Source: Scilla litardierei (lineage: Eukaryota > Streptophyta > Magnoliopsida > Asparagales > Asparagaceae). From it: a stretch of DNA of 64,000 nt. Below, in pieces: positions 1 to 64,000 of this stretch. Both the position numbers and the translations under genes were made by a program. Position 1 is the stretch's first letter. Every line of letters begins with the position of its first letter. Under the pieces are notes generated by a model. That model made no database searches. It had not been told where the DNA came from and saw nothing but the letters and a program-made list of their open reading frames with translations. The stretch spans positions 163,893 through 227,892 of the forward strand of contig JAULAV010003358.1 in assembly GCA_030789695.1 (NCBI GenBank), read 5' to 3'.

Positions 1-782
1 GACCCGCCTTTTCATGTATGAATGTGGATGAAATTCTTTTATTAGCTGAGTCTGATGATTTTTATTGTATACTCTTCATAGAAAACACATCAAGCTTCAC
101 GCATTGGTTGCTTATATCTGGAGTACTGCTTTGCTTTCTTATATCTTTTCTTATTGCATGAAAATTGTACGCTTTACTTTCAGGTTGATTGGTTGTATGC
201 TATGTTGATATAACTGGATTAGTTTACTTTCTGTGATTAAATTGAGTAGATTACATTACTCTGCTGAAAGTTATCGTGCACATTCTATAGAGTGAACCGA
301 GTGTTACATATATTTATTTCTCCGCATATCTTGAGCATTATTTTTATGCTTAAAATCATGGTGAATCTCCCTTTAGCGAATCATTAATTGGCATATTCCC
401 CGCTATAAAGATCCATGCTCCAATACCCCAAAATCAAAAAGAAAAAAAGAAAAAAATATTCTTGTATATCTCTCTTTCTTTTGATTTGATATCACAATTG
501 TATATATATGATTGAAAAAAAGAGAGAAAAGAAGTATATATATGATCCCATTTCATCTTTCATGACATTTTGATTTTTTGATTTTGAAGGCATATACTGA
601 TGAATATGCCAATTAATGACAGAATCCTACTATGTTACTCGGCCGAGTGAATCTGATGATAGTACTGATGAATATGCCAATTAATGACAGTATCCTCCAA
701 TCTTTCATGGCATATACTGATGAATATGCCAATTAATGACAGTATCCTACAATGTTACTCGGCCGAGTGAATCTGATGATTT
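1..782 (+). mobile_element. 3' internal tail of a decayed Athila-like element
   Basis: This non-coding stretch aligns by eye with the 3' tail of the intact Athila-like copies near 48020-49541. Shared stretches include attagctgag, tatctggagtactg and the run of T- and A-rich tracts before the LTR. It ends in ttt immediately before the TGATCACT start of the LTR. No reading frame survives. The 5' part of the element lies outside the window. Confidence 0.8.
590..780 (+). repeat. Three imperfect tandem copies of a ~70-bp unit
   Basis: A unit starting gcatatactgatgaatatg occurs at 590-660 and 710-780, with a shortened copy at about 663-698. The two full copies each end with an actcggccgagt palindrome followed by gaatctgatgat. 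The repeat sits just upstream of the LTR and is absent from the intact family members, so it arose in this copy or its subfamily. Confidence 0.85.
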
Positions 783-1085
783 TGATCACTCCTTATTTTA
801 CACTTTTTTGCATGTTTTCATGACGTTTTGATCGCCCATATTGCGTTTTTCACGATTATTCGACGATATCGCGATGCTTTTCACTATTTCTTGTTTTTGT
901 CGTATTTCAGGAGATATGGAGCGATTTGGAGCGAAAATGAGATTAAAGGAATTTCACGCACTTCGGAGTGTCGCCCACGGCTCATTCGAGGAGTTATCAG
1001 CGATAGAGGATGAGCGGAAGGGAAAGGAAATCGATAGGATCGACGAGGAGGCGAAAAGGAGGAGAAATGAGCTCGAAAGCACATC

Positions 1086-1440
1086 ACTCGGCCGACCAAG
1101 ACTGCTCACTCGGCCGAGTGAAGGATCACACTTGCCCGAGTGAAACGGATACGCACAGCAAATTTCAGACGTTTCCTCGACCGAGTAAGGAAGTCCACTC
1201 GGCCGAGTGAGAAAGCTCACTCGCCCGAGTGGTACATAGAATTCGTCCAGAGTGGCTGCCAACTTACTCGAATTTCTGAGGAAGCCCACTCGGTCGAGCA
1301 TGATTGCTCACTCGGCCGAATGAAGAAGACCAATCGGCCGAGTCAGTCAGAGCGACAGACCCCTGAAACCCCCAGACTTACTATTTTTTATTGGGTCTGT
1401 CACTCGGCCGAGGGACAATGGTCGCTCGGCCGAGTGACCC
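1086..1440 (+). repeat. Palindrome array (actcggccgagt) in decayed LTR
   Basis: About twelve full or partial copies of the palindrome actcggccgagt lie irregularly spaced in this U3-like segment. Spacer sequence differs from the intact LTRs while the palindrome itself is kept, as expected if the motif rather than the spacers is under constraint or is repeatedly renewed. Confidence 0.8.
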
Positions 1441-1892
1441 TCTCCGACTGCTACGTGGATTTGAATTTCTGGGCTGCGCAGGGGCAGTTTTGTCACGAAT
1501 TTTTGGACGATTTTAGCTTGTATTTAAACATAGTTTTAGACCTAGTTTTAGGAGAGACTTGAATTATTTTTTAGAAACTTCTATTAAGTTTTTGACGGCT
1601 AGTCTTTTGTAAAATCTCAGCTGGAGATCATTGGCGACATTATTGGTTTGTTCTTTTTTGTTAAAAAAACTCATTTTTATGAATTGTTTCTTCTTTGACA
1701 ATGAATTGTGCTATGATTCCATCTATTATTTCTGAGATTTTCATGATGATTAGTGAGTAGTGACGTCGTTCTAGGGCATGGGGATGAACCCTATGGACCT
1801 GATCTTTGAATTGTGATGAACTTACAGATTTGTTGCTAGAATTAATAATGGTTAGGTTGTGATCGATTTATTACGAGTAGCTAGGAATTCAT

Positions 1893-2194
1893 ATCGATTG
1901 GGATTTACAAGAGATTAGATCCCAATTGGTAAGAAGGCCTAGATATTCGATTTAGATTAATAATTGAAATTCTCTAGATTTGGTTTGCAAGAGATTGGAT
2001 CAAAGCTATAATTTTTAATTATAAATCTATCCTAATATTCGTTTGCAAGAGATTGGACGAATACGAACTATCATAGCCTAGATCGTAACTCGAGTTTGCA
2101 CGAGAGTGGGCTCGAGATGCGATTGGACGATGATGTCGATCTTCACGACAGCGGCTTAGGGTAGGGTTTGCACGAGAGTGGGCTCTATCCTAGG
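1893..2194 (+). ncRNA. Hairpin array with conserved tip (decayed copy)
   Basis: Five stem-loops share a loop close to ttgcaagagattgg. Stems include tattcgt/acgaata around 2036-2064 and ctcgag/ctcgag around 2089-2117. Two loops read ttgcacgagagtgg, where the tip pairs CAA/TTG have become CAC/GTG around an unchanged GAGA. These are paired changes relative to the intact LTR copies. The segment would be transcribed as part of the LTR R/U5 region. Confidence 0.75.
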
Positions 2195-2546
2195 TTTGCT
2201 ATAGACCGACAATAGAGCGAGAGCGTGAGCTTGGTTCTACATTAAGTTGCGACTAGTTCACCTATATTCAAGTTTAGCAACAATGAAATTCATGATTCAC
2301 AAGAATAAGAAACGGTCCGTAGTGGGGATTTCATATCCCTAGACGCTTTTATTATATTGATATTTTCTTGCTATTTGAACGATTGTGACAATTACATCGA
2401 AACTATCCTTGTTCTCTTTATAGCTAGGTAATCAAAGTAGGATACTGTCATTTGTCCTCCCTGTGTTTGATACCCGCTTGCCACTACACCGTGCTCTTAC
2501 GGTAAGACTACAAGTCGTTTTCTGGGTGTATATCCGGGCACGATCA

Positions 2547-2866
2547 GGGGGACGCTCTGCGCGCGTCAGGCGGGGGGGCGTCAGGCGCGGCGGCGGGGGG
2601 AGTCAGGCGCGGCGGCAGGCGCACTGCAGGGGGAGGTGTTACGCGCGTGCGTCAGGCGCGGCGGGGGGAGGGTGCATCAAGTACGGCGGCGGGCCACGCG
2701 TCGCCTGCGCGTCAAGCACGGCGGCGGGCCGCGCGTCGCCTGCTCGCCAGGCACGGCGGCGGGCCGTGCGTCGCCTGCTCGCCAGGCATGGCGGCGGCAG
2801 GCAACGCTTCACGTGCGCATCAAGTGCGCGCGGGGTGGCGCGGTGCACGCATGTCGGGCACGCGTG
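2547..2866. repeat. GC-rich minisatellite
   Basis: Degenerate tandem units of about 35 bp are built on gccaggcacggcggcggg plus a tgcgtcgcctgctc half. They start directly after the decayed LTR. All six frames are open across parts of it because of base composition, and none resembles a known protein. I regard it as non-coding. Confidence 0.75.
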
Positions 2867-2869
2867 GGG

Positions 2870-2930
2870 GTGCCAAGTCCTCTGGATTCATGGATTTCCT
2901 TGTGCCAAGTCCTCTGGATTCATGGATTTC
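2870..2930. repeat. 32-bp direct duplication
   Basis: The 29-bp string beginning gtgccaagtcctctggattc occurs at 2870-2898 and again at 2902-2930, with no mismatch and a 3-bp spacer. Confidence 0.9.
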
Positions 2931-2934
2931 GGAG

Positions 2935-3522
2935 GAAAAATTCGATTTTTATTGCAAATATATAATTTTTAATCTTTGAATCAACGTTTTTACTATAAAA
3001 ATATGATTTTTTGAGTGAAAAAGTTGATTTTTCATCCAAAAATGATATAAAAACTTTTTTTGAAAAGAGATCTATATTAAAATTATGATTTTTCATTTCA
3101 GACCTAAGTAAAAGATATAGATCTAATTAAAGGAAATCACAGATCTATTATCATGCGCATGAAAAATTTAGACATAGGGCATAAAGATTACCTCTAAATC
3201 CTATCCGCCGGATTTAGCGACGTTTGGTGAAGGAAGCCCTTTCGCGTCGCGATTCGTCCGTCGGCAGAGGTTCGACTCAGTTGTGAGCGTGCTGATAACG
3301 TGTTATGAGAGTGCCGGCCATAGCCCTCTATTTATATAAAAACAATTACATAATGGGTGGATACCCTAAACCCTATTGGGCTCCACTTGGACCTACAAAA
3401 GCACGTTTACAACAGTATTTATATATTTTCTTAGACATCCCCGAGTTAAATGTTTGATGACCAGGTCATTTTTGATATTTATGTGAATATATCATAATAA
3501 TACACATGTAAATTTCTCAACA
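2935..3522 (-). mobile_element. Copia-like LTR and leader fragment, minus strand
   Basis: Read on the minus strand, 3522-3301 begins TGTTGAGAAA and ends CATAACA, a short LTR-like segment of about 222 bp. It is followed by cgttatcagcacg and a leader (3300-2935) that matches the plus-strand leader at 6421-6780, for example the stretches around gatttagcgacg and cagaggttcg. No Gag or Pol frame remains. Assignment to Ty1/copia is inference from the leader style. Confidence 0.5.
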
Positions 3523-3654
3523 TTTTATAATATAATTGAGGTACTATTTGGTAACCGGTGTTGTGGTTAGTGTTAGCATCCAATTAACCATTAAAGTTTT
3601 TTTTGAAGAATTAACCATTAAAGTTTTATTGTGAATAAAATAAGAATTTTTATT

Positions 3655-3977
3655 ACATGTGAGGGCTGTTTTTGAATTTGTCCCATGTGGCAATGTCACA
3701 TCTCCACATGAGACAACCTCTTTAAACCCAAAATCGAAAACCCAAAAAACCCAAAACCCCACCCAACCCCCCAAAATACACTCAAATCCAAAACATCCAA
3801 AATCACTCCCCAATAAAAAAACCAATAACCACAAGACAATACACACACTCAAACCTACTCTTCTCATTTTTCACACGTTTTGCACTCATCGAAACACCCG
3901 TGTGGGTCTCGCATCCTGATTGTGTGGGTTAGGTTTTGGGGGGGTGTCTGTGCACTTTGTGCACGTGTTATTTCTAT
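3655..3977 (+). mobile_element. Helitron-like unit 1
   Basis: The unit opens with a segment around ctgtttttgaatttgtcccatgtgg, shared with later units. It closes with the hairpin gtgcactttgtgcac followed by gtgttatttctat. The order of hairpin, short AT tail and CT-rich end is the Helitron 3' signature, but the final CTRR is degenerate here. No Rep/helicase gene is present, so it is non-autonomous. Confidence 0.5.
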
Positions 3978-4303
3978 TTATTTTACATTTGAGGCAGCAG
4001 CTGTTGTCACAGTCACAAGCTGACTGAGAAAAATATCATATCGTCACTCTCACATATTTGCATGTTTGCCATCCCCATCATCCCATTTTGAGAAAAACCC
4101 ATAAAAACCTCCCAAACTCACATAATTGCATTTTTGGCCTATGGGCTTTTCCCCTATAACCCCAAAGGTTTTTGGGTTTACCCTTTTACCCCACGACGAT
4201 ATTGACATACACCCATACTTCTCGCTCCTTTTCGGTTGCGCCGCATCTTGTTTGTCAGGTTTTTTCCTTACCCCGTGCACTGTGTGCACGGGTTATTTCT
4301 TGT
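3978..4303 (+). mobile_element. Helitron-like unit 2
   Basis: The 5' part is divergent, but the 3' half matches its neighbours (acgatattgacatacaccc, then ccttttcggttgcg). It ends with a perfect 9-bp stem, cccgtgcac-tgt-gtgcacggg at 4273-4293, followed by ttatttcttg. Non-autonomous. Confidence 0.5.
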
Positions 4304-4653
4304 CCTTTACATATATGAGAACTGTTTTTGAATTTGTCCCATGTGGTAATGTCCCATCGCCATATGGGACAACCCCCTCAATCTCACCCTCCACCTCACC
4401 CCCACATACCCAAAAAACACCAAAAAAGCATCCCAAAACACACACATCACCCAAAACACCCAAAAAACACCCATGTTCAAACAACATCCAAAAATGGGTC
4501 CCATTGGGGGTGGGGTTTTGGGCTTTTTTGGGGTCCTTTTACCCCCGACGATATCGACACACACACAGTTCTCACTCCTTTTCGGTTTTGCGCGTGCATC
4601 GCATCCTTTGGTGTTTTTTGTCGTCATGCACTGTGTGCACGGGTTATTTCTAA
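4304..4653 (+). mobile_element. Helitron-like unit 3 with CTAA terminus
   Basis: It starts with the shared ctgtttttgaatttgtccca segment. It ends with the hairpin tgcac-tgt-gtgca plus cgggttatttCTAA, which fits the CTRR end of Helitrons. The next unit starts directly at the following base. Confidence 0.6.
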
Positions 4654-4966
4654 TCTATATATTAAAAGAGGGATTTACGGTTTTGCAATTGTCCCGTGTG
4701 GCAATGTCACATCGCCACAGGGGACAATGTCACAACTGTAAATCCCTCACCACACTAAAAAAATAAAAAACCATTCATCCCAATTATTTGCATGTTTACC
4801 GTTGGGTATTTGCATTTTAGCTCTTTTAGCCTCCTTATTTACATGTTTGCTCCTCTTTTACCCAACGATACCGACACACACATCAACACACTTCTCGCTC
4901 TTTTTCGGTTGTGCGCATGCACCGCGCCTTTTTAGCAGGGGGTCAGTTTTGCTCCTCCGTGTATGT
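4654..4966 (+). mobile_element. Helitron-like unit 4, 3'-truncated
   Basis: It begins TCTATATATTAAAAG, which fits the TC plus TATTAAAAG 5' end common in plant Helitrons, directly abutting the CTAA end of unit 3. It carries the shared cpg-poor segment and the ccgacacacac/tttttcggttgtgcg block. The terminal hairpin is missing where the hAT element's target site begins. Confidence 0.6.
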
Positions 4967-5269
4967 ACTAAGTGCAGTGGCGTAACTAGGAATTTTTTTG
5001 CCCTGGGCAAAAAAGATGATATAAAGAATATTTTTAAAAATATCAAAACAAAAAAAAATTAAACATTAATAAATAAAAAGTAACAAAAAAATTAACGTTA
5101 AATAATACTCAACATGCAAAAAAATATTTCTGCTCTCATTTCCCTCTTCCTACTTCGTAACAAATTATAGCATATCTTTACAAAAAATCATAACAAAAAA
5201 TTAGACATTAAGTAATACCTAAGCAAAATAGGGTAATAAGTAACAAATAATAATAAATAAAAACATCTG

Positions 5270-5690
5270 TATCGGAGATCGAAACCAAAAGATCTAGTTC
5301 CGTTAATAAGTAACAAATAATAACAGCTCCGGAACCATTCATAAGTAACAAATAATAACAAGTAAAAACATCACGAGCGGCCAACGAGCCTTTGCTCGGT
5401 TGGCACCCTCTCCCCCTCTCTCGTGGGAGGCGAGGAATCGAGACCCAAAACGCACGCTTTAAAATTCTTCCTGATGTATCAAAAAAAAACCTTGAGCAGG
5501 GATCGAAGCAAAAAGATCTTAGCCATTGGTGGGCATAAAGAGATGCTAATTAAATATTAAAAAACAATTAATAATAGGTAATGCAAACAAATAATAACCA
5601 ATAACAAACGTAGGGAGCAGGGATCAAACTAGAGCTTCAAGTTCAGCACCAAAACGCCTTAGCCATTGGGCCGCCAAAAGAGGAGTGCTA
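5270..5690 (-). repeat. Further degenerate A/B-box modules
   Basis: On the minus strand, B-box-like strings related to ggttcgatccc recur near 5275, 5436, 5503 and 5617. A-box-like ccaatggctaag occurs near 5519 and 5661. Together with 5762-5833 they make up to five degenerate tRNA-like units in one orientation inside the hAT element, separated by AT-rich spacers. Confidence 0.5.
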
Positions 5691-5761
5691 AATGATGGTA
5701 CCAAAATTATTAATATACAATACAAACAAGTAAAAGGTAACAAACAACAACAAATAAAAAA

Positions 5762-5833
5762 ACTCAGAGCGTGAATCGAACCCAAAATCGCTGGTTTCAG
5801 AGTCCAGCGCCTCATCCACTGGTCCAACGTCCA
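5762..5833 (-). repeat. tRNA-like module
   Basis: On the minus strand this reads like a decayed tRNA. There is an A-box-like ccagtggatgaggcg, an anticodon arm ctggactctgaaaccag resembling tRNA-Gln(CTG), and a B-box-like gggttcgattcac. The acceptor stem does not pair, so I do not call it a functional gene. Confidence 0.55.
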
Positions 5834-5927
5834 ATCATGAAGTGTACGCTAGCAAATATGTTTTTATTTTGTTGCACTAGGTAGCCGCCCAGGGCAACTT
5901 GTACGTAGCTCCACCCCTGACTAAGGG

Positions 5928-6329
5928 CCTGTTCTTTTCTCCAAAAGTTGGAGAGTATTCTCCTACATAACACTATTCATGCACTGTTTGCAAGGATTCC
6001 TATTCAACTTTCTTGCTGGCTGTTCTTTTCCCCATCTTGTGAACTTTGAAAAAAATCCTAGCTGACATGTGGCAGTAGGATTCCTAGAGGCCAAAACAAA
6101 TCCGAGCAAAATGGCCGGATTACATTGGAATCTCAAAGAGGAGTGGGCCCCTCTCTCCTCCCACCAATCCGTGATTTTTGCGCTTTTTCTTTTTTTTGCT
6201 TTCCTGGCAGCGGAGAGAATCAAATAGGTGGGCCCCTTGCTATTAATACATTTGATTACCCTTATTCATACTCATTTAATTATAATTAGTATTAAATAAC
6301 TCTTATATTGTTATAAACGGGCTTTTATA
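5928..6329. other. Unassigned AT-rich sequence
   Basis: It starts with gggcctgttcttttc, a string often seen at the ends of plant MITEs, but I see no matching inverted end. A second ctgttcttttccccatc occurs near 6021. No coding signal. Confidence 0.5.
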
Positions 6330-6420
6330 GGCCCATCTGGATATTGGGTATCCACCCATTATGTAACCCTAATTCTATAAATACAGGGCTACGGGTTCCG
6401 TAGCCACCAAGTTTACAACA
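6330..6420 (+). promoter_or_regulatory. LTR 3' part with TATA box, copia-like element
   Basis: The segment matches, in inverted orientation, the LTR scrap at 3301-3380 (gggtatccacccattatgta). It has a TATA box, tataaata, at 6376-6383 and ends ttacaaca, followed by cgttatcagcacg as in the other copy. The LTR start is not discernible. Confidence 0.5.
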
Positions 6421-7140
6421 CGTTATCAGCACGCTCGAGTCTGAGCCGAACCTCTGCCGACGGACGAACACGACGCGAACAGGATTCCTTCATCGAACGT
6501 CGCTAAATCCAGCGGGTAGGATCTAGAGGTAATTTTTTATTCCCTAGATCTAAACTTCTATGCGCATACGATTAAATCTACATGCTTAATCTATGTTTGA
6601 TTAGTATAGATCGGATTTTTAACTTAGATCTGCATGCTAAATCAATTTTTTCAATGATAACTCGACGTTTTTATCAACAAAAATCAGTTTTTACGATAAA
6701 AACACCGTTTTGAAGACTAAAAATAGTTCTTTTTAAAATAAAAATCCTATTTTTATGATCTTCTTCCCCAAATCTTTAAACCCTAGATGGGATTTTTCGT
6801 CGCCAGACGGCCAGAAGCCACGAACGCACGAAACCCCCTCCCCCATTGCAATCTCTTCGCCACCAGAAGCGACGCCGTTCCGCTAGGCTGCTGCCGCTCC
6901 CAGCGGCAGTCGCCGCCGCCGCCACCTAACCGCCATAAGCGGTGGCGGCGACGCTAACCTCCTTCGCGCGTGTACGGGCAAACCTTAGCCGCCCGTAGCG
7001 GCGATGCGCGCGGCGAAACCCTAGCCGCCCGAAGCGGCGATCCCTACGGCGCAAAATTTTTCCGCCCACACGGGCCCGCATGAACGACCGCCTTCAAAAC
7101 CCTAACTAGGGTTTTTCCCCCAAAAACTTCGTTTTTATAA
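6421..7140 (+). mobile_element. 5' leader of decayed copia-like element
   Basis: It is homologous to the inverted leader at 3300-2935 in its first 360 bases. From about 6840 to 7060 it becomes GC-rich with repeated short hairpins built on gccgcccgtagcggcgat and gccgcccgaagcggcgat. No convincing Gag start follows. Confidence 0.45.
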
Positions 7141-9755
7141 GTTCTTTTTCAGATTTAATTAAGTTTTTCTTCGTTAAAATCTGATTAATGCTTTATAAAT
7201 CATCGTAATTTTTTTTGGATTATTTGATTATTACACGTTTAATAATTAGGAAGATCCTGCGACCGCTCTGCGGTTAGTTAACTAACCTAACGGTGTATGA
7301 CGTTGCCTAGTGGTCCAATAATTATGAAATGAAATTTTTTTCATTTCCATTATAAAATGCCAGTGATGATTAATTGCTTATGATGATTAATTGTCTGTGA
7401 TGAAATTAAATGCCTGCTGCATTTTTCTGCGATGAGATGTCGTATATTTTTATTGCCTCTAGCATGAATTTACGCTTAAACACTATAAATGCATGAGTAG
7501 AAAATTATATGCCTGTCACATATTTAATGTTATGTGATGAACATTTTTATTTAGCATGCTAAAATCTCTATGATATATTTTTAATGCCTGTAGCATAAAT
7601 ATATGTTTGAGATAAATTATTTATATACCTACAGAATATAAATAACATGTGTATATGTTTCAATTCATGTTAGCTGAACATACATTCTTAAGCTCACATG
7701 CTTGACTTATTTGCAATGATAATTTAGTTTCTTTCAAATATTTGCAAGGATAACTTTTAGCTTACAAGCTTCATATTATGTGTATGATAAATCATTAATT
7801 GTTGCATTTTGCACTCTTATACGATCATCCCTTGCTTATGCTCATGCTCATGATATGACGATATTTAATGACAACAAACCAATCATGATTTCAAAAAGTT
7901 TAACATCATATCTATTTTGACAAAATGAACCTGAAGTTCAAAATCAAATCAAAAGTCAACACCCTTTCACCCTAATAAAAATTAACAAATACGATGGAAT
8001 ATGCGAAAAACATTTATGCGATTTCTTTTAGAGATACACATTTTGCGGTAAACATGTCTCTCAGATCTATAGTTTATATAAATCAATATTGACACCAGCA
8101 GTTGTCATAACACAGCTAAACTCTTTTAGAGTAATCTCACTTTACAAGGTATGATTCTTTAATCTAGCCTTAATTTTAAGCGTACGCCAGAAGTCGTATC
8201 TTAATAGATAAATGAGAAATTATAAATTTCGTAGCCACGTATTTGTTTCCCCTTGAGCATGATTCTTTATCCACATAATACTTGAAGGACTAAATAAAAA
8301 TGGCCTGAAGACCATACTTGAGTTTTCAAATAGATTTTTAAAAGTCTCATAAATTAGAAAAGTGGAAATATAGAAACTAACTCATTTCCCTTGTATATGT
8401 CTACTTCGTAAGACCAATATTCATTCTTCCTTATAAACGACAATAAGGAAGACTGGAAACAGGGGAAGTCTTGAATAAAATGAGAAAGGGAAGATATGAT
8501 ATACCTCGACATGGAGTAGGCAATTGTAGCCCAATATCAGACCAGAAGTTCTGACAAGACCCATAATGCTTTTTGCAATATGAATGGGCATTAGCCTATG
8601 TCATATAAAAATATATACATATCTAGTCTAAACGACGAAAGTCAAATTGACCGTATGTATATTTAGCTACTCCCCGAGGATAAGTAAACTTTGAAAACAA
8701 ATTTGATCTGTTGTCATAACATAAGTCTAAATGAGTATAACTGTAGACGTATGTTTTCTAGAGCACACATCATACTATGAAGTTTTCTAGAGCACACATC
8801 ATACTATGAAACTTGTTGTCGTAACATAATTATCAGTAGTATTCTCTTGCAGTATATATGTGCTTTTTACGCATTTTATTTTACCGTGAATGATTTGTTA
8901 TCCTGAATACTCCTAAAATGAGGATGCCATGTACTCTCTGAAACTTATAAAGTTTCAAAAGATATTCATCAAAACGAAATCCCTAATGACTCAAGAAACC
9001 AATAAAGCCTGAAGCTTTATCCAACTTTGATCCGCATAGTAGTCAATGTAAAGATGCAATCCTTCACAGTTTGAACACAATTCACCTATTACAGGACAAA
9101 ATTAACTTGATCATTTTAATGGACTTTCAAAAGTCCCACATAAATTCGAACAGATGAATTAATTTGGAACACCAGAAGTGTCTACAATCGACCAACTTTG
9201 GATCGATGTCACCTGGATTGATGATGCAATACGTCATTAACCAGACGAACCCGAAGATTCTTCAAAAAAGGGTGAAACTTTCATTATCCCATTCAAAAGG
9301 GAAAAATGATTACGAGATCATCTCCATTCACGTAGACATTGACTCTTCTCACTTCCTCAAACGAATTTAAGATGATATACTATCATTAGAAGAATGAGAC
9401 CTTTAGGCCTCTTGAGAGTATTTGAGGGATAAAAGTGGACTCACACACTCCCTACATATGGCTGATGATGTAACTTAGAGTACTCATCCATATATCATCT
9501 TAAAATGGTCATAATCATAACCTTATTATTCAACCGCAGTCCAGATTATTATTAATCACAACAGACATATTAACTTACTGGGATATTGGTTGGGCTTTTA
9601 CTTATCCTCATATCTCCTTCAAAAATGCCACAGTGGAACTTATTCATCGGGATTAACCATCCTGGATGAATATATTCCGAGATCCCCAAACGGGGGAGGC
9701 ATTACTGCACATCTTATAGATCGTGCCTTGACGGGTTTATATCCCCAGTTCTATA
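7141..9755 (+). mobile_element. Decayed body of the element, no intact frame
   Basis: AT-rich sequence riddled with stops. Short phrases such as ttgtcataacata recur near 8105, 8710 and 8818. Short frames at 9164-9370 and 9590-9793 are unrecognisable. The sequence continues beyond the SIRE-like insertion at 34492. I cannot assign a protein domain. Confidence 0.4.
8753..8810. repeat. 29-bp perfect tandem duplication
   Basis: The 29-bp unit starting gttttctagagcacacatc occurs twice without gap at 8753-8781 and 8782-8810. Confidence 0.9.
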
Positions 9756-10180
9756 TGTTGAGTATTGGACTCCCCGTATTTGGTTTTGGATGATGAGCAA
9801 ACATAAATAAATTTGAACTAACAATTTGTGAGCGCAGTTATGGAGATCGTCGCCAAATTCATGAGAACACTAAAAGCGACATCTCAAGACTTCTCAAAGC
9901 ACGTACTCAATGCCTAAAGCTTCGTTGAAGCTTTTGGACCATTTTGGAAGTCATGAAGATTTGATCGAAGCTCTCGAAGACCGTTCCTTAAGGTTTTATT
10001 TATAGTCTTTTAGCTTCGATCTATAGAATGTTAAGCCTTGAGTAATTCTTACATTTCGATCTTCATATCGCTCCCATCTTAGAGCTAGGATCTTAGTAGA
10101 AGTCCATACAATCTTTCCCGAAGCATCGCGCTTCGATTTGGGACTTCTAGTGCATGTTAGTTGGTTCAAGAAGAAGAACC

Positions 10181-10800
10181 AACCGACTAGATGGTGATCT
10201 AGTCGGTCGGTAAAGCTTCTTGGACCGACTAGTTTGTTCCCTAAACTTCTTGCTCCTTACTGTTCATACTTAGTCGGTCCATGTTGACTCACCGACCGAC
10301 TAGTTGTTGAACTAGTCGGTCAGTGATGCTTCTTAGACCGACTAGTTGAACATTCCCTGAACTTGCCTAGTTACTGTTTATACTTAGTCGGTCCATGTTG
10401 ACTCACCGACCGACTAGTTAGTGAACTAGTCGGTCAGTGATGCTTCCTAGACCGACTAGTTGAACAGTCTCTGTTCATGCCAAGTTACTGTTTATCCTTA
10501 GTCGGTCTAAGAACGTTTAGCGACCGACAGTTGATGAACTAGTCGGTCAACATTTGTTCTTGAACCGACTAACTCAATTTGTATTCAAACTATTTGTTTT
10601 TGACTCTTAGTCGGTCTAAGTTCACTGACCGACCGACTAGTTGTGAAACTAGTCGGTCAGACAGTCTTCTTGGACCGACTAGATTTATAGGTCTGAAATT
10701 CAATCTGTTCACTGTTCATCACTTAGTCGGTTCATGTTGTTTCACCGACCGACTAGTTGATGAACTAGTCTGTCAGTGGTTGTTCTTTGACCGACTAGCT
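10181..10800 (+). repeat. Palindrome array (actagtcggt/accgactagt) in SIRE-like LTR
   Basis: About sixteen half-sites alternate as direct and inverted copies, so pairs form hairpins such as aactagtcggtc / gaccgactagtt with 12-15 nt loops. The array ends about 50 bp upstream of the TATA box, an enhancer-like position. A second array of the same motif lies upstream of the third ORF, and a homologous array lies in the LTR of element C. Confidence 0.9.
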
Positions 10801-10852
10801 GCTTCAGATTTCCAACCGTTGGGTTATGACCTAACACGATTTTCCCCCTTAG

Positions 10853-10860
10853 TATAAATA
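10853..10860 (+). promoter_or_regulatory. TATA box of SIRE-like 5' LTR
   Basis: tataaata follows the palindrome array directly. The U3/R boundary should lie about 30 bases downstream, near the ctggggttcttcttcc run. The same box is in the 3' LTR. Confidence 0.75.
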
Positions 10861-11608
10861 CTAAGCTGGGGTTCTTCTTCCTAAAGAAGAGCTATATTTC
10901 AGAGATTCATTGAGATTGAAAGAGTTAGAGATTCTCACTCATTTCCAAAGCTCTCTCCCTCACAAGAAATCATCTCTCTCACATTCTAGATCTAGAATCC
11001 ATCTTGAGAGAAGTTTGTTCTTGGTGAGCCATTCAAGCTCTAGCTTGATTCAAGTCTCCAAATCACTCCTAGGCACCCATTGCTGCTCATTTCAGTGGTG
11101 CTAGGTCTTGGTGACTTCCTCTTCCTCAAATCCCTCCTTGCACCTATTTGGTAAGAAAACTCAAGGTATAGGATTTGTGGTAAGATTGTTTATTTCAATT
11201 ATAAACCGATTTTCATTGCTAATTGATTCTCTCGGTTGTGAGAGAAGGTTGTGATCCCGGGTTGTGGGATTCACTATTGCTATTGATTGTATGATTTGAT
11301 CTTGTGAAGGTTTTTCACAAGATATTCATAGTGGAAATCTTGGGTTAGGGTTTCTAACCTAAGTATCCGGAGGGGATCCGGGTGGTTGGGACGTAGGATC
11401 ACCGGGAACAAGTCGGGGAGACTTGGGTGGATCCGAACCCAGTAATATCAATTGTTTGCATTGAATATTTGTTGTTGTCAATTTTAGCTTCCGCATTTGT
11501 TGGTAGTAGTTTGCACGATAATTAGGAATTATACTCCTTATTATTTTAAAGTACTATTCACCCCCCCCCCCTCTAGTACTTGTGCAGTAGCTTCCAGGGC
11601 ATTACATT

Positions 11609-11620
11609 TGGTATCGGAGC
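11609..11620 (+). promoter_or_regulatory. Primer binding site, initiator tRNA-Met type
   Basis: tggtatcggagc lies two bases after the LTR end. The usual plant copia site is tggtatcagagc, complementary to the 3' end of initiator tRNA-Met, so there is one mismatch. Confidence 0.8.
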
Positions 11621-11632
11621 CAAGTCTACGCT

Positions 11633-12868
11633 ATGTCTGCCAACGACAACAAGACCGTGCGTCCACCTTCCGACTATAGCACCTTCAGGAACCGTGAAGG
11701 AGCATCTTCGGTGATGGAAGGACATTCCTCAACGAGGCCTCCATTCTTCAACGGAACCAACTACGGGTACTGGAAATGCCGGATGGAAACTTTCCTCCGG
11801 AGTGCATCTCTATGGAGGACCACGATGAAGGAATACGTCGAGCCCGCCGAAGAAGACTTTGAGAAGTGGACTCCCGCGGAGGTCGCCGCGGAGGTAAGCA
11901 ATGCCAAGGCAATGAACGCCTTGCAATGTGCTTTGGAGCCCGAGGATTTCAACAAGATATGCACTTGTAAGAGTGCATATCAAATATGGAACTCCCTCCT
12001 CATATTACATGAAGGGACGAGTAGGGTAAGAGACTCTAAACTCGTTGTAGTCAATAAAGATTACGAGATGTTTCATATGCAACAGGGTGAGAAGATGAAG
12101 GAGTATTATGCTCGCTTCGTCGACATCATAAACGAGTTAGAGGCTCTCGGCAAAACCTACACCCAAAAAGAGAAATGTTCAAAGCTTATAGAAGGACTTC
12201 CTTCTAGTTGGGAAAAGCGCACCTTCGCCATCGAGGAAGGTAACGATATGAACAAATATACCGTTGTTCAACTAATGGGTACCTTGATGTCTTACGAGGT
12301 ACGCAAGGATAGCAAGTTGAAGTTGCAGGAAAAGACGAAGTCCTACCTAAAGCAAGATGATCCAAAGAAGAAGGCTATTACCTTCAAGGCCGCTCCATCC
12401 ACATCCACATCAACCGATGATGAAGACTTGGAAGACGAGTTGGACTTGGAGTCCATGGCACTCATGGCAAAGAAGTTCAACCGGTTCTTCCGGAAAGGTA
12501 ACTTCAAAAACAAATCGAAGTTCAATTCATCTAACGCCTCCTCTCCTTTGTGTTTCAAATGCAATAAGCCAGGACACATGAAAGAGGAGTGTCCTCTAAA
12601 CAAGCAAAAGGAGAAGTGGAAGGCGCCGAAGTTCGACAAGTCCAAGAAGTACAAAAAGGGGTACAAAAAGGGACTTGTCGGAGCAACATTCACCGACTCC
12701 GAGGATTCCTCAAGCGGAGAGTCGGACGATGAGAAAGTGGAGCAAGCGCACATGTGCTTCATGGTGAGAGAGGAGCATGATCAAGGATCCTCCTCTTCTG
12801 ATGATAGCGACAACGAAGGCGATGAGGTAACTATGGATGACCTTAGGAATGCTAATTCTCAATTATGA
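11633..12868 (+). CDS. gag: Gag of SIRE-like element
   Basis: This 411-residue structural protein would form the virus-like particle and package the element RNA. The N-terminal half is the copia-type Gag core, with the typical NGTNYGYWK opening near residue 41. A CCHC zinc knuckle (CFKCNKPGHMKEEC, C-x2-C-x4-H-x4-C) lies around residues 306-320, followed by a Lys-rich stretch and an acidic Ser/Asp-rich tail. The ATG lies 12 bases after the primer site. The frame ends with a single TGA, after which the same frame stays open for over 600 bases and encodes the linker expected inside a SIRE polyprotein. The TGA is therefore probably a disabling mutation rather than the natural Gag end. Confidence 0.9.
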   Translation: MSANDNKTVRPPSDYSTFRNREGASSVMEGHSSTRPPFFNGTNYGYWKCRMETFLRSASLWRTTMKEYVEPAEEDFEKWTPAEVAAEVSNAKAMNALQCALEPEDFNKICTCKSAYQIWNSLLILHEGTSRVRDSKLVVVNKDYEMFHMQQGEKMKEYYARFVDIINELEALGKTYTQKEKCSKLIEGLPSSWEKRTFAIEEGNDMNKYTVVQLMGTLMSYEVRKDSKLKLQEKTKSYLKQDDPKKKAITFKAAPSTSTSTDDEDLEDELDLESMALMAKKFNRFFRKGNFKNKSKFNSSNASSPLCFKCNKPGHMKEECPLNKQKEKWKAPKFDKSKKYKKGYKKGLVGATFTDSEDSSSGESDDEKVEQAHMCFMVREEHDQGSSSSDDSDNEGDEVTMDDLRNANSQL

Positions 12869-13878
12869 TCTAAGTATACTAAATTAGTAAATAGGTATAC
12901 TAAAGTAAAAGATGACTTAGCTAGCATTCAAACCTCGCCTAAAACTATCATCACCAACAATGACACCGTTGTTGAAGGGTTGAAGAATGAGATTGTTAAT
13001 CTCAAGACTCAACTTGAACATGTTAGCATTGAAGATCCGGAGGAACACAAGATAGCGGATTTGACTTCTCAAAACTCGACTTTGAGTATTGAGAATGAGA
13101 GTCTTAAATCTCGTGTTTATGTGCTCACATCGCAAGTATCCAATTTGGATACTTCTATGCGTTCTCTCACCGAGAAATATGAGAACACATTAGGCCGAAT
13201 TAATAAATTCAATAAGGGTAAGGACCATTTGGATAAAATCCTAAGTGACTTACTTCCGGCCAATCACCACATTGGCTTAGGGTATACGCTGGGAAGTTCA
13301 TCCAAATCGGCCACTACTTTTGTTAGCCAACTTCCGGTGACTCAACGAGTGGTAGCAAACACTCTATTGGTAGTTCTTCTACCAATGGTGCTTCCACCTC
13401 GTCCACACCCTCTTTCGGAAAGAAACCCACTTTGGGTGGACCTCCAAAGAAGGGGCATGCTTATATGTACACCAATACTATGCCACGTATGAACACACGT
13501 CCTACTCCACCGGCTCTCACATATGATGATTTCTATGCTACACGTTCACGGGCACGTGCACACCATGTGAGACACCCTCACGCACGTGTTCCTCCACATG
13601 CATATGTTCACCCACATCATCGTATGAATAACTATCCGTATGCACCATTCCATCATGTTCATTATGCCTATCCACGACATGCATCACGTAGAAACCAACA
13701 ACGCATGCATGCACCCAATAGGATGAGGGCTCCCAAGATTTTCACTATTTGGAGCCCAAAGGACACAAGCATGGATGAAAAACAAGTTTACATGAATGTT
13801 TATTTTTCGGATGTTGTGCATAGTAGAAATTATGTGGGGAAGTCTAAGTCCAATTGGACTTGGCTTCCAAAGGTCTAA
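12869..13878 (+). pseudogene. Gag-Pol linker: coiled coil and His-rich segment, broken
   Basis: The frame downstream of the gag TGA encodes a heptad-rich, probably coiled-coil segment (about 12980-13290), then leaves frame. From about 13340 a second frame (+1 relative to the first) carries a Gly/Ser-rich stretch and a His/Arg/Tyr-rich stretch (13432-13878) before a TAA. A single indel near 13335 explains the change. SIRE-like elements commonly have such a linker between the zinc knuckle and protease. I cannot assign a biochemical role. Confidence 0.7.
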
Positions 13879-13919
13879 CCTTTGAGGACCCAATGACCTT
13901 GGGTACCATAAAATGATAT

Positions 13920-15854
13920 GATTATCTTTAGGTACTCAAGAAAAATAAGCGGAGCAACAAAGTTAAATTTGGCTCCAAGGATGGGTGGATACTCGATAGC
14001 GGGTGTTCAAAACACATGACGGGCGATGCTCAATTGCTTTCCGGAGTGGTGCCCATTGCTAATGGGAACCGGGTAGTCTTTGGAGGCAACGAGAGCGGAA
14101 CCATCGTCGGTGTTGGTAAAGTGGGTAACCCATCTAAACACTTAATTAGTGATGTTTATCTAGTTAATGGTTTAAATCATAATCTTATTTCAATAAGCCA
14201 ACTTTGTGACAAAGGTTACAAAGTTAGCTTTGCGAAAGGATTGTGTCATATTTTGAATGATAATAATAATTTATTATTTTCCGGCACACGCCATAAAGAT
14301 TTTTATATTTTGGATCTTCCTAAGTCTTATGAACAATGTCTCGTTGCCAACACAAGTGAACAACACTTATGGCATCGACGCTTTGGACATGTGAACTTTG
14401 AAACACTTTATAAGCTTTCAAAATTAAATTCCATTAAAGGTTTTCCGAAGCTCGTTTTTGAAAAGAAAAGTTTTTGTGATTCTTGTCAACGTGTCAAGCT
14501 TCCTAAATCTTCATTTAAACCTAAGAAAAGCATTTCTACTAAACGGCCACTAGAGCTATTACATCTAGATTTATTTGGACCAACTAGAGTTGCTTCCTTA
14601 GGAAATGCAAGATATGGACTTGTCATCGTAGATGATTATTCTAGATTTACATGGGTATTTTTCTTATGTAATAAAAATGAAGCTTTTGAAAACTTCACAA
14701 TATTTGTGAAGAAAGTACAAAATCTCATCGGAACCACCATTGTCACTATTCGTAGTGATCATGGGGGTGAATTTGAGAATGAGTCGTTCTCAAATATTTG
14801 TGATGATCTTGGAATTACTCACACGTTTTCTTTCCCTCGCGCACCCCCTCAAAATGGTGTTGTTGAGAGGAAGAATAGAACGCTTGTGGAGTGTGCTCGC
14901 ACTATGCTCGAAGATAGCCAACTTGGTCATCAATTTTGGGCGGAAGCGGTACACACCGCTTGTTATGTGTTTAATAGAATACTCTTGAGGCCCGGCACCA
15001 AACAAACTTGTTATGAATTGTTGTTTGGTAGATTGCCTCAAGTTAAACATTTTCGTGTTTTCGGTGCAAAATGTTTTATTAAAAACACTTATGAAAATTT
15101 GGACAAGTTTGATCCGAGATCGGATGAGGGGATATTTGTTGGGTATTCCTCACGTAGCAAAGCCTACCGGATATACAACAAAAGATCCTCTATGATCGAG
15201 GAATCACTACATGTCTCTTTTAATGAGAATTTTACTACTTCTAGAATTACTACTGATGATGACTCTATGGATGTCTTATGTGATTCAATTGGTAATTCTA
15301 ACTCTAATGATTCTATTGATTCTATTGAGACTAACCCGTCTAATGAAGTTTTTGAGAATGTTCCTAGTGATCAAGGTATTCCCAAACGGCTTCATACCGT
15401 TCGTGACCATCCTCATGAGCAAGTCATTGGAAATATCCATAATAGTGTCAAGACGAGATCGCAAGTGAACTACTTCGCTCATTGTGCCTTTGCCTCCTCG
15501 ATAGAGCCAAAGAATGTTAATGAAGCATGCGAAGATAGCGCTTGGATCTTAGCCATGGAGGAGGAACTCATTCAATTCGAGAGGAATGAAGTTTTGGAGC
15601 TTGTTCCATTGCCATCAAAGAACCACACCGTCATAGGGACAAAGTGGATCTTCAAGAACAAAACCGACGAAAACCATGTCGTCGTCCGGAACAAAGCTCG
15701 GTTAGTTGGTCAAGGCTACCGTCAAGAGGAAGGTATCGATTTCGAAGAATCCTTCGCTCCGGTAGCTAGATTAGAATCAATTAGATTATTATTGTCTTTT
15801 GCATGCCATAAAAATTTCAAACTATTTCAAATGGATGTAAAAAGTGCATTTTAA
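13920..15854 (+). pseudogene. pol: Protease, integrase and N-terminal RT of SIRE-like pol
   Basis: The aspartic protease active site Asp-Ser-Gly is at 13995-14003 (LDSGCSKHM). The integrase follows, with an HHCC zinc domain (HRRFGH...CDSCQ), then the catalytic core with Asp in LHLDLFGP, Asp in RSDHGGEF and Glu in VVERKNRT. The RT domain then begins (GTKWIFKNK...KARLVGQGY...[11 protein letters not shown]). Domain order protease-integrase-RT marks Ty1/copia. The frame stops at 15852 in the conserved MDVKSAF motif, where one T appears to be missing from a T-run. The upstream linker is in another frame, so no complete Pol can be made without repair or frameshifting. Confidence 0.85.
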
Positions 15855-16378
15855 ACGGAGATGTCGTTGAGGAAGTTTATGTTTCTCAACCTCTGGGCTT
15901 TATTAATGAAAAATTTCCAAATCAAGTTTTTAAACTAAAGAAAGCGCTTTACGGTTTGAGACAAGCTCCTCGAGCTTGGTATGATCGCCTAAAGAATTTT
16001 CTTTTGGATTTGAATTTTAAAATGGGCGAAGCCGATTCAACACTTTTTGTCAAGCATGCGAATAATGATATTTTATTAGTTCAAATTTATGTTGATGATA
16101 TCATTTTCGGTGCTACTAACTTTGCTCTTTGCGAAGAGTTTTCTAATGTGATGAAGGAACAATTTGAGATGAGCCACATGGGTGAGCTCAAGTATTTCTT
16201 AGGTCTCCAAATTCGCCAAATGGACGATGCAATCTTCATCCACCAAACGAAGTATAGGTGGAGTTGCTAAAGCGGTTTGGAATGGAGAGTGCCTCCGGGA
16301 AAAAGACTCCAATGAGCACGACTACGCATCTTGATAAGGATACGGGCGGTAAAGATGATACATTCGTCTATATCGAGG
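15851..16378 (+). pseudogene. pol: RT middle part of SIRE-like pol
   Basis: After the frameshift, RT continues with LYGLRQAPRAWY and the catalytic YVDD box (QIYVDDIIFGA near 16085-16117), then FLGLQI. A small indel near 16255 (after HQTKY) and another near 16378 break the frame again. The active-site residues are intact, so the damage is recent point indels rather than selective loss of a domain. Confidence 0.8.
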
Positions 16379-17036
16379 TATGATTGGTAGTTTACTTTAT
16401 CTTACCGCAAGTAGGCCCGATATTATGTTTGTTGTATGTGTATGTGCTCGTTATCAGTCTCAACCTAAGGAGTCTCACTTAGTAGCGGTAAAACGTATTT
16501 TCCGTTATTTAAGGTATACACTTGATTTTGGATTACTTTATCCAAAATCTAGCACATATGAGTTAATCTCATATAGTGATGCCGATTATGCGGGATGCAA
16601 ATCCGACAGGAAAAGTACTAGTGGCACTTGCCTTTTTATAGGAAATTCTCTTGTCTCTTGGTTTTCCAAGAAGCAAAATTCGGTATCACTTTCAACCACC
16701 GAGGCGGAATACATTACCGCCTGTGCTGCTTGTGCCCAGGTTCTTTGGATAAGACACACACTAAAGGATTTTGGCATTCATTGTGATACTAGCCCTATCA
16801 TAGTGGATAACCAAAGTGCTATTTGTCTTTCAAAGAATCCGGTGCACCATTCCCGATCTAAACACATAGATGTCCGACACCACTTTTTAGATGATCATGT
16901 TGCTAAAAAGGACATCATTTTAGTGTACGTTGAAACCCAAAAGCAAATCGCCGATATTTTCACGAAACCCCTAAAGGAGGACTCCTTTGTGCAGTTGCGT
17001 CGAGAATTGGGGATTATGGGTGAATCCGAGATATAG
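16379..17036 (+). pseudogene. pol: RT C-terminus and RNase H of SIRE-like pol
   Basis: An open 218-codon frame encodes the RT thumb (MIGSLLYLTASRPDIMF) and the copia RNase H domain, with the acidic SYSDADYAGC motif, STTEAEY, DNQSAI and the C-terminal IADIFTKPL motif. It ends at a TAG where SIRE-like pol normally ends. It lacks its own start and is part of the broken polyprotein. Confidence 0.85.
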
Positions 17037-18063
17037 GACTCATGTTTCATTCAATAATCTTGCATGCTATTATATTTCGCAATATTTCGTTCATGCTAGT
17101 CTTATTGAATTTTTCGGGATTTTATGTGATATTTTGAATTTTTGCTCGAATTCATATTTGAATGTCATATTTGAGATTTCGATGTTTAATGGGGTAGTTT
17201 AGATGATTTTTGAGAGAATTAAGATGTTTTGTCCAAGTGTATTGAGTAGAGAACTTAATTGTCAATCTTTGGACTCATCTAGTCGGTCTCAATTCATCAA
17301 CCAACCGACTAGATCTGCATCTAGTCAGTCAGCTAATGAACTCAGACCGACTAGCTCAATCTCTAAACTTTTGGACTCTTTTAGTCGGTATCAGTTCAAT
17401 CACCAACCGACTAGGTTCGTATCTAGTCGGTTAGTAAAAGAACTCAGACCGACTAACTCAAGCTATTTTGAGTTTCCTCTCCAGCTTAACTCCTTTAGTC
17501 GGTTCAAGTTTACTTATCGACCGACTAGATTGAGTTCTAGTCGGTCCGTAGTTGAACGTAAACCGACTAATTTTCGTTCAGGAAATTTTCGATTTGTCTC
17601 TGTTTCCATTTAGTCGGTTCAAGCTCGTTAACCGACCGACTAGATTGTCATCTAGTCGGTCAGCGTTTGAACTTAGACCGACTAAGTGATCAGGGGCAGT
17701 CACGTCTTTTCGTGTTTCGACCGACTTAAACTCAATCTATCCGACTTCTTTCTCATTTAGTCGGTCTCCACTTCTTCTCCAGCTCGAAAAACCCCGAACC
17801 CTTCTCGAGTCTCTTCATCTTCCGATCAACTCCGGCCACTTTTCCGACCATCCACCACCGTCGATCACCCTCCCCTAGGTATATCTCCTCCTCCTAGGTC
17901 GTTTTCGATTTCTAGGGCTTCATTTCATCTCCTAGGGCTTCATTTTCTTCGAATTAGGGTTTGATCTTTAAGCCTTTTTCGCATTCAGCTGTTAGGGTTT
18001 GTGAGCCTAGGTGTATTTGATCTTTATCAAACTTCAATTGCTTGAACTCGTTGTGCCGCGATC
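17037..18063 (+). promoter_or_regulatory. Pol to third-ORF spacer with second palindrome array
   Basis: From 17275 to 17770 the spacer contains another run of about a dozen accgactag / ctagtcggt half-sites like those in the LTR. It is followed by a pyrimidine-rich leader up to the ATG at 18064. No clear TATA box follows the array, unlike in the LTR. The position suggests a control region for the third ORF. Confidence 0.7.
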
Positions 18064-19755
18064 ATGGCAAAAACGAGGATCCCGATTACTCCCTCCGGTG
18101 CCTCCCACATGACTGTAGAGCCATCACACCCTATGGAGACTTCGACTCCACCTAAGCGTAGGGCCAAGATCACTTGTGCCCCCTCTTCGTCTTCACCACC
18201 GTTGAAGAGGAAGAGGACTTCCAAGCCCAAAGCCAAAGGCCAAACTTCCAAGCCCAAAGCCCAACCCAAAAAGTTTCGTGCACCTACCCCTCCCGGTGAG
18301 CGTTCAGGTAGTGACTCTGAGGATGATTCCGAGGAAGAGTACACTCATGAGCATCCCGAGAAGGCACCTACTCCACCCCCTCCTCCTAAGACCCGTAAGG
18401 CTAAGGGAAAAGCCCCGATGCCGGTAGGCGGTGTAGATATATCGTTGTGTCGTGACGACCCTCAGTGTATAGCGGCTTACAACCGTATAGAGCACTGCTC
18501 ACTTCTATTGGAGCATTTTGTTCAGTTCTCTGACTTCATTGGCCTTGCGGATCTTTTATCCTATAGTGGACTTTTGGACTATCTTAGATATGACCCTAAG
18601 GCGAACCCACGTCCCTATCCTCGCCTGGTCAAGCTTTTCTACGCTAACCGTACCCGGGGTCAGTATGATGAGACCCACTCCATCGAGACATCTGTTTTGG
18701 GGACTCCTATAGTCCTCACTGCAGAGATCTTGGGGGAGTTGATAGGATGCTCATCGTCTGGCCTCCTCCCGTCTGATATTTCCGTAGATGATATCTCCAC
18801 TCTCCATCAGCCAACCCTCGCTGATATCTTTCAGGTTATCCATCCTGCTTTCATAGGCGTTCCCTCCAAATCATTCAAGCCGAATGCTTGGGTGATTAAT
18901 CTCATCCTGAAATCGTGCCTATTGCCCAAGTATGGATCTTCCTCACTTCCTTCGCAGCCCTTCCTGAAGTTGATATACGCTCTTTTTATGGGTAGCTCGA
19001 TTAACTGGGCTCGCATTATACTCGACAAGATGGATTCTTTCGAGTGTCTTCGCAAGTCTAGTAAATCGGCGCACATCCCATATCCTTGCCTTTTGACCTT
19101 GGTATTCCGTCACTTTGGTGTTCCTTTGCCTCCGGATGATGAGCGTCCCCTCGGTCCACCCCTGAACGCGACGGCCGTCAAGAATTCTCTTGCGGCACTT
19201 CGTCACGTCCAGCGGTCGACTCCTTCTGCATCCCAGGCCACACCTTCAGCTTCTGCAGCCCCTCCTCCTACCACCACTCTAGATGATATCGCTCGCCTTC
19301 TTCGTCGTCACGAGTCTCGTTTGGCTCGTACCGAGGAGGTTGTGTGCCGGATGGCAGAGTTGATGGGTATTCAGCTTCCTCCTCCTGTTTCTGAGGATGA
19401 GGAGATGGATGACGAGAAGATTGATGAGCTTGTCACCTCTTCAGCTCGTGGCGCTGAGGCCACTGCTGCTGCTGCTACTACTTCCACTGCTGGAGCTACC
19501 ACTTCTTCCGGTGCTCCAGAGTCTTCTGCACCAGTGGATCAGACTCCTGTTGATGCTGCTGCTGCTCCTGCTGACGTCACTGCTCCTGTTGAGCCTGCTG
19601 ACGTTCCTGCTGTTACACCTACCGTTGAGCCTGTCGATGTTTCCACTCCAGCCCCGACGATCCCTTCTGTTGTCACGCCACTCCTCGCAGCAGAGCCTGA
19701 GTCCACTCCCTCGACTGGACCCACGGAGACTGCTGATCCTGCCACTTCCTCCTGA
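18064..19755 (+). CDS. Third ORF (env-position) of SIRE-like element
   Basis: Intact 563-residue frame. The N-terminal ~120 residues are basic and Pro/Ser-rich with a likely nuclear localisation signal (KRKR at 48-51) and an acidic patch. Residues ~130-390 form a globular, mostly helical-looking domain that resembles the putative plant transposon protein domain often found in this position. A helical, probably coiled-coil segment follows (~405-440), then an Ala/Pro/Thr/Ser-rich tail. I see no signal peptide and no clear transmembrane segment. SIRE-type elements are described as carrying an env-like gene here, but this sequence points more to a nuclear protein. It stays open while pol has decayed. 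Its function is unknown. Confidence 0.8.
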   Translation: MAKTRIPITPSGASHMTVEPSHPMETSTPPKRRAKITCAPSSSSPPLKRKRTSKPKAKGQTSKPKAQPKKFRAPTPPGERSGSDSEDDSEEEYTHEHPEKAPTPPPPPKTRKAKGKAPMPVGGVDISLCRDDPQCIAAYNRIEHCSLLLEHFVQFSDFIGLADLLSYSGLLDYLRYDPKANPRPYPRLVKLFYANRTRGQYDETHSIETSVLGTPIVLTAEILGELIGCSSSGLLPSDISVDDISTLHQPTLADIFQVIHPAFIGVPSKSFKPNAWVINLILKSCLLPKYGSSSLPSQPFLKLIYALFMGSSINWARIILDKMDSFECLRKSSKSAHIPYPCLLTLVFRHFGVPLPPDDERPLGPPLNATAVKNSLAALRHVQRSTPSASQATPSASAAPPPTTTLDDIARLLRRHESRLARTEEVVCRMAELMGIQLPPPVSEDEEMDDEKIDELVTSSARGAEATAAAATTSTAGATTSSGAPESSAPVDQTPVDAAAAPADVTAPVEPADVPAVTPTVEPVDVSTPAPTIPSVVTPLLAAEPESTPSTGPTETADPATSS

Positions 19756-20688
19756 GCGTCAGTTTGGAGGACTCTCCGGTGATCATTGGATGATACATCT
19801 TTCTGAGAGTGTTTTGGGTTAGGATAGGATGTCGGTGGTGTTTTGATGTATTTTGGATTTTGGATGTCGGTGTTCTTGATGTTCTTTCTTTTTGTTGGAT
19901 GTTGATGATGATATGTCGATGTTGTTATTGTATCTTTTTGTTGGTGATATAGATGTTGCACTTTGTTTGATGTATTCGATGTATTTTTGCATGTACTCAT
20001 GATATTCTTATATATATACATCGATGTTCTCCTTTTACTTCATTGTGCACATTTAATATTCATTCAATGTCTATGATATTCGATTTCGTCGCTTGACGAT
20101 TATTAACTTGGTTAAATAGATTTTATTTCTATGATTGCATAGAATTGTTTTCCATGCACAAATTTAACCAAGAATATTGAGTATTGAAGAGTACGTTTCT
20201 TTATTCAATAAGTGAATTTGTATTTGGTATTTTGATGATTTTAATTTTCGTTTTTCGAAAATGGACAATTTGGCACACTTTGATTTGATTTCATCTCTTT
20301 TCCCTTGGTGTCAATTTGGTCAATCGTCATATTCTACGACTCCCGATGTTGGATTTTCTTTATCCTTGTTGTTGTCGTTGTATGCCCCCCATTTTTGGGA
20401 TAATGCCAAAGGGGGAGAGATAATGATAATGAATAGGGCAAATGAAAATTTAACTCAATTTCCAAGAATCTAATTTGATATGTTAGATTTAGGGGGAGTT
20501 AAGATATATATAAGGATTTTCAAATCCAATATTTCAAAATTCGATTCTCATTATATATCTTACTCGTCTGATTGATGTAATTTATATATACTCAATTTGG
20601 AATTAACGTGTCAACAATGCAGGGGGAGTAAGTATTTTACATTTGAATCATTATTTTTTATTATTATTTATGTTGGTTTGTCATCACC
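19756..20688 (+). other. 3' tail of SIRE-like element with extra polypurine motifs
   Basis: AT-rich non-coding tail. It contains three extra ggggga(g) purine runs before the final tract: 20408-20418, 20490-20499 and 20621-20630. No coding signal. Confidence 0.75.
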
Positions 20689-20702
20689 AAAAAGGGGGAG
20701 AA
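20689..20702 (+). promoter_or_regulatory. Polypurine tract of SIRE-like element
   Basis: aaaaagggggagaa lies directly before the 3' LTR start (TGTTGAG), as needed to prime plus-strand DNA synthesis. Confidence 0.85.
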
Positions 20703-21912
20703 TGTTGAGTATTGGACTCCCCGTATTTGGTTTTGGATGATGAGCAAACATAAATAAATTATGAACTAACAATTTGTGAGCGCAGTTATGGAGATCGTCG
20801 CCAAATTCACGAGAACACTAAAAGCGACATCTCAAGACTTCTCAAAGCACGTACTCAATGCCTAAAGCTTCGTTGAAGCTTTTGGACCATTTTGGAAGTC
20901 ATGAAGATTTGATCGAAGCTCTCGAAGCCCGTTCCTTAAGGTTTTATTTATAGTCTTTTAACTTCGATCTATAGAATGTTAAGCCTTAAGTAATTCTTAC
21001 ATTTCTATCTTCATATCACTCCCATCTTAGAGCTAGGATCTTAGTAGAAGTCCATACAATCTTTCCCGAAGCATCGTGCTTCGATGCGGGACTTCTAGTG
21101 CATGTTAGTTGGTTCAAGAAGAAGAACCAGCCGACTAGATGGTGATCTAGTCGGTCGGCAAAGCTTCTTGGACCGACTAGTTTGTTCCCTAAACTTCTTG
21201 CTCCTTACTGTTCATACTTAGTCGGTCCATGTTGACTCACCGACCGACTAGTTGTTGAACCAGTCGGTCAGTGATGCTTCTTAGACCGACTAGTTGAACC
21301 TTCCCTGAACTTGCCTAGTTACTGTTTATACTTAGTCGGTCTATGTTGACTCACCGACCGACTAGTTAGTGAACTAGTCGGTCAGTGATGCTTCTTAGAC
21401 CGACTAGTTGAACAGTCTCTGTTCATGCCAAGTTACTGTTTATCCTTAGTCGGTCTAAGAACGTTTAGCGACCGACTAGTTGATGAACTAGTCGGTCAAC
21501 ATTTGTTCTTGAACCGACTAACTCAATTTGTATTCAGACTATTTGTTTTTGACTCTTAGTCGGTCTAAGTTCACTGACCGATCGACTAGTTGTGAAACTA
21601 GTCGGTCAGACAGTCTTCTTGGACCGACTATATTTATAGGTCTGAAATTCAATCTGTTCACTGTTCATCACTTAGTCGGTTCATGTTGTTTCACCGACCG
21701 ACTAGTTGATGAACTAGTCGGTCAGTGGTTGTTCTTTGACCGACTAGCTGCTTCAGATTTCCAACCGTTGGGTTATGACCTAACACGATTTTCCCCCTTA
21801 GTATAAATACTAAGCTGGGGTTCTTCTTCCCCAAGAAGAGCTATATTTCAGAGATTCATTGAGATTGAAAGAGTTAGAGATTCTCACTCATTTCCAAAGC
21901 TCTCTCCCTCAC
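20703..21912 (+). repeat. 3' LTR of SIRE-like element, first part
   Basis: It matches 9756-10962 of the 5' LTR, including the whole palindrome array and the TATA box. It is interrupted after ctccctcac by element A. The missing remainder continues at 33854. Confidence 0.95.
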
Positions 21913-23742
21913 TGATCGCAACCCCGGATACACGTCCCGAGGCGACGGTTGTAGTTTTACCGCAAGCGCACGGTATAGCGGCGAGCGGGTATCGAACACA
22001 GGGAGGACGAATGACCGTGCTTGCTCCTGATCCACCTAGCTATTTATGAACAGAGAGAGATAATTGCCTTGGGCGATCCTGTCACAATCGTCAGACAAAT
22101 TTGCGAAATATCAAATCAAATAAAGAACGTCTAGGGAAAGGGGAATCCCCACTACTCACCGTATTTCATAAGTGTGGTTCGCCGGTATCGAAATTGCTAG
22201 AATGAGAATTTGGATGAACTAGTTGCAACTAAATGTGGAACCAAGCTCACGCTCTCGCGCTGTTGCCGGTCTATAGCTATCCTAGGGTCGGGTCCAATCT
22301 CTTGCAAACCCTAGCCTAGGAAAGCTAGCATTAGGATCAACATCATCGTCCAATTGCGCACCGAGCCCAATCTCTTGCACACTCGGTCCACAATCTAAAT
22401 TAGGATAGTTCCTACCCGTCCAATCTCTTGCAAACGGGTATCGGCACGGGATCGCAACCGGAGGTCCTAGTATCGGTCCAATCTCTTGCAAACCGATACT
22501 TCGGAAATCCGACTCCAACCCAATTCGGATTTCTAGGGCTTCCTATCAAATTGGGACCCAATCTCTTGCAAATCCCAATTGATATAAATACCTAGCTATC
22601 CGTAGTAATTCGATCCCAATCTAATCCCTAATTATTGATTCTAGCACAATTTCTACCAATTTATCACAAATACGAAATTGGGCTTGTAGGGTTCATCCCC
22701 ACGCCCCAAGACGTGGAGACTACTCACAAATCATATCAATAGCACAAAAATAATCAATGAAATAGGCAATGGAATTCATCACAACAATGATATAAACAAT
22801 AAAAATAGAGTTTTTGGGGAAGAACAATGCAAACCAATGTAGATCTTCAATTAATCCAACAAAAATCCAAGTTTTTCTCCTCTCCAATCACAATTAATAA
22901 AGCTAAAAAAGTAAACTCCAAAAAGCTGCAAAAAATCTGAGAGATGGCTCTCTAAACTAGGGTAAAAACAGAGCTTAAATAGCCCCAAAAATCGTCTAAA
23001 AATCCTGACCAAAATGCCCCTGCACAGCCTGTTTTCCGCAAATTTCGCTACAGGCAGCGCATCGCACTCGGCCGAGTGACAAAAGTCGCTCGGCCGAGTG
23101 AAAACCCTGTCATTTTTCCAGTAAGTCGGGGGCTTCAGGGGGTCTTCAGCTTGGGGGCGGCTCGGCCGAGTGAGTTGTCGTCACTCGGCCGATGGCTTCA
23201 AGGCACTCGGGCGGACGTAATAATCCACTCGGCCGAGTGGGTCTTCTGAAGCTCAGATGGCCGAAAAACAGTAACTTCGATATTCTGGAGGGGCTTCGTC
23301 TGGGCGCCACTCGGGCGGACGTGGTATCGTCACTCGGCCGATGTGGTCTCCGTCGCTCGGCCGAGTACACATGGAAATCGTGTCTGAACGGGTCGGCCGA
23401 GCAGTGTCTCGCTGGTCGGCCGAGTGGCTCCTCCACTCGGCTGAGTGGGACACAAAAAATGCCCAAACTGATCGTTTTGGCCTCCTCGTCGCTCCGGCGA
23501 CGTCCATTCTTCTTCCGCTCCTCTTCAACAGCAAAATACCCCTCGGGGAGGTCGTCGGTGGCCGTCTATCGTGAGCGCATCTCATGATCACTCCAAATCG
23601 CGCCAAATCACCTGAAATGCGACAAAAATAACAAAGCGTGAAAAGCATCGCAATATCGTCGATATATCGTGAAAAACATGATTTGGGCGATCTAAATGGC
23701 ATGCAAACATGCGGAAAAAAGGTGTAAAATAAGGAGTGATCA
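21913..23742 (-). repeat. 3' LTR of element A (1830 bp)
   Basis: On the minus strand it runs from TGATCACTCC to GGTTGCGATCA. It contains the palindromes (about 23065-23460) and the hairpin array. It is nearly identical to the 5' LTR at 32028-33848, differing by small indels such as cacaatcgtcag versus ctcgtcag near 22083. Confidence 0.95.
22277..22582 (-). ncRNA. Hairpin array in 3' LTR of A
   Basis: Five copies of ccaatctcttgcaa (the loop on the opposite strand) are each bordered by complementary arms, for example agtatcggt/accgatact and tacccgt/acgggta. It is the same structure as in the B LTRs. Confidence 0.8.
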
Positions 23743-25856
23743 AAATCCCCCAAGCTTGCCTCTTACTCGTCCTCGAGGAAGATAAGTAAAAGGCGAACCC
23801 GGTGGATTCGGAATACGAAAACGACAAAAAAAACGAAAAAAAATGAAAAACGAAGAAGAATGAAAACCAAACGAAAATAAAGAAAGAAAGAAAGAAAGAT
23901 AGGATGCTAGATCATTTTCTCAGGACGTGGGTTTCACTTACTCTTATAGCATGCATCGAGCGAGAAATACATGTCAAAGAGCCTCATTTTGACATCATAG
24001 TATAATAGTGCAAGTAGAAAATAGAAAACCCACGAACAATGGTATAATCATGAAAAACGGAATAATTTTAAAATTAACATCGCCTGAATCATCTAAAGCG
24101 GTATACAAATCTCAGATCACACACTTTTCAATTAAACGCTTTCTATCTGGAGTGTAAGAGTATCACATCATAGAATAGAGAGAATAGAAAAGTAAGGATT
24201 TCATGAAATGAATGCTAGGCTTAGATTTCTGGATTTCGTAAAGCTAGAAACAATCTCACCGAGTATAAAATATTACTTAGCCTAGGTTGTCGTGCAATGT
24301 CAAGTAGTCACTCTCTCACACATCAATGGATCCCCTCCCCCAAGCTTATCTAAAAGCGTGGTGGCACAAAAATATTTACATCCCCGTTTTTATATAGCTC
24401 CAAAGGCAAGGAAGAGAAAGAAGAAAGAAAGTAAGCGAGATGGGATCTTTTATTGAGGATTTTTCCTCTTTTCTCTCTTTTTTTTTATATAAGATATATA
24501 CAATGATCCCAACTCAAAGAGAGATAATGATATACAAGAATGTTCTCCTCTCTTTTTATTATTGTTTTTTTTTGTAATGAGAGGTTTGGAGCTAGGAATT
24601 AATAGCGGGGGAAATGCCATAAAATAGAGTCACTAAGGGGAGATTCACCAATGATCTTTTAAAAGTAGAGAAATGATGTTCAAGATTTGTGGAGAAAGAA
24701 ATAAATATAACTCTCAGCTCACTCTATAAGACATGCACGACAACTTCAGCGGGGTAATCTAATCTACTCAGTTTCGATCACAAAAAAGCTAACTAATCCA
24801 GATATATCTTAGCTAATCATCATTCAATCATCCGGAAGTGAAGTGTACAATTCATGCATATAGAAGTGATAAAGGAAAAGAAGTCAGTACTCCAGACATA
24901 GGCATTCAATGCGTGAATCTTGGTGTGTTTTCTGTGATAGCATACATATGAATATTCAGGCTCAGCTAATAATAAAATTTCATCCATTTTCATGAGGGAA
25001 AAAAAATGTGGGTTACTACTCCTAAATGCAAAGCAAGTCATAGCATATGATATCAGAAATAAAGTCTAAGACACGACAAATATAGCATGCATATAGAATA
25101 AGCTAACTCCACGTGGACATCATCACAGAAAATTCATCTCTAGCATGAGATGAAAAAAAAGGAAGTAAAGATAAAAGGAAAATAGAACTATGCAATGCGG
25201 CACACAGGAAAGTAAGGAAAACGTGATGCATGGCAAAATAAAAGAAAAATAATGAAAAATGAGTGCAAAAGTGAAAAGCGGTGTGAAAAACTGAAAATAA
25301 AGGTGGCAAATCGAAAAAGAAAGTGAGAACTCACTCCCCCAAGCTAAACGGCACAATGTCCTCAATGTGCAAAGTGTGGCACACAGAGAGAGAAGTAATG
25401 CGAGGGGCAAGTGAGGATGCATGCATGATGGGTAGAAAAAAAAAGATAATGAAAGGAGAAAAAAAAGGAAATGAAAATATGATGCGGAAATGATCCATGC
25501 ACAGATAGGGGTGATATGAAAATAAATGAGGCACCAAAAAAAACTCTCCCTCTCTCCCAAAAAGATATATATAGATGTGATCAAAATGAGAATCCCAAGT
25601 AAATATGATACGATAAGCACAAATAGATATGATCGAAAATATACTCCCAAAGTAAGTGAGGGGAGGGGGGTGTACAAAAGTGCATCAGGACCCAGCAGAG
25701 ACGGGCAGCACAACGGCAGGAATGGATCAAGGCATCAAGAGTGCCTAAGAAAGCGGTGCCGCGCCGTCTCCGTCCTGAGGCGGAGGTGGTGGTGGTGGTG
25801 TAGGCTGGACAGGCTGCTGAGCTGGGGTGGGCGTGAAAGTGGAAGTGGAAGCAGGT
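23743..25856 (-). other. 3' tail of element A with polypurine tract
   Basis: Non-coding tail between the third ORF and the 3' LTR. On the minus strand the last bases read aagcttgggggattt (23743-23757), the polypurine tract. Two more gcttggggga runs lie near 24340 and 25335. Frames on both strands here are composition artefacts. Confidence 0.8.
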
Positions 25857-27947
25857 CTAGTGTGTGGGAGGGTGTGTGGGAACCTGCTGGGAGGGCGGGG
25901 GTACGCGCGGAAGACGCTCTAAGATCTGCGTCAGGCAGTAGTGGATGTGAGGGATCAGGTCAAAGCGTCCAGCCGTCGCGGAGACGGTGGCGGACAGGGT
26001 CCTAAGGTCTCCTCTAAGACCACTCACCGCCAACTCAAGAGCACGTATGCTCTGCAGTACAGTGTCGGGCGGGGGTGGTGCAGAGGGACGCACCTGTCGG
26101 GGCTGCGCAGGGCGAGGCTGGCGTACGCGAGTGGAGTATGTAACGGGGTCAGCAGGGAAGGGGACGAAAGGTGCCGCGCCTGGAAATGTGGGCCGGGCCT
26201 CAGTGTGAGGTCGGGACGGGCGGTGGGAAGTGGAGGCAGCGGCAGCGAAAGAAGAGTACAAAAGCGGCTGCGAGGCGGCAAGAGAGGTCAGTGGCCCAGA
26301 AGTGTGGACAGACGCCACGACGCTCTCGGAGAATACGGCAGCTGTGGAGACAGAGGAATCTCCCGCTGGGGCGGAAGTGTGTGGACCAAAAGGCGCAATC
26401 CCAGCGGAGATCATGCTAGCCATGGTCTCCACGACCGCGGCGAACGAGGGCTCTCCACTCTCAACAAAGGTCTGCGGGCGCTGGGGGAGAGCGGAGCAAA
26501 GAGGCTCCACGGACAGAGGGCCGGAGGTGGCAGCGGGAGTGGTGGGGACAGCCTCGGAAGTGGTGACAGTGGTGGAAGTGGGCTCAGCAAAAGTACTCTC
26601 GACACAGGCAGAGGTGGGGACAGAAGTGTCAAGAGCAGTGGAAATGTCAGGAACAGGCTGAGAGGCCACAGGGTCGACGGGGTGGGCAGCAGGCTCGGCA
26701 GGGTGTGCAGCAGGGTCTGCGGGAGCAGCCTGGGCAGCGTGGGCAGCGTGGGCCTGCTCGGCCTCCTCGGCCTCGAGCACGTACGCAGCGGGGATGAGGA
26801 CATCCGCCGCCGGAATCCAGTCAACGTGGGCTGGTGCAATCAGAGTCCGAGCAGGGCTCGGGAGAATCATGTAATCGGCCCCATAGGGGCCGTGCAACCA
26901 GACCCAGTGACGCTCACCATGCGGACGAAGCATCTTCATCCGGGCCATAACGTCTATCGACAAAGAGGTGGGGCCCGATACTCGCCGCAGGTCGTCGGGG
27001 AAGTCCTCGCCGGTCATAAGAGCAAGCAGGGTAATCAGGCCGCCGCAGCATATCGGTGAGCGGGCGCCCACCGATACAATGATGCGGTCTAAGTACCATG
27101 CCGCGATATCGATCACGACGGCGGGGACAAGCTCATCTCCATCCCTAGATAGAGCTCTGGGACGGGTCATCGCGTAGAGCATGTAAAGCTCTGGCGTAGA
27201 CATCGTGCCCGGCTCATATCTGGCCAAAAATGTCGTCGCCATAAGGCGCTGAGCAATGCAAAGGCAGGGATGTACGATGGCTGAGGCCTTGGCCCTACTA
27301 GGGTCAAAGGCGGCGTGGAGACCCGTGATACGTGCCCAGAAGGCACCGGCATCGAAAGAGGGTGGAGGGATATGTGTGGGGCCGTAACCGCGATCGGCAC
27401 CGGGGACGGCGGGCCAAGAGAAAAATGCTCTCATCATATCGAGAGTGACCTGGCACTCTCGATCCATGAACCGGAATGAGCATCCCTCATCGGTCCGGGC
27501 GATCGAACTCAAAACCTCAAGTGTCGGGCGGGTAAAAGTATCCGCCGACACCTGAAGGAAGTCGCGCCAACCCACGTTGTCGTACAACGTGAGTATCCCC
27601 TCAAGTACCCCCAGGCGTCCTAGGTCAGCGAGGTGTGCGAACCTGGAGGGTACGATCGAGCGCTGAGAGATACGCTCGAAGACGGCGCGGTGTGCGTCGT
27701 CTCGGAACGTAATCCCGAGCGGCCCGACCAGTGGGGCCGGTGGTGGTGGCTGTGGATCGGCAGGGAGAGGCTGTGCGGGCTGTGGGTGCGCTGCAGGCTG
27801 TGCGGGGTGTGCGGGGCCTGCAGGCTGTGCGGGGTGTGCGGGGGAAGGAGGAGGAGACTCTTCCGCCTCGTGGGCGGGGCCGGCGTCATCAGACCTCTTC
27901 CGCTTAGCGGAAGGTCTCCTCGTCCGAGGCCGTGTCCGGGGCGGCAT
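25857..27947 (-). CDS. Third ORF (Athila ORF/env-position) of element A
   Basis: I start at the ATG of MPPRTRPR (codon at 27945-27947), because that start is shared with B1 and B2; an in-frame ATG also exists at 28016. The protein is about 696 residues. It has a basic N-terminus with KRKR near residue 16, a Pro/Ala/His-rich linker, and a globular domain of ~270 residues starting near GITFRDDAHRAVF that resembles the Athila ORF1-type protein. A long Ala/Pro/Thr/Ser-rich region follows, then a C-terminal helical segment (LQSIRALELAVSGLRGDLRTL), probably a coiled coil. There is no signal peptide or clear membrane anchor. The frame is intact. Its function is unknown; nuclear localisation is inference. 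Confidence 0.8.
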   Translation of the reverse strand: MPPRTRPRTRRPSAKRKRSDDAGPAHEAEESPPPSPAHPAQPAGPAHPAQPAAHPQPAQPLPADPQPPPPAPLVGPLGITFRDDAHRAVFERISQRSIVPSRFAHLADLGRLGVLEGILTLYDNVGWRDFLQVSADTFTRPTLEVLSSIARTDEGCSFRFMDRECQVTLDMMRAFFSWPAVPGADRGYGPTHIPPPSFDAGAFWARITGLHAAFDPSRAKASAIVHPCLCIAQRLMATTFLARYEPGTMSTPELYMLYAMTRPRALSRDGDELVPAVVIDIAAWYLDRIIVSVGARSPICCGGLITLLALMTGEDFPDDLRRVSGPTSLSIDVMARMKMLRPHGERHWVWLHGPYGADYMILPSPARTLIAPAHVDWIPAADVLIPAAYVLEAEEAEQAHAAHAAQAAPADPAAHPAEPAAHPVDPVASQPVPDISTALDTSVPTSACVESTFAEPTSTTVTTSEAVPTTPAATSGPLSVEPLCSALPQRPQTFVESGEPSFAAVVETMASMISAGIAPFGPHTSAPAGDSSVSTAAVFSESVVASVHTSGPLTSLAASQPLLYSSFAAAASTSHRPSRPHTEARPTFPGAAPFVPFPADPVTYSTRVRQPRPAQPRQVRPSAPPPPDTVLQSIRALELAVSGLRGDLRTLSATVSATAGRFDLIPHIHYCLTQILERLPRVPPPSQQVPTHPPTH

Positions 27948-28492
27948 ATCGGCCCAGAGCGCGCCGAAAAGTGAAAAAGTGTAGCGTGTGCAAAAAGAGT
28001 GGAAAGAGTGTACCAAAACACGCCGCGAGTGCTAAGCGGTGGAAGCGTGCGAAGTCCGCGCCTCCACGAAATCCAAAACAGCCCGTAGAAGCTCCCCTGA
28101 GCTCCCCTAAGCTCCAAAAAGCAACCTGCGCATGGAAAAGCGATATCAGCGAGTAATAATCAAAATGTATGGAGCAATAGGGGTATAACAGATAGATATG
28201 GGAATTGATTCGGGTTAGGGGTTCGATTAATACACGGATCCTCGAAAACTACGCAAAAAGAGAAGAAAATGGGCAAATCGAGCTATACCGGAGGCGATCG
28301 GAGACGAGGTCGCCGGCGGCGACTCGGGCGGGGCGCGGCGTCGGTCGGCCGGCGGTGGCTGGCCGAGCGGCGGCGCGCGCGGGCGTGGTCGGGCGAGTGA
28401 GGGTTGGGCGAAGGGGGGAATCGGGCGAGGGTAGGCGAAGGGGCGCGGGCGGATTTGGGAATTTAGATTTCGAAATCCGCGCCCCTTCGTCA

Positions 28493-28840
28493 CTTATATA
28501 ATAGAAAGTTACGACTCGGCCGAGTGACGTGGTCACTCGGCCGAGCGAGGCAATAGAAATTTTCTCCCCGATATCGCTTCGGCCGAGTGGCTTTGCCAGC
28601 CTCGGCCGAGTGGAGTAAGTCCATTCGGCCGAGTGACTCAAGCTACTCGGCAAGACTCGCCCTAGGAGGGTATCCGTTTTACTCGGCCGAGTGAATATAT
28701 GTACTCGGCCGAGTAGCAGTTATATCGAAATCGAGAAAATAAACAGAGAGTTGGGTACAGCAGACTTCCCTCGTTCGTGAGCGGCTCGGCCGGACGAACT
28801 TCTGGACTCGGCCGAGTGACTAGTATACTCGGCCGAGTGA
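28493..28840 (-). promoter_or_regulatory. Internal palindrome array and TATA box upstream of third ORF (A)
   Basis: On the minus strand, about ten actcggccgagt-type palindromes (28840 to 28513) are followed by tattatataag (28503-28493), about 550 bp upstream of the third-ORF start. This repeats the LTR layout of palindromes followed by a TATA-like box. A splice-acceptor-like atgcgcag/g lies near 28128, so the transcript may have a 5'-UTR intron. Confidence 0.65.
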
Positions 28841-29061
28841 GCCTTGTATTCTGCTGTTTGTCTTCGTTTGAGCTCTAAACTCCGTCTTTCCCTCTCCAGT
28901 CGATTTCATGCTCCTCCTAAGCGTCGAACGCCTTCTTGGGGCGCTCCTCATCGTCTCGTTCATCCTCCTCATGATGATCTACCTATCTTCTCTCCTGTCA
29001 AGAAAAATAGGACCCGTTATCACAAAATTTTTGGTCGGGTGACTCAAAATACTAAAAATTT
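28841..29061 (-). other. Spacer after gag-pro frame of A
   Basis: Non-coding sequence between the end of the gag-pro frame and the palindrome array. On the minus strand it contains an acceptor-like tttttcttgacag near 29000, shared with B1 and B2. Confidence 0.5.
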
Positions 29062-31869
29062 CTAAACGAAAATAAAGAAAGAAAAAAGATAAAAAATAAA
29101 GCAAAAACCGTCGGGTTGCCTCCCGACAAGCGCTCGTTTTAGGTCGTGGCGGCTTGGATTTGGATGTGGCGGCGTAGCGGTCTCCCTCGGAGGTCTCTTG
29201 TCCCGAATGGTGTTGGGGGGAGGCTCCCCCAAGCTAGCATTTGCCCCGGTCAACGGCTTAACCGGCGATGCCGATTTCCGTGCCGGCGGAGCTTTCTTTG
29301 GAGACTTTAATTTTGAGAGCTTGCAGAGCTCTCGAATCCTCGCGACATCAGCGTCGCCTTCATCTTCATCAACGGAGAAGTCGGGGGAATCGTCTTCAAT
29401 CTTTTCATCTTGGCCTAAATCCGGGCCTTCATCAAGTTCTTCATCAAAGAGAGCACCAATTGAATGAGGAATCGCCTCCTCTATCACCTCATCAAGGAGG
29501 TCCATGTAATCGAGCTCCTCGTGGTGAGGCATGTGTTTCATTGCCTTAGGAATGTGGAGCTCCACCTCGATGTTGCCGACGTTTAAAGTAAGTGTACCTT
29601 CGCGCACGTCGACGATGACTCCGGCGGTGGCGAGGAAGGGGCGTCCAAGTATCAATGAGGTGTCTCCCTCCTCCTTAATGTCCATGATGACGAAGTCACA
29701 TGGTAAGCATATCCCACCCGGGACTTGAAGTGGGATGTCCTCGGCAATCCCCACCGGCCTTGTTATCCGGCCATCGGCTAATTGAATGCGCATGTCGGTG
29801 GGCTTCAACTTTGTCCCGGTGTTAAGCTTTAAGAACATGGAGAGGGGCATGAGACTCACGCTAGCCCCAAGATCGACCAACGCCTTTTGAAGAGGCACGC
29901 CGCCCAAGGTGCAAGGAATCCGAAAACTCCCCGGATCCCTAAATTTTGCCGGCTCCTTCTCTCTCTTGGTGAACCAAGAGCCCTCCTCGGCTAGCATTAT
30001 CTTCTCCTTCCTTTTCCTCCCCGAAATCAAGTCCTTCAAGAATTTAGCATACGTTGGGATCTCGACGATGGCGTCGAGGAAGGGAATATTGAGGCTAACT
30101 CCCCTTAGATACTCGAGGAATTTCGCTAGCCTTTTTTCCATTTTCGCTTTCGCTAGTCTTTGGGGGAATGGGACCGGTGGCATGAAGCGCCTCTCCTCAA
30201 TTAATTGCTCCGCCCTAGATTTCTCCTTGTCTCGTGGCTCCTTCTCCTTTTCAACCTCGACTATCGGCTCAACCGGCTCCAAACTTTCCTCCACGGCCTC
30301 CTCAATAGGAATCATGGCGGGGGTGGTATCCTTCCCGCCTCTAGTAGTGACGGCAACTACGGCGTTGATGTGGCCCGTGTTGCCCCGTGGGTTTTGCTCC
30401 GGTTGCGCCGGCAATCTTTGAGTGTTCCGGTTGAGCAACGCTAATTGCTCCGATATTTGAGCCACTACCGTATTGAGAGATTCTTGCCCCGCCTTCAAAG
30501 TAGCATTCACCTTATTTTGCTCGACCATGAACGCCTCCACTCTAGATTCGAAGTCGGTTCGTTGAGGAGCTTGTGGAGGGTTTTGATTTTGATTCCTCCA
30601 CCCTTGGTTGTATCCGGGAGGCCTATACGGTGGGACTTGTTGCTTCGGTGGAAAGTTTTGTTGCGGAGGCCCCCTCGGTGGATAGTTTTGTTGTTGGGGT
30701 GGTGGTGGTCGAGCTTGTTGAGGCGGTGGTTGTGGCGGGTTCAAGGCTCCTTCATTGTTGGCGTAGGAGAATCCCGGATGATTTCTTGCGGCCGGATTGG
30801 ACCAATACCCTTGGTTCCCCGCAACATATTGTATTTGCTCCAAGGATCCTTCTCCTTGCTCTCCTCCCGAGTACATGACTTGAGATTGGTCTTGCCAATC
30901 ACACATTTGGTTGGTCGGTGCGGAGGTGGATGGGCTTCCTTGGGGTTCCGTGATATATTTCTCCAATCTCTCCACCACCTTGTGGAGAGAATCAAATTTG
31001 CTCGTGAGCTCTGCTACGGCCTTCGCCTCGTAGATGCTAGTTGGCTTTAAGGAGGATGTGGAGTGTCCTCGCTCATCGCCCCATTGTTGGTTATTTGAGG
31101 CCATCTCCTCAATTAGGGCCGTAGCTTCCTCGGGAGTCTTTGACAAGATTGCACCATTTGCCGCGGCATCAATAATTTGTTTGGTCCCCGGTTGGAGACC
31201 GTTGTAGAAGCTATGAACTAGCTCCCAGTCCTCTATACTGTGGTGCGGGCATTGGTGCTGTAAACCCTTAAATCGCTCCCAAGCTTCATAGAGCGTCTCC
31301 TGTGGTCCTTGCTTGAAGGACATGAGAGCGCTCCGGATCTTCACCGTCTTGGATGGCGGATAGAATTTGTCAATAAATGCGCTCGCCAACTCGTCCCAAG
31401 TAGTGAAGACTCCGTCAGCTTGCGTCCTCAACCAATAGAGTGCCTTGTCCTTGAGTGTGAAGGGGAAGAGGCGCAGTCTGATAGCGTCGTCGGAGACCCC
31501 TGGCATCTGAAATGTGGCGCACTTTGACAAGAATAGTTGGATGTGGTAGTGGGGGTTCTCATGTGCGTTCCCATGAAACGGGTCTTGTTGCATCAACACC
31601 ACCAATCCAGTCTTTAGCTCGAAGTTCTTGTCGGCCGCCAACCCCGGCATGGCAATGGACGAGGTGGTAGAAGAAGTCTTAGGCCGAAGCCTATCTCGAA
31701 TAGAGATTATCCTTACCATCCTTGCCGTCAATTCTTCAGGAGTTTCCCGGTTGGTCATATACCTCCCTTCCGGATCTTGTCTCTTTTCCGCTCTAAGTCT
31801 CCGCGCGGTACGTTCGATCTCGGGATCAAATAATAAGCCTTCTGGGTCCGCCGTAGATCTCGTGTACAT
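29062..31869 (-). CDS. gag-pro: Gag-protease polyprotein of element A, pol domains deleted
   Basis: Intact 935-codon frame. The Gag domain (retrotransposon gag type, about residues 85-240) includes FPFTLKDKALYWL and WDELASAFIDKFYP. A Pro/Gln-rich linker follows; no CCHC knuckle is seen, as is usual in Athila-like Gags. The protease lies at ~640-760 with active site VDLGASVSLMP and ILGRPFLAT; Asp-Leu-Gly replaces Asp-Ser/Thr-Gly, common in this lineage. Directly after it comes an acidic tail starting [19 protein letters not shown] that in B1 follows integrase. RT, RNase H and integrase have therefore been removed cleanly without breaking the frame. The product could build particles and cleave proteins but not reverse transcribe or integrate. 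Confidence 0.9.
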   Translation of the reverse strand: MYTRSTADPEGLLFDPEIERTARRLRAEKRQDPEGRYMTNRETPEELTARMVRIISIRDRLRPKTSSTTSSIAMPGLAADKNFELKTGLVVLMQQDPFHGNAHENPHYHIQLFLSKCATFQMPGVSDDAIRLRLFPFTLKDKALYWLRTQADGVFTTWDELASAFIDKFYPPSKTVKIRSALMSFKQGPQETLYEAWERFKGLQHQCPHHSIEDWELVHSFYNGLQPGTKQIIDAAANGAILSKTPEEATALIEEMASNNQQWGDERGHSTSSLKPTSIYEAKAVAELTSKFDSLHKVVERLEKYITEPQGSPSTSAPTNQMCDWQDQSQVMYSGGEQGEGSLEQIQYVAGNQGYWSNPAARNHPGFSYANNEGALNPPQPPPQQARPPPPQQQNYPPRGPPQQNFPPKQQVPPYRPPGYNQGWRNQNQNPPQAPQRTDFESRVEAFMVEQNKVNATLKAGQESLNTVVAQISEQLALLNRNTQRLPAQPEQNPRGNTGHINAVVAVTTRGGKDTTPAMIPIEEAVEESLEPVEPIVEVEKEKEPRDKEKSRAEQLIEERRFMPPVPFPQRLAKAKMEKRLAKFLEYLRGVSLNIPFLDAIVEIPTYAKFLKDLISGRKRKEKIMLAEEGSWFTKREKEPAKFRDPGSFRIPCTLGGVPLQKALVDLGASVSLMPLSMFLKLNTGTKLKPTDMRIQLADGRITRPVGIAEDIPLQVPGGICLPCDFVIMDIKEEGDTSLILGRPFLATAGVIVDVREGTLTLNVGNIEVELHIPKAMKHMPHHEELDYMDLLDEVIEEAIPHSIGALFDEELDEGPDLGQDEKIEDDSPDFSVDEDEGDADVARIRELCKLSKLKSPKKAPPARKSASPVKPLTGANASLGEPPPNTIRDKRPPRETATPPHPNPSRHDLKRALVGRQPDGFCFIFYLFSFFIFV

Positions 31870-32003
31870 GCACAGGGGAAACAGAGTTTCAAAGAAATGA
31901 TTAATACCGTGGAAGGGTTAGGCAAGAAATAAGAAATAAAAATAATGATAATAATAAAAAGAAGAAGAATAGCTAGGGTGAAAAAGAATCAAACGCAATC
32001 GCC
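31870..32003 (-). other. Leader of element A
   Basis: Short untranslated leader between the primer binding site and the gag start, about 130 bases and purine/AT-rich. Confidence 0.7.
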
Positions 32004-32021
32004 TCCCCGGCAACGGCGCCA
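32004..32021 (-). promoter_or_regulatory. Primer binding site, tRNA-Asp type (A)
   Basis: On the minus strand tggcgccgttgccgggga is complementary to the 3' end of plant tRNA-Asp including CCA, over all 18 bases. It lies six bases after the LTR end. Confidence 0.9.
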
Positions 32022-32027
32022 AAAACT

Positions 32028-33848
32028 TGATCGCAACCCCAGATACACGTCCCGAGGCGACGGTTGTAGTTTTACCGCAAGCGCACGGTATAGCGGCGAG
32101 CGGGTATCGAACACAGGGAGGACGAATGACCGTGCTTGCTCCTGATCCACCTAGCTATTTATGAACAGAGAGAGATAATTGCCTTGGGCGATCCTCGTCA
32201 GACAAATTTGTGAAATATCAAATCAAATAAAGAACGTCTAGGGAAAGGGGAATCCCCACTACTCACCGTATTTCATAAGTGTGGTTCGCCGGTATCGAAA
32301 TTGCTAGAATGAGAATTTGGATGAACTAGTTGCAACTAAATGTGGAACCAAGCTCACGCTCTCGCGCTGTTGCCGGTCTATAGCTATCCTAGGGTCGGGT
32401 CCAATCTCTTGCAAACCCTAGCCTAGGAAAGCTAGCATTAGGATCAACATCATCGTCCAATTGCGCACCGAGCCCAATCTCTTGCACACTCGGTCCACAA
32501 TCTAAATTAGGATAGTTCCTACCCGTCCAATCTCATACAAACGGGTATCGGCACGGGATCGCAACCGGAGGTCCTAGTATCGGTCCAATCTCTTGCAAAC
32601 CGATACTTCGGAAATCCGACTCCAACCCAATTCGGATTTCTAGGGCTTCCTATCAAATTGGGACCCAATCTCTTGCAAATCCCAATTGATATAAATACCT
32701 AGCTATCCGTAGTAATTCGATCCCAATCTAATCCCTAATTATTGATTCTAGCAAAATTTCTACCAATTTATCACAAATACGAAATTGGGCTTGTAGGGTT
32801 CATCCCCACGCCCCAAGACGTGGAGACTACTCACAAATCATAGCAATAGCACAAAAATAATCAATGAAATAGGCAATGGAATTCATCACAACAATGATAT
32901 AAACAATAAAAATAGAGTTTTTGGGGAAGAACAATGCAAACCAATGTAGATCTTCAATTAATCCAACAAAAATCCAAGTTTTTCTCCTCTCCAATCACAA
33001 TTAATAAAGCTAAAAAAGTAAACTCCAAAAAGCTGCAAAAAATCTGAGAGATGGCTCTCTAAACTAGGGTAAAAACAGAGCTTAAATAGCCCCAAAAATC
33101 GTCTAAAAATCCTGACCAAAATGCCCCTGCACAGCCTGTTTTCCGCAAATTTCGCTACAGGCAGCGCATCGCACTCGGCCGAGTGACAAAAGTCGCTCGG
33201 CCGAGTGAAAACCCTGTCATTTTTCCAGTAAGTCGGGGGCTTCAGGGGTCTTCAGCTCGGGGGCGGCTCGGCCGAGTGAGTTGTCGTCACTCGGCCGATG
33301 GCTTCAAGGCACTCGGGCGGACGTAATAATCCACTCGGCCGAGTGGGTCTTCTGAAGTTCAGATGGCCGAAAAACAGTAACTTCGATATTCTGGAGGGGC
33401 TTCGTCTGGGCGCCACTCGGGCGGACGTGGTATCGTCACTCGGCCGATGTGGTCTCCGTCGCTCGGCCGAGTACACATGGAAATCGTGTCTGAACGGGTC
33501 GGCCGAGCAGTGTCTCGCTGGTCGGCCGAGTGGCTCCTCCACTCGGCCGAGTGGGACACAAAAAATGCCCAAACTGATCGTTTTGGCCTCCTCGTCGCTC
33601 CGGCGACGTCCATTCTTCTTCCGCTCCTCTTCAACAGCAAAATACCCCTCGGGGAGGTCGTCGGTGGCCGTCTATCGTGAGCGCATCTCATGATCACTCC
33701 AAATCGCGCCAAATCACCTGAAATGCGACAAAAATAACAAAGCGTGAAAAGCATCGCAATATCGTCAATATATCGTGAAAAACATGATTTGGGCGATCTA
33801 AATGGCATACAAACATGCGGAAAAAAGGTGTAAAATAAGGAGTGATCA
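32028..33848 (-). repeat. 5' LTR of element A (1821 bp)
   Basis: In element orientation it starts TGATCACT at 33848 and ends GCGATCA at 32028. Palindromes lie at about 33565-33170, a TATA-like tatttaag at 33088-33081 and the hairpin array at 32692-32385. Confidence 0.95.
32385..32692 (-). ncRNA. Hairpin array in 5' LTR of A
   Basis: Five tandem stem-loops as in the other LTRs. In the third, the loop is altered (ccaatctcatacaa on the plus strand) while its stem tacccgt/acgggta is unchanged. Confidence 0.8.
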
Positions 33849-34491
33849 CTCACAAGAAATCATCTCTCTCACATTCTAGATCTAGAATACATCTTGAGAG
33901 AAGTTTGTTCTTGGTGAGCCATTCAAGCTCTAGCTTGATTCAAGTCTCCAAATCACTCCTAGGCACCCATTGCTGCTCATTTCAGTGGTGCTAGGTCTTG
34001 GTGACTTCCTCTTCCTCAAATCCCTCCTTGCACCTATTTGGTAAGAAAACTCAAGGTATAGGATTTGTGGTAAGATTGTTTATTTCAATTATAAACTGAT
34101 TTTCATTGCTAATTGATTCTCTCGGTTGTGAGAGAAGGTTGTGATCCCGGGTTGTGGGATTCACTATTGCTATTGATTGTATGATTTGATCTTGTGAAGG
34201 TTTTTCACAAGATATTCATAGTGGAAATCTTGGGTTAGGGTTTCTAACCTAAGTATCCGGAGGGGATCCGGGTGGTTGGGACGTAGGATCACCGGGAACA
34301 AGTCGGGAAGACTTGGGTGGATCCGAACCCAGTAATATCAATTGTTTGCATTGAATATTTGGTGTTGTCAATTTTAGCTTCCGCATTTGTTGGTAGTAGT
34401 TTGCACGATAATTAGGAATTATACTCCTTGTTATTTTAAAGTACTATTCACCCCCCTCTAGTACTTGTGCAGTAGCTTCCAGGGCATTACA
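33849..34491 (+). repeat. 3' LTR of SIRE-like element, second part
   Basis: The first five bases (CTCAC) are the target duplication of element A. The rest completes the SIRE-like LTR up to GGGCATTACA at 34491. It is followed by CTATA, the target duplication of the SIRE-like element. Confidence 0.95.
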
Positions 34492-34841
34492 CTATACTCC
34501 ACTTCGTTGAAGTCGAGCTTATTGCGGATTTTTTGGATAACACTGGGAAATCAATTATATTTAACAACTGGAAGAAAATTGAACACCCTGAAGTTTTGTG
34601 TTCACACCTAGAAATGAGTTATATGTAAATCATTAAAATGATTTAAACGGATTACTTATCCATTAAAAATCCAGTTGTAGGTAACCATGCGGGAACATGC
34701 AATTACAATGCAAACCATCAAAACGTCTCCTTAGAACCTATTTATATGAGCCTGATCACCTCATATAAACAGTTTCCGAGAACCGCTAACGGGGGAGGAG
34801 TTTAGAGCACATCTTATCGATTGTGCCATGATGAGTATACA
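34492..34841 (+). mobile_element. Continuation of the decayed pre-existing element
   Basis: The sequence resumes from 9755. A segment at about 34740-34850 (agtttccgagaaccgc, cgggggagga, cacatcttat) resembles 9640-9745, giving a diverged repeat about 345 bp apart once the SIRE-like element is removed. No frame is recognisable. Confidence 0.5.
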
Positions 34842-35129
34842 TGTAACGACTGCTTTTCATGAATCTGGATTTAATATAATATAATATATGTTTTGGTGGA
34901 TTTTCTCCTCTTGTGTGGTTTTCATCCCCGTAGTTTCATTTTCGATCGATTCGTCGTATTTTCTCGCTTCTTCCTTAGGATTGTCGATTTCGAAGTATGT
35001 CACTCGTGACGGGCTTCATAACGGTCGTATCTAACTATTAGATCAAGCCTAGGAGTCTTAGGAATCGATCCCGGGGCCCCGCGCTCCGTATCGGTACTTT
35101 TGGTGCTCATTAGCCGGTGTAAGAAGGGC

Positions 35130-35578
35130 CACCGACCGACTAGATGACGATCCAGTCGGTCGGCAATCCTTCTTGGACCGACTAGTTTGCTTTCTAAATT
35201 TCTCAGGAGTTACTGTTTATCGTTAGTCGGTCTAAGAACGTTGGTTGACCGACTAGGTTGCAAACTAGTCGGTCAGCAATGCTTCTTGAACCGACTAACT
35301 CATCATATTATTTTTGTATCAGTTACTGTTTACTCTTAGTCGGTCTAAGAACGTTCATCGACCGACTAGATCCTAAACTAGTCGGTCAGTACTTGTTCAT
35401 GGACCGACTAACTCTAGAATCCTATTTTCGTTCAGGAGTTACTGTTTGCACTTAGTCGGTCTGCGTTGATCGACCGACCGACTAGTTGCCAAACTAGTCG
35501 GTCAGTGGTTGCTCTTTGACCGACTAACTAGTGTTAAAACCCTAATTTCTGGGCAGCCGCCAGCCCAACATATTTAAA
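35130..35578 (+). promoter_or_regulatory. SIRE-type palindrome array and TATA box in LTR of C
   Basis: Inverted and direct accgactag/ctagtcggt sites fill 35130-35530, followed about 45 bp later by tatttaaa. Non-palindromic spacers also match the SIRE-like LTR: cttcttggaccgactagttt, agttactgtttatc, tagtcggtctaagaacgtt and cttgaaccgactaactca. It is therefore the same array, not a chance motif. Confidence 0.85.
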
Positions 35579-36164
35579 CCCAACCCAAACGACTTCTTCT
35601 TCCCCAACACGACCCAAAACCCTAAAATCCTCCCCCTTCAGCCCCCATCTTCCTCCAAGCTTCATTTCTTCATTCCAAGCCTCAAATCCATCATCCAAAC
35701 CATCCATTCACTCCATCTACCTCTCCTCTTCCCCAAATCTCCATCAAGACCCATCAAAATCCCCAAATCCCCCAAAACCCTAGTTTCCCCAAACTTCTCC
35801 ATTTGCTTCCAGATCTGACCCTAGGGTTCCCCGGAGTGTTCCTTCCGCCTCCTCTCGGTAAGAAATCGATCTACCGTTGTTTTCATATCATATTGTAATT
35901 CTTATGAAACCCTAATAAAATACTTGTGTTTTGATGATTGTTCCCCATATCAGCGATTCCCCGTAGGCTAGCATCCACAGAAACGAACCTTCGTAACCGT
36001 CATCCCCGGTGATAGGCAAGTGAAACTTGCATCTCTTGATCTGGGCCATGTCTTAGGCCATTTACCATGCTTTAGCGTAAAAGAGACTAAACGGTGAAAG
36101 GATAGCCGTTTAGACGCCTTTGATCTAGCTTGACAACGAAGCTTGGTCCGTCACTCCCATCATG

Positions 36165-36290
36165 CTCATATGTCACGTTTACTTTAAATTAACGGTACGC
36201 GAATATGTTCATGTCATTGCATTTTGCCTGTCACGTTTAAATTCCTTTAACGGTACGCACTTATCTGTTCATGGCATTGCATAGCGATTA
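36165..36290 (+). repeat. Imperfect ~65-bp tandem duplication in LTR of C
   Basis: Two copies contain gtcacgttta, ttaacggtacgc and gttcatg..attgcat. Confidence 0.75.
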
Positions 36291-36319
36291 TTTATTGTGA
36301 CTGCGTAGCACACGCTACA

Positions 36320-36460
36320 ATACCATGTTTCCTGGCTCGTGTTCCAGAAGCGAGCCCTGTAGTTGCTAACCCCAACGCTCGATATACACACACTTCTTTT
36401 CATGGCTCGTGACCAGAAGCGAGCATAATGAGTTGCTAACCACAACGCTCGACACATGTG
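36320..36460 (+). repeat. Imperfect ~75-bp tandem duplication in LTR of C
   Basis: Two copies contain tggctcgtg, ccagaagcgagc, agttgctaacc and caacgctcga. In each the cgctcg/cgagc strings can pair. Confidence 0.75.
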
Positions 36461-36597
36461 GGTGGGGTAAGAGATAAGCGGACTGAGCCCGAGTTGGCTT
36501 GATCAGCCACTCCGGCCAGCAGGTGAAATCTCTAGTGTTTAAGTGATTGATGGTGATAGAGATAAACGAGTTGGCCGGCAAGTGGACTCTCTATGCA

Positions 36598-36676
36598 CTA
36601 AGTGTTAAGTGATAAGTGTTAAGTGTTAAGTGATAAGTGATAAGTGATAAGTGTTAAATGATAAGTGACTAGTGAA
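36598..36676 (+). repeat. 7-bp tandem repeat (taagtgt / taagtga)
   Basis: About eleven near-perfect heptamers alternate taagtgt and taagtga within the transcribed part of the LTR of C. Confidence 0.9.
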
Positions 36677-37441
36677 TTGGTAGTTTTGCTACATCGTGAG
36701 TGCTCGCCTCTCTTTTTAAACTGTTGCATCATTTTCAACTGCCATGCCATTGTTTAACATTTAAATGCTAGGTTGTTAGTCACCTTCAGTTTCCTTGCCC
36801 AAGTCTTTTTAGACTTGCTGACATGTGCCCCTTTCTCTTTTGGGTGACGCATGTTAGACCTTGAGCCTGAGTTGCTTGCTGAGGGTGAGGTGTTTGCGGA
36901 CGCCGAGCTTGCGCCCGTGTTGGACGGGGAGTACGTGGACACTGGGGACCAGTCCTAGTGTCTTCGTGGTGTTTTACCTTTTGTTAGACAGTTGTTTTGT
37001 TGTCGGTGCGTAGCACCTTTACTCCGTTATGTCGTTGCTTTTGTTTGGCCTTGTTCTGGGCCCTTAGACTCTTTCTTTTAGCCTGGTGGCTTTTCTGTGA
37101 TGTATTATCTGTGGACAAACTTTGGGATTGGTATTTCTTATCCGTCTCATACTATTATTATTATTGTTGTTGTTTCGATTGCAATTACATGGACCTGCTT
37201 ATACTAGGTTGACGCTTATCGGGTTTGGGGCTTCACCGCTCCACTCCCGTGCGGACCTTTTCACGTCTCGCCTCCATTTTAGGGAAGCGGGTCGTGACAG
37301 GTTTTAGTGGTGGCCCATGCAGGTCTCCTCTGTAATTGCGATTATCGGGATAACAATAATAATGCAAGATTGTCCAACAAATAAGTTCGACATCTGAGCC
37401 CTAAGCTGTGAGTCTAATTGTTTCGTTTTCTGCGTCATTAG

Positions 37442-38082
37442 ATGGCAGGAAGGCGAATCACCCGTGGTGGTGGTAGTGGTGCGCCCCCTCATGACGAGGA
37501 GCCTGAGCGGGAGCCCACTAATGGAGAGATGATGCGGATGATGTTGCAGATGATGCAAGTTCAGCAGGGTGTGCTCCTGCAGGTACAGAATGCTCCGGTG
37601 ACTCGAGCTGCTCGGGTGGTGGAAGCCCCTCGCCCTGAGCCCGGGGCGAAGCAGTTCCGAGAGCTGGGTCCTGCGTATTTTGATGGAACCGAAGGTCCAC
37701 TAGCTGCTGATGAATGGATGAGGAATATCGAGGACAATCTGAAGATGTCCAAGGTCAACGAAGTTAGTTGGGTTGACTTGGCGAAGCGCCAGCTAAAGGA
37801 TAACGCCAGGAATTGGTGGGATGCTGAAGAGAAGATGTTGGTGGAGCCGATCGTCTGGGCTACCTTCAAGGCCAGATTTGATGGTGAGTTCTTCCCGAAG
37901 GCTGCTAGGAAAGAGATGCTGCAGTGTTTTATCGATCTGAAGCAGGGGAACTCGTCGGTGGACATGTACCACCAGGAGTTCATGAGGCTGAGTCGGTTTG
38001 CGCCGAAGATGGTGCAGGACGCTGAGGAGAGAGCTCAGAGGTTCCTGCAGGGGCTTGCTTCGGAGCTCCAGAGCTTTGTGAC
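37442..38082 (+). CDS. gag: Gag of element C, 5' part
   Basis: This is the first 213 codons of a Ty3/gypsy Gag. The retrotransposon gag domain is recognised by FDGTEGPLAADEWM, NWWDAEEKM, FKARFDGEFFP and the Tyr-x-x-Glu-Phe motif in MYHQEFMRLSRFAP. The ATG is the first in a strong frame, 142 bp after the LTR. The frame is cut in codon 214 by insertion of the B tandem, whose target duplication GTGAC is the last five bases. The coding sequence resumes in the same frame at 62595, so gag was intact when the insertion occurred. Confidence 0.9.
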
Positions 38083-38375
38083 TGATCACTCCATATTTTA
38101 CACCTTTTTTCCGTGTATTTGCATGCCATTTAAATCGCCCAAATCATGTTTTTCACGATATATCGACGATATTGCGATGCTTTTCACGATTTGTTGTTTT
38201 TGTCGCATTTCAGGTGATTTGGCGCGATTTGGAGTGATCTCGAGACGCGCTTACTTTAGACGGCCACCGACGACCTCCCCGAGGGATATTTTGCTGTTGG
38301 AGAGGAGCGGAAGAAGAATGGACGTCGCAGGAGCGACGAGGAGGCCAAAACAATCAGATTGGGCATCTTTTGTGT

Positions 38376-38849
38376 CCCACTCGGCCGAGTGGAGGAGCCA
38401 CTCGGCCGACCAGCGAGACACTGCTCGGCCGACCCATTCAGACACGATTTCCATGTGTACTCGGCCGAGCGACGGAGACCACATCGGCCGAGTGACGATA
38501 CCACGTCCGCCCGAGTGGCGCCCAGACGAAGCCCCTCCAAAATATCGAAGTTTCTGTTTTTCGGCCACCTGAGCTTCAGAAGACCCACTCGGCCGAGTGG
38601 CAAACCACGTCCGCCCGAGTGCAGTGAAGCCATCGGCCGAGTGACGACAACTCACTCGGCCGAGCCGCCTCCGAACTGAAGACCCTTGAAGCCCCCGACT
38701 TACTGGAAAATGACAGGGTTTTCACTCGGTCGAGCGACTTTTGTCACTCGGCCGAGTGCGATGCGCTGCCTGTAGCGAAATTTGCGGAAAACAGGCTGTG
38801 CAGGGGCGTTTTGGTCAGGATTTTTTGACGATTTTTGGGGCTATTTAAG
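38376..38849 (+). promoter_or_regulatory. U3 promoter of B: palindrome array plus TATA-like box
   Basis: About twelve full or partial actcggccgagt sites lie at 38376-38760, then tatttaag at 38842-38849. The same block recurs in LTR 2 (TATA at 50301) and LTR 3 (61530). Confidence 0.75.
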
Positions 38850-39235
38850 CCCTGTTTTTACCCTAGTTTAGAGAGCCATCTCTCAGATTTTTTGCAGCTT
38901 TTTGAGACTACTTTTTAGCTTTATTATTTGTGATTGGAGAAGAGGAAAAACTTGGATTTTTGTTGGATTAATTGAAGAACTACATTGGTTTGCATCTCTC
39001 TTCCCCAAAAACTCTATTTTTATTGTTTATATCATTGTTGTGATGAATTCCATTGCCTATTTCATTGATTATTTTTGTGCTATTGCTATGATTTGTGAGT
39101 AGTCTCCACGTCTTGGGGCGTGGGGATGAACCCTACAAGCCCAATTTCGTATTTGTGATAAATTGGTAGAAATTGTGCTAGAATCAATAATTAGAGATTA
39201 GATTGGGATCGAATTACTACGGATAGCTAGGTATT

Positions 39236-39540
39236 CATATCAATTGGGATTTGCAAGAGATTGGATCCCAATTTGATAGGAAGCCCTAGAAATCCGAATT
39301 GGGTTGGAGTCGGACTTTCGAAGTATCGGTTTGCAAGAGATTGGACAGATACTAGGATCTCCGGTTGCAATTCCGTGCCGATACCCGTTTGCAAGAGATT
39401 GGACGGGTAGGAACTATCCTAATTTAGATTGTGGACCGAGTTTGCAAGAGATTGGGCTCGGTGCGCAATTGGACGATGATGTTGATCCTAATGCTAGCTT
39501 TCCTAGGCTAGGGTTTGCAAGAGATTGGACCCGACCCTAG
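39236..39540 (+). ncRNA. Covarying hairpin array in LTR 1
   Basis: Five stem-loops share the loop ttgcaagagattgg. Stems: aattgggat/atcccaatt (39242-39273), agtatcggt/acagatact (39322-39353, one mismatch in this LTR only), tacccgt/acgggta (39382-39409), accgagt/gctcggt (39435-39462, one G-U) and gggt/accc (39511-39532, with an alternative longer pairing ctagggt/accctag). Inside the loop CAA and TTG can pair around a GAGA tetraloop of GNRA type. Being downstream of the TATA-like box, it would be in the genomic RNA. Confidence 0.85.
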
Positions 39541-39907
39541 GATAGCTATAGACCGGCAACAGCGCGAGAGCGTGAGCTTGGTTCCACATTTAGTTGCAAC
39601 TAGTTCATCCAAATTCTCATTCTAGCAATTTTGATACCGACGAACCACATCTATGAAATACGGTGAGTAGCGGGGATTCCCCATTCCCTAGACGTTCTTT
39701 ATTTGATTTGATATTTCGCACATTTGTCTGACGATTGTGACAGGATCGCCCAAGGCAATTCTCTCTATTCTTAAATAGCCAGGTTGATTAGAAGCAAGCA
39801 CGGTCATTCGTCCTCCCTGTGTTCGATACCCGCTCGCCGCTATACCGTGCGCTTGCGGTAAAACTACAACCGTTCTTTGGATGTACGTCCCGGAGCGATC
39901 AAGTTTT

Positions 39908-39925
39908 TGGTGCCGTTGCCGGGGA
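39908..39925 (+). promoter_or_regulatory. Primer binding site, tRNA-Asp type (B1)
   Basis: tggtgccgttgccgggga matches the tRNA-Asp 3' end with one mismatch (t for c at 39911). The site in B2 is perfect. Confidence 0.88.
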
Positions 39926-40044
39926 ACCGGTTATTTCTTCTTTCTTTCTTCTTTCTTCATCCTCCTCCATATCTTATTTTAACTTTATTCGTAGCCCTAT
40001 TTGCATATTCTCCCCGTATTTTGCATAAGATCTTAACAGGGAGA

Positions 40045-40983
40045 ATGGAGGATGCACTGCCAACAATGGAACTCAGTCGGGAAGACTATGACTCCTTCAC
40101 AGACCTCCTTAAGGAGCTTATCGACGAGGTCCACGCTACCGGAGCATTTGCTATCGATATCAAGGACCCCGACGAGCAACTGTTCGCTAGTTTTGTGATG
40201 GACCAAATCTCCCCGGAGGGGACTGTCGGAGGGGATGTCAGAGTTGATGTGGTCGACGACAAATTGTATTTCGAAGACAATAGAGCAAGTTTCGAAGAAC
40301 ACTATACTTTCGAAGAATCCTTCGAGCAAACCGACATTCAGGGAGTTACACTCTATGACGCTCACTCTTGCTTTTATGAATCGTCTGATGTGTTTCTTGA
40401 TTCCAGGTACGAGCCGGAGCAGAGTGAAAGTTTTTGCGATGCTAGCACCGAATCGGAGAGCACCTATTTCGATGCCTCATCCTCACTAAGTAGCGAGTCT
40501 GACTCGTCACAAGAAAGCGCGCCACCTGAACATGAGCTAAACCCGGATGGCAAGGAAGGGACCGAACTCATGCAAGCTGATGAAGTGGAAGGAGCAGCGC
40601 CTCTTCAGGTGGAACTTAAACAATTACCTCCGAATCTAAGGTACGCCTTCTTGGGTAGCAAATTAACTTTCCCGGTGATAGTAAACTCCCATCTCACGCC
40701 AGACCAACTTGAAAAACTCCTAGATGTTCTTAGGAGCCACAAAGATGTCCTGGGCTACACTATCTCCGATCTAAAAGGGATAAGCCCTAGGCTTTGCACG
40801 CATAGGATCCATTTGGAGGATACCGATGCCACCTCCATTGAGCCTCAAAGGCGGCTAAACCCGAACATGAAGGAGGTGGTTAAAAAAGAAATCCTAAAAC
40901 TGCTAGAAGCCGGCATTATTTACCCTATCTCAGACAGTAGGTGGGTTAGCCCCGTTCACGTTGTTCCCAAGAAGGGGGGATGA
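40045..40983 (+). CDS. N-terminal Pol frame of B1, gag-pro deleted
   Basis: This frame of 312 codons starts at the first ATG with [15 protein letters not shown], 144 bp after the LTR. The first ~190 residues are acidic and Ser/Glu-rich and match no domain I know. Residues ~200-312 are the conserved segment before RT in Athila-like elements ([63 protein letters not shown]). It ends at a TGA that overlaps the ATG of the next frame as ATGA, inside RT. No Gag or protease sequence is present between LTR and RT, unlike element A. The frame therefore gives at most a truncated protein unless a -1 shift joins it to the next frame. Confidence 0.8.
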
Positions 40984-43925
40984 CGGTTATAAAAAATGAA
41001 AAAGGTGAACCCATATCCACACGTACCGTCACGGGATGGCGAATGTGCATTGACTATAGGAAACTCAATAAAGCTACCCGAAAGGATCATTACCCATTGC
41101 CCTTCATTGATCAAATGCTTGAACGCCTCGCAAAACATAAGTACTTTTGCTATCTAGATGGGTATTCGGGATTCTTCCAAATCCCTTTGCACGAAGATGA
41201 CCAAGAAAAGACAACTTTCACTTGCCCCTATGGTACCTATGCTTACCGTAGGATGCCGTTTGGTCTTTGCAATGCCCCCGCCACTTTTCAGAGGTGCATG
41301 ACATCCATACTTTCCGATTACATTGAAAATATTATGGAAGTTTTTATGGATGATTTCTCGGTCTACGGAAGTGAGTTTGACTCTTGCTTGGAAAATCTTA
41401 CTAAAGTCCTGAAAAGATGTCAACAAAACAATCTCACTCTCAATTGGGAGAAGTGTCACTTCATGGTCACGGAAGGTATAGTTCTCGGACATCTTGTTTC
41501 CTCGAGAGGAATTGAGGTAGATAAAGCGAAAATTGAGGTAATCGAAAAACTTCCTCCTCCTATTAATGTCAAGGGCATTAGAGGCTTCCTTGGTCATGCG
41601 GGGTTTTACCGCCGCTTCATAAAGGATTTCGCCTCGATTGCCCGACCCCTTACTTCTTTGCTCGCTAAAGATATTCCTTTTGATTTTTCAGGTGAATGCT
41701 TGCAAGCCTTCAACGCCTTGAAAGAAGCACTAGTCTCGGCGCCCATCATACAACCGCCGGATTGGAGCCTTCCTTTTGAGTTAATGTGTGACGCTAGCGA
41801 CCAAGCCATTGGAGCGGTGTTGGGACAAAGAAAAGATAAGAAGCTTCATGCGATATACTATGCGAGCAAGACATTGGATGACGCTCAGAAAAACTACACA
41901 ACTACCGAGAAAGAGCTTCTAGCGGTTGTCTATTCCATAGAGAAGTTTCGCTCCTACCTCCTCGGTTCCAAGGTGATTGTCCACACCGACCATGCGGCAT
42001 TGAAGTATCTTTTAAACAAGAAGGAGGCAAAACCTCGGTTGATTAGGTGGATACTCTTGTTGCAAGAATTCGACCTAGAGATAAGAGATAAGAAGGGTAC
42101 GGACAATGTCGTGGCGGATCATTTATCTAGGCTCATTCGTGACAAGGATGATGAGAGCTTACCCATTGACGACACATTTGTTGATGAAAGGCTATATGCG
42201 GTAAGGACCGGTGAAGTACCTTGGTACGCGGACTTCGTCAACTACTTGGCTTGCGGAATCAAACCGCACGGGATGTCCACGCAACAAAAGAGGAGATTTA
42301 TGCATGAGGTCCGTAGCTATTTTTGGGAAGATCCTTACCTTTTCAGGATATGCAAAGATAGTGTCATCCGTAGGTGTGTTTCTAAAGAGGAGGCGACATC
42401 GATTATTTTACATTGCCATGGCCTACCATGCGGAGGACATCATGCCGCCTCTAAAACCACCGCTAAGATCTTGCAGAGCGGGTTCTTCTGGCCAACAATG
42501 TTTAAAGACACCCACAACTTTGTAAAAGGGTGCGATAGATGCCAACGGACCGGGAACATCTCCAAGCGCAATGAAATGCCAATGAGGCCCATCCAAGAAA
42601 TTGAGCTTTTTGATTGTTGGGGAGTAGACTTCATGGGACCATTTCCATCGAGCAATGGCAACAAATACATCCTATTGGCCGTCGACTACGTCTCCAAATG
42701 GGTGGAGGCAATTGCCACTCCTACTAATGATGCAAGGGTCGTCTCCAAGTTCTTCAAGCAAAATATCTTCCCGCGCTTTGGAGTGCCGCGTACCTTGATA
42801 AGCGACGGGGGAAGCCACTTCATAGAGAACAAGTTTGAAGCCATGCTAAAGAAGTACGGGGTAAATCATAGAGTTGGCATGGCTTATCACCCCCAGACAA
42901 GCGGCCAAGTGGAAGTCTCAAATAGAGAGATCAAGCAAATTCTCGAGAAAACAGTGGATCGGTCTAGAAAGGATTGGTCAATGAAGTTAAACGATGCTCT
43001 ATGGGCTTATCGCACGGCCTTTCGCACCCCCATCGGCACCACACCGTTCCGTCTAGTTTATGGGAAGGCTTGCCACTTGTCGGTAGAGTTGGAGCACCGC
43101 ACATATTGGGCCATCAAGACCTTTAACTACGACTACAAGAGTGCGGCGGTGAGGCGACTCTTGGACATCAACGAGCTTGATGAAATAAGGAGAGACGCCT
43201 ATGAGAGCTCGAGAATTTACAAGGAAAGGACCAAGATTTTCCACGATGCCCGCATAACCGTCACGGACTTCAAAGTAGGAGACAAAGTCTTGCTCTATAA
43301 TTCCCGGCTCCGACTATTTCCCGGTAAGTTGAGGTCACGCTGGTCCGGACCCTTCACCATCAAACATATACAACCGGGAGGAGCTTTCGAGTTGGAGAGC
43401 AAGGACGGTTCCACGTTCAAAGTAAATGGTCAAAGGCTCAAGCACTATTCCGAAGGAATCCCGACGGGCGAAACCAATAGAATATATATGCTTAAAGAAC
43501 GGTCGGAAGATCTCATGGACCTCCTCGATGAGGTGATAGAGGAGGCGATTCCTCACTCAATCGGCGCTCTTTTTGATGAAGAATTTGAAGAAGGCCCGGA
43601 TTTAGGCCAAGATGAAAAGAGTGAAGACGATTCCCCCGACTTCTCCGCTGATGAAGATGAAGGCGACGCTGATGTCGCAAGGATTCGAGAGCTCTGCAAG
43701 CTCTCGAAATTAAAGTCTCCAAAGAAAGCTCCGCCGGTACGGAAATCGGCATCGCCGGTTAAGCCGTTGACCGGGGCAAATGCTAGCTTGGGGGAGCCTC
43801 CCCCCAACACTATTCGAGACAAGAGACCTCCGAGGGAGAACGCTACGCCGCCACGTCCAAATCCAAGCGCGCTCCCCGGGAAGTTTGACGGGTGCATCTC
43901 ATATGCACCAAACATCCCGCATTGA
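40980..43925 (+). CDS. pol: RT-RNase H-integrase of B1
   Basis: 981 codons, open. RT motifs: [25 protein letters not shown], and the catalytic FMDD box (residues ~121-124). RNase H runs ~265-385 with [33 protein letters not shown] and [10 protein letters not shown]. Integrase: HHCC zinc domain (~480-530; [11 protein letters not shown]...CDRCQ), then Asp in WGVDFMGPF (~549), Asp in LISDGGSHF and Glu in [10 protein letters not shown]. The C-terminal acidic tail from [14 protein letters not shown] is shared with element A. The order RT-RNase H-integrase marks Ty3/gypsy; there is no chromodomain. The first RT residues are in the preceding frame, one base out of phase, so translation from this ATG alone lacks the N-terminal RT fingers. 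Confidence 0.88.
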
Positions 43926-44249
43926 TTGAAAATTATAGGGGGTCGAGCTCACGACCTAAAACGAGCGCTTGCCAGGAGGCAACCCGACGGTTTTTGCTTT
44001 ATTTTTACTTTTTCTTTATTTTTGTTTTAGAGATTTTTAGTGTTTTGAGTCATTCGACCAAAAATTTTGTGATAACGGGTCCTATTTTTCTTGACAGGAG
44101 AGGAGATAGGTAGATCCATCATGAGGAGGATGAACGAGACGACGAGGAGCGCCCCAAGAAAGCGTTCGACGCTTAGGAGGAGCATGAAATCGACTGGAGG
44201 AAGAAAGACGGAGTTTAGAGCCCAAACGAAGACAAACAGCAGAATACAA
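43926..44249 (+). other. Spacer after pol in B1
   Basis: Contains acgacctaaaacgagcgctt and a T-rich tract shared with A, then an acceptor-like ttttcttgacag/gag near 44086-44097. Short frames here are weak. Confidence 0.5.
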
Positions 44250-44600
44250 GGCTCACTCGGCCGAGTATACTAGTCACTCGGCCGAGTCCAGAAGTTCGTC
44301 CGGCCGAGCCGCTCACGAACGAGGGAAGTCTGCTGTACCCAACTCTCTGTCTATTTTCCTCATTTCATTAGAACTGCTACTCGGCCGAGTATACATTCTC
44401 ACTCGGCCGAGTAAAACGGATACCCTCCTAGGGCGAGTCATGCCGAGTAGCTTGAGTCACTCGGCCGAATGGACTTACTCCACTCGGCCGAGGCTGGCAA
44501 AACCACTCGGTCGAAGCGATATCGGGGAGAAATTTTTATTTGCCTCGCTCGGCCGAGTGAGCACGTCACTCGGCCGAGTCGTAACATTTTTATATATAAG
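44250..44600 (+). promoter_or_regulatory. Internal palindrome array and TATA box upstream of third ORF (B1)
   Basis: About eleven actcggccgagt-type sites end at 44580, directly followed by tatatataag at 44591-44600. The leader down to the ORF at 45146 is GC-rich, then AT-rich, ending in an acceptor-like tttttcacgcgcag/g near 44964. It has the same layout as the LTR promoter. Confidence 0.7.
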
Positions 44601-45145
44601 CGGCGAGGGGGGGCGCGGAATTCGAAAACGCAAATCCCCAATTCTCGCCCGCGCCCCTTCAGCTCCCACGCCCGATTCCCCCTCGCTCGACCCTCACTCG
44701 CCCGACCGCCGCTGCCCCGCCGCCGTTCGGCCCGCCACCGCCGGCCGAGCCCGCCGACGCCTCGCCCGAGTCGCCGCCGGCGGCGCACCGCCCGGTCACC
44801 TCCGGTTCGCTTGTTTTCACCGTTTTCTCCTCTTTTCGTGTAGTTTTTGAGGATCCATGTGCTAAACGCCCCCCTAACCCAAATCAATTTCTATATCTAT
44901 CCATTATACCCCTATTGCTCCATACATTTTGATTATTACTCGCTGATATCGCTTTTTCACGCGCAGGTTGCTTATTGGAGCTTAGGGGAGGCCAGGGGAG
45001 CTTCTACGGGCTGCTCAGGACTACGTGGAGGCGCGGACTTCACACGCTTCCACTGCTTAGCACTCGCGGCGTGTTTGGGTATACTCTTTCCATTCTTTGT
45101 GCACACGCCGCACTTTTCACTTTTCGGCGCGCGCTCGGGGCTGAT

Positions 45146-47348
45146 ATGCCGCCCCGGACACGGCCGAGGTCGATGAGAGCTTCCGCTAAGCGGAAGCGGT
45201 CGGACGAGCCCGGCCCCTCCCACTTGGTGGAGGACTCTCCTCCGCCTTCCCCCACACACCCCGCACAGCCTGCAGGCCCCGCACACCCCGCACAGCCTGC
45301 AGCGCACCCACAGCCCGCACAGCCCGCACAGCCACTCCCCGCCGCTGCACAGCCACCACCACCGGCTCCACTGGTCGGGCCGCTCGGGATCACGTTCCGA
45401 GACGACGCACACCGCACCGTCTTCGACCGTATCTCCCAGCGCTCGATCGTACCCTCCAGGTTTGCACACCTCGCTGACCTTGGACGCCTGGGGGTACTAG
45501 AGGGGATACTCACGTTGTACGACAACATGGGTTGGCGCGACTTCCTTCAGGTGTCGGCGGATACTTATACCCGCCCGACACTTGAGGTTTTGAGTTCGAT
45601 TGCCCGGACCGATGAGGGATGCTCATTCAGGTTCATGGATCGAGAGTGCCAGGTCACTCTCGATATGATGAGAGCGTTCTTCTCATGGCCCACCGTCCCC
45701 GGAGCCGATCGCGGTTACGGCCCTACCCACATCCCCCCCACCTTCCTTCGGCGCCGGTGCCTTCTGGGCCCGGATCACAGGCCACCACGCCGCCTTTGAC
45801 CCTAGTAGGGCCAAGGCCTCGGCCATTGTCCACCCCTGCCTACGTATTGCCCAGCGCCTTATGGCGACCACCTTTTTGGCCAGATATGAGCCGGGCACGA
45901 TGTCTACGCCAGAGCTCTACATGCTCTATGCGATGACACGTCCCAGAGCTCTATCTAGGGATGGACACGAGCTTGTCCCCGCCGTCGTGATCGACATTGC
46001 GGCTTGGTTTTTAGACCGTATCATTGTGTCGGTGGGCGCTCGCTCACCGATATGCTGCGGCGGTCTGATCACCCTGCTTACCATGATGACCGGCGAGGAC
46101 TTACCTGACGACCTGCGACGCGTTCCGGGCCCCACTTCATTGTCGATAGACGTTATGGCCCGGATGAAGATGATGCGTCCGCATGGTGAGCGTCACTGGG
46201 TCTGGTTGCACGGCCCTTTCGGTGCCGACTACATGATTCTCCCGAGCCCAGCTCGGACCCAGATTGCACCGGCCCACGTTGACTGGCTCCCAGCGATGGA
46301 TGTCCTCATCCCCGCTGCGTACGTGCTCGAGGCCGAGGAGGCCGAGCAGGCCCACGCTACCCACGCTGCCCAGGCTGCTCCCGCAGACCCTGCTGCACAC
46401 CCTGCCGAGCCTGCTGCCGACCCCGTCGACCCTGTGGCCCCTCAGCCTGTTCCTGACGTTTCCGCTGCTCCTGACACTTCTGTCCCCACCTCTGTCAGTG
46501 TCGAGAGTACTTTTGCTGAGCCCACTTCCACCACTGTCACCACTTCCGAGGCTGTCCCCACCACTCCCGCTGCCACCTCTGGCCCTCTGTCCGTGGAGCC
46601 TCTTTGCTCCGCACTCCCCGAGCGCCCGCCGACCTTTGTCGAGAGTGGAGCGCCCTCGTTTGCCGCGGTCGTGGAGACCATGGCTAGCATGATCTCCGCT
46701 GGGATTGCGCCTTTTGGTCCACACAGTTCCGCCCCAGCGGTAGAGTCCTCTGTCTCCACAGCCGCCGTATTCTCCGAGAGCGTCGTGGCGTCTGTCCACA
46801 CTTCTGGGCCACTGACCTCTCTTGCCACCTCGTTGCCACTTTTGCACGCTTCCTTTGCTGCCGCTGCCTCTACTTCTCACCAGCCGGTGTCCCGGCCTCA
46901 CACTGAGGCCAGGCCCACATTTGCTGGCGCGTCACCTTTTGTCCCCTTCCCTGCTGAGCCCGTTACATACTCCACTCGCGTACGCCAGCCCCGCCCTGCG
47001 CAGCCTAGACCGGTGCGTCCCTCTGCACCACCCCCGCCCGACACTGTACTGCAGAGCATACGTGCTCTTGAGTTGGCGGTGAGTGGTCTTAGAGGTGACC
47101 TTAGGACCCTGTCCTCCACCGTCTCTACGATGGCTGGACGCTTTGACCTGATCCCTCAGATCCACTACTGCCTGACACAGATCTTAGAGCGTCTTCCACG
47201 CGTACCCCCACCCACCCAGCAGGTTCCCACACACACTTCCACACACACTAGACCTGCTTCCACTTCCACGCCCACCCCAGCTCAGCAGCCTACACCACCA
47301 CCACCTCCTCCGCCTCAGGACGGAGACGGCGCAGCACCACCTTCCTAG
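45146..47348 (+). pseudogene. Third ORF of B1, frameshifted
   Basis: It aligns throughout with the intact third ORF of B2. The N-terminal half (basic KRKR region, Pro-rich linker, start of the globular domain) is open to 45799. The rest is open from 45861 to 47348 in another frame. The cause is one extra C in a C-run near 45732-45739 (seven Cs against six in B2). The upstream in-frame ATG at 44975 is possible, but MPPRTRPR at 45146 is conserved in all copies. The truncated product would keep the putative nuclear signal and lose most of the globular domain and the coiled coil. Confidence 0.85.
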
Positions 47349-49526
47349 GCACCCTTGATGCCATCGATTCCTTTTGCCGTTGTGCTGCCCGTTTCTGTTG
47401 GGTCCTGATGCCTTTTTGCCCACCCCCCCTCCCCTCACTTATTTTGGGATTCTCATTTTGCCGTATCTTTATATATCTTTTTTGGGAGAGAGGGAGAGCT
47501 TTTGGTGACCCATTTATACTCGTATCACTCATATCTGTGCATGCATCATTTCCGCATCATATTTTCATTTCTTTATTTTTCGTTTTATTATCTTTTTTCT
47601 TTCCATCATGCATGCACCCTCACTTGCCCCTCTCATTACTTGTCTCTCCGTGTGCCACACTTTGCACATTGAGGACACTGTGCGGTTTAGCTTGGGGGAG
47701 TGAGTTCTCACGTTCTTTTTGGATTTGCCACCTTTATTTTTAGGTTTTCACACCGTTTTTTTCACTTTTTCACTCATTTTTCTTTATTTTTCTTTTATTT
47801 TGCCATGCATCACGTTTTTCTTATTTCTCTGTGTGCCGCATCGCATAGTTTTATTTTTCTTATCTTTATTTCTTTCCTTTTTCATCTCATGCTAGAGATG
47901 AATTTTCTGTGATGATGTCTACGTGGAGTTAGCTTATTCTATATGCATGCTATATTTGTCATGTCTTAGATTTTATTTCTGATATCACATGCTATGACTT
48001 GCTTTGCATCTAGAATAGTAACCCACACTTTTTCCACATGAAAATGGATGAAGTTTTATTATTAGCTGAGCCTGAATATTCATATGTATGCTATCACAGA
48101 AAACACACCAAGATTCACGCATTGAATGCCTATATCTGGAGTACTGATTTCTTTTCCTATATCACTTCTATATGCATGAATTGTACACTTCACTTCGGGA
48201 TGATTGAATGATGTTAGCTATGATATATCTGGATTAGTTAGCTTTTTTGTGATCGAAACTGAGTAGATTAGATTACCCTACTGAAGTTGTCGTGCATGTC
48301 TTATAGAGTGAACCGAGAGTTATATATATTTCTTTCGGGTTATTTAGTACTGACCCCCTGTGTTTTCTCGGAAATTAGTAGTACCCCCCTATGGTTTCAA
48401 TAATTAGTAAGACCCCCCTGCCATAGAGGGGTAATACTAATTTTTGAGAAACCCTGGGGGGTGATACTAATTGTGGAGGGGGGTCTTACTAATTATTGAA
48501 ACCATAGGGGGGTACTACTAATTTCCGAGAAAACACAGGGGGTCAGTACTAAATAACCCATTTCTTTCTCCACAAATCTTGAACATCATTTCTCTACTTT
48601 TAAAAATCATTGGTGAATCTCCCCTTAGTGATTCTATTTTATGGCATTTCCCCCGCTATTAATTCCTAGCTCCAAATCCCTTCTTCTAAAAAAAAATTTA
48701 TATATAATAAAAGAGAGAAAAACATTCTTGTATATCATTATCTCTCTCTGAGTTGGGATCATTGTGTATATATTGCTTATAAAAAAAGAGAAAAAAAAAA
48801 GAGAGAGAAAAGAGGAAAAATCCTCAATAAAAGATCTCATCTCACTTTCTTTCTTTCTTCTTTCTCTTCTTTGCTTTTGGAGCTATATAAAAATGGGGAT
48901 GTAAATATTTTTGTGCCACCACGCTTATAGATAAGCTTGGGGGAGGGGACCCATTGATGTGTGAGAGAGTGACTACTTGACATTGCACGACAACCTAGGC
49001 TAAGTAATATTCTATACTCGGTGAGATTGTTTCTAGCTTCACGAAATCCAGAAATCTAAGCCTAGCGTTCATTTCATGAAATCCAAACTTTTCTATTCTC
49101 TCTATTCTATAGTGTGATACGCTTATACTCCAGATAGAAAGCGTTCAATTGAAAAGTGTGTGATCTGTGATTTGTATACCGCTTTAAATGATTCAGGCAA
49201 TGTTAATTTTAAAATCATTCCGTTCTTCATGATTATATCATTGTTCGTGGGTTTTCTATTTCTATTTGCATTATTATACTATGATATCAAAATAAGATTC
49301 TTTGACATGTATTTCTCATTCGGTGCATGCTATAAGAGTACGTGAAACCCACGTCCTGAGAAAATGATCTAGCACCCTACCTCTTCGCTTCTTTCTTTCG
49401 TCTTTATTTTCATTTGGTTTTCATTCTTCTTCGTTTTTCATTTTTTTTCGTTTTTTTCGCCGTTTTTGTTTTCCGAATCCACCGGGTTCGCCTTTTACTT
49501 ATCTTCCTCGAGGACGAGTAAGAGGC
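47349..49526 (+). other. 3' tail of B1
   Basis: Non-coding, T-rich. Two agcttggggga purine runs (47688-47700, 48933-48949) resemble the polypurine tract. A MITE sits at 48337-48559. Short frames here are composition artefacts. Confidence 0.8.
48337..48559. mobile_element. Mutator-like fold-back MITE (223 bp)
   Basis: The terminal inverted repeats are 83 bp and identical, starting gggttatttagtactgac. The ~57-bp centre is made of related taatactaa and cccc motifs. It is flanked by the 9-bp direct repeats atttctttc (48328-48336 and 48560-48568). The corresponding site in B2 near 59791 is empty and has one copy of atttctttc. The 9-bp duplication fits Mutator-type transposition. It has no coding capacity. 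Confidence 0.92.
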
Positions 49527-49541
49527 AAGCTTGGGGGATTT
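49527..49541 (+). promoter_or_regulatory. Polypurine tract of B1
   Basis: aagcttgggggattt lies directly before LTR 2. Confidence 0.8.
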
Positions 49542-51360
49542 TGATCACTCCATATTTTACACCTTTTTTCCGTGTATTTGCATGCCATTTAAATCGCCCA
49601 AATCATGTTTTTCACGATATATCGACGATATTGCGATGCTTTTCACGATTTGTTGTTTTTGTCGCATTTCAGGTGATTTGGCGCGATTTGGAGTGATCTC
49701 GAGACGCGCTTACTTTAGACGGCCACCGACGACCTCCCCGAGGGATATTTTGCTGTTGGAGAGGAGCGGAAGAAGAATGGACGTCGCAGGAGCGACGAGG
49801 AGGCCAAAACAATCAGATTGGGCATCTTTTGTGTCCCACTCGGCCGAGTGGAGGAGCCACTCGGCCGACCAGCGAGACACTGCTCGGCCGACCCGTTCAG
49901 ACACGTTTTCCATGTGTACTCGGCCGAGCGACGGAGACCACATCGGTCGAGTGACGATACCACGTCCGCCCGAGTGGCGCCCAGACGAAGCCCCTCCAAA
50001 ATATCGAAGTTTCTGTTTTTCGGCCACCTGAGCTTCAGAAGACCCACTCGGCCGAGTGGCAAACCACGTCCGCCCGAGTGCAGTGAAGCCATCGGCCGAG
50101 CGACGACAACTCACTCGGCCGAGCCGCCTCCGAACTGAAGACCCTTGAAGCCCCTGACTTACTGGAAAATGACAGGGTTTTCACTCGGCCGAGCGACTTT
50201 TGTCACTCGGCCGAGTGTGATGCGCTGCCTGTAGCGAAATTTGCGGAAAACAGGCTGTACAGGGGCGTTTTGGTCAGGATTTTTTGACGATTTTTGGGGC
50301 TATTTAAGCCCTGTTTTTACCCTAGTTTAGAGAGCCATCTCTCAGATTTTTTGCAGCTTTTTGAGACTACTTTTTAGCTTTATTATTTGTGATTGGAGAA
50401 GAGGAAAAACTTGGATTTTTGTTGGATTAATTGAAGAACTACATTGGTTTGCATCTCTCTTCCCCAAAAACTCTATTTTTATTGTTTATATCATTGTTGT
50501 GATGAATTCCATTGCCTATTTCATTGATTATTTTTGTGCTATTGCTATGATTTGTGAGTAGTCTCCACGTCTTGGGGCGTGGGGATGAACCCTACAAGCC
50601 CAATTTCGTATTTGTGATAAATTGGTAGAAATTGTGCTAGAATCAATAATTAGAGATTAGATTGGGATCGAATTACTACGGATAGCTAGGTATTCATATC
50701 AATTGGGATTTGCAAGAGATTGGTTCCCAATTTGATAGGAAGCCCTAGAAATCCGAATTGGGTTGGAGTCGGACTTTCGAAGTATCGGTTTGCAAGAGAT
50801 TGGACCGATACTAGGATCTCCGGTTGCAATTCCGTGCCGATACCCGTTTGCAAGAGATTGGACGGGTAGGAACTATCCTAATTTAGATTGTGGACCGAGT
50901 TTGCAAGAGATTGGGCTCGGTGCGCAATTGGACGATGATGTTGATCCTAATGCTAGCTTTCCTAGGCTAGGGTTTGCAAGAGATTGGACCCGACCCTAGG
51001 ATAGCTATAGACCGGCAACAGCGCGAGAGCGTGAGCTTGGTTCCACATTTAGTTGCAACTAGTTCATCCAAATTCTCATTCTAGCAATTTTGATACCGAC
51101 GAACCACATCTATGAAATACGGTGAGTAGCGGGGATTCCCCATTCCCTAGACGTTCTTTATTTGATTTGATATTTCGCACATTTGTCTGACGATTGTGAC
51201 AGGATCACCCAAGGCAATTCTCTCTATTCTTAAATAGCCAGGTTGATTAGAAGCAAGCACGGTCATTCGTCCTCCCTGTGTTCGATACCCGCTCGCCGCT
51301 ATACCGTGCGCTTGCGGTAAAACTACAACCGTTCTTTGGGTGTACGTCCCGGAGCGATCA
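49542..51360 (+). repeat. LTR 2 (middle) of the B tandem
   Basis: 1819 bp, TGATCACT to GCGATCA. It serves as 3' LTR of B1 and 5' LTR of B2. No target duplication flanks it. Hairpin 2 is perfect here (agtatcggt/accgatact). Confidence 0.97.
50695..50999 (+). ncRNA. Covarying hairpin array in LTR 2
   Basis: Same five stem-loops as in LTR 1, with all nine base pairs of hairpin 2 intact. In hairpin 1 the loop/stem border has one change (ttggttccc). Confidence 0.85.
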
Positions 51361-51366
51361 AGTTTT

Positions 51367-51384
51367 TGGCGCCGTTGCCGGGGA
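51367..51384 (+). promoter_or_regulatory. Primer binding site, tRNA-Asp type (B2)
   Basis: tggcgccgttgccgggga is a perfect 18-base complement of the tRNA-Asp 3' end. Confidence 0.92.
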
Positions 51385-51503
51385 ACCGGTTATTTCTTCT
51401 TTCTTTCTTCTTTCTTCATCCTCCTCCATATCTTATTTTAACTTTATTCGTAGCCCTATTTGCATATTCTCCCCGTATTTTGCATAAGATCTTAACAGGG
51501 AGA

Positions 51504-52442
51504 ATGGAGGATGCACTGCCAACAATGGAACTCAGTCGGGAAGACTATGACTCCTTCACAGACCTCCTTAAGGAGCTTATCGACGAGGTCCACGCTACCG
51601 GAGCATTTGCTATCGATATCAAGGACCCCGACGAGCAACTGTTCGCTAGTTTTGTGATGGACCAAATCTCCCCGGAGGGGACTGTCGGAGGGGATGTCAG
51701 AGTTGATGTGGTCGACGACAAATTGTATTTCAAAGACAATAGAGCAAGTTTCGTAGAACACTATACTTCCGAAGAATCCTTCGAGCAAACCGACATTCAG
51801 GGAGTTACACTCTATGACGCTCACTCTTGCTTTTATGAATCGTCTGATGTGTTTCTTGATTCCAGGTACGAGCCGGAGCAGAGTGAAAGTTTTTGCGATG
51901 CTAGCACCGAATCGGAGAGCACCTATTTCGATGCCTCATCCTCACTAAGTAGCGAGTCTGACTCGTCACAAGAAAGCGCGCCACCTGAACATGAGCTAAA
52001 CCCGGATGGCAAGGAAGGGACCGAACTCATGCAAGCTGATGAAGTGGAAGGAGCAGCGCCTCTTCAGGTGGAACTTAAACAATTACCTCCGAATCTAAGG
52101 TACGCCTTCTTGGGTAGCAAATTAACTTTCCTGGTGATAGTAAACTCCCATCTCACGCCAGACCAACTTGAAAAACTCCTAGATGTTCTTAGGAGCCACA
52201 AAGATGTCCTGGGCTACACTATCTCCGATCTAAAAGGGATAAGCCCTAGGCTTTGCACGCATAGGATCCATTTGGAGGATACCGATGCCACCTCCATTGA
52301 GCCTCAAAGGCGGCTAAACCCGAACATGAAGGAGGTGGTTAAAAAAGAAATCCTAAAACTGCTAGAAGCCGGCATTATTTACCCTATCTCAGACAGTAGG
52401 TGGGTTAGCCCCGTTCACGTTGTTCCCAAGAAGGGGGGATGA
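51504..52442 (+). CDS. N-terminal Pol frame of B2, gag-pro deleted
   Basis: Same length and organisation as the B1 frame at 40045-40983: acidic Ser/Glu-rich N-terminus, then the segment preceding RT. It differs by a few substitutions (for example Lys for Glu in the YFKDNRASF stretch). It ends at the same TGA, overlapping the next ATG at the run ggggggatga. Because the break is identical in both copies, it predates the tandem duplication or is functional. Confidence 0.8.
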
Positions 52443-55063
52443 CGGTTATAAAAAATGAAAAAGGTGAACCCATATCCACACGTACCGTCACGGGATGGCG
52501 AATGTGCATTGACTATAGGAAACTCAATAAAGCTACCCGAAAGGATCATTACCCATTGCCCTTCATTGATCAAATGCTTGAACGCCTCGCAAAACATAAG
52601 TACTTTTGCTATCTAGATGGGTATTCGGGATTCTTCCAAATCCCTTTGCACGAAGATGACCAAGAAAAGACAACTTTCACTTGCCCCTATGGTACCTATG
52701 CTTACCGTAGGATGCCGTTTGGTCTTTGCAATGCCCCCGCCACTTTTCAGAGGTGCATGACATCCATATTTTCCGATTACATTGAAAATATTATGGAAGT
52801 TTTTATGGATGATTTCTCGGTCTACGGAAGTGAGTTTGACTCTTGCTTGGAAAATCTTACTAAAGTCCTGAAAAGATGTCAACAAAACAATCTCACTCTC
52901 AATTGGGAGAAGTGTCACTTCATGGTCACGGAAGGTATAGTTCTCGGACATCTTGTTTCCTCGAGAGGAATTGAGGTAGATAAAGCGAAAATTGAGATAA
53001 TCGAAAAACTTCCTCCTCCTATTAATGTCAAGGGCATTAGAGGCTTCCTTGGTCATGCGGGGTTTTACCGCCGCTTCATAAAGGATTTCGCCTCGATTGC
53101 CCGACCCCTTACTTCTTTGCTCGCTAAAGATATTCCTTTTGATTTTTCAGGTGAATGCTTGCAAGCCTTCAACGCCTTGAAAGAAGCACTAGTCTCGGCG
53201 CCCATCATACAACCACCAGATTGGAGCCTTCCTTTTGAGCTAATGTGTGACGCTAGCGACCAAGCCATTGGAGCGGTGTTGGGACAAAGAAAAGATAAGA
53301 AGATTCATGCGATATACTATGCGAGCAAGACATTGGATGACGCTCAGAAAAACTACACAACTCCCGAGAAAGAGCTTCTAGCGGTTGTCTATTCCATAGA
53401 GAAGTTTCGCTCCTACCTCCTCGGTTCCAAGGTGATTGTCCACACCGACCATGCGGCATTGAAGTATCTTTTAAACAAGAAGGAGGCAAAACCTCGGTTG
53501 ATTAGGTGGATACTCTTGTTGCAAGAATTCGACCTAGAGATAAGAGATAAGAAGGGTACGGACAATGTCGTGGCGGATCATTTATCTAGGCTCATTCGTG
53601 ACAAGGATGATGAGAGCTTACCCATTGACGACACATTTGTTGATGAAAGGCTATATGCGGTATGGACCGGTGAAGTACCTTGGTACGCGGACTTCGTCAA
53701 CTACTTGGCTTGCGGAATCAAACCGCACGGGATGTCCACGCAACAAAAGAGGAGATTTATGCATGAGGTCCGTAGCTATTTTTGGGAAGATCCTTACCTT
53801 TTCAGGATATGCAAAGATAGTGTCATCCGTAGGTGTGTTTCTAAAGAGGAGGCGACATCGATTATTTTACATTGCCATGGCCTACCATGCGGAGGACATC
53901 ATGCCGCCTCTAAAACCACCGCTAAGATCTTGCAGAGCGGGTTCTTCTGGCCAACAATGTTTAAAGACACCCACAACTTTGTAAAAGGGTGCGATAGATG
54001 CCAACGGACCGGGAACATCTCCAAGCGCAATGAAATGCCAATGAGGCCCATCCAAGAAATTGAGCTTTTTGATTGTTGGGGAGTAGACTTCATGGGACCA
54101 TTTCCATCGAGCAATGGCAACAAATACATCCTATTGGCCGTCGACTACGTCTCCAAATGGGTGGAGGCAATTGCCACTCCTACTAATGATGCAAGGGTCG
54201 TCTCCAAGTTCTTCAAGCAAAATATCTTCCCGCGCTTTGGAGTGCCGCGTACCTTGATAAGCGACGGGGGAAGCCACTTCATAGAGAACAAGTTTGAAGC
54301 CATGCTAAAGAAGTACGGGGTAAATCATAGAGTTGGCATGGCTTATCACCCCCAGACAAGCGGCCAAGTGGAAGTCTCAAATAGAGAGATCAAGCAAATT
54401 CTCGAGAAAACAGTGGATCGGTCTAGAAAGGATTGGTCAATGAAGTTAAACGATGCTCTATGGGCTTATCGCACGGCCTTTCGCACCCCCATCGGCACCA
54501 CACCGTTCCGTCTAGTTTATGGGAAGGCTTGCCACTTGTCGGTAGAGTTGGAGCACCGCACATATTGGGCCATCAAGACCTTTAACTACGACTACAAGAG
54601 TGCGGCGGTGAGGCGACTCTTGGACATCAACGAGCTTGATGAAATAAGGAGAGACGCCTATGAGAGCTCGAGAATTTACAAGGAAAGGACCAAGATTTTC
54701 CACGATGCCCGCATAACCGTCACGGACTTCAAAGTAGGAGACAAAGTCTTGCTCTATAATTCCCGGCTCCGACTATTTCCCGGTAAGTTGAGGTCACGCT
54801 GGTCCGGACCCTTCACCATCAAACATATACAACCGGGAGGAGCTTTCGAGTTGGAGAGCAAGGACGGTTCCACGTTCAAAGTAAATGGTCAAAGGCTCAA
54901 GCACTATTCCGAAGGAATCCCGACGGGCGAAACCAATAGAATATATTTGCTTAAAGAACAGTCGGAAGATCTCATGGACCTCCTCGATGAGGTGATAGAG
55001 GAGGCGATTACTCACTCAATCGGCGCTCTTTTGATGAAGAATTTGAAGAAGGCCCGGATTTAG
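52439..55063 (+). CDS. pol: RT-RNase H-integrase of B2, C-terminal tail frameshifted
   Basis: Nearly identical to B1 through RT (FMDD intact), RNase H and integrase (HHCC and all three acidic residues intact), so all catalytic domains are present. The frame ends at 874 codons rather than 981, because one T is missing from the run in ctcttttgatg near 55030. This replaces the acidic, Lys/Pro-rich C-terminal tail shared with A and B1 by a short unrelated end. As in B1, the N-terminal RT segment is in the preceding frame. Confidence 0.87.
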
Positions 55064-55708
55064 GCCAAGATGAAAAGAGTGAAGACGATTCCCCCGACTT
55101 CTCCGCTGATGAAGATGAAGGCGACGCTGATGTCGCAAGGATTCGAGAGCTCTGCAAGCTCTCGAAATTAAAGTCTCCAAAGAAAGCTCCGCCGGTACGG
55201 AAATCGGCATCGCCGGTTAAGCCGTTGACCGGGGCAAATGCTAGCTTGGGGGAGCCTCCCCCCAACACTATTCGAGACAAGAGACCTCCGAGGGAGAACG
55301 CTACGCCGCCACGTCCAAATCCAAGCGCGCTCCCCGGGAAGTTTGACGGGTGCATCTCATATGCACCAAACATCCCGCATTGATTGAAAATTATAGGGGG
55401 TCGAGCTCACGACCTAAAACGAGCGCTTGTCGGGTGGCAACCCGACGGTTTTTGCTTTATTTTTACTTTTTCTTTATTTTCGTTTTAGAGATTTTTAGTG
55501 TTTTGAGTCATTCGACCAAAAATTTTGTGATAACGGGTCCTATTTTTCTTGACAGGAGAGGAGATAGGTAGATCCATCATGAGGAGGATGAACGAGACAA
55601 CGAGGAGCGCCCCAAGAAGGCGTTCGACGCTTAGGAGGAGCATGAAATCGACTGGAGGAAGAAAGACGGAGTTTAGAGCCCAAACGAAGACAAACAACAG
55701 AATACAAG
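55064..55708 (+). other. Remnant pol tail and spacer in B2
   Basis: Up to about 55380 the sequence is the pol C-terminal tail, out of frame. After that comes the spacer with the ttttcttgacag acceptor-like site near 55553. Confidence 0.65.
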
Positions 55709-56058
55709 GCTCACTCGGCCGAGTATACTAGTCACTCGGCCGAGTCCAGAAGTTCGTCCGGCCGAGCCGCTCACGAACGAGGGAAGTCTGTTGTACCCAA
55801 CTCTCTGTCTATTTTCCTCATTTCATTAGAACTGCTACTCGGCCGAGTCTACATTCTCACTCGGCCGAGTAAAACGGATACCCTCCTAGGGCGAGTCATG
55901 CCGAGTAGCTTGAGTCACTCGGCCAAATGGACTTACTCCACTCGGCCGAGGCTGGCAAAGCCACTCGGCCGAAGCGATATCGGGGAGAAATTTTTATTTG
56001 CCTCGCTCGGCCGAGTGAGCACGTCACTCGGCCGAGTCGTAACATTTTTATATATAAG
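55709..56058 (+). promoter_or_regulatory. Internal palindrome array and TATA box upstream of third ORF (B2)
   Basis: Same arrangement as in B1. The array ends near 56038 and is followed by tatatataag at 56049-56058. Some sites differ from B1 (gtctac for gtatac between sites, gccaaatgg for gccgaatgg), while most palindromes are unchanged. Confidence 0.7.
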
Positions 56059-56602
56059 CGGCGAGGGGGGCGCGGAATTCGAAAACGCAAATCCCCAATT
56101 CTCGCCCGCGCCCCTTCAGCTCCCACGCCCGATTCCCCCTCGCTCGACCCTCACTCGCCCGACCGCCGCTGCCCCGCCGCCGCTCGGCCCGCCACCGCCG
56201 GCCGAGCCCGCCGACGCCTCGCCCGAGTCGCCGCCGGCGGCGCACCGCCCGGTCACCTCCGGTTCGCTTGTTTTCATCGTTTTCTCCTCTTTTCGTGTAG
56301 TTTTTGAGGATCCATGTGCTAAACGCCCCCCTAACCCAAATCAATTTCTATATCTATCCATTATACCCATATTGCTCCATACATTTTGATTATTACTCGC
56401 TGATATCGCTTTTTCACGCGCAGGTTGCTTATTGGAGCTTAGGGGAGGCCAGGGGAGCTTCTACGGGCTGCTCAGGACTACGTGGAGGCGCGGACTTCGC
56501 ACGCTTCTACTGCTTAGCACTCGCGGCGTGTTTGGGTATACTCTTTCCATTCTTTGTGCACACGCCGCACTTTTCACTTTTCGGCGCGCGCTCGGGGCTG
56601 AT

Positions 56603-58807
56603 ATGCCGCCCCGGACACGGCCGAGGTCGACGAGAGCTTCCGCTAAGCGGAAGCGGTCGGACGAGCCCGGCCCCTCCCACTTGGTGGAGGACTCTCCTCC
56701 GCCTTCCCCCACACACCCCGCACAGCCTGCAGGCCCCGCACACCCCGCACAGCCTGCAGCGCACCCACAACCCGCACAGCCCGCACAGCCACTCCCCGCC
56801 GCTGCACAACCACCACCACCGGCTCCACTGGTCGGGCCGCTCGGGATCACGTTCCGAGACGACGCACACCGCGCCGTCTTCGACCGTATCTCCCAGCGCT
56901 CGATCGTACCCTCCAGGTTTGCACACCTCGCTGACCTTGGACGCCTGGGGGTACTAGAGGGGATACTCACGTTGTACGACAACGTGGGTTGGCGCGACTT
57001 CCTTCAGGTGTCGGCGGATACTTATACATGCCCGACACTTGAGGTTTTGAGTTCGATTGCCCCGACCGATGAGGGATGCTCATTCAGGTTCATGGATCGA
57101 GAGTGCCAGGTCACTCTCGATATGATGAGAGCGTTCTTCTCATGGCCCACCGTCCCCGGAGCCGATCGCGGTTACGGCCCTACCCACATCCCCCCACCTT
57201 CCTTCGGCGCTGGTGCCTTCTGGGCCCGGATCACAGGCCACCACGCCGCCTTTGACCCTAGTAGGGCCAAGGCCTCGGCCATTGTCCACCCCTGCCTACG
57301 TATTGCCCAGCGCCTTATGGCGACCACCTTTTTGGCCAGATATGAGCCGGGCACGATGTCTACGCCAGAGCTCTACATGCTCTATGCGATGACACGTCCC
57401 AGAGCTCTATCTAGGGATGGACACGAGCTTGTCCCCGCCGTCGTGATCGACATTGCGGCTTGGTTTTTATACCGTATCATTGTGTCGGTGGGCGCTCGCT
57501 CACCGATATGCTGCGGCGGTCTGATCACCCTGCTTACCATGATGACCGGCGAGGACTTACCTGACGACCTGCGACGCGTTCCGGGCCCCACTTCCTTGTC
57601 GATAGACGTTATGGCCCGGATGAAGATGATGCGTCCGCATGGTGAGCGTCACTGGGTCTGGTTGCACGGCCCTTTCGGTGCCGACTACATGATTCTCCCG
57701 AGCCCAGCTCGGACCCAGATTGCACCGGCCCACGTTGACTGGCTCCCAGCGATGGATGTCCTCATCCCCGCTGCGTACGTGCTCGAGGCCGAGGAGGCCG
57801 AGCAGGCCCACGCTGCCCACGCTGCCCAGGCTGCTCCCGCAGACCCTGCTGCACACCCTGCCGAGCCTGCTGCCGACCCCGTCGACCCTGTGGCCCCTCA
57901 GCCTGTTCCTGACGTTTCCGCTGCTCCTGACACTTCTGTCCCCACCTCTGTCAGTGTCGAGAGTACTTTTGCTGAGCCCACTTCCACCACTGTCACCACT
58001 TCCGAGGCTGTCCCCACCACTCCCGCTGCCACCTCTGGCCCTCTGTCCGTGGAGCCTCTTTGCTACGCACTCCCCGAGCGCCCGCCGACCTTTGTCGAGA
58101 GTGGAGCGCCCTCGTTTGCCGCGGTTGTGCAGACCATGGCTAGCATGATCTCCGCTGGGATTGCGCCTTTTGGTCCACACAGTTCCGCCCCAGCGGTAGA
58201 GTCCTCTGTCTCCACAGCCGCCGTATTCTCCGAGAGCGTCGTGGCGTCTGTCCACACTTCTGGGCCACTGACCTCTCTTGCCACCTCGTTGCCACTTTTG
58301 CACGCTTCCTTTGCTGCCGCTGCCTCTACTTCTCACCAGCCGGTGTCCCGGCCTCACACTGAGGCCAGGCCCACATTTGCTGGCGCGGCACCTTTTGTCC
58401 CCTTCCCTGCTGAGCCCGTTACATACTCCACTCGCGTACGCCAGCCCCGCCCTGCGCAGCCTAGACCGGTGCGTCCCTCTGCACCACCCCCGCCCGACAC
58501 TGTACTGCAGAGCATACGTGCTCTTGAGTTGGCGGTGAGTGGTCTTAGAGGTGACCTTAGGACCCTGTCCTCCACCGTCTCTACGATGGCTGGACGCTTT
58601 GACCTGATCCCTCAGATCCACTACTGCCTGACACAGATCTTAGAGCGTCTTCCGCGCGTACCCCCACCCACCCAGCAGGTTCCCACACACACTTCCACAC
58701 ACACTAGACCTGCTTCCACTTCCACGCCCACCCCAGCTCAGCAGCCTACACCACCACCACCTCCTCCTCCGCCTCAGGACGGAGACGGCGCAGCACCACC
58801 TTCCTAG
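56603..58807 (+). CDS. Third ORF (Athila ORF/env-position) of B2, intact
   Basis: 734 residues from the conserved MPPRTRPR start; an in-frame ATG at 56432 would add 57 residues. Layout: basic N-terminus with KRKR at 15-18; Pro/Ala/His-rich linker to ~80; globular domain of ~270 residues from GITFRDDAHRAVF, with many Arg and conserved Cys/Trp residues, similar to the Athila ORF1-type protein; Ala/Pro/Thr/Ser-rich region; helical, probably coiled-coil segment at ~632-685; Pro-rich end. There is no signal peptide and no convincing transmembrane helix. It would be transcribed from the internal promoter at 55709-56058. Its function is unknown. The nuclear signal plus a dimerisation-type helix suggest a nucleic-acid-associated protein rather than an envelope; that is inference. 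Confidence 0.82.
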   Translation: MPPRTRPRSTRASAKRKRSDEPGPSHLVEDSPPPSPTHPAQPAGPAHPAQPAAHPQPAQPAQPLPAAAQPPPPAPLVGPLGITFRDDAHRAVFDRISQRSIVPSRFAHLADLGRLGVLEGILTLYDNVGWRDFLQVSADTYTCPTLEVLSSIAPTDEGCSFRFMDRECQVTLDMMRAFFSWPTVPGADRGYGPTHIPPPSFGAGAFWARITGHHAAFDPSRAKASAIVHPCLRIAQRLMATTFLARYEPGTMSTPELYMLYAMTRPRALSRDGHELVPAVVIDIAAWFLYRIIVSVGARSPICCGGLITLLTMMTGEDLPDDLRRVPGPTSLSIDVMARMKMMRPHGERHWVWLHGPFGADYMILPSPARTQIAPAHVDWLPAMDVLIPAAYVLEAEEAEQAHAAHAAQAAPADPAAHPAEPAADPVDPVAPQPVPDVSAAPDTSVPTSVSVESTFAEPTSTTVTTSEAVPTTPAATSGPLSVEPLCYALPERPPTFVESGAPSFAAVVQTMASMISAGIAPFGPHSSAPAVESSVSTAAVFSESVVASVHTSGPLTSLATSLPLLHASFAAAASTSHQPVSRPHTEARPTFAGAAPFVPFPAEPVTYSTRVRQPRPAQPRPVRPSAPPPPDTVLQSIRALELAVSGLRGDLRTLSSTVSTMAGRFDLIPQIHYCLTQILERLPRVPPPTQQVPTHTSTHTRPASTSTPTPAQQPTPPPPPPPPQDGDGAAPPS

Positions 58808-60755
58808 GCACCCTTGATGCCATCGATTCCTTTTGCCGTTGTGCTGCCCGTTTCTGTTGGGTCCTGATGCCTTTTTGCCCACCCCCCCTCCCCTCACTTA
58901 TTTTGGGATTCTCATTTTGCCGTATCTTTATATATCTTTTTTGGGAGAGAGGGAGAGCTTTTGGTGACCCATTTATACTCGTATCACTCATATCTGTGCA
59001 TGCATCATTTCTGCATCATATTTTCATTTCTTTATTTTTCGTTTTATTATCTTTTTTCTTTCCATCATGCATGCACCCTCACTTGCCCCTCTCATTACTT
59101 GTCTCTCCGTGTGCCACACTTTGCACATTGAGGACACTGTGCGGTTTAGCTTGGGGGAGTGAGTTCTCACGTTCTTTTTGGATTTGCCACCTTTATTTTT
59201 AGTTTTTCACACCGTTTTTTTTCACTTTTGCACTCATTTTTCTTTATTTTTCTTTTATTTTGCCATGCATCACGTTTTTCTTATTTCTCTGTGTGCCGCA
59301 TCGCATAGTTTTATTTTTCTTATCTTTATTTCTTTCCTTTTTCATCTCATGCTAGAGATGAATTTTCTGTGATGATGTCTACGTGGAGTTAGCTTATTCT
59401 ATATGCATGCTATATTTGTCATGTCTTAGATTTTATTTCTGATATCACATGCTATGACTTGCTTTGCATCTAGAATAGTAACCCACACTTTTTCCACATG
59501 AAAATGGATGAAGTTTTATTATTAGCTGAGCCTGAATATTCATATGTATGCTATCACAGAAAACACACCAAGATTCACGCATTGAATGCCTATATCTGGA
59601 GTACTGATTTCTTTTCCTATATCACTTCTATATGCATGAATTGTACACTTCACTTCGGGATGATTGAATGATGTTAGCTATGATATATCTGGATTAGTTA
59701 GCTTTTTTGTGATCGAAACTGAGTAGATTAGATTACCCTGCTGAAGTTGTCGTGCATGTCTTATAGAGTGAACCGAGAGTTATATATATTTCTTTCTCCA
59801 CAAATCTTGAACATCATTTCTCTACTTTTAAAAATCATTGGTGAATCTTCCCTTAGTGATTCTATTTTATGGCATTTCCCCCGCTATTAATTCCTAGCTC
59901 CAAATCCCTTCTTCTAAAAAAAATTTTATATATAATAAAAGAGAGAAAAACATTCTTGTATATCATTATCTCTCTCTGAGTTGGGATCATTGTGTATATA
60001 TTGCTTATAAAAAAAGAGAAAAAAGAGAGAGAGAGAGAAAAGAGGAAAAATTCTCAATAAAAGATCCCATCTCACTTTCTTTCTTTCTTTTTTCTCTTCT
60101 TTGCTTTTGGAGCTATATAAAAATGGGGATGTAAATATTTTTGTACCACCACGCTTATAGATAAGCTTGGGGGAGGGGACCCATTGATGTGTGAGAGAGT
60201 GTCTACTTGACATTGCACGACAACCTAGGCTAAGTAATATTCTATACTCGGTGAGATTGTTTCTAGCTTCATGAAATCCAGAAATCTAAGCCTAGCGTTC
60301 ATTTCATGAAATCCAAACTTTTCTATTCTCTCTATTCTATAGTGTGATACGCTTATACTCCAGAAAGAAAGCGTTCAATTGAAAAGTGTGTGATCTGTGA
60401 TTTGTATACCGCTTTAAATGATTCAGGCAATGTTAATTTTAAAATCATTCCGTTCTTCATGATTATATCATTGTTCGTGGGTTTTCTATTTCTATTTGCA
60501 TTATTATACTATGATATCAAAATAAGATTCTTTGACATGTATTTCTCATTCGGTGCATGCTATAAGAGTAAGTGAAACCCACGTCCTGAGAAAATGATCT
60601 AGCACCATACCTCTTCGCTTCTTTCTTTCGTCTTTATTTTCATTTGGTTTTCATTCTTCTTCGTTTTTCATTTTTTTCGTTTTTTTCGCCGTTTTTGTTT
60701 TCCGAATCCACCGGGTTCGCCTTTTACTTATCTTCCTCGAGGACGAGTAAGAGGC
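58808..60755 (+). other. 3' tail of B2
   Basis: Homologous to 47349-49526 without the MITE. It keeps the tagcttgggggag run near 59148 and the aagcttgggggagggga run near 60164. Non-coding. Confidence 0.8.
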
Positions 60756-60770
60756 AAGCTTGGGGGATTT
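60756..60770 (+). promoter_or_regulatory. Polypurine tract of B2
   Basis: aagcttgggggattt directly precedes LTR 3. Confidence 0.8.
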
Positions 60771-62589
60771 TGATCACTCCATATTTTACACCTTTTTTCC
60801 GTGTATTTGCATGCCATTTAAATCGCCCAAATCATGTTTTTCACGATATATCGACGATATTGCGATGCTTTTCACGATTTGTTGTTTTTGTCGCATTTCA
60901 GGTGATTTGGCGCGATTTGGAGTGATCTCGAGACGCGCTTACTTTAGACGGCCACCGACGACCTCCCCGAGGGATATTTTGCTGTTGGAGAGGAGCGGAA
61001 GAAGAATGGACGTCGCAGGAGCGACGAGGAGGCCAAAACAATCAGATTGGGCATCTTTTGTGTCCCACTCGGCCGAGTGGAGGAGCCACTCGGCCGACCA
61101 GCGAGACACTGCTCGGCCGACCCGTTCAGACACGTTTTCCATGTGTACTCGGCCGAGCGACGGAGACCACATCGGCCGAGTGACGATACCACGTCCGCCC
61201 GAGTGGCGCCCAGACGAAGCCCCTCCAAAATATCGAAGTTTCTGTTTTTCGGCCACCTGAGCTTCAGAAGACCCACTCGGCAGAGTGGCAAACCACGTCC
61301 GCCCGAGTGCAGTGAAGCCATCGGCCGAGTGACGACAACTCACTCGGCCGAGCCGCCTCCGAACTGAAGACCCTTGAAGCCCCCGACTTACTGGAAAATG
61401 ACAGGGTTTTCACTTGGCCGAGCGACTTTTGTCACTCGGCCGAGTGCGATGCGCTGCCTGTAGCGAAATTTGCGGAAAACAGGCTGTGCAGGGGCGTTTT
61501 GGTCAGGATTTTTGGACGATTTTTGGGGCTATTTAAGCCCTGTTTTTACCCTAGTTTAGAGAGCCATCTCTCAGATTTTTTGCAGCTTTTTGAGACTACT
61601 TTTTAGCTTTATTATTTGTGATTGGAGAAGAGGAAAAACTTGGATTTTTGTTGGATTAATTGAAGAACTACATTGGTTTGCATCTCTCTTCCCCAAAAAC
61701 TCTATTTTTATTGTTTATATCATTGTTGTGATGAATTCCATTGCCTATTTCATTGATTATTTTTGTGCTATTGCTATGATTTGTGAGTATTCTCCACGTC
61801 TTGGGGCGTGGGGATGAACCCTACAAGCCCAATTTCGTATTTGTGATAAATTGGTAGAAATTGTGCTAGAATCAATAATTAGAGATTAGATTGGGATCGA
61901 ATTACTACGGATAGCTAGGTATTCATATCAATTGGGATTTGTAAGAGATTGGATCCCAATTTGATAGGAAGCCCTAGAAATCCGAATTGGGTTGGAGTCG
62001 GACTTTCGAAGTATCGGTTTGCAAGAGATTGGACCGATACTAGGATCTCCGGTTGCAATTCCGTGCCGATACCCGTTTGCAAGAGATTGGACGGGTAGGC
62101 ACTATCCTAATTTAGATTGTGGACCGAGTTTGCAAGAGATTGGGCTCGGTGCGCAATTGGACGATGATGTTGATCCTAATGCTAGCTTTCCTAGGCTAGG
62201 GTTTGCAAGAGATTGGACCCGACCCTAGGATAGCTATAGACCGGCAACAGCGCGAGAGCGTGAGCTTGGTTCCACATTTAGTTGCAACTAGTTCATCCAA
62301 ATTCTCATTCTAGCAATTTTGATACCGACGAACCACATCTATGAAATACGGTGAGTAGCGGGGATTCCCCATTCCCTAGACGTTCTTTATTTGATTTGAT
62401 ATTTCGCACATTTGTCTGACGATTGTGACAGGATCGCCCAAGGCAATTCTCTCTATTCTTAAATAGCCAGGTTGATTAGAAGCAAGCACGGTCATTCGTC
62501 CTCCCTGTGTTCGATACCCGCTCGCCGCTATACCGTGCGCTTGCGGTAAAACTACAACCGTTCTTTGGGTGTACGTCCCGGAGCGATCA
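60771..62589 (+). repeat. LTR 3 of the B tandem
   Basis: 1819 bp, ends GCGATCA, and is followed by GTGAC, the outer target duplication. It shares several variants with LTR 2 against LTR 1, for example cccgttcagacacgtttt near 61120. Confidence 0.97.
61924..62228 (+). ncRNA. Covarying hairpin array in LTR 3
   Basis: Same five stem-loops. Hairpin 1 has loop ttgtaagagattgg, one change from the others; its stem is unchanged. Confidence 0.85.
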
Positions 62590-62594
62590 GTGAC

Positions 62595-63082
62595 CTCCTC
62601 TGACCGGGAGTCATATCAGAAGGTTCTGGTAGCAGCCAAGAGGCAGGAGCTGCTCGTGAACCAGAGGAAGGGGTCTATTGTTGGTGCTGGGAAGAGGCCT
62701 TTGGAACAGGCGAGAGCTGTGGTTAGGTCTGGATTCAGGCCGAACCCGCCTGTTCAGTTTAAGAGGCCAGGAGGGCCTGTTCGGAGGACTTGCCATTTCT
62801 GTGGCAAGGAGGGCCATATCAAGGAATCGTGTAGGAAGTTCTTGGGGCAATGTATTATCTGTGGGGATCCCGCCCATGCTATCCGGGAGTGCCCGAGGTT
62901 GAAGCAACCTTGGAGGACACCTATTGCTGCCCCGCCGTTGCAGCAGAGAGCCCCGGTGCCTGCTGGTCGTGGGGTGCCCCTCATTCCGCAGAAGCAGGCT
63001 TTTCAGCAGGCCGCTCCGCCGAGGAGGCAGGCATTTCTGATGACTGAGGAGGAGGTTTTGGCCATGGATGAGGTTATTGCAG
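62595..63082 (+). CDS. gag: Gag of element C, 3' part with two zinc knuckles
   Basis: It continues the frame broken at 38082. It holds a basic linker and two CCHC zinc knuckles in a row (CHFCGKEGHIKESC and CIICGDPAHAIREC, both C-x2-C-x4-H-x4-C), then a Pro/Gln-rich end. Two knuckles are more than most gypsy Gags have. If unspliced, the frame runs three more codons to a TGA at 63091-63093. If the candidate intron is removed, the frame continues into protease. Without the B insertion, Gag would be about 379 residues. Confidence 0.88.
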
Positions 63083-63193
63083 GTAACTTTTGATCTAGAT
63101 TGTTCCTCCCTTAATTAATTGATTGTTAAATTATGTGAATGCTTGTGTATGGTGTTGCTAGAGTAAGATTTGATTGATTAGACTGTTTGTTAG
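63083..63193 (+). other. Candidate intron between gag and protease of C
   Basis: An AT-rich 111-bp segment starts gtaacttt after gcag and ends tttgttag before gtgtgg, so both ends fit plant GT-AG splice sites. It contains the in-frame TGA that ends Gag. Its length is divisible by three, and the flanking frames join in phase exactly where gypsy Gag-Pol proteins run into protease. Confidence 0.6.
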
Positions 63194-64000
63194 GTGTGGT
63201 TTTGGTTTGCACGTTCCCTGCCCGAGTCCTCTTTGACTCTGGTGCATCGATGTGCATTTTGGCCCAGAGCTTCGTGGAGAAACATTCCTTGTCGACGTCC
63301 CCTCTCTCCAAGAGTTGGAACATCGTTACAGGGAATGGAGTAGTCATGGTGCATCGTGGATGCAGTCCTTGCTCTGTGGTGGTTTGTGGACATGAGCTTT
63401 ATGCTGATTTTATTGTCCACAACATCATCAACTATGATGCAGTTCTTGGGATGGACTGGCTTGCGAGCTTCTATGCTACGATTGACTGCAGGAGAAAGAA
63501 GGTGGTGTTCGAGATTCCCGGACATCCAGTATTCGAGTTCAGTCGTGGTAGCAGTTCGCTTGGTCCTGTCAGATTTCGGGCCAGGCCGGTGAAGGCTGTG
63601 GCTATGCAGATGGAGCTGGAGTGGCCAGCTGTGGTGCGAGATTTTGGCGACGTCTTCCCCGAGGAGATGTTTGGTCTGCCGCCTGATCGAGCTTTGGAAT
63701 TTTCTATCGACCTTGTTCCAGGTGCGCAGCCGATTTCGAAGGCGCCGTATCGTATGGCACCTGCAGAGTTGGAAGAGTTGCGGAAGCAATTGGATGAGCT
63801 CTTGCAGAAGGGTTATATTAATCCTAGTGTGTCTCTGTGGGGAGCACCGGTGTTGCTGGTTAAGAAAAAGGATGGTTCGCGTCGCATGTGCGTGGACTAT
63901 CGGGGATTGAATGCGGTGACCGTTAAGAATAAATACCCGTTGCCTCGCATCGATGATATTTTTGATCAGCTTGGAGGTTCGAGGGTGTTTTCTAAATTGG
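63194..64000 (+). CDS. pol: Protease and start of RT of element C (runs off window)
   Basis: The frame is open to the last base. The aspartic protease active site is [10 protein letters not shown] (near 63231-63260), with a following [17 protein letters not shown] stretch typical of gypsy retropepsins. A linker with [15 protein letters not shown] leads into [26 protein letters not shown] (first 20 residues and onward), [19 protein letters not shown] and the beginning of [13 protein letters not shown]. The remaining RT, RNase H and integrase lie beyond the window. There is no ATG at the start of this frame, so it must be expressed as a fusion with Gag, by splicing of 63083-63193 or by readthrough. 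Confidence 0.88.

Follow-up and report, generated by a model that had tools for sequence, protein, structure and literature searches.

The gammaretroviral packaging signal is a GACG double hairpin, and many retroviral packaging signals lie downstream of the primer binding site. The CTE export elements of simple retroviruses carry paired repeat motifs within a single long hairpin close to the 3′ end, an identical recognition motif being shown more than once by different stems. According to the excerpted text of one report, MMTV Gag binds a purine loop of the leader (PMC8096270). In plants, the excerpted text on the Ty1/Copia elements BARE1 and BARE2 describes packaging of the Gag-less BARE2 and conservation of its packaging signals (PMC3735527). 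Athila-type elements form large parts of some plant genomes, for instance 36% of that of Matthiola incana in the excerpt of PMC12392961. The literature that we found is silent on how Athila RNA is singled out for copying.

Here, we analysed a 64,000-nucleotide stretch of DNA (the window) from the genome of Scilla litardierei (3.68 Gb, 7266 contigs), which contains Athila-type LTR elements. Their LTRs carry an array of five hairpins (Table 1). As in the retroviral packaging signals, exposed purine loops are borne on stems in what is predicted to be a retroelement leader (compare the MMTV purine loop in the excerpt of PMC8096270). However, the retroviral signals come in one or two copies, whereas the array has five, combines GAGA with a UUG/G internal loop and sits in the LTR, upstream of the primer binding site, its binding by Gag being putative. 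The array also differs from CTEs in that it consists of five separate hairpins within an LTR. Like BARE1 and BARE2, its host is a plant LTR retroelement, BARE2 keeping cis-acting packaging and dimerisation signals in Gag-less copies; however, the BARE elements are Copia and not Athila, and tandem identical loops are not mentioned in the excerpt of that report (PMC3735527). Athila elements (PF03078) are the hosts of the array, as indicated by a PF03078 match in element B and by an Athila-type primer site, the array being found in only one LTR lineage.

The original prediction knew of no described family with this design, and the searches found none either. No Rfam family matched the array at gathering level, the sole such match in the window (snoR71) lying elsewhere. 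With E values up to 10, the region 38840-40050 gave four weak matches, and the two that fall on the array are to CRISPR-DR36 (E 1.3 and 7.9) and below the family score. Viral contigs and GTDB genome contigs yielded nothing when scanned for the exact tandem motif, and none of the 16 pattern matches from an RT-frame scan of viral contigs was confirmed. No such array was found in the titles and abstract starts of the literature on Athila LTR or RNA structure, Ty3 packaging and packaging or dimerisation of plant LTR elements, and a main-text search, covering mostly papers other than subscription ones, gave 0 papers with the 14-mer or its complement. As far as searched, the array is new as a family of selected RNA structure.

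Table 1. Positions in the window of the LTR elements, the hairpin arrays and the associated features.
Feature	Position	Strand	Remarks
LTR A	782-2546	+	old
Five-hairpin array, LTR A	1893..2194	+	
Element B	between LTRs 21913-23742 (B1) and 32028-33848 (B2)	-	
Five-hairpin array, LTR B1	22277..22582	-	
Five-hairpin array, LTR B2	32385..32692	-	
Element C	LTRs 38083-39901, 49542-51360, 60771-62589	+	tandem, LTR-internal-LTR-internal-LTR
LTR C1	38083..39901	+	Athila-type, TGATCACT...CGATCA; LTR copies 99.3-99.4% identical
TATA-like box TATTTAA	38842..38848	+	start expected ~30 nt downstream
Five-hairpin array, LTR C1	39236..39540	+	
Hairpin 1 (C1)	39242..39273	+	9-nt arms; loop 39251-39264
Outer stem, hairpin 2	39296-39301 with 39368-39373; 39306-39309 with 39359-39362	+	covarying pair types, 99 arrays
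Hairpin 2 (C1)	39322..39353	+	9-nt arms; loop 39331-39344; one C1 mismatch, absent from C2, C3 and B
Hairpin 3 (C1)	39382..39409	+	7-nt arms; loop 39389-39402; C-G / T-A switch at two neighbouring pairs
Hairpin 4 (C1)	39427..39470	+	loop 39442-39455; arms of 15 nt, mismatched at one position; inner pair either A-U or C-G, depending on the copy
Hairpin 5 (C1)	39502..39541	+	loop 39515-39528; arms of 13 nt, mismatched at two positions in C; inner pair either A-U or C-G, depending on the copy
Primer binding site	39907..39925	+	just after LTR C1
Five-hairpin array, LTR C2	50695..50999	+	
Five-hairpin array, LTR C3	61924..62228	+	

In all six LTRs, the motif TTGCAAGAGATTGG recurs five times between complementary arms, as had been reported at first sight of the sequence: 30 matches with at most two mismatches were found, as compared to a mean of 0.56 in shuffles. 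The word "invariant" used for the motif was slightly too strong, 23 of the 30 copies being exact and seven not (three in A, one in B1, two in B2, one in C3). Successive loops start ~80, 58, 53 and 72-73 nt apart. Each loop has its own pair of 7-15-nt arms, and the arms of the five hairpins are mutually unrelated in sequence. Inside the 14-nt loop motif, CAA can pair with TTG around GAGA; the resulting 3-bp helix carries the GAGA tetraloop and leaves UUG/G as an asymmetric internal loop. As proposed, GAGA has the sequence of a GNRA tetraloop, and it is closed by a pair that covaries in hairpins 4 and 5.

The outer stem around hairpin 2 is an addition to the original prediction, and it also covaries. 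Among the 99 arrays described below, its pairs switch between A-T (51) and T-A (39), between A-T (48) and G-C (45), and between G-C (48) and A-T (43), one pair of its second helix being unpaired in at least 57 of the 99. For the six arrays of the window, RNAalifold gave 111 predicted pairs, both sides having changed in 16, and placed the outer stem in a partly different register. The LTR of a copia element at 9755-11606 was considered as a further case of the same design; it holds palindromic tandem repeats but no such loops. Tandem units of ~111-114 bp rich in ACCGACTAG were also seen at 10178-10798 in this copia LTR, at 21205-21747 in its copy and at 35110-35529 in a third place.

The six LTRs had initially been treated as separate cases. 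Their identities instead group them into three lineages, A, B1 with B2 (99.4%) and C1 with C2 and C3 (99.3-99.4%), B and C being ~95% identical and A ~66% identical to the rest. LTR A is probably a 3′ LTR, because the stretch 18-532 upstream of it resembles 59498-60026, slightly upstream of the last C LTR (75.7%). Element B belongs to the Athila lineage of Ty3/Gypsy according to a match to PF03078 (ATHILA) at 25860-28016 on the minus strand (E 8.6e-11). In element C, matches to PF00078, PF17917, PF17919, PF17921 and PF00665 at 40980-43922 follow the Gypsy order of RT, RNase H and integrase. The Gag-protease frame of B is open over 935 aa (29065-31869, minus strand); no RT match was obtained in two frames of B, and DNA self-comparison gave none to the RT stretch of C. 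The first long frame of C partly matches proteins named RT-domain-containing (region 40045-43922, plus strand), and tblastn with the Gag of B gave no match in C. The frame of B matches C again only from about 43485 onward. These matches give B and C the appearance of complementary deletion derivatives, with Gag-protease but no RT match in the frames examined of B, and RT to integrase but no Gag match in C. An Rfam snoR71 match (42.7 bits, threshold 40) lies at 31235-31340, on the strand opposite to the Gag frame of B. Just past LTR C3, two tandem CCHC zinc-knuckle motifs in one frame (62791-62892) perhaps belong to another element into which C inserted.

The pairing was first scored within the window. 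For this, 53 pair positions (stem lengths 9, 9, 7, 15 and 13) were laid out on C and scored in A; the stem lengths were read from C but chosen after A and B had been inspected, so that the layout was not blind. Pairing was found in A at 51 of the 53 positions, as compared to a mean of 41.4 when the observed substitutions were permuted among positions of the same base, and none of 100,000 permutations reached 51. Among the 50 positions that pair in C, 36 are unchanged in A, eight have changed on both sides and still pair, five have changed on one side and one is broken. All five one-sided changes lead to G-U and none to A-C. Of the three mismatches of C, two pair in A. The paired changes pointed out in the original prediction were recovered, namely tacccgt/acgggta to tattcgt/acgaata and accgag/ctcggt to ctcgag/ctcgag; CAA/TTG to CAC/GTG around GAGA was seen in two of the five hairpins of A.

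The array is abundant in the genome. The exact motif occurs 167,774 times, and pairs of copies at array spacing number 46,314 on one strand and 45,816 on the opposite strand, as compared to 0 for the control. A marker of 21 nt, which lies beside the array on its downstream side without being part of it, has 43,572 copies with at most two mismatches (control, 3). Among the matches listed, 70 loci were picked by exact marker matches, and 66 of them hold the five-loop array in normal spacing. The other four have four loops each (L068 and L103), one loop in view (L080) or six loops (L106). The array of L106 (about 357-691) owes its sixth loop to a duplicated 58-bp unit between two loops, which suggests template switching at repeated loops. 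Arrays for tree-based tests were admitted if they had five recognisable loops with at most three mismatches each, which leaves out L068, L080, L103 and L106, and identical arrays were counted once. A first set of 91 arrays (6 from the window) was later enlarged by 8. The resulting 99 distinct arrays combine the window with motif-picked, marker-picked and primer-site loci; 93 come from the genome outside the window, the sampled loci all being from one contig of one genome and falling into two main clades.

Changes on terminal branches are taken to be mostly neutral decay after insertion, whereas those on internal branches have passed through replicating elements. With 99 arrays, stem-pair changes from a paired state kept pairing in 71 of 86 cases on internal branches as compared to 99 of 217 on terminal branches (Fisher 2e-9). 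Double changes that kept the pair occurred nine times on internal branches, the mean under partner-shuffle being 0.78 and the maximum 4. A tree built from the spacers only gave 77/91 internal and 104/226 terminal changes kept. Without the motif-picked genome loci (65 arrays), the figures were 51/61 and 88/179, and 52/60 and 96/195 with the spacer tree. In each of these four runs, the observed internal fraction was reached by none of 500 partner-shuffles. With the set of 91 arrays, 70/81 internal and 91/201 terminal changes were kept, and none of 2000 shuffles reached the observed value. One pair of hairpin 1 was dropped for gaps, 67 pairs being used in the 91- and 99-array runs.

An all-pairs covariation scan (G statistic with APC; tree-based null keeping changes per site and branch weights) returned none of 51,360 column pairs at E below 0.05, and its three best pairs (E 0.31-0.39) are not stem pairs. 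We read this as a lack of power, with two main clades and the deep changes on few branches. Thus, the covariation expected in independent LTRs was found as an aggregate excess of kept pairs within one genome, whereas no single column pair reached significance. The central claim of the original prediction, a selected RNA structure, is upheld in aggregate by the 71/86 versus 99/217 kept changes among 99 arrays, 93 of them from outside the window, and the array is almost certainly such a structure.

These data also bear on the idea that no selection acts on the structure, the array having arisen by chance through tandem duplication or being a substrate of small-RNA cutting. With 7-15 bp, the stems are short substrates for plant Dicer. 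The 58-bp unit duplicated in L106 shows that loops can recombine, and the excerpted text on Arabidopsis Athila6, which makes siRNAs, lists a fold-back among the proposed triggers (PMC3276544). An accident would, however, leave unexplained why no two of the five hairpins have related arms, and it is disfavoured by the constraint on internal branches and by the 51/53 pairs kept in A; we give it hardly any credence.

The distribution of changes over the array was counted with 91 arrays. Spacers changed 225 times on internal and 230 times on terminal branches (149 sites), and arms 116 and 187 times (105 sites). The loops changed only 12 and 55 times, of which three and 14 concern UUG/G (20 sites) and nine and 30 the inner helix (30 sites). 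GAGA changed 0 times on internal and 11 times on terminal branches (20 sites). The requirement for five recognisable loops lowers the loop counts on both kinds of branches. Hairpins 4 and 5 account for eight of the 12 internal loop changes, at their paired positions 6 and 11; both positions changed three times in hairpin 5 and once in hairpin 4. In hairpin 4, the types at positions 6/11 are C-G 58, A-T 30 and T-G 3; in hairpin 5, they are A-T 69, C-G 20, T-G 1 and A-G 1 (n=91 each). Almost all of the inner-helix covariation is at this pair, which adjoins GAGA, in hairpins 4 and 5. Four combinations of the inner pair were counted genome-wide in exact loops, with 167,774 A..T, 32,129 C..G, 247 C..T and 89 T..A. 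C..G, which is compensated, outnumbers the uncompensated C..T 130-fold, and T..A, though able to pair, is hardly used by the array lineage (89 genome copies). The loop constraint fits recognition rather than mere stability, because a GNRA loop kept for stability only could be replaced by another GNRA sequence, whereas GAGA did not change on any internal branch.

The behaviour of position 6 also bears on RNA-RNA kissing, in which the loops would dimerise or link genomes through the palindrome UUGCAA. In HIV, SL1 starts dimerisation through a kissing loop, as stated in the excerpt of PMC3902901, and the self-complementary TTGCAA is present in most loops of hairpins 1, 2, 3 and 5. However, C at position 6 breaks the palindrome in 58/91 loops of hairpin 4 and 20/91 of hairpin 5, and the partner base has changed in step with position 6, as expected for pairing inside the hairpin. 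Kissing is considered very unlikely as the role of the array.

One-sided changes were used to ask on which strand the structure is read. With 99 arrays, new G-U and A-C pairs stand at 37:6 on internal branches (binomial 1.6e-6) as compared to 70:55 on terminal branches (0.21). Because of this difference, the G-U excess on internal branches points to the sense RNA strand rather than to a DNA palindrome. The G-U share is raised under partner-shuffle too, with a mean of 0.74 as compared to 0.86 observed (one of 2000 shuffles reaches it, 91 arrays), so that part of the bias resides in the columns themselves. The sense strand folds better in 99 of 99 arrays, at a mean of -115.7 kcal/mol versus -90.9 for the antisense strand, and the predicted pairing probability of the arms is 0.77 sense versus 0.63 antisense; that of the inner 3-bp helix is 0.45 on the sense strand, lower than the 0.56 on the antisense strand (99 arrays). 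Folding z-scores are -3.6 (C1) and -4.9 (A) for the sense strand and -3.2 (C1) and -1.8 (A) for the antisense strand. The two strands are thus not equivalent, as they would be for a DNA palindrome or cruciform, although the z-scores of C1 are similar on both.

U3 palindromes of the CTCGGCCGAG type, at 38370-38770 and in the other U3 regions, fold about equally on both strands. It is possible that these palindrome arrays have a promoter or methylation role. Their presence in the same LTRs, together with the part of the G-U bias that survives partner-shuffling, would be in keeping with arms that are DNA-level inverted repeats (binding sites or cruciforms) and have no RNA role. Given the internal G-U excess, the better folding of every sense strand and a constraint that bears on the loop and not on the arms alone, such a DNA-level explanation is extremely improbable.

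The position of the array in the LTR was then considered. In the 41 LTRs with enough flank, TATA-like words are nearly confined to the interval from -450 to -350 relative to hairpin 1, whose two 50-nt bins contain 28 and 11 of them, as compared to 2 or fewer in every other bin. This upstream box suggests that the array belongs to the 5′ leader, and transcription of C1 would start near 38875, 361 nt before the array. The original prediction had placed the array in the R/U5 leader; the TATA-like box at a near-fixed distance of ~400 nt upstream and the primer site downstream, which we take to be of the tRNA-Asp type, are consistent with a predicted position in the 5′ leader. No consistent poly(A) word was found in the sampled LTR loci, so that R and U5 are not separable. 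Counted from the expected start, the C1 leader would measure 1170 nt up to the ATG (40045) that opens the first long frame. It contains eight ATGs, all opening short frames, and three of them are inside the array, between hairpins 4 and 5. An intron-like GT..AG stretch was also noted at 39663-39743, between the array and the primer site, with donor and acceptor words in 23 of 62 sampled loci.

With its eight ATGs, three of them within the array, the ~1.2-kb leader might call for a control of translation by the array, either through ribosome shunting past the upstream AUGs or through a cap-independent route. Ribosome shunting is known with one strong barrier stem and not with five identical loops, and a role of this kind does not account for a loop constraint that exceeds the arm constraint; we regard translational control as quite unlikely. 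Alternatively, a host factor could bind the array for nuclear export, stability or silencing evasion of unspliced RNA. Repeated identical motifs on different stems and the sense-strand bias would serve such a factor equally, as the paired motifs of simple-retrovirus export elements illustrate, and an unspliced RNA could need help where the intron-like stretch follows the array. The intron is putative, its pair of signals is missing in 39 of the 62 sampled copies, and we know of no binder of the array. This explanation is held to be unlikely.

The reading that we prefer is multivalent docking. The five independent hairpins would be different scaffolds, each presenting the same recognition unit, made of the UUG/G asymmetric internal loop, the 3-bp helix and the GAGA (GNRA) tetraloop. 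Docking of a sequence-specific binder is suggested because the stems vary and still pair while the loops are frozen in sequence and mostly in number, and five spaced copies would give avidity. The candidate binder is the element's own Gag, in which case the array would mark the genomic RNA for packaging, like retroviral psi hairpins. We infer that the array is part of the transcript, where it would be bound by a protein, namely Gag. By analogy, Gag packaging would be the simplest known process using such leader hairpins. According to the excerpt of PMC2577118, Athila/Tat Gag groups with gammaretroviral Gag and usually has a CCHC zinc knuckle. No such knuckle was found by exact or relaxed pattern in the 935-aa Gag-protease frame of B, which counts against packaging, as does the location of the array upstream of the primer site. 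Because B (Gag-protease) and C (RT-integrase) both keep the array, it could be a cis signal used in trans.

A role in packaging of genomic RNA is accordingly advanced as a tentative proposal, somewhat short of an even bet. The whole statement, that is a selected sense-strand leader RNA of one Athila lineage that acts by multivalent docking in packaging by Gag, seems to us about evenly poised. More tentatively still, the array may be a previously undescribed multivalent RNA landing pad of plant elements akin to endogenous retroviruses, in which one recognition loop has been copied onto five rewired, covarying stems and which serves as the packaging code of an Athila lineage with tens of thousands of copies, from which derivatives such as B and C could be mobilised in trans. 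An array with one repeated loop offers a concrete target for probing, for Gag-binding assays and for tests of particle RNA. The family lends itself as well to the study of RNA evolution, its tens of thousands of copies recording selection on internal branches and near-neutral decay on terminal ones.

The array had been attributed to every Athila-like LTR. A primer-site 19-mer, one base off the sequence at 39907-39925, has 42,928 matches in the genome with at most one mismatch. Among the first 100 matches listed, 20 neighbours without a listed array or marker upstream were picked by hand. The array was present in eight of them and absent in 12, which come from four other LTR groups; a scan of these 12 (L124, L125, L126, L128-L132, L134, L135, L137 and L140) detected no repeated loop of this kind. 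Because 12 of the 20 picked stretches upstream of an Athila-type primer site lack it, the attribution was too broad: the array is a feature of one Athila lineage and not of all Athila/Tat-type elements. Some of the other LTR groups showed single words or hairpins. L125, whose family lacks the array, has one loop-like word, GTGCATGAGAATGG, ~453 nt upstream of the primer site; the related TTGCATGAGAATGG has 89 genome copies, several in pairs ~7.3 kb apart. L126 and L131, of another LTR group sharing the primer site, have a single hairpin, GAATTGG/TTAATTC, ~359 nt upstream of that site, and its loop differs between copies, being GAGA or GGGA, which are both GNRA sequences.
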